From assembly GCF_030435705.1 (NCBI RefSeq), contig NZ_CP129380.1, positions 62,001 to 126,000 of the forward strand: a stretch of 64,000 bases of DNA. The letters run 5' to 3'. Shown here one piece after another: positions 1 through 64,000 of this stretch. The notes under the pieces were generated by a model. The model saw only the letters and a list, made by a program, of their open reading frames with translations. It had not been told where the DNA came from and did not search any database. The position numbers and the translations under genes are program-made. The DNA comes from Rhizobium sp. SSA_523. GTDB lineage: Bacteria > Pseudomonadota > Alphaproteobacteria > Rhizobiales > Rhizobiaceae. Each line of letters starts with the position of its first letter. Positions within the stretch are counted from its first letter, which is position 1.

Positions 1-586
1 CGTTCCCGGTTGCGCGCTCCTGGCCTGCAATCTCCTTTGCCTGCATGAGCAGGTTATAGCCGATCATTTCGGCCGCGATACTCGATCCAACACCTTGTAG
101 AGAAAGTTCGGATACAAGGGCCGAGAGTTCACCAATCAGGCCACTGTAGAAGTCAAAGGACTGCTTACCGTTGAAGGACAAGTTGTCGATGGATTGCCTT
201 TTGGCGGGCAGCTCTTGAAGCGCTTGTTGTGACAAGGCCCAGCGGCGGTTCAGTTCCGTGTTTTCGAAACTGGCTATGGCGTCAGCGAGCTTTGGCAGCC
301 TTACCAGACCCGCATCGGTCGATTGGCGCGCCGTTGACAGCGGCGTTCGGTCTGCGCTGCCGTTTGATCCGATGTATCCCGCACTCTGCCCCCGCTCGCT
401 CTGGAGGACGTGGATCATCTCGCCAATGGCCGTGATGTTCTCACTCACCTTAGCGACGGTCTGCATCTGCCGGTAGGAGCGCCACGAGTCGAGAAGCTCC
501 ATCGACGCAAGGGTAAGGGCTGCAACCAGAGGAAACATGATCGCAAGCCAGAGGCGCTTGTTGATCGAAAAGTCGGTGATGCGCAT
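1..586 (-). CDS. NIT-domain methyl-accepting chemotaxis protein (N-terminal part)
   Basis: The reading frame starts at an ATG at 586 and runs off the left edge, giving 195 visible residues. A membrane segment lies near residues 13-28. It is followed by a sequence typical of the nitrate/nitrite-sensing NIT domain: Q-S-E-R-G-Q-S-A-G-Y-I-G-S at about 62-74, and a K-E-x-A-G-Q-E-R-A stretch near the visible end. In this family the periplasmic NIT domain is usually joined to HAMP and methyl-accepting signalling domains, which would lie outside the window, so chemoreceptor rather than histidine kinase is an inference. Its place beside denitrification genes fits sensing of nitrate or nitrite. A weak FNR-type site lies 122 bases upstream. 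Confidence 0.75.
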   Translation of the reverse strand, partial: MRITDFSINKRLWLAIMFPLVAALTLASMELLDSWRSYRQMQTVAKVSENITAIGEMIHVLQSERGQSAGYIGSNGSADRTPLSTARQSTDAGLVRLPKLADAIASFENTELNRRWALSQQALQELPAKRQSIDNLSFNGKQSFDFYSGLIGELSALVSELSLQGVGSSIAAEMIGYNLLMQAKEIAGQERATGN

Positions 587-707
587 CTTACATGCTGTTC
601 CTGAGCTGGGGCATCATGCCGAATATCGTAACATCATGATACGATGTGAATTTTAGCGAGCATTGATGTGGTAAAGTAAAAAGTTGTCTAACGCGTCCGG
701 GCTCGCT

Positions 708-721
708 TTGACGAATGCCAA
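708..721. promoter_or_regulatory. weak FNR/NnrR-type box upstream of the chemoreceptor
   Basis: TTGACGAATGCCAA fits TTG-N8-CAA but the inner bases are not symmetrical. A class II start would fall near 673, 87 bases before the chemoreceptor ATG. This could be a chance match. The rest of 587-841 shows no gene I can support. Confidence 0.3.
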
Positions 722-841
722 GCGTCGAACAAACAAACCCCAGCGTGCGTCAATCCAACGCAGGCTGCGGGAAGGTTCAAACCGCGCCCTTCACATGTAC
801 GCGCAAATTCCAAGGGCGATAATGAGGGCATGGAGGGCCGA

Positions 842-1051
842 TCATCGCCTGTCGCCTGCGTACCGAGGATCAAGTGACAGCAGCCGGTCCATGAGATAAG
901 CGACCGTCTCGGGTCCGGCGATGCCACTAATTACACATTCATGCATGTCGCAGACGGTGTCACAGGCTCGCTCACGCCGCGACCCGAAAGCGGCCGGAGG
1001 AGCAATCCTTTCGCGATCTATACCTTGGTCAGGCTTCTGGTTCTTCGGCAT
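842..1051 (-). CDS. small hypothetical protein after dnrN
   Basis: A 69-residue frame begins 27 bases after the dnrN stop, on the same strand, with a GAGGG sequence just before the ATG. It contains three cysteines in the middle (C-D-T-V-C-D-M-H-E-C) and a hydrophobic, helix-like C-terminal half. I recognise no family. Codon third positions are only mildly GC-rich, so it may be a chance frame. If real, it would be co-transcribed with the NO-repair gene. Confidence 0.35.
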   Translation of the reverse strand: MPKNQKPDQGIDRERIAPPAAFGSRRERACDTVCDMHECVISGIAGPETVAYLMDRLLSLDPRYAGDRR

Positions 1052-1078
1052 GATCCCTCGTCCCCGACAGTTGTTATT

Positions 1079-1741
1079 CTAGAAGGCTCCGACGGTGAAG
1101 CGTGGAAAGAGGACCTCATTTTCCAGATGCATGTGCTGGACGAGATCATCGGCAAACTTCTTTACGCCGGTATAAAGCGCGCGCCATGAGTTGCAGGCAC
1201 CGTCCGGCAGATGAAATCCGCCTGTCACGTGCTCCAGTTCCGCCAGATGCTGTGCCTCGACGTCATGTTCATGGCGCATCTGTTCGATGGGCATGCTCAG
1301 TGCTTGATGGTCGCCGCGTTCCATAGGCGGGAAGAGCATAAGCTCCTCTCGGTGCATATGGCTATGGAGATCGCTCTGGATACGCTCAAGGAGATTTGCC
1401 AGGCCGATCGGTGCATCGGGATGATCGCCATGCACCCGCTCGACCTTGGCGGCAAGCGGGATCAATGAGATGAGATCTGCACGATGGGTATCGTGGTAGC
1501 GTGTCCTGAGATGATTGATCAGATCGACTGTGCCATCCGGTGCTTCAGTCGATGCGGCGTCGACAAGGCCCTGCAATTCGTCCACCAGTGTCTCCGGTGA
1601 GAGGCCTGCAGCTTCGGCCGCAGCCCCGATGCTGTCAGAGCCACCGCAGCAGAAGCTGATGCCATGACGGCGGAAAAGTGCCGCTGCACCGGGGAGGGAG
1701 GTGGCGATCTTCCCGACCGTCTGGTTTGCGTTGAGTTCCAT
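1079..1741 (-). CDS. dnrN: iron-sulfur cluster repair di-iron protein (RIC family, YtfE/ScdA/DnrN)
   Basis: This 220-residue protein belongs to the RIC family, cytoplasmic di-iron proteins that restore Fe-S clusters damaged by nitric oxide or oxidants. The N-terminal ScdA domain has the expected F-C-C-G-G motif (Cys31-Cys32). The C-terminal hemerythrin-like part carries H-S-H-M-H-R-E-E near 126-133, E-H-D near 158-160 and H-M-H-L-E-N-E near 203-209, which are the family's metal ligands. ATG 1741 is preferred to the GTG at 1750 because AAGGTG lies at the right distance. A perfectly symmetrical FNR-type box lies upstream, so NO or low-O2 induction is likely. Confidence 0.93.
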   Translation of the reverse strand: MELNANQTVGKIATSLPGAAALFRRHGISFCCGGSDSIGAAAEAAGLSPETLVDELQGLVDAASTEAPDGTVDLINHLRTRYHDTHRADLISLIPLAAKVERVHGDHPDAPIGLANLLERIQSDLHSHMHREELMLFPPMERGDHQALSMPIEQMRHEHDVEAQHLAELEHVTGGFHLPDGACNSWRALYTGVKKFADDLVQHMHLENEVLFPRFTVGAF

Positions 1742-1815
1742 TGAGTTCACCTTGCTTGCGCTTCAATGCGTTATCGTTGTGGTCGCGACTATGGCGGGGA
1801 ATGCCGATCCGATCG

Positions 1816-1829
1816 TTGCGTTTTCGCAA
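1816..1829. promoter_or_regulatory. FNR/NnrR box for dnrN
   Basis: TTGCGTTTTCGCAA is a perfect inverted repeat of the FNR/NnrR type. Its centre at 1822.5 predicts a class II start near 1781, about 40 bases before the dnrN ATG. Confidence 0.75.
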
Positions 1830-1857
1830 ACAAGATGGGCGCTGTTCTCCCTCGCGC

Positions 1858-2781
1858 TCAGGATGCGTGGGCGGTGTTTTTCGCCCGCGATACCCAGGCG
1901 GCCCCCTCTCGGGCATGATGAAAGCCGTTGGAAAACTTGGCCGTGGGATAACAATGCCCGATCAACGTGGCGGCTTCCTCAGGTCCCAGGCTGCCGGACA
2001 GCAATTCTCGAAAGATGGTAGCGATGCGCGCCATGTCGCAGTCCTGTGGTGAGAGACGGAAGGCATTGACCCCGGCCTCCTGCAAGTCGGTCAGTTCGCC
2101 GAGCAGGAGTTGGCACGTGTGCGACATCGTCTGCACGCCATTGAGCACCAGGAAAGACTGGCGGTCGAGTGTCTTGATTGGCAGACCATCCGGTTCTTCG
2201 CCACAGACGAACTGACAATTGTCCTTGATCCGGCCCTTGGAACGGGCATGGGCGCAGCGCGCCGATATGGCCAGCGGCATGCGACCGAACACCATGACTT
2301 CGAGAGCCACATCAGAGGCATCTTCGGCGATCCTAGCAATCGAGCTGAAAGGAAGTTCGGGCGGAAGACAGATGCGGTTTGCCCCGCGTAGTGCCATTAA
2401 GCGCGCCGTTGGACCGTTATAGACATTGATCAAGGGGCCAACGAGGTGTCGGCGGCCATTGATCAGGCCGATTGCGGAGAGATCGTTGACCTCTATAGCG
2501 TGGTCCGACGTCTCGATCAGCTCTTTCACCATCCGACTTTCTCGCTCCAAGGTGACGAGCGCCAGCGAGGAGAAGGCCACCGATTTTCCCGCCCGTTCCA
2601 GGCGCTCCACCACATCTGCCAAGTATGGCTCGATGAAATGCTGCCGTTTTGAGCAGACAGTCTCGCCGAGGATAATGCGATCCACGGGCGCTTCGTCTGC
2701 GATCCGATAATAGAAATCTCGCCATTTCGGGCCGTCCCATAGATAGTAGACGGGGCCCAGTGTCAGTTCGGTCATGCTCAT
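1858..2781 (-). CDS. ubiV: UbiV, O2-independent ubiquinone hydroxylation protein (U32 family)
   Basis: This is a 307-residue U32-family protein. UbiV pairs with UbiU to hydroxylate the ubiquinone ring without O2, using prephenate as oxygen donor in E. coli. Cluster cysteines are visible at 43, 176, 189 and 193; the spacing of the last three equals that of the 4Fe-4S ligands known in E. coli UbiV. The start codon overlaps the ubiU stop as ATGA, so the two are translationally coupled. The gene is the last of the leftward ubiT-ubiU-ubiV set and lets the cell keep making ubiquinone while it denitrifies. Confidence 0.92.
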   Translation of the reverse strand: MSMTELTLGPVYYLWDGPKWRDFYYRIADEAPVDRIILGETVCSKRQHFIEPYLADVVERLERAGKSVAFSSLALVTLERESRMVKELIETSDHAIEVNDLSAIGLINGRRHLVGPLINVYNGPTARLMALRGANRICLPPELPFSSIARIAEDASDVALEVMVFGRMPLAISARCAHARSKGRIKDNCQFVCGEEPDGLPIKTLDRQSFLVLNGVQTMSHTCQLLLGELTDLQEAGVNAFRLSPQDCDMARIATIFRELLSGSLGPEEAATLIGHCYPTAKFSNGFHHAREGAAWVSRAKNTAHAS

Positions 2782-3755
2782 CTCCAGCGCTTCTCATAGG
2801 CGCCGACCGTGGTCTTCTGCCCTTCGCTCAGCGCTCTCAGCCGGGTCAGCAAGGGGCCACGCCCCGAGGGGGCGGTTGCGAGCACCTGGCGCAGCGTCGA
2901 TACGACCTCGGCCACGTAGGCTTTGCCGCGCTGGCGTCCCTCAATTTTCAAGGCGCAGACACCGGCATCCTTCAAGGCTTCGATTTCGCCCATGACGTCG
3001 AGGGACACTGGGTCTTCGAAGGCGTAACCACGGGCATCGCCGATGTCGAAACGCCCCTTGCAAAGCGTGGGATAACCAGCGGCCTCGCCTTGGCTGAAGC
3101 GGTTGATCGTATAGGTGCCGAGCTCTGACACCATGTCGGAGCCGTCCTGTCGGTACCGCACATGGCTCGCCGGGGAGCAGACGCCGTTCATATTGGGCGA
3201 TTTGCCGGTGGCGTAGGATGAAAGCGAGCAGCGTCCCTCGGCCATGACGCAAAGCCCGCCGAAAACAAAGACCTCGATCTCGCATTTAACCTTGCGACCA
3301 ATGCGGGCAATGTCGCCGATCGTCAGCGTTCTCGGCAACACGACCCGTTTTGCGTCGAAGGCTTCGACGAGAAAATTGATCGCTTCGGGATTGGAAGCAG
3401 ACGCCTGGACCGAAACATGCAAGCGCTGCTCTGGATAGTGTTCCCTGACATGGGCCATGAGGCCGAAATCGGCTAGGATCAGCGCATCGGCACCGAGCCT
3501 TACCGCGTCGGCCGCCGCGCGATACCAGATCTCTTCGTCGCCAGCCCGCATGAAAGTGTTGAGGGCGACAAATGTCATGCAGCCTTTGTTGCGGGCATAG
3601 ACAATCGCGTCTCGCAGCTCATCTCGGCTGAAATTGAGGCCGGGAAAATTGCGGGCATTGGTCTCGTCGCGGAAGCCGCAATAGACCGCATCAGCGCCTG
3701 CATCGACGGCTTCACGAAATGCGGCTGGTGTTCCCGCCGGACAGATCAGTTCCAT
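2778..3755 (-). CDS. ubiU: UbiU, O2-independent ubiquinone hydroxylation protein (U32 family)
   Basis: A 325-residue U32-family protein beginning M-E-L-I-C-P-A-G-T-P, the usual UbiU start. Cysteines at 169, 176, 193 and 232 fall at the same residue numbers as the 4Fe-4S ligands of E. coli UbiU, which also supports the ATG at 3755 over the GTG at 3758. A GAGGGAGA ribosome site precedes it. The start shares a base with the ubiT stop (TGATG) and the end overlaps ubiV, so the three genes form one transcript. It works as a heterodimer with UbiV in anaerobic ubiquinone synthesis. Confidence 0.93.
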   Translation of the reverse strand: MELICPAGTPAAFREAVDAGADAVYCGFRDETNARNFPGLNFSRDELRDAIVYARNKGCMTFVALNTFMRAGDEEIWYRAAADAVRLGADALILADFGLMAHVREHYPEQRLHVSVQASASNPEAINFLVEAFDAKRVVLPRTLTIGDIARIGRKVKCEIEVFVFGGLCVMAEGRCSLSSYATGKSPNMNGVCSPASHVRYRQDGSDMVSELGTYTINRFSQGEAAGYPTLCKGRFDIGDARGYAFEDPVSLDVMGEIEALKDAGVCALKIEGRQRGKAYVAEVVSTLRQVLATAPSGRGPLLTRLRALSEGQKTTVGAYEKRWR

Positions 3756-4258
3756 CACCGGATCTCCCTCAGCGACCGGCTTCGGATTTCCACGGCCAGC
3801 CTGTGAACGACGGGGGCGGCCGGTCCCCCGATCCGCGCGAGATCACGCGGAAGGTCGATATCGCAGTCATCAAGTGCGTTTCTCATCGCAAGCATGGCCT
3901 CCATGTCTCCGATCACCTTCAAGTCGCGGGAAAAGAACAGGGCATCAGCATCACAACGCCCCTCAAGGAGTGCCAGCAGTGTTACCAGCGGGGCCTCGAC
4001 ACCCGCATCCGCTGTGAAGGTATCGCCTTTGCGCAACACAGTGAGATGAGGGACGCCAGGCTCGATGAGGAAGACGAGGGGTAGGTCCGTTGGAGCAAAC
4101 GAAAAGCGGCAGCTTTTGTATGTGCCAAGGCGCTCGAACATATCGCCATGAGCTAGGAGCAGGAGCTTGAAAAGGCGACGTGCAACGAGCTCAATTGGCA
4201 CGAGCGGCATGAGCGGCACGGCTTTCAGCGGGAGAGCCAGAATGGATGTTGTCTGCAT
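3755..4258 (-). CDS. ubiT: UbiT, SCP2-type lipid-binding accessory protein for anaerobic ubiquinone synthesis
   Basis: A 167-residue protein with an SCP2 (sterol carrier) fold pattern in its centre. UbiT is the lipid-binding partner needed for O2-independent ubiquinone synthesis and probably presents the prenylated ring intermediates to UbiU-UbiV. The N-terminus (about residues 5-35) is hydrophobic, which may help it touch the membrane. It heads the leftward ubiT-ubiU-ubiV operon and is divergent from ubiD. The short intergenic region holds two FNR-type boxes. Confidence 0.88.
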   Translation of the reverse strand: MQTTSILALPLKAVPLMPLVPIELVARRLFKLLLLAHGDMFERLGTYKSCRFSFAPTDLPLVFLIEPGVPHLTVLRKGDTFTADAGVEAPLVTLLALLEGRCDADALFFSRDLKVIGDMEAMLAMRNALDDCDIDLPRDLARIGGPAAPVVHRLAVEIRSRSLREIR

Positions 4259-4275
4259 TGCGCCAATTTTGATGG

Positions 4276-4289
4276 TTGAACCGGCGCAA
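4276..4289. promoter_or_regulatory. FNR/NnrR box A between ubiT and ubiD
   Basis: TTGAACCGGCGCAA, centre 4282.5, fits TTG-N8-CAA. It would place a rightward start near 4324 (42 bases before ubiD). A leftward start would fall near 4241, inside the assigned ubiT frame. Confidence 0.65.
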
Positions 4290-4316
4290 ACCTATGAGAA
4301 CGGCCGACAATCCAGA

Positions 4317-4330
4317 TTGCTCCAGCGCAA
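4317..4330. promoter_or_regulatory. FNR/NnrR box B between ubiT and ubiD
   Basis: TTGCTCCAGCGCAA, centre 4323.5, is exactly 41 bases from box A. Read leftward it predicts a start near 4282 with a TAGGTT hexamer as -10, 24 bases before the ubiT ATG. Read rightward the start would be at 4365, one base before the ubiD ATG. Confidence 0.65.
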
Positions 4331-4365
4331 AGACGTAACCGAATTCACAGGTCATAGCGGTCCGC

Positions 4366-5889
4366 ATGACACAGAACGCACCGCCTCGTCGCTACGACGG
4401 TCTTCAAGCTTTCATGACCGAACTGGAAAAGCGAGGACGGCTTATCCGCGTCTCGCGGCCGGTGAGCCTTGTCCATGAGATTACGGAAATCCACAGGCGG
4501 GTTCTGGCAGAGGTAGGCCCGGCCTTGCTCTTTGAGCGCCCGGTCCGGGCAGACGGTGCAGTGTCAGAAATACCGCTGCTTGCCAATCTGTTCGGCACGC
4601 GCGAGCGGATCGAACTTGGCTATGGCATCCCTGGCGGCAAGATCGGCGATCTCGCGGACCTTCTGGCCGAATTGCGCGAACCGAGGCCGCCGGCGTCGCT
4701 CCGGGATGCCTTGAAGAAACTGCCTGTGCTTCGCTCCGCCATGGCGCTGGGATGCCGCAGGATGTCTCACGCCGAATGCCAGGACATCGTGTTCGAAGGT
4801 GAGGCTGTTGATCTCAGTCGGCTGCCGATCCAGTGGTGCTGGCCCGGCGAACCGGCACCGCTAATCACCTGGGGGCTTGTCGTCACCGCCTCGCCCTCCG
4901 ACCCTAAGGATGTCAATGTCGGCGTCTACCGGCTGCAAGCCCTGGACCGCAGGCGGTTGATCACGCGCTGGCTTGCCCATCGTGGTGCTGCAAAACATTT
5001 CCGGCAGTGGCAGTCCGTGGGGCGGGACATGCCCATTGCGGTCGTAATCGGCGCTGATCCGCAGACAATCCTCTCCGCCGTCATGCCGCTGCCGGAGACA
5101 ATGAGCGAGCTTTCGTTCGCCGGTGTGCTCAGAGGAAGGCGCGCCCATGTGGTGCGGGCGCTCACCCAGCCGCTAGATATTCCAGCCACTGCAGAAATTG
5201 TTCTGGAGGGGGCCGTTTCGATCGCGGACACCGCACTTGAGGGCCCCTATGGCGACCACACGGGCTACTACAATTCCGTCGAACCGTTTCCCCTCATGAC
5301 CTTGAGCGCGATGACGATGCGGCAGGATCCTGTTTACCTCTCGACCTTCACCGGTCGTCCGCCAGACGAGCCTTCGGTGCTTGGAGAGGCGATGAATGCC
5401 CTCTTCCTTCCCCTCGTCAAGCGCCAGTTTCCGGAGATCGTCGATCTCTATTTGCCTCCTGAAGCGTGCTCCTACCGGGCGATCGTCGTGTCGATCGACA
5501 AGCGCTATCCGGGGCAAGCCCGCCGGATCATGCTCGGGCTTTGGTCGATGCTGCCGCAGTTCAGCTACACCAAGCTCATCATCGTGGTCGATGCCGATGT
5601 TGACGTCAGAAACTGGAGCGACGTCATCTGGGCGCTTTCCACGCGGTTCGACGCCTCCCGCGATCTGGTGGTGGTGGATAACACGCCCATCGACTACCTC
5701 GATTTTGCCTCTCCCAAGCCTGGGCTCGGTGGAAAGCTCGGTCTCGATGCCACCAACAAGCTTGGCGCAGAAACCGATCGGGAATGGGGCCGCGTGCTGC
5801 AAATGACGCCGGAGGTCTCGGCGCGCGTCGATGCGATCTGGCGCGAACTTGGACTTGGATCCCTCAAGACAAGGGAAGGTGAGCCATGA
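4366..5889 (+). CDS. ubiD: UbiD-type prenylated-FMN-dependent decarboxylase
   Basis: A 507-residue UbiD family protein, the usual length. In ubiquinone synthesis UbiD removes the carboxyl group from 3-octaprenyl-4-hydroxybenzoate (or its longer-chain analogue), using prenylated FMN made by UbiX. Family features include the N-terminal L-E-K-R-G-R-L-I-R-V segment and the G-P-Y-G-D-H-T-G-Y-Y cofactor-site region in the middle. No clear ribosome site precedes the ATG. The last codons overlap ubiX by four bases. Linkage to ubiTUV argues for the quinone pathway rather than another aromatic-acid decarboxylation. Confidence 0.9.
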   Translation: MTQNAPPRRYDGLQAFMTELEKRGRLIRVSRPVSLVHEITEIHRRVLAEVGPALLFERPVRADGAVSEIPLLANLFGTRERIELGYGIPGGKIGDLADLLAELREPRPPASLRDALKKLPVLRSAMALGCRRMSHAECQDIVFEGEAVDLSRLPIQWCWPGEPAPLITWGLVVTASPSDPKDVNVGVYRLQALDRRRLITRWLAHRGAAKHFRQWQSVGRDMPIAVVIGADPQTILSAVMPLPETMSELSFAGVLRGRRAHVVRALTQPLDIPATAEIVLEGAVSIADTALEGPYGDHTGYYNSVEPFPLMTLSAMTMRQDPVYLSTFTGRPPDEPSVLGEAMNALFLPLVKRQFPEIVDLYLPPEACSYRAIVVSIDKRYPGQARRIMLGLWSMLPQFSYTKLIIVVDADVDVRNWSDVIWALSTRFDASRDLVVVDNTPIDYLDFASPKPGLGGKLGLDATNKLGAETDREWGRVLQMTPEVSARVDAIWRELGLGSLKTREGEP

Positions 5890-6455
5890 TGAGGCGTGTC
5901 ATTCTCGGCATGTCCGGTGCTTCGGGGGCGGCGATCGGTCTTCAGGTCGGCCGGCTCCTGGCGGCCATGGATGATGTTGAACTGCATCTCGTCGTCACGT
6001 CAGCAGCGCGCCGGACAATCGCACATGAGGCGGGCAACGAGGCGCTGGGGCGGCTAATCGGGCTCGCTGCTCATTTCCATTCGGAAAGCGATATCGGTGC
6101 ATCGATTGCCAGCGGATCATTCCGCACGGCCGGTATGATCGTCGCCCCTTGTTCGATGCGGTCTCTTGCAGCGATCTCGACCGGGATAACCGACAATCTT
6201 CTCACTCGCGCCGCCGATGTGCAGCTCAAGGAGCGTCGCAGGCTGGTTCTCCTTGCCCGCGAAACGCCGCTTCACCTCGGGCACCTGCGCAACATGGCGG
6301 CGGTGACCGAGATGGGGGCTGTGGTGATGCCGCCGGTCCCCTCATTCTACCGCAATCCAGCGAGCGTAGAGGATCTCGTCGCTCATATTGCGGCTCGTGC
6401 CGTGGATCTGCTCGGGTTGACGGACGCACCCTTGATACCGGAGTGGAGAGGGTGA
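5886..6455 (+). CDS. ubiX: UbiX flavin prenyltransferase
   Basis: A 189-residue UbiX family protein with the N-terminal flavin-binding sequence G-M-S-G-A-S-G-A-A-I-G and the C-terminal P-P-V-P-S-F-Y segment typical of the family. It attaches a dimethylallyl group to FMN to make the prenyl-FMN cofactor that UbiD needs. The start ATG overlaps the ubiD stop (ATGA), and AAGGTGAGCC precedes it, so the enzyme and its cofactor supplier are made together. Nothing is missing compared with known UbiX proteins. Confidence 0.93.
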   Translation: MMRRVILGMSGASGAAIGLQVGRLLAAMDDVELHLVVTSAARRTIAHEAGNEALGRLIGLAAHFHSESDIGASIASGSFRTAGMIVAPCSMRSLAAISTGITDNLLTRAADVQLKERRRLVLLARETPLHLGHLRNMAAVTEMGAVVMPPVPSFYRNPASVEDLVAHIAARAVDLLGLTDAPLIPEWRG

Positions 6456-6561
6456 TTGTACTGAGACCGCCATCAGTTCTTTGAACGTCGCTCGCGGGAG
6501 ATTGGTTGCGCTTGGTTGGCTTTTCGCGCAGACTCGGTTCACGGTGACTTTACGTTGCATC

Positions 6562-7473
6562 CTAGACAGTTTTAGCTGGGCTAGCAGCTTGATCCAAGTC
6601 ACCGGCTCTTTTTGGTCGGCTGTTCGGCTTTATCAAAATATCAAGCACCACTGCGCCCATGACCAATCCGCCACCGACCCACGTGGCCCAAGCAGGCAGT
6701 TCCCCGAAAGCCAGCCACACCCAAAGCGGTGCGAGCGGGTTTTCCAAGCTGCCGATTACGGCGGAACGCGTCGCCGAGATCAACCGGGTCCCGACCGTCA
6801 TCAACAGCAGGCCGAGACCAAACTGGACGGTTCCAAACAAAACAAGATCAAACATGATCGGGGCCGATACCTGCATAGGCTGGGCGAAAGGTAGCACCGC
6901 GAATGCGCAGAGAAAGGCGGATAGGCAGACCGCCGGAAGCATGGAAACATGCCGATGTCGGCGGATTATGACCATCATTGCGGCATATGATAACGCCATC
7001 ATTGTCGCGAAGGTATGGCCAGCCAAATGACCGCCGGAGATTTGAGGGTTCACGATGATCATGACGCCGACGAGGGCTACGAGGCTGGCCGCCCACGTCG
7101 TCCAGTGCTCTCGTTCACCTGTGAAGACCAGCGCTAGGATCGCGGTCATAAATGGAAGCGCCGCGTGTATCGTCATCACGTCTGCCACGGGAGCTAGACG
7201 CAGAGCATTGATGAAGCAGATCGTGGCGAGTGTGGAAAGGAGCATCACCCCTAAGCCAGCCATTCCCGTAGCCCGGACTGAGCCCAAAAGGTCGTTCCTA
7301 TGACGCCAGGCGACGTAAGTGCCGATGAATAGCCCGCCGAAGATCCCGCGCCAGAACAGGAGCGTCCAGACATCGAGCGTGATGAGCCGAGTGAAGTAAC
7401 CGGACAGGCTGTAGGCGACTGCGGAACCGATAATCAGCAGTGTGCCGAGCCATTTGTTATAATCGTCTTGCAT
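6562..7473 (-). CDS. EamA/DMT-family membrane transporter
   Basis: A 303-residue protein with about ten hydrophobic segments arranged as two EamA repeats (roughly residues 10-140 and 155-285), the standard drug/metabolite transporter layout. The substrate cannot be told from sequence. It ends in a charged tail. It lies head to head with a WYL-domain regulator, a common arrangement for a regulator and its target. No FNR-type box was found here, and the pair interrupts the denitrification genes, so it is probably a passenger. Confidence 0.85.
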   Translation of the reverse strand: MQDDYNKWLGTLLIIGSAVAYSLSGYFTRLITLDVWTLLFWRGIFGGLFIGTYVAWRHRNDLLGSVRATGMAGLGVMLLSTLATICFINALRLAPVADVMTIHAALPFMTAILALVFTGEREHWTTWAASLVALVGVMIIVNPQISGGHLAGHTFATMMALSYAAMMVIIRRHRHVSMLPAVCLSAFLCAFAVLPFAQPMQVSAPIMFDLVLFGTVQFGLGLLLMTVGTRLISATRSAVIGSLENPLAPLWVWLAFGELPAWATWVGGGLVMGAVVLDILIKPNSRPKRAGDLDQAASPAKTV

Positions 7474-7549
7474 CGTCGCCCCCTTGCATCTGGAGCTTTG
7501 TACCCCGATGCTACTGACACCGTTTTGTCAGTGGTCTTGGAGGTAGCTC

Positions 7550-8248
7550 GTGCGTCGTGCCGATCGTCTTTTCGATATCATTCAGGCCTTGCGTGGCAAG
7601 ACGCAGCCGACGACGGCCGCCATGCTGGCGCAAATGCTGGAAGTGACGACCCGCACCATATATCGGGACATCGCAACCTTGCAGGCCCGTCGAATCCCCA
7701 TCGAGGGCGAGCCGGGGCTTGGTTACCTGCTACGAAAGGGCTTTGATCTCCCACCCCTTATGTTCACAATGGAGGAAATCGAAGCCATCACAGTCGGAGC
7801 AAATCTTGTTCATCGCATCCGCGACCCGAAACTTCAGGAAGCGGCCGAAAGCGTTCTGAGCAAGCTTCAGCATATCGTCCCGAAGGAACTGCGCTCCTAT
7901 CTTGCATCACCCCGGTTCTATGTCTCGGAGGGGGATGCTGTGCGACCCAACGGGATTGAACTGCTCGACGTGCGTAATGCCATCCGAGCATGTCGCAAAA
8001 TCGAGATCACCTACATCGACGAACAACAGCGTCGATCAAGGCGCACGATCTGGCCAATTGCTACCGTCTACTATGTCGATGTGACCTTGATCGCCGCCTG
8101 GTGCGAGCTTCGCGAAGACTACCGCCATTTCCGGGCAGACCGGATTTTACAATCCGAAGTGCTGGAAGACCGATATGCTTCTGATAGCAGTCCTCTGATG
8201 GCAGAGTGGATGGCGAGGCGGTTACATGCTCCCAGACCCCTGGAATGA
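7550..8248 (+). CDS. YafY/DeoR-like regulator with HTH_11 and WYL domains
   Basis: A 232-residue regulator starting at GTG (M-R-R-A-D-R-L-F-D-I-I). Residues 1-60 form an HTH_11 winged helix with T-T-R-T-I-Y-R-D-I as recognition helix. Residues from about 140 match a WYL-type sensing domain (R-x-x-x-x-x-W-P-I-A-T-V-Y-Y). Members of this group are repressors or activators that respond to small ligands or single-stranded nucleic acids. It is divergent from the EamA transporter with 76 bases between them, so control of that transporter is the simplest guess. Confidence 0.85.
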   Translation: MRRADRLFDIIQALRGKTQPTTAAMLAQMLEVTTRTIYRDIATLQARRIPIEGEPGLGYLLRKGFDLPPLMFTMEEIEAITVGANLVHRIRDPKLQEAAESVLSKLQHIVPKELRSYLASPRFYVSEGDAVRPNGIELLDVRNAIRACRKIEITYIDEQQRRSRRTIWPIATVYYVDVTLIAAWCELREDYRHFRADRILQSEVLEDRYASDSSPLMAEWMARRLHAPRPLE

Positions 8249-8301
8249 AGTCACTGAGACGTGATCGCGCTACTCGGCGGGAAGCATACTCTCATTGTAT
8301 T

Positions 8302-9492
8302 TCAACCCTTCCGCGCAATCAACGGCATGTAGAAGACCACGTAACCCATGAATGCCACGATCCACGCGATGCCTGCGATCGGCAATAACAGCATGGTATG
8401 CTGCGGCCAAATTGCGACCGAAATCCTCAGCAGTGCCGAGAGGATGATTGGTGCATAGATGAGCCAGGTTGTCGTGGGGGGCGACGTCAGCGCCTGACCC
8501 GTATGGCCTCTCGTGGCGCGGGTCATCACCGCCAACGTTACGACCCCGACCCCACCTGTCGTCCAGGCATGGATGCCTGCCGAGGCGAAGCCGGAGTGGT
8601 CCAACTGCATCGAGAGGCCGATCAGCAAAAAGCCTAAGGGAATGAAGAGATAGCCGACATGCAGGATCGTCACGAGGGGCTCCCCAAGCGTGCGCTCGGG
8701 GCACCATCTTGCCTGTCGCACGAGATGAGCAAGGCTGGCGACAAGCATCAGCAGCCCCGTGGGAAACTGGAGGCTTTCAAGACCGCCGCCGACAGCGATC
8801 CACATCGCCATTGAAAGGCTCCCAAGGATCATGACGGCCAGATCGAAACGGGCGAAATTCTGCGGCAGCCGTCCCGGATTGTTCGCTTTTAGCCAGTTGC
8901 CGGTAAATGCCGGAATGATGCGCCCTGCGACCAGGGAGATGAGGACGAGGATCGCGGACAGGGCCAGACGGTCGGCGATTTCGACGCGTCCATAGCGCTC
9001 AATCTCGACATGGAAGAGAACCTGGGCGGCGCTCAGCAGCGCCAGAACGGCGACGATCTTGTAATTGCGTCGGTTCGAGGCAGCGACCAGTTCCTTCAGG
9101 ACGAAGATGGCGAGCACCGGCAGGAAGGTGAGCGCGACGAGCATTGCGCCGAGCATGCCCGTCAGTTCCGAGAGGCTGATCGTCAGACGCCCGGCGAACC
9201 AGAGAAGAAACAGCGCCAGAAGAGGCATGCCCTTCAAACCGGGCCTGCCGGTCCAGTTCGGCACGGCGGTGAGAAGAAACCCTGCTATCACGGCCGGGAC
9301 GAAGCCGAAGAGAAGCTCGTGCTGGTGCCAGGCCACTGGCGGCAAAAGGGTTGGCACATGCATGAAGCCGAGGAACCAGGGGACCCAGATCGCGATGGAT
9401 AGGGCGGCGACAAGCGCGCTGCCCGGAAAGAACAGGCGGAATCCGCCTGACAAGAGACGCTTTGGGATGGAGGGGCCGGAAAGTGTGGTCAT
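8302..9492 (-). CDS. nnrS: NnrS family haem-copper membrane protein
   Basis: A 396-residue NnrS protein with about twelve hydrophobic segments. NnrS proteins are membrane haem and copper proteins linked to resistance to nitrosative stress; the biochemical reaction is unresolved. Family marks visible are G-G-F-R-L-F-F-P-G near the start, W-H-Q-H-E-L-L-F-G and T-A-V-P-N-W-T-G-R. I chose the ATG at 9492 because the upstream extension is arginine-rich and does not look like NnrS. One base separates it from the stop of the preceding nnrS-like gene, and it ends the leftward nnr group. Confidence 0.9.
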   Translation of the reverse strand: MTTLSGPSIPKRLLSGGFRLFFPGSALVAALSIAIWVPWFLGFMHVPTLLPPVAWHQHELLFGFVPAVIAGFLLTAVPNWTGRPGLKGMPLLALFLLWFAGRLTISLSELTGMLGAMLVALTFLPVLAIFVLKELVAASNRRNYKIVAVLALLSAAQVLFHVEIERYGRVEIADRLALSAILVLISLVAGRIIPAFTGNWLKANNPGRLPQNFARFDLAVMILGSLSMAMWIAVGGGLESLQFPTGLLMLVASLAHLVRQARWCPERTLGEPLVTILHVGYLFIPLGFLLIGLSMQLDHSGFASAGIHAWTTGGVGVVTLAVMTRATRGHTGQALTSPPTTTWLIYAPIILSALLRISVAIWPQHTMLLLPIAGIAWIVAFMGYVVFYMPLIARKG

Positions 9493-9493
9493 G

Positions 9494-10714
9494 TCAGCAC
9501 CTTTCCTGGTCAACCGTATGCGGCGACCAGAGCAGAGGAATATAGGCCTTGGCCCAGAGGAGGAAGGAAAGCGAAAACAGCGCAGAGGAGAGACCGTAAG
9601 CGCCGAAGGGCAGGGAGAGCGACGGCGCGAACTCCGGGAGGATCCGCAGAAGAACCGACAGGACCAGAAGCAGGATCGCCACCCGGGTTGTCTTTGAAAA
9701 GCGCAGCGGTTGACCGGTATGCAGAAGGCCTGCAATCGAGAGTACCTGCAGGACGCCGAGACCCAGCCCCCCCATCAGTGCCAGATGCAGCCCGCCCAGC
9801 CAGGGCAGAGGCAGGCCAATGAGGTTAAGGCCGCAGATGAGAAGGCCGGTGCCAGCCAGCGCACTCGACAGCCAAAGACCGCCAAGTTCGAAGGAAAAGC
9901 CTTCGCGACCGACGAACCCCTCGCCGACCCGATCGAGAAAGGCTGCACCGGCGGCCAACATCAGATAGCCGCGCACGGCGTCCGACAGCGTGGCTGCCTC
10001 TGCCACGATCACCAGCATGGTCAATCCAGCCGAGAGATGGACCCGGCCCGGATGCGGTCTGTAGGGCGAGGTCTTTTCCGTCGGATCGAGGATCAGGTTG
10101 GTCACCGGTACGGTGATGCGGGCAAGTGCGAGGCCGAGCAGGCCGAGAAGCGACAGCCCGAGCATTCTGATTGCGCTTTCCGACAGATCATATTCTCCCA
10201 GAGCCATTGCAATTCGTAGCAGGGCCGCAGCCCCGGCAAAGGCGGTGAGGAACAGCATGAAGCCCAGGAGATCGGTGTTTTTTTTGATCCACGACAGACG
10301 CAGCGCATAGGCGAGCAGGAACAGCATCCAAGACATATCGAAGAGCAGGCCGAGAAGCCAACCGTTCTCGACAGCGAGCAAACCGAGCACACGGGCGCCT
10401 GCCCAGAGACCTGCAGCCAAGAACAGGGGGCGTCCACTGAGGCGTTGCGTGTCCGTCCATTCCGGTAGGGCAGAGGTCAGGAAGCCTAAAAGCGCGCCTC
10501 CGAAGGAGCCGACCAGCATTTCTTGGGCGTGCCATTGGCGGGGAAGGGACGAGACAGCAAAAGGTAGATCAAGAGACCAAACCACAATCCAAAGAAACGG
10601 CCACAGCGCCGCATGCAAGGCGGCAAGTGGAAACATCAGTCTGAGGCCTTCGGCGGACATGGCCCTGGCAAGATCGGCCGAGGGAAGCATGCGTATCGCT
10701 GGAAGCACACTCAT
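9494..10714 (-). CDS. NnrS-like membrane protein, second paralogue
   Basis: A 406-residue, roughly twelve-segment membrane protein of the NnrS family. It has the same landmarks in altered form: G-L-R-L-M-F-P near the start, W-H-A-Q-E-M-L-V-G and S-A-L-P-E-W-T-D-T. The histidine pair W-H-x-H-E of the neighbouring NnrS is W-H-A-Q-E here, so one putative metal-binding histidine is replaced by glutamine. It overlaps the upstream ABC ATPase gene by four bases and touches nnrS downstream, so all are translated from one message. Confidence 0.85.
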   Translation of the reverse strand: MSVLPAIRMLPSADLARAMSAEGLRLMFPLAALHAALWPFLWIVVWSLDLPFAVSSLPRQWHAQEMLVGSFGGALLGFLTSALPEWTDTQRLSGRPLFLAAGLWAGARVLGLLAVENGWLLGLLFDMSWMLFLLAYALRLSWIKKNTDLLGFMLFLTAFAGAAALLRIAMALGEYDLSESAIRMLGLSLLGLLGLALARITVPVTNLILDPTEKTSPYRPHPGRVHLSAGLTMLVIVAEAATLSDAVRGYLMLAAGAAFLDRVGEGFVGREGFSFELGGLWLSSALAGTGLLICGLNLIGLPLPWLGGLHLALMGGLGLGVLQVLSIAGLLHTGQPLRFSKTTRVAILLLVLSVLLRILPEFAPSLSLPFGAYGLSSALFSLSFLLWAKAYIPLLWSPHTVDQERC

Positions 10715-11460
10715 GCCAGCCTCCGCTCGTCATGTTCTTCAACGACGGCAAACAGCGGGTGGTCGGAGATGAGCCTTCGTGCCGTCTCGAAAATCATCTC
10801 CTCACTGCGATGCCCCGGTGTCTCGGGAACAGAGACGCAGTCGAGAATTCCATGGCCGTAGCGGTCGAGGACCGCGATCCGGTGGCAGATCCGCAGCGCT
10901 TCATGGATGTCATGGGTGATGAAGAGCCCGCCCTTGCCGCTGTCTGAGGCTGTGGCGACGACGAGATCCTGCATCCGCCGTCGCAAGGCGGCATCGAGCG
11001 CGGTGAAGGGCTCGTCGAAGTAGAGGAAATCGGGGTCGGCGACGAGAGCACGGGCAAGCGCCGTGCGCTGGCGCATGCCACCCGACAACTGCGATGGAAA
11101 CTTTTGCCAGTCGCTCTCTTCCAGCGATACGCGATCACAGGCCGCTGCAATTCTTGCCCTTCGCTCGGACCGCGCCACGAGCAGGCCAGATAGGCCGAGT
11201 GCCACGTTGGCTTCGACCGTCGCCCATGGGAGGAGGCGCGGTTCCTGAAAGACGAAAGCGCAGCGCGCATAGCCTCGCTCGACTTGGCCGTGGCGGGGGA
11301 TAATCAGCCCGGCGGCGATCTGGGCAAGCGTGCTCTTGCCGCAACCGGATGGTCCGACCAGCGCGACCATTTCCCCCTGGTTGACCTGCAGAGTGACCTG
11401 TTCGAGAACGGGGCGGCCGAGATAGACGTGCCCCACGGCTTTGAGCTGGAGGAGGGTCAT
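10711..11460 (-). CDS. ABC transporter ATP-binding protein (SsuB/TauB type)
   Basis: A 249-residue ABC ATPase: Walker A G-P-S-G-C-G-K-S-T near residue 38, signature L-S-G-G-M-R-Q-R near 125, Walker B F-L-Y-F-D-E-P and the H-loop T-H-D. It belongs to the nitrate/sulfonate/taurine importer class. The ATG at 11460 sits behind a GGAG-rich ribosome site and overlaps the permease stop as ATGA. It overlaps the nnrS-like gene by four bases downstream. What the importer carries is not known. Confidence 0.9.
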   Translation of the reverse strand: MTLLQLKAVGHVYLGRPVLEQVTLQVNQGEMVALVGPSGCGKSTLAQIAAGLIIPRHGQVERGYARCAFVFQEPRLLPWATVEANVALGLSGLLVARSERRARIAAACDRVSLEESDWQKFPSQLSGGMRQRTALARALVADPDFLYFDEPFTALDAALRRRMQDLVVATASDSGKGGLFITHDIHEALRICHRIAVLDRYGHGILDCVSVPETPGHRSEEMIFETARRLISDHPLFAVVEEHDERRLA

Positions 11461-12263
11461 CGGCGTACGCCCCAGGGTTGGGCGGCTTCCCGCCATGCCT
11501 CGGCTTCGGCGCGCAGTGGCTGAACAATTCCATATTCGACACTGATCAGCGCAGTGACCGACAGGAGGATCCAGGCAAGGGCAGCTTCCACATCGAGTGC
11601 GGAACGGGCATTGGCGAGCGCGCCTCCTATACCGCCGGCATTAGCCAGCAACTCGGCCATGACTGCTGCCTTGAAAGCCGTGCCCAGTGCCATGACCAAA
11701 GCAGGAAATACCGCATGAAGCATTTGCCGTAGGGATATCTGAAACAGGCGGGCCAGCCATGACAGACCGGCCATCCGGGCCATGTCTTCCAACGACCGGT
11801 CCCGTGTATGGATGCCCTCGGCTGCACCAACAAAGACAAGCGGCAATGCGGCGATGGCAGCTGTCGCAATGACCGTTCCTGCCCCCATGCCGAACCAGAT
11901 CATCAAAAGGACGATCCAGGCGATTGGCGGGACGCCGATCAGCAAGGTTACCTGCGGACGTGCAAGCCTCATGATCGCCGGATGGTATCCGGCCACCACG
12001 CCTGCCATCGTCCCAATCACGGCGGCCAGTGAAAAGCCGGCGAGCGCCCTCAGGCTCGTCGACACCACCAACATCTGATTGTCGGGGTCTGCTGCTAGCT
12101 TGAACAGGGTCTGGATCGTCTCGGCCGGTGCTGGCAACACGAAGCTGCCATAGGCTTCGGCTCCGAGCTGCCAAACGGCTGCAAAGACGGCAAGGCCGCT
12201 GAAACCCGCCCAGCCGGACCAGAGGAAGCGCGCCACCCTTCCCGCACGATAAGCCAGGCCCAT
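11457..12263 (-). CDS. ABC transporter permease (SsuC/TauC type)
   Basis: A 268-residue membrane protein with about six segments and the binding-protein-dependent permease signature E-A-A-like loop (E-D-M-A-R-M-A-G-L-S-W-L) near residues 157-168. It forms the membrane pore of the importer with the neighbouring ATPase and binding protein. The first segment is preceded by a positively charged N-terminus. It starts 12 bases after the binding-protein gene and overlaps the ATPase by four bases. Confidence 0.9.
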   Translation of the reverse strand: MGLAYRAGRVARFLWSGWAGFSGLAVFAAVWQLGAEAYGSFVLPAPAETIQTLFKLAADPDNQMLVVSTSLRALAGFSLAAVIGTMAGVVAGYHPAIMRLARPQVTLLIGVPPIAWIVLLMIWFGMGAGTVIATAAIAALPLVFVGAAEGIHTRDRSLEDMARMAGLSWLARLFQISLRQMLHAVFPALVMALGTAFKAAVMAELLANAGGIGGALANARSALDVEAALAWILLSVTALISVEYGIVQPLRAEAEAWREAAQPWGVRR

Positions 12264-12275
12264 GATGATCCAGCC

Positions 12276-13301
12276 CTATAGATAAAGTGACGCGTCTGGC
12301 ATGCGACCGCCCACCATCTCGGGATGCCTCTGTGCCACGGCTTTGAGCAGGGTCTCGATCGGTCCGCGAGCGTCCCGAGCGGCGATGGCGACGAGGTTCG
12401 AATAGGGGATCGACGCCTCCAGCACAGGCCATGGGAGTTCAAGCGCCGATGCGGCTTGGCTCGCAGCCGCTGCCGGATTGGCGTTCACCTCGACTGCTGC
12501 CCGCGCAAGTCCCGCAAGAAGCGCGGTCGCCTGTTCCGGATGATCGTCCAGGAAGCTTTGCGTCAGGGCGAGACCTGCCTGGGGCATGACCGGCGTACTT
12601 GCCGTGACCGTACCCCATTCCTTCTGCATGTCGATGACGCGGTGAAGCGCCTGACCACCGGTACTGGCCTTGAAGATGGCGGCAGAGACCGCCGGTTCGG
12701 GTAGGAGCGCCGTGTCGATGCGCCCTGCGAGCAGCATCTGCACAGCTTCGATTGGCGTGCCGGCCCGCTCTACCTTGACCTTGCCGGTCATCCGATGATG
12801 GGCAAGCGCCGCATCGAAGACAAGTTCCGGCGTGTCATTGGGAAATGGCACGGTCACGCTTTGACCTTCGAGATCGGCGAAAGTGGTGATCTTCTCATCG
12901 CGCGAGACCATATAGAGAAGGCCGTTGGTCATTACGCTGGCCAGTTTCAGGCCAAGACCGCGCGTATGGAGATTTGCCGCCGCCGTAGTCGGCATGACCA
13001 CGGCCTGCATCGACCCGGATGCAAGACCTGCCCGCATCTCATCCGGCGTGCGCCACACCTTGAACTCCACTTTGTTGGCGACATCGCGCAGCAGGCCCTT
13101 GCCAACAGCATAGGCAAGCGTGATCGATGGCCCGGCAGGTGGGCCGTAGAGGACGAGCTGGTCAAGTGAAGAAGCGCGTGCTCGCTTGTTTAGGAAGGGG
13201 AGGGCGAGGGTCGCGGCAATGCCAGCGCATAAAGTGCGACGGGTTGGTGCGTAGCCTGCCGTGCCGGCTTCAATGATATCCGTCCTGCAAACCTGTTTCA
13301 T
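12276..13301 (-). CDS. ABC transporter substrate-binding protein (SsuA/NMT1-like)
   Basis: A 341-residue exported protein. The N-terminus has T-R-R-T-L-C-A-G-I-A-A-T-L-A-L-P-F and an A-R-A cleavage region, resembling a twin-arginine or Sec signal. The mature part follows the NMT1/SsuA pattern (V-L-Y-G-P-P-A-G-P-S-I-T-L-A-Y-A-V-G, then a periplasmic two-lobe fold). Relatives bind sulfonates, nitrate, pyrimidine precursors or metals. Here it lies between nnrU and the nnrS pair, so a role in NO tolerance or in supplying a cofactor for denitrification is possible but only inferred. Confidence 0.88.
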   Translation of the reverse strand: MKQVCRTDIIEAGTAGYAPTRRTLCAGIAATLALPFLNKRARASSLDQLVLYGPPAGPSITLAYAVGKGLLRDVANKVEFKVWRTPDEMRAGLASGSMQAVVMPTTAAANLHTRGLGLKLASVMTNGLLYMVSRDEKITTFADLEGQSVTVPFPNDTPELVFDAALAHHRMTGKVKVERAGTPIEAVQMLLAGRIDTALLPEPAVSAAIFKASTGGQALHRVIDMQKEWGTVTASTPVMPQAGLALTQSFLDDHPEQATALLAGLARAAVEVNANPAAAASQAASALELPWPVLEASIPYSNLVAIAARDARGPIETLLKAVAQRHPEMVGGRMPDASLYL

Positions 13302-13417
13302 GGTGTTGGGTATCCCGCTCTCCCAAAATTGATTTATCTACTCATGTTATCGCCGGCGGCGCGCGGGATGTTTGACGTAGAGCAAGGAATGAATGGAATT
13401 GCCGGCTGGAATCGTTC

Positions 13418-14101
13418 TCAGATGTCGAGCGCGAGAATTGGGTCTGCGCCAAACAGGGCGGCATGGCCTCCCGCGAGCAGCCAAAGTGTGACAAGCAGCG
13501 TCACGGCGAGCCCGGCTACCAGATGTCCATCCAGACGCAGCTTGGCGCGTCCCGAGAGCAGGGCGATCAAGGGAAATATGGATGTTGATCTCTCGACTGG
13601 TAACCAGTCTTCTCCCATCCTGCGTCTCGCGCGCTTTTCCGCGACAAGGATGCTGACAGCAGAAAACAGACCGAGGCCACCGAAGATAAGGAGCGATCTG
13701 GTATCACCGTTTGCTGCGAGGTGGCCGAGAGACCAGAGGAAAAATCCCCACAAGACCGGATGGCGGGTGAGAGTTGTAATCGCGCCAGGTGTAGTGCCTG
13801 TCATGAAGCTGATAGATGCGGGATTGGGACTGATGAGGCCTGCCGTGACCAGAAAGAGCCCGAGTGGCGACAACACGAGATTGGCGAGGATGCTCCGGGA
13901 ATCCGGCCGCCAGATCTCTACATAATCAGTGCTCCAGGCGGCATGCAGGACCCATATCAGGAGTGCTACGGATGTTGTCGAATAGACTAGAAGGTAGAGC
14001 CGTAATCCAAGCGCTGCGGTTAGCCTTCCGCGGATGGTTGGTAGGGCAGGCACCGAATGCAACAACAAGAATGCTGCAAGCGCAAGAACGATCTGGGTCA
14101 T
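13418..14101 (-). CDS. nnrU: NnrU family membrane protein
   Basis: A 227-residue membrane protein with six or so segments. It carries the NnrU family pattern H-S-V-P-A-L-P-T-I-R near the start and T-R-H-P-V-L-W-G-F in the middle, the same T-R-H-P motif seen in isoprenylcysteine methyltransferase-like proteins. NnrU was first described beside nor genes and is needed for normal NO metabolism in Rhodobacter; its reaction is unknown. The start ATG overlaps the stop of the hemerythrin-like gene by four bases. Confidence 0.9.
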   Translation of the reverse strand: MTQIVLALAAFLLLHSVPALPTIRGRLTAALGLRLYLLVYSTTSVALLIWVLHAAWSTDYVEIWRPDSRSILANLVLSPLGLFLVTAGLISPNPASISFMTGTTPGAITTLTRHPVLWGFFLWSLGHLAANGDTRSLLIFGGLGLFSAVSILVAEKRARRRMGEDWLPVERSTSIFPLIALLSGRAKLRLDGHLVAGLAVTLLVTLWLLAGGHAALFGADPILALDI

Positions 14102-14574
14102 GTTGGGAACACCTGCGTTTCGGGTTCCACGTTTAGAAGCTGCTGCAGCAGCATCTGCTCCGCAGTGATATGGCGCCGGACAGCTTCCTGAAAACCCCGA
14201 ACCATATGGGCCACCGTTTCCAGGCGCAGTCTGCACCGTCTGCGAGCGACAGCGGCCAAGGTGAGGGATAGCTCACGGGCCGCGCGGCGGTCGACGCGAT
14301 GTTCAGACTTGACCTGATCGAGAAGAAGGGAGCCGAAGCAGGAGCCGGCATGCAACTCGAGGTCGGGGTAAAACTTCTGCTCTTCCAGAGTATGGGCGGC
14401 GGCGACCAGCGGTTCGATGTGCTTGGCAACCTTCTGGATGCCGCGCGGAATTTCGCCGGCGTCGAAGTCCGTGGCCAGTTCCTCCAGCCTCAAGCAGAGA
14501 ATAAGAAGATCTCGGTGCTTGTCCTCAAGCGCCCTGACCTCGGTGGCCGTCAAGCTGGATCCGATCGTTTCCAT
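14098..14574 (-). CDS. hemerythrin-like (HHE) domain protein
   Basis: A 158-residue mostly helical protein with a hemerythrin HHE pattern: His20 in the first helix, K-H-I-E-P and H-T-L-E-E-Q-K-F-Y-P in the second and third, K-S-E-H-R near 91, and R-H-I-T-A-E-Q-M-L-L near the end. Such di-iron proteins bind O2 or NO; several rhizobial ones sit in nor/nnr clusters. GAGGAGGCAACC precedes the ATG at 14574. It is coupled to nnrU by a four-base overlap, so it likely helps to sense or trap NO. Confidence 0.8.
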   Translation of the reverse strand: METIGSSLTATEVRALEDKHRDLLILCLRLEELATDFDAGEIPRGIQKVAKHIEPLVAAAHTLEEQKFYPDLELHAGSCFGSLLLDQVKSEHRVDRRAARELSLTLAAVARRRCRLRLETVAHMVRGFQEAVRRHITAEQMLLQQLLNVEPETQVFPT

Positions 14575-14584
14575 GGTTGCCTCC

Positions 14585-14740
14585 TCATTGGCCCAGAAAC
14601 AGGACGACGCCGATGACAAGCGAAGCCAGCACGGCAGCAAGCGTGCCGCCGCCCTGCAGTACGCCCATGCGCTTCAGCATCAGGGCAAAGCCCATGATGA
14701 CAGGTGTCGCAACGATAAGGCCGATCTGTGCATCCGTCAT
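14585..14740 (-). CDS. 51-residue membrane peptide in the nnr group
   Basis: A short frame (51 residues, M-T-D-A-Q-I-G-L-I-V) with two hydrophobic segments, about residues 6-22 and 33-50, joined by a basic, glycine-rich loop. It ends ten bases before the hemerythrin-like gene and is the first gene of the leftward nnr group; the norE promoter region lies behind it. I do not recognise the family. The position beside nnrU recalls nnrT of Rhodobacter, but I cannot compare the sequences. Gene status rests on position, hydrophobicity and lack of any rival frame. Confidence 0.55.
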   Translation of the reverse strand: MTDAQIGLIVATPVIMGFALMLKRMGVLQGGGTLAAVLASLVIGVVLFLGQ

Positions 14741-14751
14741 TTCCAGTCATT

Positions 14752-14779
14752 CCCTTCTGTTCTGGCCCTTCTGTTCTGG
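14752..14779. repeat. 14-bp tandem duplication upstream of norE
   Basis: CCCTTCTGTTCTGG occurs twice in direct succession (14752-14765 and 14766-14779). It lies between the FNR-type box and the start of the 51-residue gene, in what would be its leader. Confidence 0.8.
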
Positions 14780-14811
14780 AAGCACTCTGCCTTGTCTTTC
14801 GTCAGTCTTCT

Positions 14812-14825
14812 TTGCGCTCCCACAA
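14812..14825. promoter_or_regulatory. FNR/NnrR box shared by norE and the nnr group
   Basis: TTGCGCTCCCACAA, centre 14818.5. Rightward it predicts a start near 14860, 18 bases before norE. Leftward it predicts a start near 14777, 37 bases before the 51-residue gene. One site could therefore serve both operons. Confidence 0.7.
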
Positions 14826-14877
14826 AGAGCGCTTCAGTTTTTTCTCTAGAAAGGATCCCAAAACGGGAGAACTGACG

Positions 14878-15423
14878 ATGGCCATGGAAACGAGCCTCCA
14901 GCAGGAGGCAAAGGACGACCACCTGCTGCTCTGGATCCTGGTGTGGAGCGAGTTGATCGCTTTCGGCATCCTGATCCTGGGCTTCCTCGTCGTCTCGACC
15001 TTCGATGCAGAAGCCTTCGAACTGGCGCGTCTGCATTTGAGGCCGGGGATCGCCGGCGCGAACACGCTTGTCCTGCTGGTCAGCGGGTACTTTGTCGCCG
15101 TTGCGATGCGCAATCGGCTTGATCTTGAGGCGGTGAAACGGCCGTTGGTCATTGCAGCTCTGCTTGGCTTCTGCTTTGTGGCGGTCAAGCTCTTCGAATA
15201 TTGGGGTGAGGTCCGCTTCGCTGCCGATGCGACGCTCGATACCTTTTTCGAGCTCTATTTCATCATCACCGGTTTCCATCTGCTGCATGTCGCCTTCGGG
15301 GCCATCGCGCTTCTCCTGGTCGCCTGGCGCCCGGCACGGGAAAATCTGGTTCTGATCGCCACACTCTGGCACGTGATCGACCTCGTCTGGTTGGTGATCT
15401 TTCCCATTCTCTATCTCGCGTGA
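14878..15423 (+). CDS. norE: NorE, cytochrome c oxidase subunit III-like protein
   Basis: A 181-residue membrane protein with about five segments, related to cytochrome oxidase subunit III. NorE is not part of the purified NO reductase but improves its activity or assembly. The ATG at 14878 follows GGGAGA at a good distance; a second in-frame ATG two codons later is possible. It starts the rightward nor gene set, with norF eight bases further on. Expression should follow the FNR-type box upstream. Confidence 0.9.
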   Translation: MAMETSLQQEAKDDHLLLWILVWSELIAFGILILGFLVVSTFDAEAFELARLHLRPGIAGANTLVLLVSGYFVAVAMRNRLDLEAVKRPLVIAALLGFCFVAVKLFEYWGEVRFAADATLDTFFELYFIITGFHLLHVAFGAIALLLVAWRPARENLVLIATLWHVIDLVWLVIFPILYLA

Positions 15424-15430
15424 GGCCATC

Positions 15431-15706
15431 ATGACCCGCAGACAGCACGAGGAATTGGTGGGTGTGCTCGCCATGCTGATGACCTTCGCGATTGGCGGCG
15501 CAATTGTTGCGGCGCTCGCAGGTCCAACCATCGTACCGATTGCCGCAGTTCTTGGGATTGCGTTTGCCAAGGGACGGCTTGTGATTCTCGACTTCCTCGA
15601 ACTCAGGGGCGGGCATCACCCCATGCGGATCGCGCTCATCTGCTGGTTAAGTATCATTCTGATCGCTGCACTGTCGCGGTCGCTGGTGGTCCTTCTGTTG
15701 GCTTGA
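15431..15706 (+). CDS. norF: NorF, small nitric-oxide-reductase accessory membrane protein
   Basis: A 91-residue protein with three hydrophobic segments, similar in layout to cytochrome oxidase subunit IV. NorF is found with NorE in proteobacterial nor clusters and supports NO reductase function. It has the family's F-L-E-L-R-G-G-H-H-P-M segment in the middle. It lies eight bases after norE. The gap to norC (153 bases) holds a separate FNR-type box, so norEF and norCBQD can be transcribed separately. Confidence 0.88.
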   Translation: MTRRQHEELVGVLAMLMTFAIGGAIVAALAGPTIVPIAAVLGIAFAKGRLVILDFLELRGGHHPMRIALICWLSIILIAALSRSLVVLLLA

Positions 15707-15722
15707 ACATTCGCCCGGTTGC

Positions 15723-15736
15723 TTGCCGAAGCGCAA
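15723..15736. promoter_or_regulatory. FNR/NnrR box for norC
   Basis: TTGCCGAAGCGCAA, centre 15729.5, predicts a class II start near 15771, 89 bases before the norC ATG. Confidence 0.7.
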
Positions 15737-15859
15737 AGAACGACGCCGGACACTCTGTATGAAAAGAACATCCCGCAAAGCTGGCGAGGGGATCGCCGGA
15801 GCCTTCGAAGCGGGCAAACCAGGTCGGGCCTCTTGCCCGGCAGACGGAAGGACAAGGGT

Positions 15860-16312
15860 ATGGCAGAGCGCCTGACCAAGACCGGAGCGCGCAACGTCTT
15901 TTATGGCGGCTCCATTTTCTTTTTTGCGATCTTCGTCGGGCTCACGGCCCACAGCCATTACTACATGCGCACCACCTCTACGGACGAGACGACGCTGACC
16001 GCCAGCGTCGCCCGCGGCAAGCATATCTGGGAAAAGAACTCCTGTATCAACTGCCACTCGATCCTGGGCGAGGGCGCCTATTTTGCCCCCGAGCTCGGCA
16101 ATGTCTGGACCCGGTGGGGTGGCCAGGAGGACCGGGACAGCGCCCGCGAGACGCTTCGAGCCTGGATGGCCGCACAGCCATCCGGCGTCGAGGGCCGCCG
16201 GCAGATGCCGCAGTTCAACCTGACCGACGAAGAGATCAACGACCTCGCCGACTTCCTCGAATGGACCAGCAAGATCAAGACGCAGAACTGGCCGCCGAAT
16301 GAGGCGGGCTGA
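15860..16312 (+). CDS. norC: nitric oxide reductase cytochrome c subunit
   Basis: A 150-residue NorC. One membrane anchor lies near residues 14-31 and is followed by a periplasmic cytochrome c domain with a single haem site C-I-N-C-H (Cys62, Cys65, His66). The distal methionine is likely in R-R-Q-M-P-Q-F near 115. NorC passes electrons from a periplasmic carrier (here probably pseudoazurin or cytochrome c) to NorB. It is the first gene of norCBQD. Confidence 0.96.
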   Translation: MAERLTKTGARNVFYGGSIFFFAIFVGLTAHSHYYMRTTSTDETTLTASVARGKHIWEKNSCINCHSILGEGAYFAPELGNVWTRWGGQEDRDSARETLRAWMAAQPSGVEGRRQMPQFNLTDEEINDLADFLEWTSKIKTQNWPPNEAG

Positions 16313-16340
16313 GCCCTTCGTGACCCAAGGAGACAAACCC

Positions 16341-17687
16341 ATGAAATATCAAAGCCAGAAGGTCGCGATGCTGTATTTCTACGGCGCGCTCGGCCTCTTC
16401 CTCGCTCAGGTTCTCTTCGGCGTGCTGGCCGGCACGATCTACGTCCTGCCCAATACGCTCTCCGAGCTCCTGCCCTTCAACATCGTGCGTATGATCCATA
16501 CCAACGCCCTGATCGTCTGGTTGCTGATGGGCTTCATGGGCGCGACGTATTATTTGCTGCCGGAAGAGGCGGAGACGGAGCTTTACAGTCCAAAGCTTGC
16601 CATCGCGCAGTTCTGGGTCTTTTTGGTTGCCGCTGCCGCCGCCGTCGTCGGTTACCTCTTCGGCATCCATGAGGGCCGCGAGTTTCTCGAGCAGCCCTTC
16701 ATCATCAAGGTCGGCATCGTCATTGTCGCTTTGATGCTGCTGTTCAATGTCACCATGACGTCGCTGAAGGGCCGCAAGACCGTCGTCACCAACATCCTGA
16801 TCTTCGGGCTATGGGGCGTGGCGATCTTCTTCCTCTTTGCCTTCTACAACCCGACCAATCTCGCGCTCGACAAGATGTACTGGTGGTATGTCGTCCATCT
16901 CTGGGTCGAAGGCGTCTGGGAGCTGATCATGGCATCGGTGCTCGCCTTTCTGATGATCAAGCTCAACGGCATTGACCGCGAAGTCGTGGAGAAGTGGCTC
17001 TACGTGATTATCGGTCTGGCGCTTTTTTCCGGCATCCTCGGCACGGGTCACCACTATTACTGGATCGGCGCGCCGGGCTACTGGCAGTGGATCGGCTCGC
17101 TCTTCTCGACGCTTGAAGTCGCGCCCTTCTTCACCATGGTCATCTTCACCTTCGTCATGACCTGGAAAGCTGGCCGCAAGCACCCGAACCGTGCGGCACT
17201 TCTTTGGTCGATCGGCTGCTCGGTCATGGCCTTTTTCGGTGCCGGCGTCTGGGGTTTCCTGCACACGCTGTCGTCGGTCAATTACTACACCCATGGCACA
17301 CAGGTGACGGCAGCCCACGGACACCTCGCCTTCTTCGGCGCCTATGTTATGCTCAATCTTGCGATCATGGCCTATGCCATTCCTGAAATGCGCGGCCGGC
17401 AGCCCTATAATCAGTGGCTTTCGATCACGAGCTTCTGGATGATGTGCACCGCCATGTCGGTGATGACCTTTGCGCTCACCTTTGCCGGTGTCCTGCAGGT
17501 GCATCTGCAGCGCGTGCTCGGCGAAAGCTACATGGCCGTCCAAGACCAGTTGGCGCTGTTCTACTGGGTGCGCCTCGGCTCCGGTGCTGTCGTGCTGGTC
17601 TCCGCTCTGATGTTCGTCTGGGCCGTATTGGTGCCAGGCAAGGAAAAAGAGCCTGCCTTTGGCGGCTATGTCGAGCCTGCCGAATGA
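16341..17687 (+). CDS. norB: nitric oxide reductase large subunit
   Basis: A 448-residue twelve-helix haem-copper family protein that reduces two NO to N2O using haem b and a haem b3/non-haem iron centre. Visible ligand regions include V-H-L-W-V-E-G-V-W-E, with the iron histidine and glutamate, G-H-H-Y-Y-W near 235-240, and the C-terminal H-G-H-L-A-F-F-G-A-Y. It lacks the N-terminal cytochrome or quinol-oxidising extension, so it is the cNor type that needs NorC. The start has AAGGAGAC at the right distance. Confidence 0.97.
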   Translation: MKYQSQKVAMLYFYGALGLFLAQVLFGVLAGTIYVLPNTLSELLPFNIVRMIHTNALIVWLLMGFMGATYYLLPEEAETELYSPKLAIAQFWVFLVAAAAAVVGYLFGIHEGREFLEQPFIIKVGIVIVALMLLFNVTMTSLKGRKTVVTNILIFGLWGVAIFFLFAFYNPTNLALDKMYWWYVVHLWVEGVWELIMASVLAFLMIKLNGIDREVVEKWLYVIIGLALFSGILGTGHHYYWIGAPGYWQWIGSLFSTLEVAPFFTMVIFTFVMTWKAGRKHPNRAALLWSIGCSVMAFFGAGVWGFLHTLSSVNYYTHGTQVTAAHGHLAFFGAYVMLNLAIMAYAIPEMRGRQPYNQWLSITSFWMMCTAMSVMTFALTFAGVLQVHLQRVLGESYMAVQDQLALFYWVRLGSGAVVLVSALMFVWAVLVPGKEKEPAFGGYVEPAE

Positions 17688-17694
17688 TACAGCG

Positions 17695-17722
17695 GCCCCG
17701 CTGGTCATAAAAGCAGCGGGGC
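17695..17722. terminator. hairpin between norB and norQ
   Basis: A perfect 9-bp stem (GCCCCGCTG / CAGCGGGGC) with a 10-base loop lies 8 bases after the norB stop. No long T run follows, so it may lower read-through into norQD or protect the norCB message. Confidence 0.6.
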
Positions 17723-17748
17723 TCTTCCAATCTTGAAGGATCAGCATC

Positions 17749-18552
17749 ATGAATATCATCGCGCGTAACATTCAGCCGGATATCCCGGCCTATTCCCCCG
17801 CCGGCAACGAATGTGCCCTGTTCGAAACCGCCTGGACACGGCAGTTGCCGCTTCTCCTCAAAGGGCCGACAGGCTGCGGCAAGACCCGTTTTGTCAGCCA
17901 TATGGCGCAGAAGCTCGGTCTGCCGCTGACCACCGTGTCTTGCCACGACGATCTGGCTGCTGCCGATCTCACCGGCCGATTTCTGCTTAAGGGCGGAGAG
18001 ACGGTCTGGACCGATGGACCGCTGACCAGGGCCGTTCGAGAAGGTGGTGTCTGCTATCTCGACGAAGTGGTTGAGGCCCGCAAGGACGTCGCCGTCGTGC
18101 TGCATCCTCTGACCGACGACCGGCGCATCCTGCCCTTGGAGCGCACAGGCGAAGAGCTCGAAGCGCCGCCGGCCTTCATGCTCGTCGTCTCCTACAACCC
18201 CGGCTACCAGAGCCTGCTCAAGGCCCTCAAGCCCTCGACCCGTCAGCGTTTCGTTGCCATCGAATTCGACTTCCTGCCCAAAGCGCGAGAGATTGAGGTT
18301 GTCTCGGCAGAGAGCGGACTGTCTGCCTCGGCTGTAGAGCCGTTGGTCGAACTGGCTCGGCGGCTGCGGGCGCTGAAGGGGCATGACCTGGAAGAAGGCG
18401 TGTCGACGCGTCTGCTCGTCTATTGTGCAAGCCTCATTGACGCCGGTCTGTCGCCGCGCGACGCCGTTCGCGCCGCCATGATTGAGCCCCTGACCGACGA
18501 ATCCGATGTGCGCACTGCGCTTCTGGAACTGGCGCAGGCGGTGATCCGCTAG
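17749..18552 (+). CDS. norQ: NorQ, MoxR-type AAA+ ATPase
   Basis: A 267-residue AAA+ protein with Walker A G-P-T-G-C-G-K-T at about 39-46 and Walker B C-Y-L-D-E-V near 103-108. NorQ works with NorD to activate NO reductase, probably by remodelling it so that the non-haem iron is inserted. GAAGGATC precedes the ATG. It is followed by norD after nine bases. The hairpin before it suggests that less of it is made than NorCB, which suits a chaperone. Confidence 0.95.
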   Translation: MNIIARNIQPDIPAYSPAGNECALFETAWTRQLPLLLKGPTGCGKTRFVSHMAQKLGLPLTTVSCHDDLAAADLTGRFLLKGGETVWTDGPLTRAVREGGVCYLDEVVEARKDVAVVLHPLTDDRRILPLERTGEELEAPPAFMLVVSYNPGYQSLLKALKPSTRQRFVAIEFDFLPKAREIEVVSAESGLSASAVEPLVELARRLRALKGHDLEEGVSTRLLVYCASLIDAGLSPRDAVRAAMIEPLTDESDVRTALLELAQAVIR

Positions 18553-18561
18553 GAGAATGTC

Positions 18562-20460
18562 ATGCTCGATTTCTTAGAGCTTGAGGAGACAGTCGGGCGC
18601 GCCTGGCACAGGCTTGCAGGCGACACCCGCACCTGGCCGCGCTATCCCGAAGCGGCCGTCATGCTGGAAGACGTGCTTCCGGTGCTCTCCGTCTGCTTTC
18701 GCGGCTTTGGCGGTGAACGGACGGTGCAACTGGTGCCGGCACGGGGCAAGACCTTGCAACACCGGTTGAAGTTTCGCCAACGCATGGGGCTGGGCGAAGA
18801 AAAGCTCATTCATCCGGCGCGGGACGAAGCTAGCGTGATGTTGCCCCCAGTCTTGGATCTCATGCCGGAGCAGTCGCTCAATCTCGACCTCTATGTGTGG
18901 CTCGCGGCTGCCATGGCGGTGATGCCGCTTCGACCGATGTCCGAAACCGATCCCCTCAGGGCAGATCTCGACCTCCTCGACGCGGCGTCGACCCTCGAAG
19001 CCGAGGTCCTTAAAACCTTTCCCGGTCTCGTCGATCGCTATCGCAGGCTTTGCCGCGCCCTTCTTGCGGAGCGCAGACGCGGCTCGCTTCCGCGAGTGGA
19101 AGGCATTTTGGAAGACCGCATCATCGATCTCCTGCGCGGGGGCGCAGGCCTTGCTCCGCTTTCGGCTGGGGATGAATTGCCGGACCGGGCACCTGCGGGG
19201 TACCTGCCGATGTTGCCGGTGCCGCTTTGGCCTCGGGCGGTCATCAGAGAAGAATGGACCGGCCGTCAGGAGATGGATCAGCCGGTCGGTTCGGGTCAGG
19301 CGGATGCACAAGCTGCCGGGCGTCACGTGGCGACACGCGAAAAGGCCTCTTCCGCCAAGGGGGAGCGCAGCCCCTTCATCCTCAACCGCTTTGAAAAGAT
19401 CTTGGCCATGGCGGAGATGGTAAACGTCGATCGCCCCGCCGACGACAGCGACGATCACGATGCGTCGGCCGCCGATGAACTCGACGAGATGGTGCTCGGC
19501 GAGCGCAAGGGCCGACCCTCGGCGAAGTTTCGCTTCGACCTCGACCTGCCGCCAGAGGCGCTGAACCATTCCCCACTCGAAGCCGATCTCACCTATCCGG
19601 AATGGGACTATCGTCGCGGGGTCTACCTGAAGGATCATTGCCGCGTGGTGGCAGGTCCTGCTCCGAGCGATGAGGCCAGTCCGATCGCATCGGAGGAGAT
19701 GAAGGCGCTGATCCGTCGCGTGCGGCGGCAGTTCGAGGCGATGCGTCCCCGCCATGAAATGTTGCGCGCCCAGGTCGATGGCGCCGATCTGGATCTTGAT
19801 GCGGTGGTGCGTAGCCGAACGGAGCTCGTCGCCAGCGGCGAATGCTCTGATCGCATCCATTTGTCGAGCCGCCCACAGGCTCATGATCTGGCGGTGACGC
19901 TCCTCGTGGATGTCTCGCTATCGACCGATGCCTGGTTCAATGACCGCCGGGTGCTCGATGTGGAGAAAGAGGCCCTGCTGGTGCTGGCCGAAGGACTCGC
20001 CGCCTGCGGCGACCTGCATTCCATCTTGAGCTTCACGTCCAGGCGGCGCGATTGGGTCCGTGTTGAGACAGTGAAGGATTTCGACTCGCCGATGAGCGCC
20101 GTTGTGCGCCACCGGATCGCGGCTCTGAAACCCGGCTATTACACCCGAATGGGTGCAGCAATCCGCCACGCCTCGGCCAAGCTTGCCGAACGGCCAAACA
20201 GGAAACACCTGCTGCTGGTTTTGACCGACGGCAAGCCGAATGATGTCGATCACTACGAGGGACGTTATGCGCTTGAAGACACGCGTCGGGCCGTGAGCGA
20301 AGCGAGGCGGCGTGGCATCCATGTCTTCGGCGTCACGGTTGATCAGGATGCCAAGACCTATGTGCCTGCCGTCTTCGGCCACCACGGTTATGCTGTCGTG
20401 CCCGATATCCGCCGCCTGCCGGCCGCTTTGCCACAAATCTACCGCGCGCTCATCCGCTGA
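18562..20460 (+). CDS. norD: NorD, von Willebrand factor A protein for NO reductase activation
   Basis: A 632-residue soluble protein. The C-terminal third is a VWA domain with the metal-site motif D-V-S-L-S near residue 452 and a later T-D-G-K-P. Most of the rest is charged and without known motifs. NorD partners the AAA+ protein NorQ, as VWA/MoxR pairs do, to mature NorCB. AGGAG is placed just before the ATG. A strong hairpin follows the gene and ends the norCBQD unit. Confidence 0.95.
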   Translation: MLDFLELEETVGRAWHRLAGDTRTWPRYPEAAVMLEDVLPVLSVCFRGFGGERTVQLVPARGKTLQHRLKFRQRMGLGEEKLIHPARDEASVMLPPVLDLMPEQSLNLDLYVWLAAAMAVMPLRPMSETDPLRADLDLLDAASTLEAEVLKTFPGLVDRYRRLCRALLAERRRGSLPRVEGILEDRIIDLLRGGAGLAPLSAGDELPDRAPAGYLPMLPVPLWPRAVIREEWTGRQEMDQPVGSGQADAQAAGRHVATREKASSAKGERSPFILNRFEKILAMAEMVNVDRPADDSDDHDASAADELDEMVLGERKGRPSAKFRFDLDLPPEALNHSPLEADLTYPEWDYRRGVYLKDHCRVVAGPAPSDEASPIASEEMKALIRRVRRQFEAMRPRHEMLRAQVDGADLDLDAVVRSRTELVASGECSDRIHLSSRPQAHDLAVTLLVDVSLSTDAWFNDRRVLDVEKEALLVLAEGLAACGDLHSILSFTSRRRDWVRVETVKDFDSPMSAVVRHRIAALKPGYYTRMGAAIRHASAKLAERPNRKHLLLVLTDGKPNDVDHYEGRYALEDTRRAVSEARRRGIHVFGVTVDQDAKTYVPAVFGHHGYAVVPDIRRLPAALPQIYRALIR

Positions 20461-20478
20461 TCCGCGATCGCGCAAAGG

Positions 20479-20510
20479 AAAGCCCGGACCGAGTGATCGG
20501 TCCGGGCTTT
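20479..20510. terminator. bidirectional terminator between norD and hemN
   Basis: A perfect 13-bp stem, AAAGCCCGGACCG against CGGTCCGGGCTTT, with a six-base loop. It lies between two convergent genes and has an A-rich foot on one side and a T-rich foot on the other, so it can stop transcription from both sides. Confidence 0.88.
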
Positions 20511-20531
20511 CTCGTTTTCCGTCGTCCTGTG

Positions 20532-21884
20532 TCAGGCCGCCGTGGCGTGGGTTCTGCCCGTCTCGCCGAGATAGGCATCGAAGCACGACGCCACCGTTCT
20601 AACCAGGAACCTGTGCTCTGTCTCGACGCGTAGCACATCGCCACGCCAGCTCACGATCCCTTCCTCCACCAAAGTCCTAAGCCGCGAATTTGCTTCACCC
20701 ATGCTCTCGTAGGAGAGCTCGAAGCCCTCCGGCATGGCTCCGAAGTCAACCTGGAAGTCGCACATCAGGCGCTCGATAATCCAGCCCCGGATGCGGTCCT
20801 CCAGTGTCAGGCGGTAGCCTTTTGACGTGGCGAGTTCACCGGACGAGATGAGATTGGCATATCTGCCGATCGCGACGTCGTTCTGTGCGTAGCCTTCAGC
20901 AAAACGCCCGATCGCTGAGGAGCCGAATCCGATCAGCGTAGATGCGTTGTCGGTCGTATATCCTTGGAAGTTGCGATGCAGTGTCTGGTTATCAGCTGCG
21001 ATTGAAAGCGTGTCTTCGGGCAGCGCAAAATGATCGAGACCGATGCGGCGGTAACCGGCTTCGCACAGCGCTATTGCGATGGCTTCCGCCTGTGCGTGTC
21101 GCTCATGCGCATCGCCAAGGGCTGCCGCGTCGATTAGGCGCTGATGCTTCTTGAAGCTCGGCACATGCGCGTAGCCGAACACGGCGAAGCGGTCCGGACG
21201 CATGGCCGCAGCCACACGCGCAGTTTCGATCGCAGACTCCACGGTCTGATGGGGCAGACCGTAGATCAGGTCGAAGTTGACGCTTTTTGCACCTGCTTTG
21301 CGCAGATGATAAAGGGCCGTTGCGGTTTGCTCTGCCGACTGGATGCGATTGATCGCCTTTTGCACCTTCGGATCGAAACTCTGCACCCCGAGACTGGCCC
21401 TTGTGATTCCCGCCTCGCCGAGAGCCTCCGCCATTTCAAGGGTCAACGTTCGTGGATCGATTTCTACCGCGACTTCGGTCGCGCTGCTAATGCCGAAGGT
21501 GGCCGCCAGCGTGGCTGTCAGATCGAGAAATTCAGTCGGCGTCATGATGGTCGGCGTGCCGCCGCCGAAGTGAATATCACTGACGCTCTGTCGTCCCCCC
21601 ATCGCTTTTCCCACTGAGCGAATTTCCTGCTTTAGGATGGTCAGGTAGTCGAGGATCGGCGCGTCCTTTTGGGTGATCGTGGTGTGGCAACCGCAATACC
21701 AGCACATGGATCGACAAAAAGGCACATGCAGATACAGCGACACCGGATCATTTTGCGGAATCGACATCAACCAGTCGCGGTAGGTGCCCGCGCCTATGCT
21801 GGTGGAAAAACGGGGCGCTGTCGGATAGCTCGTGTAACGCGGCAAGCGGCTTTCGCCATAACGGCGGATTATGTCTGCATTCAT
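20532..21884 (-). CDS. hemN: oxygen-independent coproporphyrinogen III dehydrogenase
   Basis: A 450-residue radical SAM enzyme. The cluster motif is C-R-S-M-C-W-Y-C, with the C-x3-C-x2-C spacing of HemN and the extra G-C-H after it. H-F-G-G-G-T-P-T follows. It makes protoporphyrinogen IX without O2, which the cell needs for haem and cytochromes when it denitrifies. I chose the ATG at 21884 (M-N-A-D-I-I-R-R-Y-G). An FNR-type box sits 60 bases upstream. Length and C-terminal domain match true HemN rather than HemW. Confidence 0.94.
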   Translation of the reverse strand: MNADIIRRYGESRLPRYTSYPTAPRFSTSIGAGTYRDWLMSIPQNDPVSLYLHVPFCRSMCWYCGCHTTITQKDAPILDYLTILKQEIRSVGKAMGGRQSVSDIHFGGGTPTIMTPTEFLDLTATLAATFGISSATEVAVEIDPRTLTLEMAEALGEAGITRASLGVQSFDPKVQKAINRIQSAEQTATALYHLRKAGAKSVNFDLIYGLPHQTVESAIETARVAAAMRPDRFAVFGYAHVPSFKKHQRLIDAAALGDAHERHAQAEAIAIALCEAGYRRIGLDHFALPEDTLSIAADNQTLHRNFQGYTTDNASTLIGFGSSAIGRFAEGYAQNDVAIGRYANLISSGELATSKGYRLTLEDRIRGWIIERLMCDFQVDFGAMPEGFELSYESMGEANSRLRTLVEEGIVSWRGDVLRVETEHRFLVRTVASCFDAYLGETGRTHATAA

Positions 21885-21937
21885 TGTATCGCTCCGGTTT
21901 GATGCCGTCACGATAGAGGCCCGCCCCGAGGCCTTCC

Positions 21938-21951
21938 TTGTCGAAAGGCAA
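21938..21951. promoter_or_regulatory. FNR/NnrR box for hemN
   Basis: TTGTCGAAAGGCAA, centre 21944.5, predicts a leftward start near 21903, 19 bases before hemN. It is exactly 41 bases from the box that serves the divergent DUF2249 gene. Confidence 0.7.
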
Positions 21952-21978
21952 AGAGGAGCGCGGCTTTCCCGGTTTTGC

Positions 21979-21992
21979 TTGTCACAGCACAA
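21979..21992. promoter_or_regulatory. FNR/NnrR box for the DUF2249 gene
   Basis: TTGTCACAGCACAA, centre 21985.5, predicts a rightward start near 22027, 56 bases before the DUF2249 ATG. Confidence 0.7.
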
Positions 21993-22082
21993 CGAACGCT
22001 TCGGACGATAGGCTATTCGATTGTCCTGTGGAGCAGCCGAGCTGTCCCGACTGAAGCCCGACCATTGGAAGAAAGCAATCGA

Positions 22083-22364
22083 ATGACTGTTGTCGAAGAT
22101 CATATACTGAAACTAGATGTGCGTGAGATTCCCCATTGGGAGCGGCATCCCCGCATATTCGGCATGTTGAATTCACTGCTCCCAGACTATGAGCTGATCC
22201 TGACCGTCGATCATGATCCGGTTCCGCTCTATTACCATCTTGAAATGCATTATGATGGGATGTTCGGGTGGGAATACTTGATGCGGGGTCCGGAGATATG
22301 GGAAGTTCGCATTCGCCGGAAGAAACACGAAGGCTGCAACTGCAACTGCGGTGGTGGTCATTGA
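22083..22364 (+). CDS. DUF2249 protein with cysteine-rich tail
   Basis: A 93-residue protein that starts at M-T-V-V-E-D-H-I; the longer upstream frame covers the promoter region and is unlikely. The body (L-D-V-R-E-I-P ... P-L-Y-Y-H-L-E-M) matches DUF2249, a small alpha/beta fold often found with denitrification, hemerythrin and NO genes. The C-terminus is C-N-C-N-C-G-G-G-H, which could bind a metal. Function is unknown. Control by the FNR-type box upstream fits a role in N-oxide respiration. Confidence 0.82.
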   Translation: MTVVEDHILKLDVREIPHWERHPRIFGMLNSLLPDYELILTVDHDPVPLYYHLEMHYDGMFGWEYLMRGPEIWEVRIRRKKHEGCNCNCGGGH

Positions 22365-22451
22365 GGTCTGTGGGAGCGGTCGGTAAGCGCCGGTCGCTCC
22401 AAGCCCACGCATCACCACTAATAATCATGTTGTGGCAGATAGGGAGGTGAA

Positions 22452-22976
22452 ATGTCGACGGCGACCAACTTCAAGATACTCGACGTACGGCCCATCCTTC
22501 GCAGAGGTGGCGAGCCCTTTCCCGCGATTATGGACGCCGTTCAGTCCTTGCGGCCAGGCGAAGGTCTGCAACTGTTTGCAACGTTTCGTCCTGTGCCACT
22601 GTTGAGCGTCATGGCGCGGCGCGGCTATTCGGCCGAAGTCAAGGAGTTGGACAGCGGTGAGTGGGAGGTTCTGTTCGTTCCGGTTTCTCAGACAAGCACG
22701 AAGGTTTTTCACTCCATGGGTGCAGAGGAAGCGGCCGCCTGGCCTGATCCTTTGTGGAGGGTCGACCTTACTGAACATGAGCCACCGGCCCCTATGGAAA
22801 AGGTTCTTTCGCTAATTGAACTCATGGAGCCGGGCGAAGTGCTGTTCGCGGTGTTTTCAGAGGAATCGCGCTTTCTCGGTGCGGAGCTGGAAAAGCGTGG
22901 TCACCAGTGGGTCGGCAATCTCGACACGTCAAAGCGTGCTTATCGCATGTTGATCCGAGTGGGCGGTGAAGGTTGA
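22452..22976 (+). CDS. two-domain DUF2249 protein
   Basis: A 174-residue protein with two similar halves. The first (I-L-D-V-R-P-I-L-R-R-G-G-E-P-F, then L-R-P-G-E-G-L-Q-L) and the second (L-I-E-L-M-E-P-G-E-V-L-F-A-V) each resemble DUF2249, so it looks like an internal duplication. GGGAGG precedes the ATG. It follows the single-domain DUF2249 gene by 87 bases. Its last 37 bases overlap the convergent nnrS gene. No catalytic residues can be named. Confidence 0.8.
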   Translation: MSTATNFKILDVRPILRRGGEPFPAIMDAVQSLRPGEGLQLFATFRPVPLLSVMARRGYSAEVKELDSGEWEVLFVPVSQTSTKVFHSMGAEEAAAWPDPLWRVDLTEHEPPAPMEKVLSLIELMEPGEVLFAVFSEESRFLGAELEKRGHQWVGNLDTSKRAYRMLIRVGGEG

Positions 22977-24184
22977 CGACCGGGTTGCCGCTGAACGTGG
23001 CATAGCAGTCTTGCGTTGTGGCTAAGAAAGAGAACAAAAGCGGCAATCCAGAACAGTCCGGACGTCGTGATAAAAGGTGCATGGAATCCAGGAATGAGAT
23101 CGGCCGTTATGCGCAAGCAGGCAGCGATGAGGAGGAGTGGAACTGGCAGCCGCTGAAACCAGGACCGCTTTTCATTTTGCCCGGTATGAAGCGCGATTGA
23201 ACGCATCATGATTGCAAGCATCATTCCCGTCACGGCACCGATGGCAAGAAGATGAATGGCTGCGAGCGGGCCGAGCATGCCGAACCCGGTTGCTGCAATC
23301 CCCAACATCCCGATAGCCATAAAGCCGTAAGACAGCTGCATCGCTGTGATCATAGACGACCGTAGGATGATTGGCCTGAACCATCTTGCTGCGCGCACGA
23401 GGTGCAAGCTGGCTGCGACAAGGGCCGTGATGCCCGTGAGTGCCCCAAACGGTTCAAAGGTCCAGATCATTGCTGCAAGTAAAGTGGCGATCAGGACAAA
23501 TCGAGCAACCATACGATTTGTAGGCGCGAGGCGTGACCTGCCTGTCTGGGCAAGCCAGTTGTTTGTAAAGCTAGGGATGATCTTGCTCGCGGTCGCCGTG
23601 ATCAACAGTATGTAAACGGAGAGACCTGCCCGCGCCCAGGCCCCCACATCGCCTCCGTTCATGGCACCGATGTGGAACCCGCCATTGATCAGGGCGAGAG
23701 AGGTGAGGCAAAGGATTGGCTTCGCATCCGCGACCCGCCCCGCGACCCAGACCTCTTTCAGGCAGTGATAGGCGAAGAGTGGAAGGAAGATCCAGTCGAG
23801 CAGGAGGGTGATGAGAGCACATGTGTCTGTGACCATCAGCATTGAAATGCGACCCGCGATCCAGATGACGGCAAGTCCCGCAAGCGGTCTACCGGACAGG
23901 GGAAAGCGACCGGTCCAGTTGGGCACGGTGGTCATCAAGTAGCCGACCAGAACCGCCGGCATAAACCCGAATAGAAGCTCATGCGCATGCCAGGTTGATT
24001 GCCCGTAGCCACCCGCAACGTCGAGCCAGCCATTGAAGACGGCGATCCAAATTATGACTGCAGCAACGGCCCATATACCTGCCCCGAGGAAGAATGGCCG
24101 GAATCCGTAAGACAGTAAAACAGGGCCATGTTGTCCAAGTCCTCGCGGGATCGCTTTTCTTCCTGTTTTGGTGACGTCTTGCAT
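22940..24184 (-). CDS. nnrS: NnrS family membrane protein, third paralogue
   Basis: A 414-residue NnrS protein with about twelve segments and the full landmarks: Y-G-F-R-P-F-F-L-G, W-H-A-H-E-L-L-F-G, T-V-P-N-W-T-G-R and a final basic tail. Unlike the 9494-10714 paralogue it keeps both histidines of W-H-x-H-E. It is divergent from nirK, with an FNR-type box 59 bases before its ATG, and its 3' end overlaps the DUF2249 gene. It probably protects against NO made by NirK. Confidence 0.92.
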   Translation of the reverse strand: MQDVTKTGRKAIPRGLGQHGPVLLSYGFRPFFLGAGIWAVAAVIIWIAVFNGWLDVAGGYGQSTWHAHELLFGFMPAVLVGYLMTTVPNWTGRFPLSGRPLAGLAVIWIAGRISMLMVTDTCALITLLLDWIFLPLFAYHCLKEVWVAGRVADAKPILCLTSLALINGGFHIGAMNGGDVGAWARAGLSVYILLITATASKIIPSFTNNWLAQTGRSRLAPTNRMVARFVLIATLLAAMIWTFEPFGALTGITALVAASLHLVRAARWFRPIILRSSMITAMQLSYGFMAIGMLGIAATGFGMLGPLAAIHLLAIGAVTGMMLAIMMRSIALHTGQNEKRSWFQRLPVPLLLIAACLRITADLIPGFHAPFITTSGLFWIAAFVLFLSHNARLLCHVQRQPGRQPSPPTRINMR

Positions 24185-24242
24185 TTTCTTCCTCGTCCTC
24201 TTGCATTGCGTACGGGACCCAGACCTGTCGCCATCGGCCCGA

Positions 24243-24256
24243 TTGATCTAAGTCAA
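24243..24256. promoter_or_regulatory. FNR/NnrR box for nnrS
   Basis: TTGATCTAAGTCAA, close to the classic FNR consensus. Centre 24249.5 predicts a leftward start near 24208, 24 bases before nnrS. Confidence 0.72.
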
Positions 24257-24319
24257 AGTATTTCTTCAAATAGGAATTTGTTTTGGCGGCGGAATGTCGC
24301 AGTATCCACGCTAAGATCC

Positions 24320-24333
24320 TTGCTCCAGCACAA
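24320..24333. promoter_or_regulatory. FNR/NnrR box for nirK
   Basis: TTGCTCCAGCACAA, centre 24326.5, predicts a rightward start near 24368, 44 bases before the nirK ATG. Confidence 0.75.
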
Positions 24334-24411
24334 CTAAATCCTTGAAGGGTGAAGTACAACAGTACCAGCAGTTCGAGCGGGACGCTCACTGGCTCACAAG
24401 GAGATAAGAGC

Positions 24412-25551
24412 ATGACTCAGATCCTCACATTAACAAGACGCACGATGCTGGCCGGAGCGGTTCTGGCGACTGCTCTCATGCCGATGATCACCGCAACCGC
24501 GGTCCGCGCCGAGGGCGGCGATATTAAAACGAACGCCGCAGCCGTCGAAGCAGACATTGCCAAGCTGCAACGGGTCAAGGTTGATCTGGTCACGCCGCCC
24601 TTCATCCATGCGCATAGTCAAAAGGCCGAAGGTGAACCGAAGGTCGTCGAATTCACGCTGACCATCGAAGAAAAGAAGATCATTGTCGATGACGCTGGTA
24701 CCGAGGTCCATGCCATGACCTTCAACGGTTCTGTCCCCGGCCCGATGATGGTCGTCCATGAAGGTGACTATGTCGAGGTGACACTCATCAATCCGGCCAC
24801 CAACAGCTTGCAGCACAATATTGATTTCCATTCGGCAACCGGTGCACTTGGCGGTGGGGCGCTGACGCTGGTCAATCCGGGGGAAAGCGCGGTTCTGCGC
24901 TTCAAGGCCACCAAGGCCGGCGTCTTCGTCTACCACTGCGCACCTCCCGGCATGGTCCCGTGGCACGTAACATCGGGCATGAATGGCGCGATCATGGTTT
25001 TGCCGCGCGAGGGTCTGAAGGACCACAAGGGCAATGACCTCGTCTATGACAAGGCCTATTATGTAGGCGAACAGGACTTCTACGTGCCGAAGGACGAAGA
25101 CGGCAACTACAAGAAATACGAGAGCGCCGGTGATGCTTATGCCGATGTGCTTGAAGTCATGAATACACTGACCCCGAGCCATATCGTGTTCAACGGTGCC
25201 GTCGGCGCGTTGACCGGCGACCATGCGATGACGGCGGAAGTCGGGGACCGGGTGCTGATCCTGCATTCGCAGGCCAATCGCGACACCCGGCCGCACCTGA
25301 TCGGAGGCCATGGAGATTATGTCTGGGCAACCGGCAAGTTCGCCAATCCGCCGGAACTCGATCAGGAAACCTGGTTCATTCCTGGAGGTGCCGCAGGCGC
25401 CGCCTACTACACCTTCCAGCAGCCGGGCATCTACGCCTATGTCAACCACAACCTGATCGAGGCCTTCGAGAAGGGGGCTGCCGCCCACTTCAAGGTCACC
25501 GGCGACTGGAACGACGATCTGATGACCGCGGTGGTCAAGCCGGAAAGCTGA
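24412..25551 (+). CDS. nirK: copper-containing nitrite reductase
   Basis: A 379-residue two-cupredoxin-domain enzyme that reduces nitrite to NO in the periplasm. The N-terminus ([10 protein letters not shown]) resembles a twin-arginine signal cleaved after A-V-R-A. Type 1 and type 2 copper ligands are visible in L-Q-H-N-I-D-F-H-S, in [18 protein letters not shown] and later in H-L-I-G-G-H. CAAGGAGAT gives a strong ribosome site. The neighbours nirV, nnrR and pseudoazurin are its usual partners. A hairpin follows. Confidence 0.97.
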
Positions 25552-25558
25552 TCGAACG

Positions 25559-25591
25559 GCGGGAGGGCGCTCCTGAGGAGTGCCCTCCCGC
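25559..25591. terminator. hairpin between nirK and nirV
   Basis: A perfect 10-bp stem (GCGGGAGGGC / GCCCTCCCGC) with a loop that can itself pair (CTCCTGAGGAG). It lies 8 bases after the nirK stop and only 18 bases before nirV, so it may act as an attenuator as well as a terminator. Confidence 0.7.
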
Positions 25592-25608
25592 AAGTCTACC
25601 CCTATTCG

Positions 25609-26517
25609 ATGTGGATCGCTTCCATGCTTGCCTCGATGTCTGCAACGCTCCCGCAAAAAGCCATCGGTTCGCTACTGCTACCGGTCGGGCTCATTGCGGC
25701 CCTTTCCGCTGCCGTCGTCATCCAGTCCGGAATGATCCGTTTCGGTTCGCCCGCGCTTGTGGAGCCGCCTGTGATCACAGTGGAAGCAGGCGCGTTCCTC
25801 TATCGCCAGCCGGGAGAGTTTTACCGAAGCGGCTTTGCCGTCGATGGTCCGAAGGCGCAAGAGACGGTCACCCACCCGCTCTCGATCATGAAGTTCCAGG
25901 TCAGCACTCTGGACTACGACGCGTGCGCGGACGACGGAGCCTGCCCGGCGCGGGAATCGGCCACGCCATCGCGAGCCGACCTTCCGGCGACAGGTATCAG
26001 CCACGACGATGCTACCGCCTATGCAAAGTGGCTGTCAGACCAGACCGGCTCGATCTGGCGCTTGCCGGACGACCGCGAACTTGCCTTTGCCGCAGCCGAG
26101 GACTTCCCAGACGACGCATTGGGTGTCGATGCCGACAGCGGAAATCCGGCGCTGCGCTGGCTTGCGGACTACGAGCGCGAGGCAGCCCGAAAACGCTCGC
26201 GCGATCCCCAACCGCTGCCCTATGGCAGTTTCGGTGAAAACGGCCACGGCCTTGCCGATTTCGCCGGCAATGTCTGGGAGTGGACGTCCACCTGTAACCG
26301 GCGTGTCGATCTGGCGAACAACGGAGCCGCAAGCGCCGTCGAAACCTGCGGCGTCTACATCGCTGCGGGCAAGCACCGGGCGCCCCTGAGCTCCTTCATC
26401 CGCGACCCGAAGAGCGGCGGCTGTGCAGTCGGTGTCCCGCCGGATCATGTCGGCTTCCGCCTCGTCAAGGACACCCGCTGGTACGCTCCATTCCTATCCT
26501 CGATCGGCATCTTGTAA
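25609..26517 (+). CDS. nirV: NirV, formylglycine-generating-enzyme-like protein
   Basis: A 302-residue protein with one N-terminal membrane segment (about 18-42) and a periplasmic FGE-sulfatase fold: L-P-D-D-R-E-L-A-F-A-A-A in the middle and G-L-A-D-F-A-G-N-V-W-E-W-T-S near residue 220. NirV often follows nirK; its exact job is unknown, perhaps maturation of the nitrite reductase. Later in-frame ATGs near the start are possible because no clear ribosome site is seen. Confidence 0.9.
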   Translation: MWIASMLASMSATLPQKAIGSLLLPVGLIAALSAAVVIQSGMIRFGSPALVEPPVITVEAGAFLYRQPGEFYRSGFAVDGPKAQETVTHPLSIMKFQVSTLDYDACADDGACPARESATPSRADLPATGISHDDATAYAKWLSDQTGSIWRLPDDRELAFAAAEDFPDDALGVDADSGNPALRWLADYEREAARKRSRDPQPLPYGSFGENGHGLADFAGNVWEWTSTCNRRVDLANNGAASAVETCGVYIAAGKHRAPLSSFIRDPKSGGCAVGVPPDHVGFRLVKDTRWYAPFLSSIGIL

Positions 26518-26616
26518 TTGGAGATACGCCTGTCGCGTTGGACACTCGACAAGATAGCCTTTATGGAATTGGGTAAAGGCTGTTGATGTGCGCTGGTGGC
26601 AGGAGAGGGACGTGTT

Positions 26617-27318
26617 TTGAAGCTTGACCGAACGATCATCAAGTCCCTGTCGTTGTTTGACAAGATGACTGATGACGAGTTGGATGCCTTGCTCGTTCCT
26701 GCCCAGTCTAGGCGCTTGCCGATCGGCGAGTCGGTATTCGAACAAGGACAGCCGGCCGCGCACTTCTTTCTGCTCTTGCACGGTCGTCTGAAAGTCACTC
26801 AGGTGACCAGCGCTGGTCAACAGATCATCGTTCGCGTTGTCCATCCAGGCGACCTCTTCGGCTTTGCAAAGGCGCTGCAACGAAATGACTATCCCGGAAC
26901 AGCTCTTGCTGCCGCGGAGAGCGTCGTTCTTTCCTGGCCGACTGAGCTGTGGCCGAAATTCGTGGAACGCAATCCAAGACTTGCGGTTAGCGCAATGGAG
27001 ACCATTGGACAAAGGCTTGAGGAGGCGCATGTCCGCATCCGGGAAATGTCTACGCAGGAAGTCGAGAAGAGGGTAGCGCACACCGTGCTGCGACTGGCTC
27101 AAAAAGCGGGCCGTTCAGAGGCCGCGGGCATGCGAATCGATTTCCCAATCTCGAGGCAGGATATCGCCGAGATGACGGGAACGACAGTGCATACGGTATC
27201 ACGCATCTTCAGTACCTGGGAGAGCAGGGGGCTGATCGAAGGTGGGCGACAGAAACTCCTTGTTCGCGATCTTGCCGAACTCGCAGCCTTGGCGGAATCG
27301 CTCCCGGAGCGGAGATGA
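26617..27318 (+). CDS. nnrR: NnrR, Crp/Fnr-type regulator of denitrification
   Basis: A regulator of about 234 residues: N-terminal cyclic-nucleotide-binding-like barrel (about 10-125), a dimerisation helix, and a C-terminal winged helix with [18 protein letters not shown]. It has no Fe-S cysteine set at the N-terminus, as expected for NnrR, which responds to NO and activates nir and nor genes. I prefer the TTG at 26617, because AGGAGAGGGA ends six bases before it; the GTG at 26596 is the alternative. The TTG-N8-CAA boxes in this window are its likely targets. Confidence 0.92.
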
Positions 27319-27339
27319 GCGCAGGAAGCGCTCTCGTAC

Positions 27340-27353
27340 TTGATATTGCGCAA
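27340..27353. promoter_or_regulatory. FNR/NnrR box for pseudoazurin
   Basis: TTGATATTGCGCAA, centre 27346.5, predicts a start near 27388, 35 bases before the pseudoazurin ATG. Confidence 0.75.
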
Positions 27354-27422
27354 AGAGGGCGAAGCAATCTCCGCCTATCTTTTTTCCAACGGAACGAGGT
27401 GTTTCCGTGTAAGGAGATGAAA

Positions 27423-27863
27423 ATGAAACTTCGTAGTTTGACCATGGCGGCAGTCCTCTTGCTCTCGGCTCCGGCTCTTTCAATCGCTGCCGATTTCGAA
27501 ATTAAGATGCTGAACAAGGGCGCTGATGGCGCCATGGTCTTTGAGCCGGCAGGCCTCAAGATCGCGCCCGGCGACACCGTAACATTCACGCCCACCGACA
27601 AGGGCCACAATGCCGAAGTCATCAAGGGCATGATTCCGGATGGCGCTGCCGAGTTCAAGGGCAAGATGAGCGAGCAGATCAAGGTAACCTTCGACGTGCC
27701 CGGACTCTACGGCGTCAAGTGCGCACCCCATGTCGGAATGGGCATGGTTGCGGCCGTCCTGGTCGGCGATGCCCCTGCCACCAACCTCGAAGCCTTCAAC
27801 GCCGCCAAGCTGCCCAAGAAGGCCCGCGAGCGCATCGACGCGGCTGTGGCTGCCGCCAAGTAA
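27423..27863 (+). CDS. azu: pseudoazurin, periplasmic blue copper electron carrier
   Basis: A 146-residue type 1 copper protein with a Sec signal cleaved near S-I-A-A. Copper ligands are the histidine in K-G-H-N-A-E-V and the cysteine, histidine and methionine in [11 protein letters not shown]. Pseudoazurin passes electrons from the bc1 complex to NirK, and in some species to nitrous oxide reductase. The second of two in-frame ATGs (27423) has the best spacing from AAGGAG. A strong hairpin follows. Confidence 0.95.
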
Positions 27864-27892
27864 GCCGCAGGACTATTGCAGGTTTTGTGGCT

Positions 27893-27927
27893 GACGCCGC
27901 CGGGGTCGCTGATCCCCCGGCGGCGTC
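27893..27927. terminator. terminator between pseudoazurin and napC
   Basis: A perfect 13-bp GC-rich stem (GACGCCGCCGGGG / CCCCGGCGGCGTC) with a nine-base loop, between two convergent genes. Confidence 0.8.
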
Positions 27928-27964
27928 GACGTTGGAGAAAGTCTTAAGTGCTCGGATAGCAGTA

Positions 27965-28675
27965 TCAATGGCCGCCGTCGGCCAGGAGACCGCTATGGGC
28001 GCGGTTGATAGCGTCGCGTAGCTCGTCAACTGCCGATGCGGTCGGCAGCTCCTTCCCTTCCAGTTCCTCCGGCATTTTCCAGCCAGGATCGATCCCTTGC
28101 ATATTTGGAAGCTCGTGGGCGATGCCCTTATGGCAATCGATGCACGTTGCCTTGCCGTTCAGGAGATAACGAGTGTGGATCTCAGCCGCACGTTCTGTCT
28201 GCTTCGACAGGTCCATGGCGGCCGAGGAATGGCAGTTTCGGCATTCGAGACTGTCGTTTGCCTTCAACCTTGCCCACTCATGCTGCGCAAGGCGCAACCT
28301 CTGGTCCAAGAACTTCTGGCGTGTATCGATCGTCCCGAAGATCTTGCCCCAAACTTCCTTCGAGGCTTGCATCTTACGGGCGATTTTGTCCGTCCATTCA
28401 TGGGGCACATGGCAATCTGGGCAAGATGCTCTCACTCCGGATCGGTTCGAAAAATGCACGGTTCTGGTCATCTCCTCGTAGACGTTGGTTTTCATTTCGT
28501 GACAGCTAACGCAGAAGGTTTCCGTGTTGGTGAGCTCGAGTGCGGTGTTGAAGGCGCCCCAGAACATCACGCCCCCGACAAAGCCGCCCAGCGTCAAGAA
28601 GGCAAGGCTCAGCGTCGCCGCCGGTGTCGTGAGAACGCGCCATATCCAGGCAAACAGATTGCGGAGCCTCTGCAT
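27965..28675 (-). CDS. napC: NapC, tetrahaem quinol dehydrogenase
   Basis: A 236-residue membrane-anchored cytochrome c. One N-terminal membrane helix (about 17-38) is followed by four haem sites: C-V-S-C-H, C-P-D-C-H, C-R-N-C-H and C-I-D-C-H. NapC takes electrons from ubiquinol and hands them to NapB. It is the last gene of napEFDABC and starts two bases after napB ends. The length is a little above 200, as usual for the family. Confidence 0.96.
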
Positions 28676-28677
28676 CT

Positions 28678-29169
28678 TTAATGTTCCTCACCCATCAGCT
28701 TCACCCCCATGTCGCTCATGTCGCGAAAGGTGTTGCCGACCAGAGGGTTCGTCTCTGCCTGGGGAACATGGCAGGCCGTGCAGAAGTATCGACGCGGCGA
28801 GACATCCGCCAGCATCTGTCCTTCCCTTGTAATGTAGTGCGTCACGCTGATCATCGGTGCACCAGAGCCCTCAGTGAACTCGCGCTTGTGGCAAGAGAGG
28901 CATCTATTCGTGTTGACCGATAGTTGGTAGCCTTCGATGGAATGGGGAATGACAGGCGGTTGATCGGGGTAGGCACGCATCTTTCGCACGTCGTCCACAT
29001 TCCATTTTGGCAAGGGCTTTGCCGGGACGCTCTCCATCTGTTGAGGTGGACCCGACAATTGCGGAACCGATTGTGCGACGACGCCACCACCAAGGAGGCA
29101 GACCGCCAGCAAAGCGACGGCACCAAGTCGGCCTCTTGTCAGGCCACGGGAACGATCTTGACTGCGCAT
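28678..29169 (-). CDS. napB: NapB, di-haem small subunit of periplasmic nitrate reductase
   Basis: A 163-residue exported protein with a signal peptide (about residues 13-32) and two haem sites, C-L-S-C-H and C-T-A-C-H. NapB moves electrons from NapC to NapA in the periplasm. Its first 31 bases overlap the end of napA, so a slightly later start cannot be excluded. The rest of the protein matches NapB in length and in the [13 protein letters not shown] segment. Confidence 0.95.
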
Positions 29170-31643
29170 TTTTTGAAATCCGTTTGTTTGGAGATCGGAT
29201 CGGTGGCGTCAAGCGTCACCTTGTTGATCAGCTGGCTGGCATCGAACCATGGAACGAAGATTACGCCGGGTGGCATTCGGTTGCGGCCCCGGGTCTCGAC
29301 GCGGGTTCGCATTTCGCCACGACGCGAGACGATGGTGATTTCCGCCCCCTGATTGATCCCGCGCTTTCGGGCATCATCGGCGTTCATGAAACAGCGGGCG
29401 CCGGGGAAGGCCTTGTACAGTTCCGGCACTCTCATCGTCATCGACCCGGAATGCCAGTGCTCCAGCACTCGGCCTGTTACCAACCAGAAATCATATTCCT
29501 CATCCGGCGACTCCGCCGGCGGTTCATAGGGCACAGCCAGGATGACTGCCCGTCCGTCAGGCTTGCCGTAGAAGCGTACACCTTCACCCGGCTTTACGTA
29601 GGGGTCATAGCCCTCCCGGTAGCGCCACTTCGTCTCCTTGCCATCAACGACCGGCCAACGAAGACCGCGTTCCTGATGATACACGTCATAGGGCGCCAGA
29701 TCATGGCCATGCCCACGACCAAACTCGGCATATTCCTCGAAAAGGCCCTTCTGGATGTAGAATCCGAACGCTTCGGCTTCGCGATTGGCATAATCGGCGT
29801 CCACTTCGGACAGGGGGTACCGGTCCACCTTCCCATTGGCGAACAGCACGTCGAAAAGCGTCTTTCCGCGGTAGTCCGGGTTTTGCGTCAGGACCTCCTC
29901 GGTCCAGACTTCGTCCGTGGTGAATCTTTTGGAGAACTCCACCAGTTGCCAGAGATCGGAGCGTGCTTCACCCGGCGCATTGACCAGTTGATGCCAGACA
30001 TGCGTTCGCCGCTCCGCATTGCCATAGGCCCCTTCCTTCTCGACCCACATAGCTGCGGGCAAAATGAGATCCGCAGACATGGCCGTGATCGTCGGGTAGG
30101 CGTCTGAGACGACAATGAAATTATCGGGGTTCCGATAGCCCAGATAGGTTTCATTGCTGTTATTGGGTGCCGCCTGAACGTTGTTGTTGACCTGAACCCA
30201 GTAGAAATTCAGCTTCCCGTCCTTCAGCATCCTGTCTTGTTGCACGGCGTGGTATCCGGGCTTGTCGGGAAGAAGGCCGTCCGGCAGCTTCCATATCTCC
30301 TCTGCGTGATGCCGGTGCTCTGGATTGGTCACGACCATGTCCGCTGGCAGGCGATGCGCAAAAGTGCCGACTTCGCGCGCCGTTCCGCAGGCGGATGGCT
30401 GGCCCGTCAGCGAAAACGGCCCATTGCCCGGCTCTGAGATTTTTCCCGTCAGCAGGTGCAAATTGTAGATCATGTGGTTTGCCCAGACACCGCGCGTGTG
30501 CTGGTTGAAGCCCATGGTCCAAAGCGACATGATCTTGGTGTCGGGATTGGCATAGAGTTCGGCGAGCTGCTCCAGAAAGCCTGGATCAGCGCCTGTCAGT
30601 TCGGCCACTTTCTCGAGTGTATAGTCCGAAACGAAGGCCTTGAAGCTGTCGAAGTCAATCGGCTCCATCTTTGTTGGATCACCGGCATTCTTCGCCTTCA
30701 CCTCAAGCGGATCATCCTCTCGAAGCCCATAGCCGATATCATCCACACCCTTCATGAAGGTCGTGTGTGCTTTAACAAACTCCTCGTTCACGCGACCTGT
30801 GGATATGATGTGGTTGGCGATGTAGTTCATGATCGCCAAATCTGTGCTGGGTGTGAAGATGATGGGAATATCCGCCAAGTCCATGCTGCGGTGAGTGAAG
30901 GTCGACAGCACGGCAACCTTTACGTGTTCGTGGCCCAGTCGGCGGTCTGCGAGTCGTGTCCAGAGGATTGGGTGCATCTCGGCCATGTTCGAGCCCCAGA
31001 GCACGAAGGCGTCGGCGTGCTCGAAGTCATCGTAACAGCCCATCGGTTCATCCATGCCGAAGGTTCGCATGAAAGCGTAAGCCGCCGATGCCATGCAGTG
31101 CCTTGCATTAGGATCGAGGTTATTGGAACGGAAGCCGGCGCGCATGAGCTTCGTCGCAGCATAGCCTTCGAAAATCGTCCACTGGCCGGAACCGAACATG
31201 CCGACCGCAGTGGGACCCTTCTCGCGCAGCACTTTCTTGCACTGCTCGGCCATGACGTCGAATGCTTCGTCCCAGCTGACGGGTTCGAACTCGCCGTCTT
31301 TGGCAAATTGCCCGTTGCGTTTGCGCAGGAGTGGTGTGGTCAGGCGGTCCTCGCCATACATGATCTTCGAGAGGAAGTAGCCCTTGATGCAGTTCAGGCC
31401 GCGGTTCACCTCCGCCTGCATATCGCCATGCGTAGCGACGACTTGTCCTTCCTTGACGCCGACCATGACACCGCAACCGGTCCCACAGAACCGGCAGGGC
31501 GCTTTGGACCATTTGATCTCAAGCGACTCGACGCCGCCGGGAACAGACTGTGCATTGGCCGGCAAGCTTACGCCGGCAGTGGCCGCCGCAATCGCGGCAG
31601 CATGGGCCTTGAGCAGACTACGCCGCGTCAGTTCTGTGTCCAT
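29139..31643 (-). CDS. napA: NapA, catalytic subunit of periplasmic nitrate reductase
   Basis: An 834-residue molybdoenzyme. It starts with a twin-arginine signal (T-R-R-S-L-L-K) and has a 4Fe-4S motif with Cys50, Cys53, Cys57 and Cys85. The molybdenum cysteine lies in A-R-H-C-M-A-S-A. It reduces nitrate to nitrite with the bis-MGD cofactor, fed by NapB and NapC. I use the ATG at 31643, preceded by GGAGGAGGG, which overlaps napD by 26 bases. Periplasmic Nap works in both aerobic and anoxic conditions. Confidence 0.97.
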
Positions 31644-31911
31644 TGATCGAACCCTCCTCCAAACTCTCTGCATGCTCGAAAACCATGTTTGCCGCCATGA
31701 CGTCCGGAAGACCTGATATTGCGGCCAATGTCGCGCCCATTTCGCAGCTGGACTTGCCTTCGATCACGATGATGATCTTGCCTTGCTCGGCGGCATGTAC
31801 CTCGACGTTCGGCACCTCCGCCAATGCTTCTAGAACGCCACCAGCTGTTGCCGGCGAGGTTAGAATCACGGCACTTGAAACATGGAAGCGTTCAGGGTTG
31901 CGCGTCTGCAT
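31618..31911 (-). CDS. napD: NapD, chaperone for NapA
   Basis: A 97-residue cytoplasmic protein with the NapD ferredoxin-like fold pattern (H-V-S-S-A-V-I-L-T near the start, then I-I-I-V-I-E-G). NapD binds the twin-arginine signal of NapA and holds it back until the cofactor is loaded. The start M-Q-T-R-N-P-E-R is preferred to a longer frame. It overlaps napF by 20 bases upstream and napA by 26 downstream. Confidence 0.9.
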
Positions 31912-32392
31912 CTGGTCCACTCCCGCTCGACATGGAAATTGCGTTTGTCGGACAGCGGCCGACACAGGCGCCGCAGCCGGTGCAGTCGTCTACTGCAACG
32001 TCCGGCTGCCATGGCCCGCCGGCTCGCGGACGAAACCTGATAGCGTCGGTCGGACAGTGGTCACGACATGATTGACAGTCGACGCCGTTGAGCGCCAGAC
32101 AGTGCGACAAGACTTGCGCATTGTAAGGGAAAGAAAGCTCGGCGCTGAAAAAGACGTCGGAACGTGGACAGTTATCGCGACACTCGCCGCAGAAATTGCA
32201 TCCATCGTGGGAAAAATCGAGCGCCGGCAAGCCAGCCTGCATCGAGATGATTGATGTCGGACAGTGATTAACACATGCCCTGCATTGCTCGCAGATCTCT
32301 GCAATGGGACGCACGAGACCTGGGGGATAGATGCGTTCTTCTTCACGCACTCGCCCGCGAAGGAAGGCCCGTCGTGAGAGCGAGGTCACCAT
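31892..32392 (-). CDS. napF: NapF, 4Fe-4S ferredoxin-type accessory protein
   Basis: A 166-residue cytoplasmic protein with several C-x2-C-x2-C-x3-C cluster sites: C-E-Q-C-R-A-C-V-N-H-C-P, C-N-F-C-G-E-C-R-D-N-C-P, and C-T-G-C-G-A-C-V-G-R-C-P at the end, plus a C-Q-S-C-R-D-H-C-P site between. NapF helps to mature NapA, probably by supplying its Fe-S cluster. The ATG at 32392 (M-V-T-S-L-S-R-R-A-F) is the usual NapF start. It follows napE by 10 bases. Confidence 0.92.
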   Translation of the reverse strand: MVTSLSRRAFLRGRVREEERIYPPGLVRPIAEICEQCRACVNHCPTSIISMQAGLPALDFSHDGCNFCGECRDNCPRSDVFFSAELSFPYNAQVLSHCLALNGVDCQSCRDHCPTDAIRFRPRAGGPWQPDVAVDDCTGCGACVGRCPTNAISMSSGSGPDADAQP

Positions 32393-32402
32393 CCTGTCCT
32401 CC

Positions 32403-32597
32403 CTACGCAGGCGGACCCGGTGGGCCCGCAATAATCTGGTACATCCATACCAGAAAACCAAAGCTGCCGACCGCTGCGACCGCAAGGATTGGCCAGATTC
32501 CGAAAGCCAATATCACGAAAGTTGTCAGTTCTGCCCGGCGCGCGGACCGAATCTCTGTCGCCGACAGCGTCGGATTGTGCTGATTGTTCGTTTCCAA
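32403..32597 (-). CDS. napE: NapE, small membrane protein of the nap operon
   Basis: A 64-residue protein with a single membrane helix (about residues 26-50: T-F-V-I-L-A-F-G-I-W-P-I-L-A-V) and the NapE pattern. Its role is unknown. A TTG start at 32597 is likely, because GGAGGAG lies just upstream; the ATG at 32618 would put that ribosome site inside the coding region. It is the first gene of napEFDABC. No TTG-N8-CAA site was found in the short region in front of it. Confidence 0.85.
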   Translation of the reverse strand: METNNQHNPTLSATEIRSARRAELTTFVILAFGIWPILAVAAVGSFGFLVWMYQIIAGPPGPPA

Positions 32598-32687
32598 TGA
32601 CGCTCCTCCTCCGTGCATAGCAGTCTGCAAAACGATCACAACGGTGTCAATATTAGTTGATTAACGCGATGTTCTTGAGGCGTATCA

Positions 32688-33338
32688 CTAGCGCCCTTCC
32701 AGCAACGGGGCGCCGTCCAACTCCTTCAAGGACAACCGGACGACCAAGTGCTGCGGAAGACCATCAGGTCCCAGTTTAATTGCTCCACTGGCGGCAGAAT
32801 GGGGCGACTGCTCGGTGCTTGTGCCATCGGCAGTCGGTGCCGGTGCCGGCGCGGTTGCTGGATGAGTTTGCGAGATGCGATCGGCTTGAGCTTGCGACGC
32901 GCCTGGCAAGAGCTCGAAAAAGCCCACATCAATGGCAAATGTGGCGGATCCAATCCCAAACAGGCCTCCCCGACTGAGCACAAGTCCGTCTATCTGGCCG
33001 TCAGGCCCGATAAGCACATCGGACACAGTGCCAGCGGCATCGCCCTCAACTGTCACCACCTCTTTGCCTTTAAGGCTTTCACTAAGCCAGCTGCCGGGTT
33101 CTATGACGCGGATAAAGGCTTCTTTACCCTGCGCTCTGCTAGCATTCTCGCGAATGACGTCATCCGACGGAGTCTGCGCCGATGCCGGTGCTGGGTGCGC
33201 ATTTTCCTGCGCAGAAGTTGTTGATCCCGTGCCCACAACGGTCAAAAGCACTGACAAGGCACCGATAGTAGCTAAGTTCGAGAAAGTGCTGTTGGTCGCG
33301 CACATGGAGGGTCCGATCACAGACGAATTATGACTCAT
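32688..33338 (-). CDS. exported PRC-barrel domain protein
   Basis: A 216-residue protein. A signal peptide is visible (hydrophobic stretch about 24-40, cleavage near T-T-S-A-Q). Residues about 80-150 form a PRC barrel (L-K-G-K-E-V-V-T-V-E-G-D-A-A-G-T-V-S-D-V-L-I-G). The rest is rich in alanine, proline and serine. PRC barrels occur in photosynthetic reaction-centre H subunits and in ribosome factors; exported ones in rhizobia have no known job. It lies 91 bases upstream of napE on the same strand. Confidence 0.78.
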   Translation of the reverse strand: MSHNSSVIGPSMCATNSTFSNLATIGALSVLLTVVGTGSTTSAQENAHPAPASAQTPSDDVIRENASRAQGKEAFIRVIEPGSWLSESLKGKEVVTVEGDAAGTVSDVLIGPDGQIDGLVLSRGGLFGIGSATFAIDVGFFELLPGASQAQADRISQTHPATAPAPAPTADGTSTEQSPHSAASGAIKLGPDGLPQHLVVRLSLKELDGAPLLEGR

Positions 33339-33433
33339 CGCCACCTAACTGACGACTCCCTCGCCAGTTCCCTATCTGGGCGCGATACGCGAACCTGCCG
33401 ATGGCGTTCAACAGCCTCCCGAGGCCTGCAATG

Positions 33434-34069
33434 CTAGACGCTCATCATCCGGAGCCTGTCAGGCTTGACGATCTCAAGACTGCGGGCGCTATGCAGCCGG
33501 ATGATCCCCGCTGCACGTAGCTTTGAGATCGTGCGCGATACTGTCTCAATGGTGAGGCCGAGGTAGTCGCCTATGTCTGCGCGGCTCATCGGCAGGTCAA
33601 TGACGGCTTCGCATTCTTGGCGCTTGGCGAGGTCGAGCAGGAACACTGCCATTTTCTCAAGCGAGCTTTGGCGCCCGACGACAAGCAGGTGCTCCTGGGC
33701 GCGGATCATGGCTTTCAGCGCTATTTCCACCAGTTCGCTAGGCAGTGTTCCAGCTGAGCAACGCCCCACCGCTGTCAAACCTGTGTTCACCATTGCCTCG
33801 GCGTAGAAACCGTGGACAGCGCCAATCTCGAAGCCGAAGGTCTCACCCGTCAGATAGAAGGCGACAATCTGCCGTCGCCCATCTGCGAGAAGCCGAAACA
33901 CGCGAACGGCTCCGTACTGAATGCGGTAAAGCAATCGGGCATCATCGCCCTGCGCGTAAATGACAGTTTCTGGCGCGTGGAAGGTGACCGGGCGTAGGTG
34001 AGGCGCGCCTGCACTGCGGGCCGAGGTCGGTCTGTAGGCGTCGTGCTTGAGTGCGGCGGTTGCTGGCAT
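33434..34069 (-). CDS. fixK: FixK-type Crp/Fnr regulator
   Basis: A 211-residue Crp/Fnr protein without an N-terminal cysteine cluster. It has the barrel, dimer helix and a winged helix with M-S-R-A-D-I-G-D-Y-L-G-L-T-I-E-T-V-S-R-T, the recognition helix of FixK, which binds TTGA-type half sites. FixK is normally switched on by phosphorylated FixJ under low O2. It lies just after a receiver-domain gene that has its own TTG-N8-CAA box. The ATG at 34069 follows AGGGGAA at a good distance. Confidence 0.9.
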   Translation of the reverse strand: MPATAALKHDAYRPTSARSAGAPHLRPVTFHAPETVIYAQGDDARLLYRIQYGAVRVFRLLADGRRQIVAFYLTGETFGFEIGAVHGFYAEAMVNTGLTAVGRCSAGTLPSELVEIALKAMIRAQEHLLVVGRQSSLEKMAVFLLDLAKRQECEAVIDLPMSRADIGDYLGLTIETVSRTISKLRAAGIIRLHSARSLEIVKPDRLRMMSV

Positions 34070-34136
34070 TGGAAGTTCCCCTTTTGATGGGGTTATCATG
34101 CCCACCAAGGGGTGGTGCCGCTATTGGGTCGTTCCA

Positions 34137-34478
34137 CTACGTGTGTTCACGTAGAGCTTCGACGGCGTTGGCAATATCAGAGCCCGTGAGTGGTTTTGAC
34201 AGCACACGAACACTGGCGTCGGCGCCATAATCCGTATCGTCCTCGGCCAAAATGACCAGTTTGACGCCGTGCTGCGTCAGCTTGAAACCGTCCCTCACGT
34301 TCGCCTGGGGCAAGCAGGCGTCAATGATCACGCAGTACGCACGTTTCAGTGCCGCCGCAGCAGCGGCCCAGTCGCTGAACTCTTCGACGACCTGTCCATG
34401 CGCGTTGAGAGCAAAGCCGATCGACCGGAGCAGCGCCGGATCTTTGACGATGGCAACGACAGTGGAAGAATCGGACAA
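34137..34478 (-). CDS. single-domain receiver protein, possible FixT-type inhibitor
   Basis: A 113-residue stand-alone receiver domain. Asp53 (C-V-I-I-D-A-C) and Lys95 (L-S-K-P-L) are kept, but the acidic pair near the start is V-K-D and the usual serine/threonine after the fourth strand is alanine, so it is partly degenerate. Two cysteines (49 and 55) flank the aspartate. It sits between fixJ and fixK behind a FixK-type box. Caulobacter FixT is a single-domain receiver that inhibits FixL, so a feedback role is a reasonable guess. Confidence 0.8.
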   Translation of the reverse strand: MSDSSTVVAIVKDPALLRSIGFALNAHGQVVEEFSDWAAAAAALKRAYCVIIDACLPQANVRDGFKLTQHGVKLVILAEDDTDYGADASVRVLSKPLTGSDIANAVEALREHT

Positions 34479-34540
34479 GACGACACCAGAAATTCAAGCT
34501 TAACTCTCACCACGCTTGCCACTTTCTCATCTTCAAGGCC

Positions 34541-34554
34541 TTGTCCTAAATCAA
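34541..34554. promoter_or_regulatory. FNR/FixK box for the receiver gene
   Basis: TTGTCCTAAATCAA, centre 34547.5, predicts a leftward start near 34506, 28 bases before the receiver ATG. It would make the receiver (and perhaps fixK) a FixK/NnrR target. Confidence 0.7.
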
Positions 34555-34579
34555 CGGGAAGGCAGATTATGCCGATATC

Positions 34580-35191
34580 CTAAACGCCGACCAGCAATGA
34601 CATGCGCACGAGGTCAGGAAGGCTCCGGGCCTTCATTTTGGTCATGACATTGGCCCGATGGACCTCCACGGTGCGCGGACTGATATCAAGGTTGAAAGCG
34701 ATCGCCTTGTTGGGCTGGCCGGCGACAACGGCTGTGAGGATCTGTCGCTCTCGGTCGCTCAGGCTCGCCAATCGACTACGGATGTCATCTGCGCTGACTG
34801 TCCCGGCTGCAGCATCGCCCAGACGTTGAGCGGCTCGCCGTATGGCTTCGATGATGGTCGCATCTTCGAACGGTTTCTCGATGAAGTCGCAGGCTCCAGC
34901 CTTCATCGCTTCCACGGCCATCGGAATGTCCCCATGCCCCGTAATGACGATCGACGGAATGGTGGGGGCAATAGAAGACAGTCTTTGGATCAGATCAAGG
35001 CCGCTCATATCTGGCATTCGCATGTCGGTGATCAGAACGGCGTCGCGCAGACCCGGTGCCACTTCGGTGAACTGAGTTGCCGAGGGATGCAGCCGCACGG
35101 CAAAACCGTTCACCGTCAGCATGAAGCCCAGCGACTTTCGAACGGCATCCTCATCGTCGACGATGTGTACGGTGAAGTCATCAGTGTGCAT
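34580..35191 (-). CDS. fixJ: FixJ, two-component response regulator
   Basis: A 203-residue regulator: receiver domain (residues 1-120) with V-D-D-E near the start and phosphoacceptor Asp56 (L-I-T-D-M-R-M-P), then a LuxR-type helix-turn-helix (L-S-D-R-E-R-Q-I-L, S-P-R-T-V-E-V-H-R-A). FixJ is phosphorylated by FixL when O2 is low and activates fixK. It starts one base after the fixL stop, so the pair is co-transcribed. Confidence 0.95.
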   Translation of the reverse strand: MHTDDFTVHIVDDEDAVRKSLGFMLTVNGFAVRLHPSATQFTEVAPGLRDAVLITDMRMPDMSGLDLIQRLSSIAPTIPSIVITGHGDIPMAVEAMKAGACDFIEKPFEDATIIEAIRRAAQRLGDAAAGTVSADDIRSRLASLSDRERQILTAVVAGQPNKAIAFNLDISPRTVEVHRANVMTKMKARSLPDLVRMSLLVGV

Positions 35192-35192
35192 C

Positions 35193-36662
35193 TTAATCCT
35201 CGTCGTCTTGGGGCAGGATGAAGCTGAAACACGCTCCGCCCAACTCGCTTCTCGAAACCGTCATTTCCCCGCCATGCGCTTCCACGATCCGCCGCGAGAT
35301 GGACAATCCGATCCCCATGCCTCCGGCTTTCGTCGTTGTGAATGGCTTGAAAATATTGCCGGCGATCTCTGGTGAAATACCTGGCCCAGAATCTTCGACG
35401 GTAACAGACAGGGTTTGTCCCGACGCGTGTGCCACGCTCACGCGGATCTCCTTTGCAGCTGTCTCCTTCATCGCTTCGATGGCGTTGCGCATCAGGTTCG
35501 TCAGGACCTGCTGGATCTGGATCCGGTCAACAAGCACGCGGTCGTCGCCGGGAGCGAAGTTGAAGATCGTCCGAACGCCTTTTTCTCGCGAACCCACGAG
35601 TGCAAGAGCACCTGCCTCTTCGACAAGCTGTCTGAGGCTCTCGGATGTTTTATGCGTTTCGCCTTTCGTGACGAATTCGCGAAGGTGGCGGATAATCTGG
35701 CCGGCGCGAACGCTTTGCTCGCCGGCATCCTTCAGCGCGTCCTTGATCTGGAGATCCCGCTCGCTTGTTGCGTCCTGCATCAGACGGGCGCAGCCATGAA
35801 CATAATTTGCTATTGCAGAAAGCGGCTGATTGAGCTCGTGAGCAAGTGTCGATGCCATCTCGCCCATTTCATTGAGGCGCGCCAGTCGTGCGAGTTCAGC
35901 TTGAACCTCCTGAAGCCGTGCGGCCGATTCCTCACGCTCCGTCAGATCCCGCACAAAGCCGGTGAAGAAACGTCTGTCTCCCCGTCTGATTTCTCCGACG
36001 GCAAGTTTCATGGGGAAGGTTGAGCCGTCTTTCCGCTGTCCGACGACCACTCGGTCAACCCCGATGATCCTCTTCTCCCCGGTCTGCATGTAACGATGCA
36101 TGTAGCCGTCATGTTCTTTTCGGTAGGGTTGAGGCATTAGCAGTTTGAGGTTTTGACCGATGGCCTCAGCCTCTGAATAACCGAACTGGCGTACGGCCGC
36201 GGAATTGAACGAAATGATGACCCCGTTCTCGTCGCTGACAATGGTCGCATCGAGAACGGTATCGAGGATCGACGTCAGCCGCGCTTCTCGATCCTCAAGA
36301 GCCTCTCTTTGCTCATCAAGCTCCCGAAGAACCCGGTCCCGCGACCTTGCAAGGAGGATGGCGAGGAGGACTGCCACAGCGGTCGCGCCCGTCGCGAGGG
36401 AAAGCCCTTCCAACACTTTGTCGTGGTTGCTCAGTATCACAAGCGAGAAGCCCAGAAGGGCGGCGGCCAATGCTGGCCCCGTACCGCCCATAAGGGCGGC
36501 GGCGAGAACTGGAATGAGAAGAAAGAGACACGCTGTTGGAAGAGCGGCGTTGTCGATCAGCAACAGTGGAACCGCGCAGATGACCGCTGTTCCGGCAATC
36601 GCGGCCGCATAGGCGCCGACGGCGGTGACTTGGTGGCTGGTGTTCGATCTTGGAATTGCCAT
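35193..36662 (-). CDS. fixL: FixL, haem-PAS oxygen sensor kinase
   Basis: A 489-residue sensor kinase. Four hydrophobic segments fill residues 13-105, followed by a PAS domain with the FixL haem site (R-K-E-H-D-G-Y-M, His184) and the downstream R-x-V-V-V-G-x-R-K-D-G segment. The kinase core has phospho-His275 in L-A-H-E-L-N-Q-P, then [10 protein letters not shown]2 bound to the haem turns the kinase off. The ATG at 36662 is chosen over an upstream TTG; no strong ribosome site precedes it. Confidence 0.94.
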
Positions 36663-36772
36663 ATCGATGAATGAACTCAAAATGTCTGACCGCGCTGTTG
36701 GACCCGCATACGGGTGAAGGATCGCCCCACGCGATTCGTTGCCGATGATCGGCAACCAGCGTTACCGTGAAC

Positions 36773-36786
36773 TTGATAGAAGTCAA
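36773..36786. promoter_or_regulatory. FNR/FixK box between fixL and nosR
   Basis: TTGATAGAAGTCAA, near-consensus. It could serve fixL (start near 36738, 76 bases before the ATG) or give a second, distal site for nosR. Confidence 0.65.
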
Positions 36787-36871
36787 AACGTCAACGGGCT
36801 GTGTGGTTCCGCAATCCCTCTGTGACTTTAGCGGCTGAGACAGCAGCATCCTTCAGGAAACGTCCATCTGG

Positions 36872-36885
36872 TTGATCTAGCGCAA
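36872..36885. promoter_or_regulatory. FNR/NnrR box for nosR
   Basis: TTGATCTAGCGCAA, centre 36878.5, predicts a start near 36920, 21 bases before the nosR ATG. Confidence 0.75.
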
Positions 36886-36940
36886 CGATCCTTCTTCCAG
36901 AAGCCGCCAATGCTCCTGCACGATTTGCGGGAATGTTGGG

Positions 36941-39097
36941 ATGAAACTCTTCCGTCTGGTTCTTCTGTTGTGTGCCTCCCTCTGCCTCTCGGTCTCGGCC
37001 AGTGCTGCACCGGTGCTGCAGCACTATTTGCCTGCCACAAAAGCGTCCGAACTCGTGCCAGGTGCAGACAGCTTCGGGCCTGTTCGCGCAGATCTGGCCG
37101 TTGCCCCGGTATTGAGGGGCTCGGAGACGGTTGCCTGGGTGTTCGCCACTTCAGATTTCGTCGGCACCACGGGCTATTCAGGCAAACCCATCCACACACT
37201 GGTGGCAGTAGGTCTGGACGCGAAGATCATCGGTGTGCAGCTAGTCAAGCATTCCGAGCCGATCGTCCTGATCGGGATACCGGAAGCCAAGGTTAAGGCG
37301 CTGGTTTCAGGCTATACCGGGCTTGACCTTGTTGCTGAAGCGAAATCCGGGGGCACCGCACATGAGGTGGATATCATCTCCGGAGCCACTGTCACCGTCA
37401 TGGTTATCGACGACTCAATTGTCCGCTCCGGCTTAAAGGTGGCGCGGGCGCTTGGGCTTGGCGGACTGACCCCCGAAAGCGAACAGGCGGGCACGCGTTT
37501 TACGCTGGATGCGGAGGCCGCCGCGCCGGCCGAATGGATGGAAGCAGAAGGGGACGGCACAATCCGGCGACTGTCGCTCGATGTCGCTCAAGTCAATGCG
37601 GCCTTTGCCGAACATGCCGATGCGCGTGCCCGCGAGCGTGCGCTGACCGAGCCGCCGGAAACGACCTTCATCGACATGCATGCGGCGCTGGTCTCGGTGC
37701 CGGTCATTGGCAAGGCCCTGCTGGGGCCGGCCGAGCAGGCCAATCTGACGGCTTGGCTGAAGGACGGCGAAAGCGCCATCGCCATCGTCGGCAGGGGGCT
37801 CTATTCGTTCAAGGGTTCCGGCTATGTGCGCGGCGGCATTTTCGACCGCATCGTGCTGATCCAGGACGACGTGTCGGTACGTTTCCGCGACCGCGATCAT
37901 CGCCGACTTGGGGACATCGCGCTCTCCGGCGCGCCCGATTTCACCGAGATGGACCTTTTTCGCATACCCGCCAATGTCGGCTTCGATCCGGCCAAGCCGT
38001 TCCGCATCCAGCTTCTGGCGCATCGCGAGGTCGGGCCGATCGAGAAGGTGTTCCATACCTTCGACCTCGGCTACCAACTGCCGCAGAAATACCTGAAGCC
38101 CGTTGCCGCTCCTCCCGTCGAGGTCGCCGCCGTCGCCGATCGCGACGAGGGTTCCGCCCAGGCGGATCTATGGAAGCGCATCTGGCGTGAAAAGACGCTG
38201 GAGATCGCGGTTCTTGGCACCATGCTGTTCGTGCTGACGGCGGCATTCTTCTTCCAGACCTATGTGGTCCGAAACGCCCGGAACTTTTACATCTTCCGCA
38301 TCGTCTTCCTCACGGTGACCTTGGTTTTCCTCGGCTGGTATGCCAATGCCCAGCTCTCCGTGGTCAACCTGATGGCCTTGTTCGGCAGCCTGGTCACCGG
38401 CTTTTCCTGGCAGGCCTTCCTGCTCGACCCGCTGACCTTCATCCTCTGGTTCTCGGTGGCTGCGGCGCTGTTGTTCTGGGGGCGGGGCGCCTATTGCGGC
38501 TGGCTCTGCCCATTCGGGGCGCTGCAGGAACTGACCAACCAGATCGCCCGCAAGTTGCACATCCCGCAGTGGACCCTGCCCTGGGGGCTGCATGAGCGCC
38601 TCTGGCCGCTCAAGTACATGATCTTCCTCGGCCTATTCGGGGTCTCCCTGATGAGCGTCGAGCAGGCCGAGCATCTGGCCGAGATCGAGCCGTTCAAGAC
38701 GGCCATCATCCTCAAGTTCATCCGCGCCTGGCCGTTCGTCGCCTATGCCGTCGCCCTTCTTGTCGCCGGGCTGTTCGTCGAGCGCTTCTATTGCCGCTAT
38801 CTCTGCCCGCTTGGTGCGGCACTCGCGATCCCGGCTCGCATGCGCATGTTCGACTGGCTGAAGCGCTATCACGAGTGCGGAAACCCCTGCCAGACCTGCT
38901 CGAACCAATGCCCGGTGCAGGCCATCCACAAGACCGGCGAGATCAATCCGAACGAGTGCATCAACTGCCTGCACTGTCAGGTGCTCTACCAGTCCGAAAC
39001 CGTCTGTCCGGTCGTGATCAAGAAGATGAAGTCGCGGGCCAAGCTTGCGGCAAGCCCGGGCGGAGCGCCGATCCACCAATCCGCAGCCAAAGTCTAA
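36941..39097 (+). CDS. nosR: NosR, membrane flavo-iron-sulfur protein for nitrous oxide reduction
   Basis: A 718-residue protein. A signal-like first helix is followed by a periplasmic FMN-binding domain with S-G-A-T-V-T-V as flavin attachment region, then membrane helices (from about residue 420), C-G-W-L-C-P and C-R-Y-L-C-P metal-type motifs, and a C-terminal pair of 4Fe-4S sites (C-x3-C-x2-C-x3-C-P, C-I-N-C-L-H-C). NosR feeds electrons to or activates NosZ. NosX, which adds the FMN, is encoded at the end of the same cluster. Confidence 0.96.
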
Positions 39098-39113
39098 CCG
39101 AAGAAGGACATCG

Positions 39114-41045
39114 ATGATGGAAACGAAAGAAAAGAAGGGCCTGAGCCGGCGAGAGCTGTTTAGCGCCACGGCCGGCACCGCTGTACTGGCCGGAAGCATA
39201 GGGCCCGGCGCGCTTGGCCTCGGCGCCGCCGTCATAGCGACGCCGGCGCTCGCCGCCGCCGAAGGCGACGGCTCCGTAGCACCAGGCAAGCTTGATGATT
39301 ATTACGGTTTCTGGTCCTCGGGCCAGACCGGTGAGATGCGCATTCTCGGCATCCCCTCGATGCGCGAGCTGATGCGCGTTCCGGTGTTCAACCGCTGCTC
39401 AGCCACCGGCTGGGGCCAGACCAATGAGTCCATCCGGGTCCATCAGCGGACCATGTCCGAGAAGACAAAGAAGCAGCTCGCCGCAAATGGAAAGAAGATC
39501 CATGACAATGGCGACTTGCACCATGTCCACATGTCCTTCACCGAGGGCAAGTATGACGGCCGCTACCTGTTCATGAACGACAAGGCCAACACCCGAGTTG
39601 CCCGCGTCCGCTGCGATGTGATGAAGACCGACGCCATTCTGGAGATCCCGAATGCCAAGGGCATCCATGGCATGCGCCCGCAGAAATGGCCGAAGACCAA
39701 TTATGTCTTCTGCAATGGCGAAGACGAAGCGCCGCTCAACAACGACGGCTCGACGATGACGGACGTCTCGACCTATGTGAACATCTTTACGGCTGTTGAC
39801 GCCGAAAAGTGGGACGTCGCTTGGCAGGTCAAGGTCTCCGGCAACCTCGACAACTGTGACGCAGACTACGAAGGAAAGTGGGCCTTCTCGACCAGCTACA
39901 ACTCCGAAATGGGGATGACCCTCGAGGGAATGACCAAGTCCGAGATGGACCACGTCGTTGTCTTCAATATTGCCGAGATCGAAAAGGCCATTGCCGCTGG
40001 GCAGTATGAGGAGGTGAACGGCGTCAAGGTCCTCGACGGCCGCAAGGAAGCCAAATCGCTCTTTACCCGCTATATCCCGATCGCCAACAATCCGCATGGC
40101 TGCAATATGGCACCGGATAAGAAGCACCTCTGCATCGGCGGCAAGCTTTCACCGACCGTTACCGTGCTGGACGTGACCAAGTTCGACGCGCTGTTTTACG
40201 ACAACGCCGAGCCGCGCAGCGCGGTCGTCGCCGAACCGGAACTTGGTCTTGGGCCTCTGCACACGGCGTTTGACGGTCGCGGCAACGCCTATACGTCCCT
40301 CTTCCTCGACAGCCAGGTGGCGAAGTGGAACATCGAAGACGCGATCAAGGCCTATGCCGGCGAGAAGATCAATCCGATCAAGGACAAAATCGACGTCCAG
40401 TACCAGCCGGGTCACTTGAAGACGGTCATGGGTGAAACGCTCGACGCTTCAAATGACTGGATGGTTTGCCTGTGCAAGTTCTCCAAGGACCGTTTCCTGA
40501 ACGTCGGGCCGTTGAAGCCCGAGAACGATCAGTTGATCGATATCTCCGGCGACAAGATGAAGCTCGTGCATGATGGCCCGACATTCGCCGAGCCGCACGA
40601 CGCGATCGCGGTCGCACCGTCGATCCTGCCCAACATCCGCTCGACATGGGACCGCAACGACCTGATGTGGGCCGAAACTCGGAAGCAGGCCGAAGCTGAT
40701 GGCGTCAACATCGACGAGTGGACCGATGCGGTGATCCGTGATGGCAATAAGGTGCGCGTCTACATGACCTCGGTCGCGCCAGCTTTCAGCCAGGAGAGCT
40801 TCACGGTCAAGGAGGGGGACGAGGTGACTGTCATCGTCACCAATCTCGACGACATTGACGATCTGACACATGGCTTCACCATGGGTAACCACGGCGTGGC
40901 CATGGAGATCGGCCCGCAACAGACGAGTTCGGTCACCTTCGTCGCCGCCAATCCGGGCGTCTACTGGTACTACTGCCAGTGGTTCTGCCATGCTCTGCAC
41001 ATGGAAATGCGCGGACGCATGTTCGTTGAGCCGAAGGGCGCCTGA
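39114..41045 (+). CDS. nosZ: nitrous oxide reductase, clade I
   Basis: A 643-residue copper enzyme that reduces N2O to N2. The twin-arginine signal L-S-R-R-E-L-F marks clade I. The N-terminal beta-propeller carries CuZ histidines, starting with D-L-H-H-V-H-M-S-F. The C-terminal cupredoxin domain has the CuA set G-F-T-M-G-N-H and [22 protein letters not shown] precedes the first of two tandem ATGs. It follows nosR by 16 bases and leads into nosDFYLX. Confidence 0.97.
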
Positions 41046-41048
41046 ACC

Positions 41049-42377
41049 ATGCGGCTGCCCGTTGTCCTCATCGCTCTTGTTCTCTCCTCGCCGCTTGCGG
41101 CTGGGGAGCGCATAGTCGCGCCGGGCACGGGCACTCTCGCAGCCGCCATCGCCGCAGCAGCACCTGGCGATGTCTTGAAACTGACCGACGGGGCCTATCT
41201 CGGCCCCGTCACCATTGACCGGCCCCTGGCCATCATCGGCCCGCGTCGCGCAGTCGTTGATGGCCAGGGCTCAGGCAGCGTGATGACGATTACCGCGCCC
41301 GATGTTCACCTGAGCGGGTTCACCGTGACCGGCTCGGGCCGGATCAACCAGAACCTGGACGCTGGCGTCAAAATCGAAAAAGGGGCCGACCGCAGTCGTA
41401 TCGAAAAGCTGAGCGTCACGGGAAACATGCATGGTATCGACGTGCATGGGGGCCGCGACGCGGTGGTGACTGGCAACGAAATCACCGGCACCGACAGTCC
41501 GCGCATGAACGAGCGCGGCAATGGCATCTATGTGTGGAACAGCCCGGGCACGCTGCTAGAGAACAATGTCATCCGTTTTGGTCGCGACGGCATCTTCTCC
41601 AATGCCAGCTCCAACAGCATCTATCGCGGCAATGTTATGCGCGACCTGCGTTTTGCCGTACATTTTATGTACACCCGCAATACCGAGGTTTCCGGAAACA
41701 CCTCTATCGGGAACCATCTCGGCTTTGCCATCATGTTCTCGAACCAGGCGAAAATCCTGGACAACTTGAGCCTCGGCGACCGCGAGCACGGGCTGATGCT
41801 GAACTATGCCAACAATGCCGACGTCACCGGCAATCTGGTGCGTGGGGGCACGAAAAAGTGCTTGTTTATCTACAATGCCCACAAGAACCTGATCTGGAAC
41901 AACCGCTTCGAGGGCTGCGGCATCGGCATTCACTTCACCGCCGGTTCGGAGAAGAATGTACTGAGCGGCAATGCCTTCATCGCCAATCGTGAACAGGTCA
42001 AATATGTCGGGACCCGCAACATGGAATGGAGCCATGAGGGCCGGGGAAATTTCTGGTCAGATCATCCCGCTTTCGATCTAAATGGCGACGGCATCGCCGA
42101 CGGCTTCTACCGCCCGAACGACGTGATGGACCAGGTTCTATGGTCGCAGCCTGCGGCGAGCCTTCTGATCGGATCGCCGGCCATACAACTGGTCCGCTGG
42201 AGCCAGCGGGACTTCCCCGCGACACTGCCCGGAGGGGTTCGAGACAGCGCTCCCTTGATGCGCCCGCTGACGCTCCCGGTGCCGGAAGACATTCTCCGCT
42301 ACGAAGCTCAGGCCGCCGGCCGATGGGCGACAGGAAATTTTGATGACACCGACCCTGACAATTTCTCAGCTCACTAA
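41049..42377 (+). CDS. nosD: NosD, periplasmic copper-site assembly protein
   Basis: A 442-residue exported protein with a Sec signal (about 1-18) and many parallel beta-helix repeats (I-E-N-N / G-N-x-x-x-G patterns), the CASH fold of NosD. It works with the NosFY transporter to build the CuZ centre of NosZ. It starts three bases after nosZ. Its last 35 bases overlap the nosF start. Confidence 0.94.
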   Translation: MRLPVVLIALVLSSPLAAGERIVAPGTGTLAAAIAAAAPGDVLKLTDGAYLGPVTIDRPLAIIGPRRAVVDGQGSGSVMTITAPDVHLSGFTVTGSGRINQNLDAGVKIEKGADRSRIEKLSVTGNMHGIDVHGGRDAVVTGNEITGTDSPRMNERGNGIYVWNSPGTLLENNVIRFGRDGIFSNASSNSIYRGNVMRDLRFAVHFMYTRNTEVSGNTSIGNHLGFAIMFSNQAKILDNLSLGDREHGLMLNYANNADVTGNLVRGGTKKCLFIYNAHKNLIWNNRFEGCGIGIHFTAGSEKNVLSGNAFIANREQVKYVGTRNMEWSHEGRGNFWSDHPAFDLNGDGIADGFYRPNDVMDQVLWSQPAASLLIGSPAIQLVRWSQRDFPATLPGGVRDSAPLMRPLTLPVPEDILRYEAQAAGRWATGNFDDTDPDNFSAH

Positions 42378-43242
42378 GCGCTTCCAGTCCGTTGAAGCGC
42401 TGAAGCAGGTCTCGCTGACCCTGCAGCCCGGAAGGCGTGCCGCGCTGCTGGGACACAATGGCGCCGGCAAGTCTACAATGATGAAGATCATCCTGGGGCT
42501 GATCCCATTCGACAGAGGTGAAGTCTCAGTGTGTGGCGAAACGCCGGGATCGGCCGCTGCGCGCAGGCAGGTGGCCTATCTGCCGGAAAACGTTGCCTTT
42601 CATCCCGCGCTTACTGGCGAGGAACAGATCAGTCACTACCTGGCGCTGCGTGGTGAAAATCCCCGTATCGCACCGGAGCTTTTGGCCCGCGTAGGGCTTG
42701 CGCATGCGGCGCGCAGGCGAATCGGCACCTATTCCAAGGGCATGCGTCAGCGTGTCGGCCTCGCCCAGACCTTGATCGGTCGTCCCCGCCTTCTTGTTCT
42801 CGATGAGCCCACCTCTGGTCTCGATCCGGTGTCGCGGCGAGATTTCTACGACCTGCTGGATGGTCTTTCGGCCGATGGAACGGCGATCCTGTTGTCTTCG
42901 CACGCGCTGACCGAGGTCGAAGCACGCACCGACAGCATTCTTATACTGTCTGGCGGGCAATTGGTGGCGGAGGGCTCGCTTGCCGATCTCCGCACCCGCG
43001 CTGCCCTGCCGATCATGCTCCTTGTCCGCCCAGCAGAGGGCCACGCAGAAGCGCTCGTGGCCGCCTTTCCGGAGGCATGCGTCGGCGCCGATGGGCTGCT
43101 GCGCATACCTTGTGCACAAGGAGAGAAGTTGCCGCTCCTCGCCCGGATCACAGCGTGGGGACCGCAAGTCGCAGACCTTGATGTGATCCCACCGAGCCTT
43201 GAGGACATCTACAGCTATTTCAGTAGGAGGGACGGGCAATGA
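42343..43242 (+). CDS. nosF: NosF, ABC ATPase for CuZ assembly
   Basis: A 299-residue ABC ATPase with Walker A G-H-N-G-A-G-K-S-T, signature Y-S-K-G-M-R-Q-R and Walker B L-L-V-L-D-E-P-T-S-G-L-D. With NosY it forms the transporter thought to supply sulfur or a related species to NosD for the copper-sulfide centre. The ATG at 42343 lies inside the end of nosD; the end overlaps nosY by four bases. Confidence 0.95.
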   Translation: MTPTLTISQLTKRFQSVEALKQVSLTLQPGRRAALLGHNGAGKSTMMKIILGLIPFDRGEVSVCGETPGSAAARRQVAYLPENVAFHPALTGEEQISHYLALRGENPRIAPELLARVGLAHAARRRIGTYSKGMRQRVGLAQTLIGRPRLLVLDEPTSGLDPVSRRDFYDLLDGLSADGTAILLSSHALTEVEARTDSILILSGGQLVAEGSLADLRTRAALPIMLLVRPAEGHAEALVAAFPEACVGADGLLRIPCAQGEKLPLLARITAWGPQVADLDVIPPSLEDIYSYFSRRDGQ

Positions 43243-44060
43243 GCCAAATCCTTGCCACCGCCATCAGCGAGTTCCGCATCGCCTTCCGCAATCGCTGGGT
43301 GCTAATTGCCACCGGCATGATGGTGCTGTTTGCGCTCGTGTTGGCGGCTGCCGGATCCGCGCCTACGGGCGATGTCGGCGTGGATAGGTTGTCAGTCACG
43401 GTTGCCTCGCTGACGTCACTGGCCGTCTATCTCGTGCCGCTTCTTGCGCTTTTGATGAGTTTCGACGCCATAGCGGGGGAGGTGGAGCGTGGCACGCTGA
43501 CTCTGCTTCTCACCTATCCAGTGTCACGCCTGCAGATCCTGGTGGGCAAGCTACTGGCACATATTGCGATCCTTGCACTCGCGGTAACCCTCGGCTATGG
43601 CGCGGCACTCGTGGTGGCGGTGTGGTCTGATCCAAGCGCGATTATGGGCATTACTGCCCTGGTGCGGCTGATCTGGTCCTCCGTTCTGCTGGGCGCCACC
43701 TTTCTTGGCGCCGGATATGCACTTTCGGCACTGGCGCGGCGCCCCTCTGGTGCTGCGGGACTTGCGATCGCGCTCTGGCTCGTCGCCGTGGTGCTTTACG
43801 ACCTTGCGCTTCTGGCATTGATCGTCACTGATCAAGGTGGCGCCTTCACCACGCAAGCCTTACCCATCGCTCTGCTCGCCAACCCCGCCGATGCGTTTCG
43901 CGTTTTCAATCTGTCAGCCGGTCAGGCTGTTGCAGCCGCCGGCGGCATTGGCGGGGCAGCGGGAGCAATTCCGCTGTGGCAATCGGCTGCCTCGCTGTTC
44001 CTCTCGCCGTTGCTGGCCATCACCCTAGCACTCGCCGCTTTTCGAAAGGTAACCCCATGA
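43239..44060 (+). CDS. nosY: NosY, ABC transporter membrane subunit
   Basis: A 273-residue protein with six hydrophobic segments, the ABC-2 type permease layout, and the F-D-A-I-A-G-E-V-E-R-G-T-L segment seen in NosY. It pairs with NosF. Its start overlaps the nosF stop, and its stop overlaps the nosL start as ATGA, so the whole set is translationally coupled. Confidence 0.94.
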   Translation: MSQILATAISEFRIAFRNRWVLIATGMMVLFALVLAAAGSAPTGDVGVDRLSVTVASLTSLAVYLVPLLALLMSFDAIAGEVERGTLTLLLTYPVSRLQILVGKLLAHIAILALAVTLGYGAALVVAVWSDPSAIMGITALVRLIWSSVLLGATFLGAGYALSALARRPSGAAGLAIALWLVAVVLYDLALLALIVTDQGGAFTTQALPIALLANPADAFRVFNLSAGQAVAAAGGIGGAAGAIPLWQSAASLFLSPLLAITLALAAFRKVTP

Positions 44061-44656
44061 GACGGCATATGCGAAATCCGCTCCGCTCCTTCCTGATCGT
44101 CGGTCTTCTGGCACTGCTCGCTGCCTGCCAGGAAAGGACCGCTCAAGACTTGACACCTCAGGACATGACTGCCGAAACGCTCGGCCACTATTGCCAGATG
44201 AACCTGCTTGAGCATCCGGGACCTAAGGGTCAGGTATTTCTCGAGGGCATGCCGGCCCCGTTGTTCTTCAGCCAAGTGCGAGATGCCATCGCCTACATGC
44301 GGGGGCCTGAGCAGATGGCTCCAATTCTCATCGTTTATGTGAACGATATGGGGGCGGCGGGGGCTACTTGGGATAAGCCAGGCGATGGCAATTGGGTCGC
44401 TATAGACAAAGCAGTATTCGTCGTGGGATCGCACCGCGAAGGTGGCATGGGTGCGCCGGAAACTATCCCCTTTTCGAGTCGCCAAAAAGCCGAGGAGTTC
44501 GCACGCGGAGAAGGCGGCCGTGTCTTATCCTTCGCAGAGATCACTGACGACATGGTGTTGACGCCGGTGGAAGACGGTGCCGACCCTCACCTGCACGGTG
44601 AGGATGCCGAGTTCGAGAACCGCCTGCGCGCCATGCCAAAAAGTGCGGGAGGCTGA
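44057..44656 (+). CDS. nosL: NosL, copper-binding lipoprotein
   Basis: A 199-residue lipoprotein: the lipobox L-L-A-A-C puts the lipid on Cys24. The body carries the NosL family copper region (C-Q-M-N-L-L-E-H-P-G-P-K-G near residue 52) and a methionine/histidine-rich distribution. NosL delivers Cu(I) to NosZ. It is longer than many NosL proteins because of an acidic C-terminal tail. It is coupled to nosY and followed three bases later by nosX. Confidence 0.92.
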   Translation: MRRHMRNPLRSFLIVGLLALLAACQERTAQDLTPQDMTAETLGHYCQMNLLEHPGPKGQVFLEGMPAPLFFSQVRDAIAYMRGPEQMAPILIVYVNDMGAAGATWDKPGDGNWVAIDKAVFVVGSHREGGMGAPETIPFSSRQKAEEFARGEGGRVLSFAEITDDMVLTPVEDGADPHLHGEDAEFENRLRAMPKSAGG

Positions 44657-44659
44657 GCC

Positions 44660-45571
44660 ATGCCACTAACACGCCGCCGCCTGATCACCATTTCCGCTGC
44701 CTTTGCCCTTTTGCCTGCGGTGACACGAGCCGCGCCCCAAGGCTTGAAATTATGGACCGGGCAGGCACTTGGAGCGCGAGCTTCTATTCGGATCGACCAT
44801 CCTGACGCTGAGGCTGTTGTCGCCCGCGTATTGGCTGAAATTAAACGGCTGGAGGGTATTCTGAGCCTCTATCGCCCGGATAGTGCGCTGGCGCGGCTCA
44901 ACCGGCAGGGCTTCCTGACCGAGCCACCGTTCGAACTGCTTGAATGCTTGTCGATCGCCGGCGCGGTGAACCACGCCAGCGGGGGGAGGTTTGATCCGAC
45001 CGTGCAACCGTTGTGGGCGGTCTGGGCCGAAGCCGCCGCGCGCGGGGGCCAGCCGGATGCGCAAGCGCTCGCTGCGGCGAAAGCGTTGGTCGGGTGGGAC
45101 AAGGTCGAACTGGATTCGGCGAGACTCGATCTTCGGCCGGGCATGGCACTCACGTTGAACGGTATTGGCCAAGGCTATGTTGCGGATCGGGTGGCGGCAT
45201 TGCTGGAGGCAGAAGGCCTGTCGGACATTCTAATCGACACTGGAGAATTCCGCGCTCTGGGCGGCAATCCCAGCGGGGCTGACTGGTCTATTCGGCTCGA
45301 AGCTGGCGGGTCTGTCGGTTTGCGGCAGCGCGCTCTCGCCACATCGTCGCCGCTTGGAACGACATTCGACGCTGCAGGGCGGCACGGGCACATTCTTGAT
45401 CCCGCGAGCGGAACACCAGCATCGCCGATGTGGCGCACTGTATCGATTTCTGCGCCCACGGCGGCGGTTGCGGACGCGCTCTCGACGACAGCATGCCTTC
45501 TGGAGGACGTAGACCAGGTGGAACTCCTTGTCGAATTGTTCCCAGGGGCTCGGCTGGAGGCCGCAGAATGA
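44660..45571 (+). CDS. nosX: NosX, ApbE-type FMN transferase for NosR
   Basis: A 303-residue exported protein. The N-terminus L-T-R-R-R-L-I-T-I-S-A is a twin-arginine-like signal cleaved near T-R-A. The rest follows the ApbE FAD:protein FMN transferase pattern: S-L-Y-R-P-D-S-A-L-A-R-L-N near residue 70, L-N-G-I-G-Q-G-Y-V-A-D near 170 and G-H-I-L-D-P-A-S-G in the C-terminal third. It attaches FMN to NosR. It is the last gene of nosRZDFYLX. Confidence 0.94.
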   Translation: MPLTRRRLITISAAFALLPAVTRAAPQGLKLWTGQALGARASIRIDHPDAEAVVARVLAEIKRLEGILSLYRPDSALARLNRQGFLTEPPFELLECLSIAGAVNHASGGRFDPTVQPLWAVWAEAAARGGQPDAQALAAAKALVGWDKVELDSARLDLRPGMALTLNGIGQGYVADRVAALLEAEGLSDILIDTGEFRALGGNPSGADWSIRLEAGGSVGLRQRALATSSPLGTTFDAAGRHGHILDPASGTPASPMWRTVSISAPTAAVADALSTTACLLEDVDQVELLVELFPGARLEAAE

Positions 45572-45684
45572 TGGTCTTCTGTGTTCCATAATTCAACGAT
45601 ATGCCACGATGAGCTCGCTTCTCCAAGCTTTGGTAGGAGACCAAGCTCGGTCGATTTCCCTCCTGCCTCTCCGAGAGTCACTTG

Positions 45685-45722
45685 AACAATGATATCAAGG
45701 GGATTAAGTTGATATCATTGTT
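45685..45722. promoter_or_regulatory. inverted-repeat operator of the FitAB pair
   Basis: Two perfect 14-bp arms, AACAATGATATCAA (45685-45698) and TTGATATCATTGTT (45709-45722), separated by ten bases, end 23 bases before the antitoxin ATG. This fits autoregulation by the ribbon-helix-helix antitoxin. Confidence 0.8.
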
Positions 45723-45745
45723 GATGGCTAGATGAGGTCATGAGG

Positions 45746-45997
45746 ATGCCGGCAGTCACCATTCGGAATCTTTCTGCTGAAACCCACCGCGCGTTGCGTG
45801 TGAGAGCAGCTCATCACGGCCGAAGTACTGAGGCGGAAATTCGTGATATCCTCGAGGCCGCTGTTCGCCCGTCTGAGCGCGTAATGCTCGGGTCATTGCT
45901 CGTAGACATAGGTCGGGAGGCCGACCTGTCAGGCGACGATGTTGAAGTTCTACAAGAGCGAAACAAGGCGCCAGCTGAGCCAATGACTTTCGAATGA
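45746..45997 (+). CDS. fitA: FitA-like ribbon-helix-helix antitoxin
   Basis: An 83-residue protein. Residues 1-40 form a ribbon-helix-helix DNA-binding fold (M-P-A-V-T-I-R-N-L then H-R-A-L-R-V-R-A-A-H-H-G-R-S-T-E-A-E-I-R). The C-terminal part is acidic and would fill the groove of the toxin. I use the second ATG (45746), which has GAGG at the right distance. It overlaps the toxin gene by four bases. Confidence 0.88.
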   Translation: MPAVTIRNLSAETHRALRVRAAHHGRSTEAEIRDILEAAVRPSERVMLGSLLVDIGREADLSGDDVEVLQERNKAPAEPMTFE

Positions 45998-46425
45998 TCT
46001 TGATTGACACCAACGTGATATCCGAGCCATGGAAGCCGGCCCCTGCTGCAGAGGTTGTGGCTTGGTTGGATGCCCAGGCAATCGAAACACTCTTTATCTC
46101 TGCGATATCAGTTGCGGAGCTACGGTTTGGCATCGCATCAATGCCTGTCGGGCGACGTCAATACATCCTCCGCACCCGCCTTGAGGATGACGTGCTACCG
46201 CATTTTGTTGAGCGTATTCTGCCCTTCACCCTAAGCACCTCGCGCATCTACTCTGAATTGATGGCAGACGCGCGAGTATCCGGTAAAGCAATCGGTATGG
46301 CCGATGGATTGATTGCGGCCACAGCCGCAGAGAGGGGCCTAGTTGTGGCATCGAGAGACATAAGCCCGTTCAAGGCAGCTGGATTGAAAGTGATTAATCC
46401 GTGGAGTGGTCAGAACTTCGATTAA
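45994..46425 (+). CDS. fitB: FitB/VapC-like PIN-domain toxin
   Basis: A 143-residue PIN-domain ribonuclease. It starts M-I-L-I-D-T-N-V-I-S-E with catalytic Asp5, has S-V-A-E-L-R-F-G in the middle and M-A-D-G-L-I-A-A-T-A with further acidic residues near 107. Such toxins cut RNA when the labile antitoxin is lost. The ATGA overlap with the antitoxin is usual. The pair marks the right border of the denitrification island. Confidence 0.9.
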   Translation: MILIDTNVISEPWKPAPAAEVVAWLDAQAIETLFISAISVAELRFGIASMPVGRRQYILRTRLEDDVLPHFVERILPFTLSTSRIYSELMADARVSGKAIGMADGLIAATAAERGLVVASRDISPFKAAGLKVINPWSGQNFD

Positions 46426-46649
46426 CAGGCCGTCGGTTCGGAACCCATCAAGGCGAATAGGCCTAGCTATATGCGGCTCGTGCGTAACGACCGTTTCGCG
46501 CTTTCATTTTAGCCCTTTACAAGGCCTTGGCCGAATATCGAAAGCAGATCTTCTTCTTTGATCGGTGCTTCTGCCTAAGTGGGGTGGGAAGCGGAATTAA
46601 AGCTTCTAGAGTGGACCGCCGGAAAGTGGGCATTGATTCCCCACGAAGC

Positions 46650-47018
46650 CTACGCCTTGCCGTCGGCGGTGAGAGAAAATGCCCGTTGAGCGGCCATGAC
46701 TTCTTCTCGGTGCTCTTGCGTCCACTTCAAAATGGCGCGCAGATGCGGCTCGAGGGAACGGCCAAGGGTCGAGACTTCATAAACGACCGCGACAGGTGCG
46801 GTGCTGACAACGGTGCGTTTGATGAACCCGTTGGCCTCCAGCCTTCGCAGACACTGGGTCAGCGCCTTTTGAGTGATCCCTTCATTTGCTCGTCGTAAAG
46901 CATTGAAGCGCATGGCGCCACCACACAGGTGACCCAGAACCAGCAGCGACCACTTGGTTGTAATTTCTTCAAGCACGACTCGATTGAGTTCGAGATCTTC
47001 CTGTGTGAAGTTGGCCAT
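46650..47018 (-). CDS. HxlR-family transcriptional regulator
   Basis: A 122-residue winged-helix regulator with the HxlR pattern: I-T-T-K-W-S-L-L-V-L-G-H-L, M-R-F-N-A-L-R-R, I-T-Q-K-A-L-T-Q-C-L-R-R-L-E and G-F-I-K-R. Family members respond to reactive aldehydes, oxidants or diamide. The ATG at 47018 follows GGAG. It is divergent from an NmrA-like oxidoreductase, and a 17-bp palindrome lies between them, so it probably controls both. Confidence 0.88.
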   Translation of the reverse strand: MANFTQEDLELNRVVLEEITTKWSLLVLGHLCGGAMRFNALRRANEGITQKALTQCLRRLEANGFIKRTVVSTAPVAVVYEVSTLGRSLEPHLRAILKWTQEHREEVMAAQRAFSLTADGKA

Positions 47019-47031
47019 TGTAGGATACTCC

Positions 47032-47048
47032 AAGCTACCTGGTAGCTT
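47032..47048. promoter_or_regulatory. palindrome between hxlR and nmrA genes
   Basis: AAGCTACCTGGTAGCTT is a perfect 17-bp palindrome around one central base, 14 bases before the HxlR ATG. It is the likely HxlR operator. Confidence 0.72.
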
Positions 47049-47116
47049 TCAGGTGCGTAATTGCGTCCAAGTTTAATATGTATACCTATACGGCCTCCAG
47101 CAACAAGGAGGCTTCA

Positions 47117-48055
47117 ATGCCCACCCAAAATACATCTAACAACGATCGGATCGTTCTCGTTTTCGGCGCCACAGGGCAACAGGGCGGAGCCGTCGCCACG
47201 GCGCTGCGCGAACAAGGTTGGGCCGTGCGCGCCTTGGTGCGCAACCCTGACTCCGAGCGCGTCAAGGCCTTGGCAGGCAAGGGCATTGCCGTCGTTCAAG
47301 GCGACCTCTCCGATAGGGCCTCGATGCGAAACGCCATGACGGGTGTCTACGGCGTCTTCAGCGTCCAACCCAGCTCAGGGCAAGGCGCTGCCTACAACGT
47401 CACCGACGCGGATGAAATTCGTTATGGCAAGGCCATTGCCGACATTGCCGTAGAGAGCGGTGTACAACATCTTGTCTACACCTCAGTTAATGCTGTGGGC
47501 ACTGAGAAAACAGGCATGGGTCACTTCGACAGCAAGGCCGAGATCGAAGCCTATGTTCGCGACCTCGATCTGTTGGCTACCATCGTGCGTCCCGCCGCCT
47601 TCATGGAACTGCTGATGCTACCAGGCATGGGTCTCGAAAGGGGCGTCTTTACCTCATTCGTCCGCACCGAGCAGCGCGCGCAGATCATTGCAGTGCAGGA
47701 TATTGGCACGATCGTCGCAACGATCTTCGCCTCTCCCGACCGCTTTGTCGGGCGAACGATCGAGATCGCCGGAGACGAAATAACGGGTGCTGGCCTGCAG
47801 GACAGTCTGAGCAGGGCGGCAGCACGACCGATCACTTATCATCGGTTCCCGGACAGCCTGCTGGAGGAAAGCCCTTTCCTTGGCCGACTTGCTGCCCTGT
47901 TCGATGACGGCCGACTGGCGGGAAATGCCGATCTTGCTGCTTTAAGAGCCGAATTCGGCAAGCTGACAAGTTTCGATGACTGGCTGAATGGGCCTGGTCG
48001 ACCGCTTCTCCAGGCGGCATTGATCGCAGGCGATGCGCCGATATCCTTGCGCTAA
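47117..48055 (+). CDS. NmrA-like NAD(P)-binding protein
   Basis: A 312-residue atypical short-chain dehydrogenase. It has the N-terminal dinucleotide motif V-F-G-A-T-G-Q-Q-G-G and a G-H-F-D-S-K segment around residue 135, as in NmrA/quinone-oxidoreductase-like proteins. These bind NAD(P) and may sense redox state or reduce quinones. AAGGAGG gives a clear ribosome site before the ATG at 47117. A decayed relative lies at 52341-52951. Confidence 0.88.
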   Translation: MPTQNTSNNDRIVLVFGATGQQGGAVATALREQGWAVRALVRNPDSERVKALAGKGIAVVQGDLSDRASMRNAMTGVYGVFSVQPSSGQGAAYNVTDADEIRYGKAIADIAVESGVQHLVYTSVNAVGTEKTGMGHFDSKAEIEAYVRDLDLLATIVRPAAFMELLMLPGMGLERGVFTSFVRTEQRAQIIAVQDIGTIVATIFASPDRFVGRTIEIAGDEITGAGLQDSLSRAAARPITYHRFPDSLLEESPFLGRLAALFDDGRLAGNADLAALRAEFGKLTSFDDWLNGPGRPLLQAALIAGDAPISLR

Positions 48056-48063
48056 TGCAAGCT

Positions 48064-48091
48064 GGGGGCGCGCGATTTGCAAAGCGCCCCC
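48064..48091. terminator. hairpin after the NmrA-like gene
   Basis: Stem GGGGGCGC / GCGCCCCC (8 bp) with a 12-base loop, 9 bases after the stop codon. No T run follows. Confidence 0.5.
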
Positions 48092-48182
48092 ACAGGCGTC
48101 AGCTTTCGGCGACAGGGGCCGTCGTCCGAATGACCACAATGGGGTTGCAAGCGGAGGAGGTGGACTCTGCCTATCAGGGGAA

Positions 48183-48368
48183 TTAGCGGGCAGCTTGCTG
48201 CGCAGTAGTCCCCAGAACCGGACAAGTGACGAGATCGTTCGGATCCGTCATCAGGAGGCCATAGAGATCGTCGGTGGTGAGTTCGTCCCGTACTTTCCGA
48301 ACGCTCTTCCACTGCGGCACGTGAATGCAGGCGAAAAACAACAGCGATTTAAAAAATGCCCCAGGCAC
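48183..48368 (-). pseudogene. fragment of an SOS-response-associated peptidase (SRAP/YedK) gene
   Basis: A 61-residue frame contains W-K-S-V-R-K-V-R-D-E-L-T-T-D-D-L-Y and L-M-T-D-P-N-D-L-V, which matches from memory the W-x-S-V-R-K-V-x-x-x-x-T-T-x-D-L-F segment of alphaproteobacterial SRAP proteins. The active-site N-terminus (Met-Cys) and the C-terminal part are missing. Frames on either side break up. It looks like a remnant. The rest of 48092-48441 shows nothing I can name. Confidence 0.4.
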
Positions 48369-48441
48369 TGCCGTTTGGGGCTTCTACACCAAGGATGCGC
48401 CTTGCTGCAACCCTTGCCAGTTAATGCAAGGGCCCTCGGCT

Positions 48442-49416
48442 TCATATTCCGTCGGGCGGAACTTCATCAAAGAAGCTTCTGACCGAGTTGAAGACTTGCC
48501 AACGACCGCTTTCCATAAAGAGACAATGGGTCGCTTCTCCCACTTCGACCCATCGCTTGTAAGGCGCTGCTTTGAGTTTTGAGAACACTGCACGGGACAT
48601 ATCTAGTGGGCAGTCCTGATCCCATTCTCCATGAATAATCATGACCGGCACGGTGATATCGGAAGGATTGTAGAGCGGTTTTCCGGAGGCCCAGAACTCA
48701 CGGCTATCGGCCACCGTACCATTTGGTGCACGTAGTGTCTTATAGCCTGTCCTGTCTCCCTGGGGTTCTGTCTGGAACGTTGCGTCCGCCCAGGCATCAA
48801 ACCAGTCTGTTGGAAGAATTTTCTCGCGTTTGTGTTCAGGAACCCCGTTAAGCCACCGACCTTTCGTCGAGGACCGTGTAACCAAGCGATACGCGCCGAG
48901 AGTACCCCCGTCGTCAGCCAGGCTTGGTGTCATACGGAGCCATTGTGGTGCTACAAGAACCAGCTTGTTCACCGTCTGAACGTTCGCAATGGTATAGCGC
49001 GCCATCAGCGATGTTCCCCATGACCATCCTATCAGATTAAGAGCGCTAATGGCTCGCTTACGGCATATGAAGTCTATCGCCGACTTGACGTCGCCGACCG
49101 CGACTTCCGTGCGAACTATGGGTAAGTTGTTCTGAGCGGGCTCGTCCATCTCGGCAGGACGGTCGGAGCGGCCATAACCGCGAACATCAACGAGGTAAGT
49201 ATCATATCCAGTCCTAGCGAGGTGATCCATCCAAGATGTGCCGCCAAGAGCAAGGTCAAAAGTCGTTGACGCCGGGTAAGCCGCGCCAGCAACAAATAAA
49301 ATTGCTTTCTCGGCGCGGAACGTGTCGTGGTCTTTCAACCGCTTATTGCGCACGAACAGGTTAAGGTTCTCCGAGTCACTCGGGATAAAGAACTCTTCCG
49401 TTACGACCGGGTTCAT
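48442..49416 (-). CDS. alpha/beta-fold hydrolase
   Basis: A 324-residue cytoplasmic hydrolase. The nucleophile elbow is I-G-W-S-W-G-T-S (Ser in G-x-S-x-G form as G-W-S-W-G). H-G-E-W-D-Q-D-C-P in the C-terminal part supplies the acid, and the catalytic histidine is probably in E-A-T-H-C-L-F. The substrate is unknown. I start at ATG 49416 (M-N-P-V-V-T-E-E-F), one base after the metallo-beta-lactamase gene, so the two form an operon. Confidence 0.87.
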   Translation of the reverse strand: MNPVVTEEFFIPSDSENLNLFVRNKRLKDHDTFRAEKAILFVAGAAYPASTTFDLALGGTSWMDHLARTGYDTYLVDVRGYGRSDRPAEMDEPAQNNLPIVRTEVAVGDVKSAIDFICRKRAISALNLIGWSWGTSLMARYTIANVQTVNKLVLVAPQWLRMTPSLADDGGTLGAYRLVTRSSTKGRWLNGVPEHKREKILPTDWFDAWADATFQTEPQGDRTGYKTLRAPNGTVADSREFWASGKPLYNPSDITVPVMIIHGEWDQDCPLDMSRAVFSKLKAAPYKRWVEVGEATHCLFMESGRWQVFNSVRSFFDEVPPDGI

Positions 49417-49417
49417 A

Positions 49418-50296
49418 TCAATTTCCCTTTCCTGTAACGAAACGCCAGGCGAAATCCCTGCCCTTCGCGCAGACTTTTCCAGCAGAACTGCTTGCAAAAT
49501 GCGCTGTGAAGACCGTCGCATCCTGCTCGGCAGCATATTCCAGCAGCCAGCGCCGAGATGCCCTTGCATGGTCTTGGTTCTCGCAGAACGCACTGTTCCA
49601 GTCCGGCCTCAAAACTTGCAGTGGTTGATGCATGATATCGCCGCCAAAGACACCTTTGTGGCCACCGTAGTCGAGAGTAATAGCGACGTGCCCAGGGCTG
49701 TGACCGGGTGTTGGGCGGAAAATCAATCCCTCCCCAACCGATGCTTCACCATCGACGATGAGGGCTTGACCGGCTGCGATGACTGGAAGGACGCTGTCTT
49801 CGAAAACATTCGCGTGGAAACCTTCACGCCCCGCAGGACCTTGCCAATGATCGTGCTCGTTCTTTGAAAAGACGTACTTCGCATTTGGAAAGGTTGGTAT
49901 CCACCGTCCGTCCACCAATTGCGTATTCCAACCGCAGTGATCTGCGTGCAAATGCGTACACATGACGTAATCGACTTCTTCGGGGTGAACGCCTGCCTCA
50001 TCCAGCCTTGTCAGAAAGGGCAGATTCAACTGATGAAAGCGTGGCAAGCTTGGTCGCTCTTTGTGGTTGCCGGCACAACTGTCGATCAAGATCGTATGAT
50101 GCCTCGTCCTCAGCACCCATGTATGAACGCTGGCGATAAACTTCCCCTGCACTTCATCGAAGCATTCCGGCACCATCAGATCGCGATTTTGCGCAAGCAC
50201 CGCAGGATCCCAATGGGGAAAGAGAAACTCAGGGGCAAATCCGGGTCCTTCTGTAACTTTTTCAATGCTCACATCGCCAAAGCGGAACCTGCACAT
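49418..50296 (-). CDS. metallo-beta-lactamase-fold hydrolase
   Basis: A 292-residue enzyme with the metal-binding motif T-H-L-H-A-D-H-C-G near residue 113-121, a later T-P-G-H-S-P-G-H and G-G-D-I-M-H. The family cleaves lactones, esters or thioesters; the lactonase/quorum-quenching branch has a similar layout, but no substrate can be assigned. It heads the pair with the alpha/beta hydrolase. A truncated LysR regulator starts 132 bases away on the other strand. Confidence 0.88.
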   Translation of the reverse strand: MCRFRFGDVSIEKVTEGPGFAPEFLFPHWDPAVLAQNRDLMVPECFDEVQGKFIASVHTWVLRTRHHTILIDSCAGNHKERPSLPRFHQLNLPFLTRLDEAGVHPEEVDYVMCTHLHADHCGWNTQLVDGRWIPTFPNAKYVFSKNEHDHWQGPAGREGFHANVFEDSVLPVIAAGQALIVDGEASVGEGLIFRPTPGHSPGHVAITLDYGGHKGVFGGDIMHQPLQVLRPDWNSAFCENQDHARASRRWLLEYAAEQDATVFTAHFASSSAGKVCAKGRDFAWRFVTGKGN

Positions 50297-50427
50297 GGTG
50301 CATTCCTCCCTAATTCATCAAAGATGATCTGCGCCTCAATTAAAGCGCTTGTCTTCGCTCGTGTTGATCACTACCCATGACCGTGACATAATCAAAATCG
50401 ATAGTTGATATAGATGGTATAATCTCC

Positions 50428-50574
50428 ATGGATATATCCGGGCATAATTTGAACTTGCTGGTGTCGCTCAGCATTCTCCTTGATGAGAAAAATGTGACGC
50501 GTGCGTCCCGCCGCCTTGGCATCAGTCAGCCTGCATTATCTGCCCAACTAGCCAGACTGCGGCACTGTGGCTGA
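50428..50574 (+). pseudogene. truncated LysR-family regulator
   Basis: An ATG opens a 48-residue frame that is a clear LysR helix-turn-helix start (N-L-L-V-S-L-S-I-L-L-D-E-K-N-V-T-R-A-S, then S-Q-P-A-L-S-A-Q-L-A-R-L-R) and stops at TGA 50572-50574 where the F-x-D-P-L-L segment should come. No continuation was found in other frames. It was probably the regulator of the divergent hydrolase pair. Confidence 0.75.
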
Positions 50575-51011
50575 CGACAGCAATAGGCGACGCGCCGGGC
50601 AACATCGCTCCAAAATAGGCCGGAGATGAAAGTTCTAGACGTTTTGATCGCAGAAAATCGAATAGTAGAGATGGTCCTTTCAGGCAAAAGCTCCTGCCGT
50701 TGATCGATCTTAATTTACCTGTCATTGGCGTACTTCCTGCTCTATACGCGGCGGGACGTCTATCTCACAGCGATACGGCAGACGTCGCCGAACCCTTGCC
50801 ACCGCTGTGAACAAGGTGTTCTCGTCGGGTTCGATGTGTGGCGGATGTGGTGTAACACGCAAGCACTTGGCCCCTCTCACACGGCCGGGAAATTGATCTT
50901 CTGCGCGTAGATTCCGGCATCGGGCATCATTTGATTGGCGACGGACCTCGCCAGTTTGTTACGCATCGCCGGCAGTGCGTAGGAGTGCCACGCCGGCGAT
51001 AATCGTAGTCG
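50575..51011. other. intergenic stretch without a recognisable gene
   Basis: Short frames exist on both strands, but none resembles a known family and none continues the LysR stub. It may contain the decayed remainder of that gene or of its neighbour. Confidence 0.5.
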
Positions 51012-52007
51012 TCACTTCGAACGCAACCCTAAAGAGATGGCGTAGGCGGTTTTGCGCGCTTCGAATATCTCGTCCGCCGGTGGCTCAATGCCGTCGGCGA
51101 TAAGGCCGGGGTCAAAGATCGTGTCGTCGCAGGTTTCGTTCGGTTCTAACCCCGTGATTGCGACCGTGCCGAGCGTGATTGTGAGTCTTTTGTCCTCGTT
51201 CTTCCACCGCAAAGTCACATCATGGCTTAGATCGTCGCCCGGCTCTGCGAGCAGAGCCACAACGTCGAACCGTACCGGATCCTTCTTTAGGCGCTGCGTC
51301 AGTTCTTCGAACAGAAAGCCCGGTGCCTTGCTTTTTGCCTCCTCGTCAGTCAGGCCGATCTCGCCAGCATGTGGAACGAGCTTAAACTTGAAAGGCACCT
51401 TGTGGCCGGTGGCGTTGATCCCAGTGAAAGAATGAACACCCCAGTAGACAACGCCTGCATAGCTGCCGGGCAGCGGCTTTCCTTTTACGTATTCGGCTTG
51501 GCGGGTCGTCTCCGGATTGGCCTTGGTGAACTCGATGATTGCCTCCTGATTCGGTTTTCCATCAGTGCCGGGAGCACGGACTCGCAGGAAGGCCAGCATC
51601 TGGTCCAGCGTTTTTGCAAAATGCACCGGCGCGTTTTCCAGAAGAAGATGTGTTTCGCTGCTGCCTGAGAGGAGCTTGACCGAAAACCCACGCAGGTTGA
51701 CTTTCGATGTATCGGCAACTTTCGGATTGCCCCCGCTGATCGAGAACCGGCCGACGATCGGCCAGGGACGGATGAAACTTTCCGAGTTCGTGACCTTCGT
51801 CGCGTCTGGCGAAGGAGTATAGGATCCATGCACACATTGGCCCTTCGCAAATGCTGCACGAACGCCAGGAGGATTGCCTGCCACCGCCTTGAGGGCCTGG
51901 ACAATGCTCTGAGAATCCGCAGCGCCAGCTTCCCGCAGTCCAACGCCAGCCATACAGGCGAAGCTACAGAGTGAAAGAATTAGAGTTTGACTAAGAGAAG
52001 CTATCAT
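51012..52007 (-). CDS. exported catalase-related peroxidase (SrpA-like)
   Basis: A 331-residue protein with a signal peptide (hydrophobic about 5-20, cleavage near E-A-G-A-A). The body follows a shortened catalase fold: F-A-K-G-Q-C-V-H-G-S-Y-T-P-S near residue 55-68, G-R-F-S-I-S-G-G-N-P-K-V-A-D, and L-R-G-F-S-V-K-L. True catalases are longer; these small haem proteins act as periplasmic organic-peroxide or H2O2 peroxidases. AGGAGA precedes the ATG at 52007. The final R-x-x-Y haem-ligand region is near A-R-K-T-A-Y. Confidence 0.82.
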   Translation of the reverse strand: MIASLSQTLILSLCSFACMAGVGLREAGAADSQSIVQALKAVAGNPPGVRAAFAKGQCVHGSYTPSPDATKVTNSESFIRPWPIVGRFSISGGNPKVADTSKVNLRGFSVKLLSGSSETHLLLENAPVHFAKTLDQMLAFLRVRAPGTDGKPNQEAIIEFTKANPETTRQAEYVKGKPLPGSYAGVVYWGVHSFTGINATGHKVPFKFKLVPHAGEIGLTDEEAKSKAPGFLFEELTQRLKKDPVRFDVVALLAEPGDDLSHDVTLRWKNEDKRLTITLGTVAITGLEPNETCDDTIFDPGLIADGIEPPADEIFEARKTAYAISLGLRSK

Positions 52008-52340
52008 CAGAATTCTCCTTTGATCGAAGCCGCGCCGGAGCGCGTACGGAGACAGAGCTAGCGGCATATGGGGAAATGCTCACGGGCCGGATTTGTGTGG
52101 ATGTGCAGGCCGGTTCGGAGTAGATGCATGGAGGCGGCCGTTTCCGAGGCTGCCGTTCGTGCTGAGTCTTGCCGCGACTGCAGCACCGGACGTGGTACCG
52201 GGCTTTCACGTTCTTGCGGTGCCCATTTTCTTGAGAAAAACTAATCATCGAGGCGCTGATTTCAGAAGGATATTTCTGAGCTGTCCAACTATCTGCGTGT
52301 CCGGACGTTCATCCCCCGCAATATCCAGCGTATGGCCAAT
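52008..52340. other. intergenic region upstream of the catalase-like gene
   Basis: It must hold the promoter of the catalase-like gene. I see no convincing operator, hairpin or small gene in it. Confidence 0.5.
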
Positions 52341-52951
52341 TTACGTGGATGGCGTCTGAAGAATTTGGCTAACGATCTTTCCAATATCATCTACCACAAT
52401 GAACTGCATTGCTTGGTTCGGGTGCATGAAGAAGTTGAGCTTGCCCAACTCCAGACCCATACCGGGTAATACCAGGATCTCCATAAACGTGCTGGGACGG
52501 ATGATTGTGTATCCGATTTCAAGCTCTCGGATATGCGCCTCAATGGCGCTTTTGCTATCAAAATGTCCGATGCCTGTCCTGCCCTTGTCCACAGCAATGG
52601 CAGAGGAATAAGTGAAATGGCGCACATCTGTTGCTTTGGCAATGTCAGCCACCGTGTTGCCCTAAAGGACCTCCTGCTCATCCGTGACGCGGTAAGTTTC
52701 GCCTTGACCTAAACTAGGCAGAATGCTGAAAACAGCATTAACACCTGTCATGGCGCGTTCGATAGAATTTGCATCGGCCATATCACCGATACAAATTTAA
52801 ACACGCTGTTCAGCGAGTGCCTGTGCCCTGGAAGATAAGACATCTCGTGCCAGTCCCCAACATTTCAGCCTGACTTCAGAAGCCATCGGGCCACAGCCTC
52901 GCCTTGTTGCCTTGTGGCCCCCAGCACTAGTACTGATCTTGGCGCCGTCAT
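52341..52951 (-). pseudogene. decayed NmrA-like gene
   Basis: Reading leftward from an ATG at 52951 gives V-L-V-L-G-A-T-R-Q-Q-G-E-A-V-A-R-W-L-L-K-S-G, then a stop. After a short damaged stretch the homology continues (I-G-D-M-A-D-A-N-S-I-E-R-A-M-T-G-V), meets another stop just before G-N-T-V-A-D-I-A, and goes on to L-Q-T-P-S-T with the last third missing. It parallels the intact protein at 47117-48055 throughout. At least three stops are present, so it cannot be functional. Confidence 0.85.
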
Positions 52952-53077
52952 CTTCAAGTTCCTCGTTTTGAATTACGATCTCACTTGTCGTGGCAGGTGT
53001 GAGATATGATCAATCTGCCCTTATTGATTTGGCCAATCCAGCGGGTTCGCTTGGATCAGCAAAAGGTCCGTGACATG

Positions 53078-53106
53078 CCGAGGCGGATAGGCGTGTTCCG
53101 CCTCGG
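53078..53106. terminator. terminator hairpin after catalase
   Basis: Stem CCGAGGCGGA / TCCGCCTCGG (10 bp) with a nine-base loop, about 20 bases beyond the catalase stop. Confidence 0.65.
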
Positions 53107-53124
53107 TGCCTTTAATTAAAGTGG

Positions 53125-54600
53125 TTATTCCGCTGCCGGCTCAAATGCGGAATGTGCCGCCTGATCCGCCGAGAGGCTTGCAATTGCATTTGCAACACCT
53201 GCGCCATAATGGGGATCAGCCATGGTACAATGAACGATGTGCCGTTCGATAATCGCCTGGTCGGCACCCTTGATTGCTCTTGCCGTGTTTTCAAACAAGA
53301 TGGCCTTTTGTCTTGGTGACATCAGTCTGAAAAGATTGCCCGGCTGACTGAAATAGTCGTCATCCTCTCGATGGTTCCAACGTGCGGCGGCACCTGTATT
53401 TCTCAAAGGCGGCTCCGAGAAATCGGGCTGTTCCTGCAGTGCTCCAAAGCTATTTGGAGAATAATGCGTGCTGCGACCACCATTGCCATCTACCCGCATG
53501 GTGCCATCGCGATGATAGGAATGGACAGGGCATCGTGGGGCATTCACGGGGATCTGCGCATGATTGACACCCAGCCGATAACGTTGCGTATCGCCGTAAG
53601 AGAACAGCCTCCCCTGAAGCATCTTATCGGGTGAAAATCCGATGCCCGGAACTATGTTTGCCGGGGAAAAAGCTGCTTGCTCTACATCTTGGAAGAAGTT
53701 CTCCGGGTTTCGATTAAGCTCGAAATATCCCACCTCAATGAGCGGAAATTCCTTTTTGGGCCAGATCTTCGTGAGATCGAACGGATTGAAGTGGCATGCA
53801 TCTGCCTCCTCTTCACTCATAATTTGGACGAACATAGTCCAGCGCGGATACTTTCCACTCTCGATGCTTTCGAACAGATCTCTTTGATGATTTTCGCGAT
53901 CTTCGCCGATGATGGCCGATGCCTCCTCGTTAGAGAGGTTTTCGATACCCTGCTGCGTACGAAGATGGAATTTGACCCAGTGCCGCTCATTCTGGGCATT
54001 GATAAAGCTGAAGGTGTGGCTGCCGAACCCATGCATATGCCGCCACGATTTCGGGATGCCCCGCTCGCTCATTACTATGGTAACCTGATGCAGAGCTTCC
54101 GGTAACAACGTCCAGTAGTCCCAATTGTTGTTGACACTGCGCATGCCGGTGCGTGGATCGCGTTTCACTGCATGATTGAGATCAGGAAACTTCAGCGGGT
54201 CTCTGATGAAGAAAACAGGCGTATTGTTTCCAACAAGGTCCCAATTTCCTTCCTCGGTATAAAACTTCATGGCGAATCCGCGGATATCGCGCTCTGCATC
54301 CGCTGCACCCCTTTCACCGGCAACGGAGGAGAATCTCACAAACATCTCCGTCTGCTTGCCGATCTCCGAGAAAATTTTTGCGCGCGTATAGCGGGTGATG
54401 TCGTGTGTAACGGTGAATGCGCCAAACGCACCTGCGCCTTTTGCATGCATTCGCCTTTCGGGAATAACTTCTCGGTCGAAGTGGGCCAGTTTTTCAAGAA
54501 ACCATACGTCTTGAAGCAGTGCCGGACCGCGCGGGCCAGCCGTCAACGTATTGTTGTCATCAGCAACCGGCGCACCAAATGCTGTTGTTAATTTCGCCAT
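53125..54600 (-). CDS. katA: catalase, small-subunit haem type
   Basis: A 491-residue monofunctional catalase of the small-subunit group. Active-site histidine lies in [12 protein letters not shown], the asparagine region in [12 protein letters not shown], and the haem tyrosine in [12 protein letters not shown]. It destroys H2O2 in the cytoplasm. The ATG at 54600 gives the standard N-terminus. oxyR lies directly upstream on the same strand, so OxyR control is likely. Confidence 0.95.
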
Positions 54601-54660
54601 AATCCGTCTCCCTTTCAACCCGCCTCTGCAGGTTTATGGGAAGCCTAGTGTGAGTAAGAT

Positions 54661-54686
54661 GATAGGTGAAAGATAAATGCCCTATC
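54661..54686. promoter_or_regulatory. candidate OxyR site in front of katA
   Basis: Inverted repeat GATAGG / CCTATC with a 14-base spacer, 61 bases before the katA ATG. The ATAG/CTAT half sites resemble OxyR targets, but the spacing is not the exact consensus. Confidence 0.45.
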
Positions 54687-54707
54687 AGTCTTATTAGGTT
54701 TTTCTTA

Positions 54708-55631
54708 TCAATCGACTAGGGCCAGTTGCCGGGACATGACCAGTTGATGGCTTGGCACAAGCGCCGCAATGAGCGTAGCCAATCCTTCGAATTCTTCTTC
54801 TCGCGTATCTCGCTTGCGCCATACCAACGCTATATCGCGACCGATATGTGGCTGTGGAACAGCTGCAACTGTCAGCTCATCAATCTCCGAAAGCGCCAAG
54901 GCTGGAAGGAGTGTGCAACCTTCGCCAGCGCTAACCATGTATTTCAGCGCCGAGATGCTCGTCGCGAACCGCTTTTTCGTATCTGCTACCCCGCATCCCT
55001 TCAGCGCCTGCTCGCGTAGGCAATGACCTTCACTGAGAACAAGGCGTTCTTCGGATGGCAATTCGTGCCAGGCCTGCCCCTCATGCAAAGTTGCTGGATG
55101 GCCCAACGGACCGATTAGAACAAATTCCTCATGAAACACCTTTTGCCACTGCAAGGTGTTATTGCCGACTGGCAGCGATATCAAAATCGCGTCAAGCTCT
55201 CCGATTGTTAGCGCTTCCATCAACTCGCGGCTCATGCCCTCGTTTAGTAAAAGAGTGGAATTTGGATAAGCCGCTCTTAGTCCTGTAACGATGCGTGGGT
55301 AGAGATAGGGGCCAAGTGTCGTAATTGCGCCGAGTTTCAATTCTCCGCTGAAGGGCTTTTCTTTACTTCGCCCGAGATCGGCAAGAACCGAAGCTTCCTT
55401 CAAAACCTTGCGCGCTTGGGTTACGATCTTTGCACCTTGAGATGTTACGTAGACGCGTCGGGTGCTGCGTTCAAAAATGTCGACTTCAAGCCAGCGTTCC
55501 ACCTTACGTACCTGAACTGATAGCGCTGGTTGAGAGACACCGCATTGATCGGCCGCTCGCCCGAAGTTTGCAAGATCGGCTACGCATACGATGTATTCGA
55601 GGTCACGAAGTGACAAGCCAGAAAAGTTCAT
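54708..55631 (-). CDS. oxyR: OxyR, peroxide-sensing LysR regulator
   Basis: A 307-residue LysR protein with an N-terminal helix-turn-helix (F-G-R-A-A-D-Q-C-G-V-S-Q-P-A-L-S-V-Q) and, in the sensing domain, E-G-H-C-L-R-E-Q-A-L-K-G-C-G. Cys204 and Cys213 have the same nine-residue spacing as the redox pair of E. coli OxyR (199/208). It therefore senses H2O2 by disulfide formation. It lies 107 bases upstream of katA. Confidence 0.94.
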   Translation of the reverse strand: MNFSGLSLRDLEYIVCVADLANFGRAADQCGVSQPALSVQVRKVERWLEVDIFERSTRRVYVTSQGAKIVTQARKVLKEASVLADLGRSKEKPFSGELKLGAITTLGPYLYPRIVTGLRAAYPNSTLLLNEGMSRELMEALTIGELDAILISLPVGNNTLQWQKVFHEEFVLIGPLGHPATLHEGQAWHELPSEERLVLSEGHCLREQALKGCGVADTKKRFATSISALKYMVSAGEGCTLLPALALSEIDELTVAAVPQPHIGRDIALVWRKRDTREEEFEGLATLIAALVPSHQLVMSRQLALVD

Positions 55632-55797
55632 CGATGTCTCTATGTCTTATGATGGAGATGTGTGCAGCATCATAAGCGCCAGCCGGGAGCAAGCGGTGTG
55701 CCGGGTTTGCGATGTGGCCTGGGCCGGAAGACAACTCGCGCAGCGGGCAACGGTAGCTCTGATCAATATCGGTTAAGCTCTACCGCTTCGGTAAAAA

Positions 55798-56502
55798 TTA
55801 CGAGCTTGCATTTGTGAGCCATTCGGCAAACATTCGCCGTCCTGCATCCCGCAAACGTGGGCCGTATTTCTTCGCATCTTCACGGATGGTTTGAGGAGGG
55901 ATCCCGGCATTCGCCAGCTCGAAAGCATGGCCCACAAGCCAATCTTCCATACCACAGGAGGCATCCACCTCGGGATGGAACTGAAGTGCCAGCACGAAGT
56001 CATCAATGACAAAAGCCTGAGTTGGGCACGGCGGCGTTGAAGCAAGATTAATGCCTTCCGAAGGCACCTCGAACATATCACCATGCCAATGCAAAACAGG
56101 GATGCCCCAAAGGTGCCGAAGTGGGCTATTGCGCCCATTTGCATTGAGCATCAACGGCGCAAACCCGATTTCTTTTGTTCCTGTCGGCGTAACTTTCGCT
56201 CCTAAAGCAGCTGCGATTTGCTGCGCTCCAAGGCAAATGCCAACTGTCATTCGACGCGCGTTGAGCCGCGCCGAGATGATTTTGCGTTCTTCAAGTAGAA
56301 ACGGATAATTTGCATCTTCGTAAACTCCGACAGGCCCGCCGAGTATGAACAGCAGGTCAGGCTCTGTCGGGTCGAAAGATTTTAGGTCATGGCTGGCAAC
56401 ATCAAAATAGTGAAGTTTGTAGCCCGCTTGATGGACTATCGCCTCGAATATTCCCAGGTTCTCGAAGTGGACGTGCCGCAGTGCAATTGCCGTTTTCAAC
56501 AT
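55798..56502 (-). CDS. class I glutamine amidotransferase-like protein
   Basis: A 234-residue protein with the class I triad: nucleophile in V-G-I-C-L-G-A-Q, histidine and glutamate in L-Q-F-H-P-E-V. An early L-F-I-L-G-G-P-V-G-V-Y loop is also typical. Stand-alone members of this type are often labelled GMP synthase-like or gamma-glutamyl hydrolase-like; the acceptor of the ammonia or the substrate is not known. It is not linked to an obvious synthase here. Confidence 0.85.
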   Translation of the reverse strand: MLKTAIALRHVHFENLGIFEAIVHQAGYKLHYFDVASHDLKSFDPTEPDLLFILGGPVGVYEDANYPFLLEERKIISARLNARRMTVGICLGAQQIAAALGAKVTPTGTKEIGFAPLMLNANGRNSPLRHLWGIPVLHWHGDMFEVPSEGINLASTPPCPTQAFVIDDFVLALQFHPEVDASCGMEDWLVGHAFELANAGIPPQTIREDAKKYGPRLRDAGRRMFAEWLTNASS

Positions 56503-56974
56503 TGCCAGTCCCTTCTGATAGGAAGATCACCTCCATCATCTATCTTGACGTTGTTTGAGGGTGGGTAGAGCCGGTTGTTCCACGGCCTTGCAGCCGGATG
56601 GTTGACCCCTGGTGGCCTACCACTAATTATACAACCGGCCCGTCTTATTTAGTTCCAGGCGATGTAAGTGATTTTCATCGCACCACGCTATGCTCACAGC
56701 AATAAGGGACAAAAATGAGTGTCCATCTCTGAGATGACTTGGACATCTTCAAGAAGACTCTTCGCGTTGCGTTCTGCGGATTCAGTAAGACGGGAAAATT
56801 TTTGCGTATATTGCAGTGAACCAAAAAGTCACTTGCAACCCTGTTCGTTTTGGATTGCCGAAGCGGCAGTAATGTCTTTAGGCCGCGGGCCTGCGTCGAC
56901 AACTTCCAAGTTGCCGCCTCAAATCGAAGTTTGAGCAAGTGTGTGGCTGGAGAATTTTTGCGTGAGAGGCTGAA
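56503..56974. other. intergenic region between two divergent genes
   Basis: This 472-base stretch lies between the amidotransferase and the MocR gene. A frame at 56719-56934 (71 residues) starts poorly and resembles nothing known. An imperfect pair, GCCGGTTGT near 56571 and ACAACCGGC near 56632, can form a long-range hairpin. Confidence 0.45.
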
Positions 56975-58462
56975 ATGGGAAAAGGCACAGTCCTGGCACT
57001 TGAAGTCGTTCCGAAAGAGCGGGAGCCTATTTTTCTTGCATTGGCACGGTCGATCATCGCGGAGATAGAGCGCGGACGGCTGGCTCCCGGCGAACCTTTG
57101 CCAGGCACTCGATCTATGGCAAAATCCCTGGGCCTTAACCGCAACACCGTCGATGCCGCCTATCAGGAGCTGCTAACGCAAGGCTGGCTGAAAGCTGCGC
57201 CATCTCGCGGCACCTATGTTGCAAGAAATCTCCCCGATCTCAGGGATGCTCCCAGAGTTGCGCGTGCATCCGAGAGAAATATTTACGGCCTGGCTTCGCA
57301 TCGCCCCTCGATCCGCTTCTCCGACGGTGTTCCAGATACGCGTCTGGCGCCGACTGTAGCGCTTGGGCAAGCTTTCCGCAGGGCAGTGACGTCACCAATT
57401 TTCATGTCTGGAGACACTTATGGCGATCCGCGCGGTAACCCTTTTCTGCGAGAGGCTCTGGCTTTTTATCTGAAAGACGATCGGGGCCTGAATGTTTCTG
57501 CCGACCACATCTTTATTACCCGAGGAAGCCAAATGGCGCTTTTCCTCGCGGCCAGTGCGGTTGGAGACCAGTGTTTGCGCATCGCTGTGGAAACGCCCGG
57601 CTATTCACTGGCATGGGCAGCGTTTCGCGCAAGTGGCGCTGAAGTGGTGGGCGTTCCGGTAGATCAGGAAGGCATCGATGTGGATGCTCTGGAGGATTTG
57701 GCGAGGACCGATAGGCGTGTCAGAGCGGTCTATGTTACGCCGCACCATCAGTATCCGACAACAGTGCCATTAAGCCATGCGCGCAGACTTCGTCTTCTAG
57801 AGATCGCTCGCAAGTATGACCTGGCCGTTATCGAAGATGACTACGACAACGAGTATCGGTTCGGAGGACGCCCCGTTCTGCCTTTGGCTTCCCAGTGTCA
57901 GGGCGATCTCAACTTCGTCTATATTGGCTCTCTGTCCAAGCTTATCAGTCCCGGTATTCGGCTTGGCTATGCGGTTGCCAGTCCACGGATATTGCGGCGT
58001 ATGGCTGATTTTCGCGAAGCGATAGATCGTCAAGGCGATATTGCCTTGGAGCAAGCGTTAGCTGATCTGATTGCTGATGGCACTGTACGTCGGCATGCTC
58101 GCAAAGCATGCCACATTTATCATCAGAGGCGAGATAAACTCGCTGGCCTATTGCGCGCCCAATTAAGCGATTACGCTGATTTTGACATGCCGTCCGGTGG
58201 TCTGGCGATGTGGCTAAGGCTCCGTCCGGGCATTAGTGCTGAGACTTGGGCCGCGAGTGCTACGCGGGTGGGCCTTGCTGTATTGCCAGGCGTGCACTTC
58301 TCTCTCGATGTCAACAATGCGCCTGAAGCATTCCGTTTGGGGTTTGCTGCCCTTGACGATGCCGAGCTTGAACGCGGTGTCGCTCTTCTTCGCGCTTCGC
58401 TGCCGCCAGCACTCCAGGAAGAAAAAATCGAAACGCAAAAGAAAAGAGTTGAATGTATATAG
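56975..58462 (+). CDS. MocR-type regulator (GntR helix-turn-helix fused to aminotransferase fold)
   Basis: A 495-residue protein. Residues 15-85 form a GntR winged helix (L-P-G-T-R-S-M-A-K-S-L-G-L-N-R-N-T-V-D). The rest is a fold type I aminotransferase with D-D-Y-D-N-E-Y and the PLP lysine in S-L-S-K-L-I. MocR proteins bind PLP and regulate vitamin B6, GABA or amino-acid genes, usually divergent ones. Here no such target gene is adjacent. Its stop codon lies inside a strong palindrome that seems to control the next operon. Confidence 0.9.
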   Translation: MGKGTVLALEVVPKEREPIFLALARSIIAEIERGRLAPGEPLPGTRSMAKSLGLNRNTVDAAYQELLTQGWLKAAPSRGTYVARNLPDLRDAPRVARASERNIYGLASHRPSIRFSDGVPDTRLAPTVALGQAFRRAVTSPIFMSGDTYGDPRGNPFLREALAFYLKDDRGLNVSADHIFITRGSQMALFLAASAVGDQCLRIAVETPGYSLAWAAFRASGAEVVGVPVDQEGIDVDALEDLARTDRRVRAVYVTPHHQYPTTVPLSHARRLRLLEIARKYDLAVIEDDYDNEYRFGGRPVLPLASQCQGDLNFVYIGSLSKLISPGIRLGYAVASPRILRRMADFREAIDRQGDIALEQALADLIADGTVRRHARKACHIYHQRRDKLAGLLRAQLSDYADFDMPSGGLAMWLRLRPGISAETWAASATRVGLAVLPGVHFSLDVNNAPEAFRLGFAALDDAELERGVALLRASLPPALQEEKIETQKKRVECI

Positions 58463-58474
58463 GAGTCCTATATA
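58456..58474. promoter_or_regulatory. palindromic operator 1 (core ATAGGA-N-TCCTAT)
   Basis: TATATAGGAGTCCTATATA is a perfect 19-bp palindrome, 139 bases before the exported-protein gene and overlapping the end of the MocR gene. A near copy occurs at 62852-62864. It is a likely binding site for a dimeric regulator such as the MarR protein at 60728. Confidence 0.72.
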
Positions 58475-58612
58475 AATAGTGCATCGGCAGGTTACGAACG
58501 GATGTGAGCCGCTTGCCAACATAGTCAGTCAATCCCGCTGACCAGGCTGCCACCTGGAAAGCTTAAACCAGGGATTGCCTCCAACCCCAGGCAGAGAGAA
58601 GGAACAAGGTCC

Positions 58613-59329
58613 ATGAATCTGAAATATTCCACCGGCGCTGCAGCCGCCGGAACGGCATTGCTATGCCTGACAATTGCTAATGCAGGGCCAATTACGGCCA
58701 AAGCCAAGGATGATGTCACGGCGTCTTTCGACATCGTTGAAACAACAATTACAACAAAGGGCGAGAACGCAATCTTTTCCACTCGTGTTCGTGGCGAAGC
58801 TGGCAAGGATAAGCCTGATGCGACGGGCAAATTTGAAGGATCGCAAGTCTACGCCTATGTCTGGCCCACAAGCCTCGATAGTGGCGAGATAGGCTTTGAC
58901 AAGAAGCAAGGCATTGTTGCGCTTGCTGTCACATTCCACCCCGATTTTGATGATGCCGCCAAAGGTGCGAAGAACCGCCACATCTGGCATCCGCATTGGG
59001 TGGTGTTGACGAAAGATCAGGCTTGCGGTGCTGGCCTCAAGGTCGTCGACATTCCAAAAGGTACAACTCCAAAAGTGCCTGAGACCTGGCCGGGCGTACC
59101 TCTGCTGATCGATAGCCCTGAATATCCAACGACATTTACGGGCGATAAGGTTGATGTGCAGATCCCGCTTAAGCTCATTAACGGCATTAAAGGCGCTTCG
59201 TTCGATGGCGTAACGGCAGGCCTGAAGGTGAACGGCAATCTGCACGCTCCCCTGTTGTGTGTGGCCAACGTGTTCAAGGTTGCGTCAGGCGATCTAAGCC
59301 TGCCCGGCAAAGTTCAGGCCACCAAGTAA
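58613..59329 (+). CDS. exported protein of unknown function
   Basis: A 238-residue protein with a Sec signal (about 8-24, cleavage near A-N-A-G). The mature part is rich in beta-type residues and contains N-R-H-I-W-H-P-H-W-V near residue 122-131 and a conserved-looking C-G-A-G-L-K. Two more cysteines or acidic residues could complete a metal site. I do not recognise the family. It starts the set followed by an AhpD-like and a CHRD-like gene, so a periplasmic role in oxidant defence is possible. Confidence 0.75.
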   Translation: MNLKYSTGAAAAGTALLCLTIANAGPITAKAKDDVTASFDIVETTITTKGENAIFSTRVRGEAGKDKPDATGKFEGSQVYAYVWPTSLDSGEIGFDKKQGIVALAVTFHPDFDDAAKGAKNRHIWHPHWVVLTKDQACGAGLKVVDIPKGTTPKVPETWPGVPLLIDSPEYPTTFTGDKVDVQIPLKLINGIKGASFDGVTAGLKVNGNLHAPLLCVANVFKVASGDLSLPGKVQATK

Positions 59330-59403
59330 TTACCGAGCGCCGGCTCGCCGACTGCCATCGACGAACCGGCATATCTTCCCCCCAGGCTAAAGAGAGAAAG
59401 ACT

Positions 59404-59949
59404 ATGACTAGAGTTACCCTCGTTGACCCCTCTACTGCAAGATCTGAGGTTGCGGCCCAGCTTCAACAAATCAAAGGCGCATTTGGTGTTGTGCCAAATA
59501 TGTTCAAGGCTGTCGCCAATTCTCCCTCTGCTTTGAATAGCATGTGGGGTGCGTTTGGAGCACTGGGCGGTGGCCGTCTGGGTGCCAAGCTTGGCGAGCA
59601 GATCGCCGTTGCAATTGCCGATCGCAACAATTGCAATTATTGCCTCGCGGCGCATACCTTGCTCGGCCGCCGGGCTGGCGCTACGCCGGAAGAAATGTCT
59701 GAAGCGCAAGCGGGTCGTTCTAACGATCCACGCACAGCGGCAGCTCTTGCTTTCGTCACCAAGGTCGTTGAGCGTCGAGCAGACCTGCACGATGCGGATG
59801 TCGATGCACTGCGTGCAGCAGGCTTTGACGACGAAGAAATCGTTGAGATCGTCGCCCATGTCGCGCTCAACCTTTTCACCAACTACATCAATGTCGCTCT
59901 CGATGTACCGGTTGATTTCCCGGGTGTGAAGCTCACCCGCGCCGCTTGA
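59404..59949 (+). CDS. AhpD-like carboxymuconolactone decarboxylase family protein
   Basis: A 181-residue protein of the CMD/AhpD family. The redox motif is N-C-N-Y-C-L-A-A-H (C-x2-C with following histidine), and an acidic helix precedes it. AhpD-type proteins reduce peroxides or regenerate peroxiredoxins. GAGAAAGACT precedes the ATG at 59404. It lies 74 bases after the exported-protein gene, and a hairpin follows it, so expression of the third gene may be lower. Confidence 0.88.
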   Translation: MTRVTLVDPSTARSEVAAQLQQIKGAFGVVPNMFKAVANSPSALNSMWGAFGALGGGRLGAKLGEQIAVAIADRNNCNYCLAAHTLLGRRAGATPEEMSEAQAGRSNDPRTAAALAFVTKVVERRADLHDADVDALRAAGFDDEEIVEIVAHVALNLFTNYINVALDVPVDFPGVKLTRAA

Positions 59950-59962
59950 AACATACTGCTTG

Positions 59963-59986
59963 AACGGGCCGCTTCTGCGGCCCGTT
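59963..59986. terminator. hairpin after the AhpD-like gene
   Basis: Perfect 10-bp stem AACGGGCCGC / GCGGCCCGTT with a TTCT loop, 13 bases after the stop and followed by CCTGTTT. Confidence 0.75.
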
Positions 59987-60031
59987 CCTGTTTGCCCATT
60001 CGCTATCAACCTATTCTTCAGGAGAAGAACG

Positions 60032-60658
60032 ATGCGCAGCAAGATTTTAATTCTGGCCATTTTGGCGACAATTTCTGCAAACCTTCAAGCGCAGGCCGCC
60101 GAGACGGAAAGCTATCGTGCCCGCCTTACCGCCTTGAACGCGGACAAAATCGGATCAACCTCGGTAGGTGAGGCACTTTTTACGATCAAAGGCGATAATC
60201 TCGAAGTTCACATCAAGATGAGTGGCGTTCCGGCCAATATAGAACATTGGGAGCACTTCCATGGCTTCCCCGATGGACGCAATGCTTCCTGTGTTACCCA
60301 GAACATGGATACCAATAAGGATGGCTATATCGATCTGGGTGAAACTGAAAAGCCTTCTGGTACGACAATGGTGCCCTTCAACGACAAGCCCGAGGAGATG
60401 GTGATTCCCACGAACACCTATCCACACGCTTCTGCCAAGGGAGATTTCGAGTACACGAAAACCGTACCGTTGAAGCAACTTGCCGAGACCTTCGGCCGGA
60501 CCTACTCCGGCGGGACGATCGATCTGGATAAGCGTGTTATCTACGTGCACGGCATTCCCAGCGACTCCCACCTTCCCTCGTCCGTCGGCTCCTTGGGAAC
60601 TGTGCCATCACATGTGACCATCCCAATCGCTTGCGGCAAGATTGAGAAGATGTCCTGA
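60032..60658 (+). CDS. exported CHRD-like domain protein
   Basis: A 208-residue protein with a Sec signal (about 4-22, cleavage near A-Q-A-A). The body begins Y-R-A-R-L-T-A-L-N and runs through G-E-A-L-F-T-I-K-G-D-N-L-E-V-H-I and W-E-H-F-H-G-F, similar to CHRD domains, which are beta-rich and of uncertain function. An acidic D-T-N-K-D-G-Y-I-D loop near 92-100 looks like a calcium site. AGGAGAAGAACG precedes the ATG. It belongs to the same set as the exported and AhpD-like genes. Confidence 0.75.
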   Translation: MRSKILILAILATISANLQAQAAETESYRARLTALNADKIGSTSVGEALFTIKGDNLEVHIKMSGVPANIEHWEHFHGFPDGRNASCVTQNMDTNKDGYIDLGETEKPSGTTMVPFNDKPEEMVIPTNTYPHASAKGDFEYTKTVPLKQLAETFGRTYSGGTIDLDKRVIYVHGIPSDSHLPSSVGSLGTVPSHVTIPIACGKIEKMS

Positions 60659-60727
60659 TACGGACCTTTTAGCATGCGGTAGCTGACAGAGGACGACGCT
60701 GGCGACCTGACTAGGCGATGTTTTTGG

Positions 60728-61381
60728 CTATAGAGAAGCGCCGTCGGCCTGGAATTTTTCCCAGTCGGCGGCGCGTTTTTGCGTATCCGATGGTAGTTGG
60801 TCACGACAATCAATCCGCAACTCACTCTGCCCGAATGCGGCATCCACGAACCGGCAATGGTGTGGATGTGAGGGATTACTATGTTCGAAGGGTGCGAAGT
60901 AACGACATGTCACGCACATGCGCTGCTCGGGGATCTTGTTCTGTTCCTGCAATTCGCGGATCATTGTGATTAGAAGCAGCAACAGATCTTCTTGTTCACA
61001 GCTAGCCAGTGCTCCGACGGCCCGTTCAGCTAAACTGTCCTGATGGTGAGATTGGAGTATATCGGCGCCGGACGCAGTCAGGTGTATCCGCACCGCGCGT
61101 CGATCTTCGGCGCTGGCGCGCCTCTCAACAAGTGCCTTCTTCTCGAGAGCGTTCAAGGAATCTGTTGCGGTTGGTTGGGAAATGCCGAGGTGAGCGGCAA
61201 CGTCCTTTACGCCAAGGCCAGAAACGCGGCCGTCGAGCACCGTCAAGATCGCCAACTGGGTCGGGTTGAGCCCCAGCGTTTTGGCCCGGTTCCACTCATC
61301 GACCCGCATGATTGTGGCAATGCGTGCCAGCCCTTCGCGGATCCGATAGTTGATTGAATGGGGATCTTTAGGTGTTTCCAT
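60728..61381 (-). CDS. MarR-family regulator with four-cysteine C-terminal extension
   Basis: A 217-residue protein. Residues 15-145 form a MarR winged helix (G-I-S-Q-P-T-A-T-D-S-L-N-A-L-E-K-K and the D-R-R wing). About 65 extra residues follow, with Cys156, Cys159, Cys176 and Cys192 (C-V-T-C-R-Y-F, H-H-C-R-F, I-D-C-R). This pattern could hold zinc or an Fe-S cluster and so sense redox state. It is convergent with the CHRD-like gene and lies between the two copies of the ATAGGA-N-TCCTAT palindrome. Confidence 0.88.
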   Translation of the reverse strand: METPKDPHSINYRIREGLARIATIMRVDEWNRAKTLGLNPTQLAILTVLDGRVSGLGVKDVAAHLGISQPTATDSLNALEKKALVERRASAEDRRAVRIHLTASGADILQSHHQDSLAERAVGALASCEQEDLLLLLITMIRELQEQNKIPEQRMCVTCRYFAPFEHSNPSHPHHCRFVDAAFGQSELRIDCRDQLPSDTQKRAADWEKFQADGASL

Positions 61382-61479
61382 GATGTGAAAAAGGTTCCAA
61401 AAATTCAGCGGACACTACAAACGAAAAAAGGAAAAGCACTGCGGAGCAACTGATGCTTTTCCTCAGTGCTGTTGAATTG

Positions 61480-62172
61480 TTATACGCCCATGCGCTGGCC
61501 GACTACCTGCCAATTTACCAGTTTCTCCAATATCGCTCGAATATGATCTGCCTTCCGATTTTCGTAATCGAGGTAATATGCGTGCTCCCAGATATCGATC
61601 CCGAGATAGGCAGGTTTGCCTGTTGCCATTGGGTTGTTTGCATCTTCATAACCAACAAATTCCAGTTTGCCTTGATCTCCACGGGTCAACCAAATCCAGC
61701 CTGTGCCGAAGACGCTGTCTGACACGGTCACGCTCTTTTTGACAAACTCGTCCCAGTTGCCAAACGCTGCATCAATTTCAGCTGCAACTTTGCCTGCCGG
61801 TCGCTCTGAGCCGCCAGGTGCGAATTGCTCCCAATAGGCATTATGGTTCCAGGCCTGTGCCGCATTGTTGAATATTTTGCGGTCATTGCCGCTTGAGCCG
61901 GATGTGCTTTTCACAACCTCTTCAAGTGACATCGCCTCGTAGCGCGTGCCCTGCGCAAGAGCATTCAGATTTTTAAAGTAGGCACTGTGATGCTTGCTGT
62001 AATGGAGACCAACAGTCCGTTCTGATATTACAGGAGCAAGAGCGCTTTGATTGTAAGGCAATGGCGGCTGCGAAAACGGTGTTGCTGCTCGAGCAACCTT
62101 TGGTGACGAAAGCGTTGAGGATAGTGCAACTGCGCCGCCCGCGGCAAGTAACGCGCGTCTGGAGATGTTCAT
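61480..62172 (-). CDS. sodB: exported Fe/Mn superoxide dismutase
   Basis: A 230-residue superoxide dismutase with a twin-arginine signal (I-S-R-R-A-L-L-A-A-G-G, cleavage near A-R-A). Metal ligands are in L-H-Y-S-K-H-H-S-A-Y, A-W-N-H-N-A-Y-W-E-Q-F and G-I-D-I-W-E-H-A-Y-Y. Export is unusual, because most Fe/Mn enzymes are cytoplasmic. Folding and metal loading before export through Tat would make sense. Iron versus manganese cannot be told with certainty. Confidence 0.92.
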   Translation of the reverse strand: MNISRRALLAAGGAVALSSTLSSPKVARAATPFSQPPLPYNQSALAPVISERTVGLHYSKHHSAYFKNLNALAQGTRYEAMSLEEVVKSTSGSSGNDRKIFNNAAQAWNHNAYWEQFAPGGSERPAGKVAAEIDAAFGNWDEFVKKSVTVSDSVFGTGWIWLTRGDQGKLEFVGYEDANNPMATGKPAYLGIDIWEHAYYLDYENRKADHIRAILEKLVNWQVVGQRMGV

Positions 62173-62219
62173 TGGATTTCCTCTCTGATTTAAGCTTTAT
62201 GGGTACTGTCCGGTAACGA

Positions 62220-62783
62220 TCATCTAGATTGATGTTCGACACTGCATCGCCCGTTAGCGCAGCCGTTTGGTTCATACTGCGCAGTCTCTACCTGTGGCTC
62301 TTCCTGTGAGGCGGCGAGTGCCATGGCGATGCGTGCTCCAAGCGCAATATCGTCTTCCACGCCAAAGGCAGCATGAATGATCGCTCCATCACGCCCGATT
62401 AGAACAGACGAGGGAGTTCCGCGGAACCCATATCGCTGCATTGTGATTGGGGTATCTGATCGAGGGTCTGCAAGATCAACGCCAACAGGGGAGGTGATCC
62501 GGTATTCGTGGAGGAATGCTTCAAGAGTAATCGGGCTCATCGCCTGATGATGCTCAAAGACGGTGTGAAGACCGATGATTTGCAAATCGGATCTAGCAAA
62601 GATCCTTTCCACCCGCTTCATTTGCGGAATTGCGTCTGAGACGCAGCCCGGGCAAAGCAGCTGGAAAGCGTGCAGCCAGATCGGCTTTCCTCTTAGATTG
62701 GCGAGTGTCAGAGGCACCTTGGTGTTGAACCACTGGCTGACGGCCAGTTCGGGTGCGAGGGTGATATGGTTTGAACCAGGCAT
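62220..62783 (-). CDS. thioredoxin-like redoxin with CPGC site
   Basis: A 187-residue redoxin/TlpA-like protein. The active site is L-L-C-P-G-C-V-S-D, followed by the cis-proline loop F-R-G-T-P-S-S-V-L. No signal peptide is visible, so it is likely cytoplasmic. The tail is C-A-N-G-R-C-S. It may reduce peroxides or disulfides. I start at ATG 62783. It lies 47 bases upstream of the superoxide dismutase gene on the same strand, and the second palindrome sits in front of it. Confidence 0.85.
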   Translation of the reverse strand: MPGSNHITLAPELAVSQWFNTKVPLTLANLRGKPIWLHAFQLLCPGCVSDAIPQMKRVERIFARSDLQIIGLHTVFEHHQAMSPITLEAFLHEYRITSPVGVDLADPRSDTPITMQRYGFRGTPSSVLIGRDGAIIHAAFGVEDDIALGARIAMALAASQEEPQVETAQYEPNGCANGRCSVEHQSR

Positions 62784-62851
62784 AACACAGTATCCTCTTA
62801 TGATGCGATTCAACTCGAACTCAGCTCAGGAACTATAGTCACGCAATATGT

Positions 62852-62864
62852 ATAGGAATCCTAT
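62852..62864. promoter_or_regulatory. palindromic operator 2 (ATAGGA-N-TCCTAT) in front of the redoxin
   Basis: ATAGGAATCCTAT is a perfect palindrome around one base, 69 bases before the redoxin ATG. It shares the core and the following AAAT with the palindrome at 58456-58474. The rest of 62784-63109 shows no convincing gene. Confidence 0.68.
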
Positions 62865-63109
62865 TTAAATGCAAGAGACGTGTCGCATCACTCAGCAGAT
62901 GGAATTTGAATTGATAGAAGCCTCCTATTAGACTCATATAAAATTCGTCATTCTCTAACTTCCTCCGTTTCCTTACCGCTTCCTGAGCGAGCTCTTGGTC
63001 ATGCCATTCAGACTCTTTTGCGGGAGGATGACAGTCGGTTGACCGGAGCATACTGAAATGCGCAGCGGCAAGCCCGCTTGATACGCGCCAGCTCCTGCGG
63101 AATTCCGAT

Positions 63110-64000
63110 ATGATTGAAACTGATTATCTGGTGATTGGCGCTGGCCTTTCAGGTCTCGCCTTCGCCGACGAATTGACCCGGCGAACAGATGCCCATGTTA
63201 CCATCGTGGATAAACGTGACGCGCCTGGTGGTCATTGGAACGACGCCTACCCATTCGTGCGGCTGCACCAGCCCAGCAGCTTTTACGGAGTTGAATCCAC
63301 CCCTTTAGGCGACGAAAGAATTGATAGTGACGGTTATAACAAGGGCTTCGCCCGCCTGGCGGATGCACCGGAAATTATCGCCTATTGCCATGCCGTGATG
63401 AGGGATCGACTGCTGGCAAGTGGCCGCGTCTCGTATTTACCGATGAGCAGCTATGAAACTGGAGACAGGGTAAGACAGCTATTGTCCGGCAAGGTTCAGC
63501 AGATCCGGATCAGACGAAAGCTTGTGGACGCGAGCTACTATACCAATTCAATCCCCCTGACGCACAAGCGCACCTTTACAACTGGTCCCGGCGTGAGGCG
63601 TATCGTGCCAAATGACCTTCCAAGAGTGGCCCACGAGTTTGATTACTATGCCGTGATTGGAGCGGGAAAAACCGCAACAGACACCTGCCTGTGGCTCCTG
63701 TCTCGGGGTGTTGCTCCGGAACGGATAAGATGGGTTGTATCTCGCGATCAATGGTTCGTTAATCGGGCGAAAATCCAACCCGCGCCTGAGTTTTTCACTG
63801 AGGTCTTCTCGGGCATTGCTCAGGCGCGGGAGGACATCGCGCTCGCCACCTCCGCCAGAGATCTCGCCTGTCGACACGAGGAAGCCGGGTTCTGGTTGCG
63901 TGTCGACAAGAATGTTGAGCCGACGGTGTTTCGCGCTGCCTTCATGTCAGAGGGTGAAGTCGAGGCGCTATCATCGATCAGAGACGTCATCAGGATGGGT
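63110..64000 (+). CDS. FAD/NAD(P)-binding oxidoreductase, partial
   Basis: The frame opens at an ATG at 63110 and runs off the right edge after 297 residues. It has an N-terminal dinucleotide motif, I-G-A-G-L-S-G-L-A, a G-G-H-W motif near residue 42 and a second Rossmann motif, V-I-G-A-G-K-T-A-T-D-T, near 182, as in flavin monooxygenases and related enzymes. The substrate is unknown. It is divergent from the redoxin, with the second palindrome between them. Confidence 0.82.
   Translation, partial: MIETDYLVIGAGLSGLAFADELTRRTDAHVTIVDKRDAPGGHWNDAYPFVRLHQPSSFYGVESTPLGDERIDSDGYNKGFARLADAPEIIAYCHAVMRDRLLASGRVSYLPMSSYETGDRVRQLLSGKVQQIRIRRKLVDASYYTNSIPLTHKRTFTTGPGVRRIVPNDLPRVAHEFDYYAVIGAGKTATDTCLWLLSRGVAPERIRWVVSRDQWFVNRAKIQPAPEFFTEVFSGIAQAREDIALATSARDLACRHEEAGFWLRVDKNVEPTVFRAAFMSEGEVEALSSIRDVIRMG

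Follow-up and report, generated by a model that had tools for sequence, protein, structure and literature searches.

A divergent ubiTUV-ubiDX locus on a denitrification island of Rhizobium sp. SSA_523, a candidate module for ubiquinone synthesis without oxygen

Five ubi genes among denitrification genes

The window analysed here, a stretch of 64,000 nucleotides from Rhizobium sp. SSA_523, contains two divergent gene groups, ubiT-ubiU-ubiV and ubiD-ubiX (Table 1), whose identities, order and strands, as read from the letters in an earlier note on this DNA, are borne out by profile models and open reading frame coordinates. The genes ubiT, ubiU and ubiV are contiguous, and all three exceed their NCBIfam cut-offs. 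UbiD also scores 614 bits against the E. coli-type model PRK10922, below the equivalog cut-off of 788. Among solved sequences it comes nearest to E. coli UbiD (582 bits; next family member, 147); judged by these scores, we assign it to the UbiD family, nearest E. coli UbiD. All five frames are open. The corresponding stretch on a plasmid of A. pseudoryzae is 92% identical along its entire length, and pSymA of S. meliloti 1021 has the same layout. The locus is a putative O2-independent ubiquinone module of an already known type, with a layout familiar from relatives, and would presumably act as such in Rhizobium sp. SSA_523.

Table 1. Features of the ubi locus, its surroundings and the UbiN-like gene. 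Bit scores are followed by model cut-offs in parentheses; positions are those of the window except where contig C4 is named.
Feature	Position	Strand	Assignment	Evidence or remark
ric	1079..1750	-	RIC/YtfE-type iron-sulfur repair protein	TIGR03652, 214 (204.7)
ubiV	1858..2781	-	4Fe-4S U32 protein, O2-independent ubiquinone hydroxylation	NF047965, 360 (275)
ubiU	2778..3758	-		NF047963, 483 (440)
ubiT	3755..4258	-	SCP2-domain accessory factor, PF02036	NF047962, 68.3 (46.9)
Box TTGAACCGGCGCAA	4276..4289		Putative CRP/FNR-superfamily site, divergent promoter region	Centre 24 bp from ubiT, 83 bp from ubiD
Second box TTGCTCCAGCGCAA	4317..4330		Putative site	One base off the nirK box
ubiD	4366..5889	+	Prenylated-FMN 3-polyprenyl-4-hydroxybenzoate decarboxylase	UbiD subfamily model, 464 (244.85)
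ubiX	5886..6455	+	Flavin prenyltransferase	243 (188); start overlaps ubiD stop
norE-C-B-Q-D	14728..20460	+		Homologous block in many compared loci
hemN	20532..22103	-	O2-independent coproporphyrinogen III oxidase	TIGR00538, 422 (325)
nirK box TTGCTCCAGCACAA	24320		Putative site	Upstream of nirK
nirK	24349..25551	+	Copper nitrite reductase	TIGR02376, 550 (296)
Regulator	26596..27318	+	CRP/FNR family, NnrR candidate	PF00325 (genome search, C2:89145)
napC, napA	27965..31673	-	Periplasmic nitrate reductase with quinol dehydrogenase	TIGR02161, 317 (311); TIGR01706, 1587 (931)
fixK-, fixJ-, fixL-type	33434..36755	-	Regulators	FixJ above cut-off; FixK and FixL models below
nosR-Z-D-F-Y-L-X	36941..45571	+	Nitrous oxide reduction	NosZ 1094, NosD 457, both above cut-off
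UbiN-like	C4:814737-815900		Salicylate-hydroxylase-like	

The iron-sulfur ligands of both U32 proteins are in place. The ubiU frame opens at a GTG, from which the cysteines fall at 170, 177, 194 and 233; because the likely true start is the ATG one codon downstream, at 3755 and overlapping the ubiT stop, they take the numbers 169, 176, 193 and 232 that had been claimed for them, which are the positions of the 4Fe-4S ligands of E. coli UbiU (PMC6747719). The cysteines of UbiV (C43, C176, C189 and C193) fit the reported pattern CXnCX12CX3C (PMC6747719), with the 13- and 4-residue spacing kept by the last three. The enzymes thus appear intact, in line with the earlier impression that they look active.

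The module sits with genes for the reductases of nitrate, nitrite, NO and N2O, on a contig of 228 kb. The names norE-C-B-Q-D are presumed from gene order and kin; NCBIfam named no nor gene in this block at the thresholds applied, and the first nor genes on the A. pseudoryzae plasmid are annotated as cytochrome c oxidase subunits 3 and IV and cytochrome c. NosR scores 810 bits, under its cut-off of 1000, nosF, Y, L and X were named by gene order, and the NnrR candidate falls below the cut-offs of the FtrB, CRP, FixK and FNR models alike. In 25 of 80 named loci, a set of 18 markers of denitrification or NO response gave nothing in the flanks (up to 8 kb), and therefore the ubi module is not bound exclusively to denitrification.

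CRP/FNR-type boxes between the divergent operons

Two TTG-N8-CAA boxes lie in the gap between ubiT and ubiD, the second of which recurs between ubiD and ubiT on pSymA of S. meliloti 1021. Sites of this form number 40 in the window, where 16.7 are expected and none of 100 shuffles gave as many. They occur in 100 of 102 homologous ubiT-ubiD gaps, these being related loci and so not independent, against 5.6 expected from composition and a shuffle maximum of 12. The canonical FNR consensus is TTGAT-N4-ATCAA; neither box matches it, the inner bases being different, and both resemble NnrR/DNR sites. What had been called FNR-type boxes are therefore boxes of the CRP/FNR superfamily, but not canonical FNR sequences.

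It had also been proposed that quinone is made here under the same control as the reductases, which is supported by inference. Similar putative sites precede nirK and nosR, and norE too if the start annotated in A. pseudoryzae is used, but none was assigned to nap (distances from box to gene were used solely for ric, ubiT, ubiD, nirK and nosR). The boxes are putative regulatory sites, through which both ubi operons may be controlled.

Single copies of ubiD and ubiX, and their candidate oxygen-dependent counterparts

The earlier note took the co-location of ubiD and ubiX to suggest a second, anoxic-dedicated copy. The whole genome (four contigs, rated 100% complete) gave a single match each for the UbiD family and for UbiX, namely, the genes of the window, and a spare copy is thus rejected. 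The description as anoxic-dedicated is nonetheless probably right, for a stronger reason: UbiD and UbiX would be needed only without O2 because UbiN-type decarboxylative hydroxylation would serve in air, as in R. capsulatus.

O2-dependent hydroxylases, for which a search had been advised, are present on contig C4, as two UbiH/UbiF-type (UbiL-like) proteins, whose matches to PRK07494 and PRK07333 exceed the cut-offs, and one UbiN-like protein. The latter reaches 350 bits against its closest NCBIfam model (cut-off 524); among the solved sequences nearest to it are two deposited under the names '4-hydroxybenzoate decarboxylase' and 'decarboxylative vanillate 1-hydroxylase'. Each of the 151 Rhizobiaceae genomes surveyed encodes a UbiN-like protein, and 48 of 48 fetched loci, from 45 genomes, match the UbiN-like protein best among six of the organism's own monooxygenases. 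We consider it a candidate for the aerobic decarboxylative hydroxylase, the distribution of steps among the monooxygenases being presumed. Coq4 was rejected for this role: neither this genome nor any of the 151 Rhizobiaceae gave a match, in a search whose controls were positive in one of 14 genomes (a cyanobacterium) and whose sensitivity for divergent bacterial Coq4 is unproven.

Distribution in Rhizobiaceae and beyond

UbiU exceeds its cut-off in 35 of the 151 Rhizobiaceae genomes. A UbiD of the ubiquinone type was found in 24, all of them with UbiU, and in none of the 116 without it (Fisher 9e-20, uncorrected for kinship); in 22 of the 24 the two genes lie within about 3 kb of each other. 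These UbiDs are 53-96% identical to that of the window (23 loci compared), and 23 further UbiD loci belong to other types, at 24-36% identity. UbiX exceeds its cut-off in 36 genomes, exactly those with any UbiD-family gene. This leaves 115 genomes without any UbiD-family match, and 127 without the ubiquinone type. In 80 of 80 named loci, ubiTUV adjoins ubiD and ubiU is on the opposite strand. In the survey loci, genes were assigned by homology (a codon-based caller gave none on the low-GC loci L105 and L119). Among 28 other alphaproteobacteria with UbiU, UbiD is linked in at least three, lies elsewhere in 19 among the matches listed, and has no match in six; a general linkage across Alphaproteobacteria is thus unsupported, and linkage is rare outside Rhizobiaceae.

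Eleven Rhizobiaceae genomes have ubiTUV without UbiD or UbiX, and therefore UbiDX is not obligatory for every holder of UbiTUV. In one of these, G097, ubiTUV belongs to the clade of the ubiD carriers, and an apparent 722-aa UbiT fusion is only the frame reading through upstream. The other ten form a second UbiTUV lineage, in which searches for UbiD, UbiX and Coq4 gave no match. No decarboxylase candidate adjoining ubiTUV was found in the eleven genomes, whose loci include four (L092, L095, L096 and L101) shorter than 15 kb with contig ends near. Clustering of their open reading frames recovered UbiT, UbiU and UbiV at 11 of 11 loci and one large mixed cluster at nine, the latter also at 23 of the other loci; the rest reached at most four. 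Of 20 chosen neighbours, 15 match Pfam families that have no obvious connection with decarboxylation and five match none.

Proposed mechanism and alternative explanations

We propose, with a probability of about 0.8, that the five genes together cover those steps of ubiquinone synthesis that are otherwise closed to the organism when O2 is absent. In air, the UbiN-like flavin monooxygenase and the two UbiL-like monooxygenases would use O2 to remove the C1 carboxyl and to hydroxylate C1, C5 and C6. Without O2, UbiX would make prenylated FMN for a non-oxidative decarboxylation by UbiD, and the hydroxylations would be carried out by UbiU-UbiV with UbiT, from an O2-independent donor. The prenylation and methylation enzymes (UbiA, UbiE and UbiG) would be common to both routes, and a CRP/FNR-family activator, most likely NnrR or FixK, would induce the two divergent operons at the same time as nirK, nor and nos. 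In R. capsulatus, UbiDX and UbiUV are reported to be required anaerobically and dispensable aerobically (PMC10626278). However, its ubiD is reportedly expressed and functional also in air (PMC10626278), and therefore an exclusively anoxic need does not mean exclusively anoxic expression.

This last report, together with the service of E. coli UbiD-UbiX in both pathways (PMC6747719) and the finding of no other UbiD/UbiX pair in the genome, would also fit a housekeeping decarboxylase that works in both conditions and came to lie on the island by chance. Rhizobiaceae make ubiquinone in air, and yet 115 of 151 genomes lack any UbiD-family match and 127 the ubiquinone type, whereas the UbiN-like gene is universal, even in the small UbiD-less genomes G006, G044, G072, G091 and G111; we thus consider a housekeeping role improbable. 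Of somewhat greater weight, though still unlikely, is that in Rhizobiaceae the aerobic decarboxylation is the work of some other enzyme, as yet unidentified, and not of the UbiN-like protein. The score of this protein is under the NCBIfam cut-off, the authors who described UbiN caution that some homologs may lie outside ubiquinone synthesis (PMC10626278), and those who studied H. denitrificans invoke unidentified aerobic replacements (PMC12423496). Against this, presence in 151 of 151 genomes is hardly expected of a catabolic salicylate hydroxylase, the best matches of the 48 loci agree, and some of the solved sequences nearest to the protein are, by their deposited names, hydroxylases that decarboxylate 4-hydroxybenzoates.

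Decay is conceivable too, since a relative (G147) has ubiD open only as two pieces and ubiX with an in-frame stop, and G097 retains ubiTUV without ubiD; but five open frames, conserved ligand cysteines, the closely similar A. pseudoryzae copy and the conserved box make a non-functional passenger of a mobile island very improbable here. We give least credence, and very little, to a role of UbiD-UbiX in aromatic-acid catabolism rather than in ubiquinone synthesis: the UbiD family is large, with many catabolic members, and 23 loci of other types turned up in the survey, but these are merely 24-36% identical to the window UbiD, which is by far closest to E. coli UbiD, and the ubiquinone type tracks ubiU.

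It is tempting to speculate, at somewhat less than even odds, that removal of the C1 carboxyl is O2-conditional throughout Rhizobiaceae, the core genome holding only the O2-dependent UbiN-type enzyme and UbiDX travelling solely as cargo with ubiTUV on anaerobic-respiration islands. On this reading, the second lineage, in which no UbiDX or Coq4 match was found, would have an O2-independent decarboxylase not yet described, or else would employ UbiTUV only where traces of O2 feed UbiN. A denitrifier that lacks menaquinone has to synthesize ubiquinone anoxically or else dilute it out, and the locus suggests that in Rhizobiaceae O2-independent replacements travel with the reductases, with hemN alongside for haem. 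S. meliloti 1021, with the same layout on pSymA, offers a clean genetic test of UbiN and UbiDX as condition-specific alternatives, and the question of anoxic decarboxylation raised for Rhodovulum and Rhodomicrobium becomes addressable by comparative genomics of the UbiDX-less lineage. Searches of an open-access library gave no account of UbiN in Rhizobiaceae, or of their UbiD-less ubiTUV lineages.

Comparison with known systems

The UbiTUV pathway of E. coli has the same proteins with the same cysteine ligands, but there UbiD and UbiX are common to the aerobic and anaerobic routes, unlike what we propose for Rhizobium sp. SSA_523 (PMC6747719). In Rhodobacter sphaeroides, genes of the U32 family and for a lipid carrier, and ubiD, flank a single FnrL site, TTGATgtagGTCAA, which is of the canonical FNR type, unlike the boxes described here (PMC2908626); from the printed annotations, RSP0466-4 and RSP0467-8 would correspond to ubiTUV/ubiDX. 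The ubiTUV loci of Pseudomonadota are described as compact, and for 1362 of 1566 an upstream FNR site is predicted, in a paper whose main text never names UbiD or UbiX and leaves their linkage untreated (PMC11707229); linkage to ubiD-ubiX is likewise untreated in the available text on the Paracoccus ubiTUV operon (PMC10878069) and on compact ubi loci of Desulfobacterota and Magnetococcia (PMC13386864).

R. capsulatus is reported to use UbiN and two UbiL in air and to have ubiD and ubiX in one operon, and its mutants in UbiD-X and in UbiU-V are able to grow in air but fail to grow anaerobically; unlike Rhizobium sp. SSA_523, it is a phototroph, tested under anaerobic light (PMC10626278). The ubiXDTUV locus of Hyphomicrobium denitrificans (Hden_0564-0568) has the same five genes, with a single ubiD and ubiX, lies in a cluster with genes for nitric oxide reductase and is reported to be co-regulated with denitrification; an aerobic substitute for UbiDX was already suspected there (PMC12423496). 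In Rhizobium sp. SSA_523, by comparison, the operons are divergent, the 228-kb contig that carries them also bears nir, nor, nap and nos, and the UbiN-like protein is a candidate for that substitute.

The ubiTUV-ubiDX module is intact and single-copy

The ubiTUV-ubiDX module is real and intact, and it is very probably what the earlier note proposed, except for the second, anoxic-dedicated copy of ubiDX that the note had suggested. UbiT, UbiU, UbiV and UbiX exceed their NCBIfam model cut-offs, and UbiD scores 464 bits, above the cut-off, against the UbiD subfamily model, and 614 bits, below the cut-off of 788, against the E. coli-type equivalog model. Among solved structures, E. coli UbiD is the one most similar in sequence to the window UbiD (582 bits), far above the next UbiD-family enzyme at 147 bits. 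The UbiU cysteines fall at 170, 177, 194 and 233 when numbered from the GTG of the ORF; given numbering from the ATG, the codon right after it, they are exactly the 169, 176, 193 and 232 reported before. Together with those of UbiV (C43, C176, C189 and C193), they agree with the published ligands (PMC6747719).

As for the second copy, the genome (5,475,343 bases in 4 contigs, rated 100% complete) has one match to the UbiD family (PF01977) and one to UbiX (TIGR00421), both inside the window, so such a copy was not found. UbiU also has a single match, and the alternative decarboxylase candidate Coq4 (PF05019) has none genome-wide.

Features of the window discussed in the text
Feature	Position	Strand	Remark
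TTG-N8-CAA site	1816-1829		TTGCGTTTTCGCAA, symmetric arms; ric upstream region, between ric and ubiV
ubiV	1858-2781	-	ORF
ubiU	2778-3758	-	ORF
ubiT	3755-4258	-	ORF
ubiD	4366-5889	+	divergent from ubiTUV
ubiX	5886-6455	+	divergent from ubiTUV
EamA-type transporter and YafY-like (HTH/WYL) regulator	6562-8248		between ubiX and nnrS-like genes
ABC transporter (ATPase, permease, substrate-binding protein)	10711-13301	-	between nnrS-like and nnrU-like genes
hemN	20532-22103	-	O2-independent haem enzyme
CRP/FNR-family gene	26596-27318		

Genomic setting and promoter boxes

The contig carrying the window (C2, 227,819 bases, with the window at 62001-126000) is probably a plasmid, since the counterpart of 1858-6455, 92% identical, sits on a circular Allorhizobium pseudoryzae plasmid of 156,789 bp. 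The latter is annotated, in window order, with ric, two U32 proteins, SCP2, UbiD, UbiX and two NnrS, and then, order still kept, with an ABC transporter, NnrU, hemerythrin and cytochrome genes. The EamA/YafY-like pair looks inserted, because it is absent at the corresponding place on this plasmid (L253) and in the Rhizobiaceae genome G054 (L110). The ABC transporter, present on the A. pseudoryzae plasmid too, is closest to models of taurine, sulfonate and nitrate types, all below cut-off. NCBIfam models identify hemN, nirK, pseudoazurin, napC, napA, nosR, nosZ and nosD in the island, and FixK-, FixJ- and FixL-like regulators; the nor genes are named from gene order and homology. With hemN in the same island as the module, O2-free replacements for quinone and haem synthesis both accompany the reductases.

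The ubiT-ubiD gap holds two TTG-N8-CAA sites, the CRP/FNR-superfamily box form. One of them, at 4317, is TTGCTCCAGCGCAA; it shares all but one base with TTGCTCCAGCACAA, the site upstream of nirK, and recurs without change in the ubiD-ubiT gap of S. meliloti 1021 pSymA, where the same layout adjoins nor genes. Of the 102 ubiT-ubiD gaps compared (the window's, those of 80 named loci and 21 from unnamed ones), 100 contain such a site, where shuffles predict 5.6. Its usual distance is 41-45 bp to the ubiD start and 65-73 bp to that of ubiT, with both starts projected from the window's; the two loci lacking it, L105 and L119, have a G+C content of 40%. C2 encodes two CRP/FNR-family regulators, the FixK-like one and that listed in the table, and the other contigs encode four more. 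In R. sphaeroides (PMC2908626), an FnrL site separates two operons, which are taken as homologous to those of ubiTUV and ubiDX.

Distribution of the module

The named loci are the best 80 of 112 relatives of the window UbiD in the GTDB species genomes scanned, a sample therefore biased to the window's lineage. In all 80, ubiT, ubiU and ubiV adjoin ubiD, with ubiU on the opposite strand; ubiX lies within the compared stretch in 73, and in 55 the flanks examined (up to 8 kb) contain one or more of 18 markers for denitrification or NO response. Four Martelella (L161, L163, L165, L167) and two Sinorhizobium loci (L159, L202) have ubiD-ubiTUV and no ubiX match within 17 kb. Among 289 alphaproteobacteria, 29 have UbiU above cut-off and 124 have UbiD-family genes; of the 28 UbiU carriers besides the window's genome, at least three have UbiD linked, 19 have it elsewhere (among the places listed) and six have no match. 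The tight pairing is thus a feature of Rhizobiaceae and some relatives, and is not class-wide.

Within 151 Rhizobiaceae genomes, the window's own included, UbiU exceeds the cut-off in 35, a 21-position fragment (G045) and a 192-bit match (G093) being scored as absent. UbiD-family matches occur in 36, UbiX above cut-off in the identical 36, and Coq4 in none. Twenty-four of these UbiD-family carriers have UbiU, and their UbiD is 53-96% identical to the window's (23 loci compared); the remaining 12 are without UbiU. Another 23 UbiD-family loci, 19 of them in these 12 genomes and four being extra copies in the UbiU carriers G052, G075 and G106, are all 24-36% identical to the window's; the one in G077 is cut short by the end of its contig. 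Ubiquinone-type UbiD is thus found in 24/35 genomes with UbiU versus 0/116 without (Fisher p = 9e-20, kinship ignored), and in 22 of the 24 it and UbiU are no more than about 3 kb apart. The module is split in G047 (L106/L107) and G140 (L121/L122), of the window's genus, where ubiX is near ubiTUV and ubiD, on a different contig, adjoins napA, napC and ric. In G147 (L125), ubiTUV is intact, ubiD is open only as two pieces and ubiX has an in-frame stop, reflecting either decay or sequencing error.

In a tree, the 35 UbiU proteins (the G130 sequence ends at a contig edge) fall into groups of 25 and 10. The larger comprises 24 genomes with UbiD plus G097 without; in the smaller (G021, G025, G040, G053, G065, G066, G085, G123, G129, G150; loci L091-L097, L099-L101), no genome has UbiD, UbiX above cut-off or a Coq4 match. 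UbiD presence changes twice on the tree, against a shuffle mean of 9.6 (0/500 shuffles as low), and the group of 10 is a separate ubiTUV lineage in Rhizobiaceae. The best plasmid record for the G085 UbiU is a Thioclava plasmid (66%), whose ubiTUV adjoins nnrS and nnrU, with no ubiD in the 15 kb viewed. Three genes from the UbiD-less ubiTUV of the Thioclava sp. FTW29 plasmid (L255), at 10811-11122, lies a small protein whose annotation places it in the carboxymuconolactone decarboxylase family, a name that alone is no evidence for ubiquinone-precursor decarboxylation. None of the neighbours common to UbiD-less ubiTUV loci accounts for the missing decarboxylase.

O2-dependent enzymes and comparison with known systems

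A search for O2-dependent hydroxylases elsewhere in the genome, as the earlier note advised, returned two UbiL-like proteins and one UbiN-like protein, all on contig C4. FAD_binding_3 has 17 matches, six spanning most of a monooxygenase. Two of these C4 proteins exceed the cut-offs of UbiH/UbiF-type models (PRK07494, 563 bits, cut-off 459; PRK07333, 701 bits, cut-off 549), and are on this basis labelled UbiL-like. The third (C4:814737-815900) is salicylate-hydroxylase-like (PRK06475, 350 bits, cut-off 524). The solved sequences nearest to it are 8gsm, deposited as '4-hydroxybenzoate decarboxylase' (169 bits), 8r2t (unnamed FAD-binding protein) and 8x38 ('decarboxylative vanillate 1-hydroxylase'). 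A UbiN-like protein (E up to 1e-30) occurs in 151/151 Rhizobiaceae. Of the six monooxygenases of the window's genome, C4:814737-815900 was the best match at all 48 loci compared, which represent 45 genomes, three of them twice; weaker matches were obtained in G005, G076 and G093, small genomes outside that comparison.

The module's gene set and the anoxic-only need for UbiDX were already published for relatives (PMC10626278, PMC12423496 and PMC2908626). Added here are the UbiD-less ubiTUV lineage, the strict tie of ubiquinone-type UbiD to ubiTUV in Rhizobiaceae and, as their gene content suggests, a link between missing UbiDX and the universal UbiN-like gene. PMC10626278 describes a similar puzzle in Rhodovulum and Rhodomicrobium, UbiD-less phototrophs with UbiN. 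It also reports that R. capsulatus UbiDX and UbiUV mutants grow normally in air and fail to do so anaerobically, and that UbiN carries out decarboxylative C1 hydroxylation of 3-decaprenyl-4-hydroxybenzoate. The deposited functions of the solved neighbours of C4:814737-815900 are close to this chemistry, and by this analogy we infer that the protein may be orthologous to R. capsulatus UbiN.
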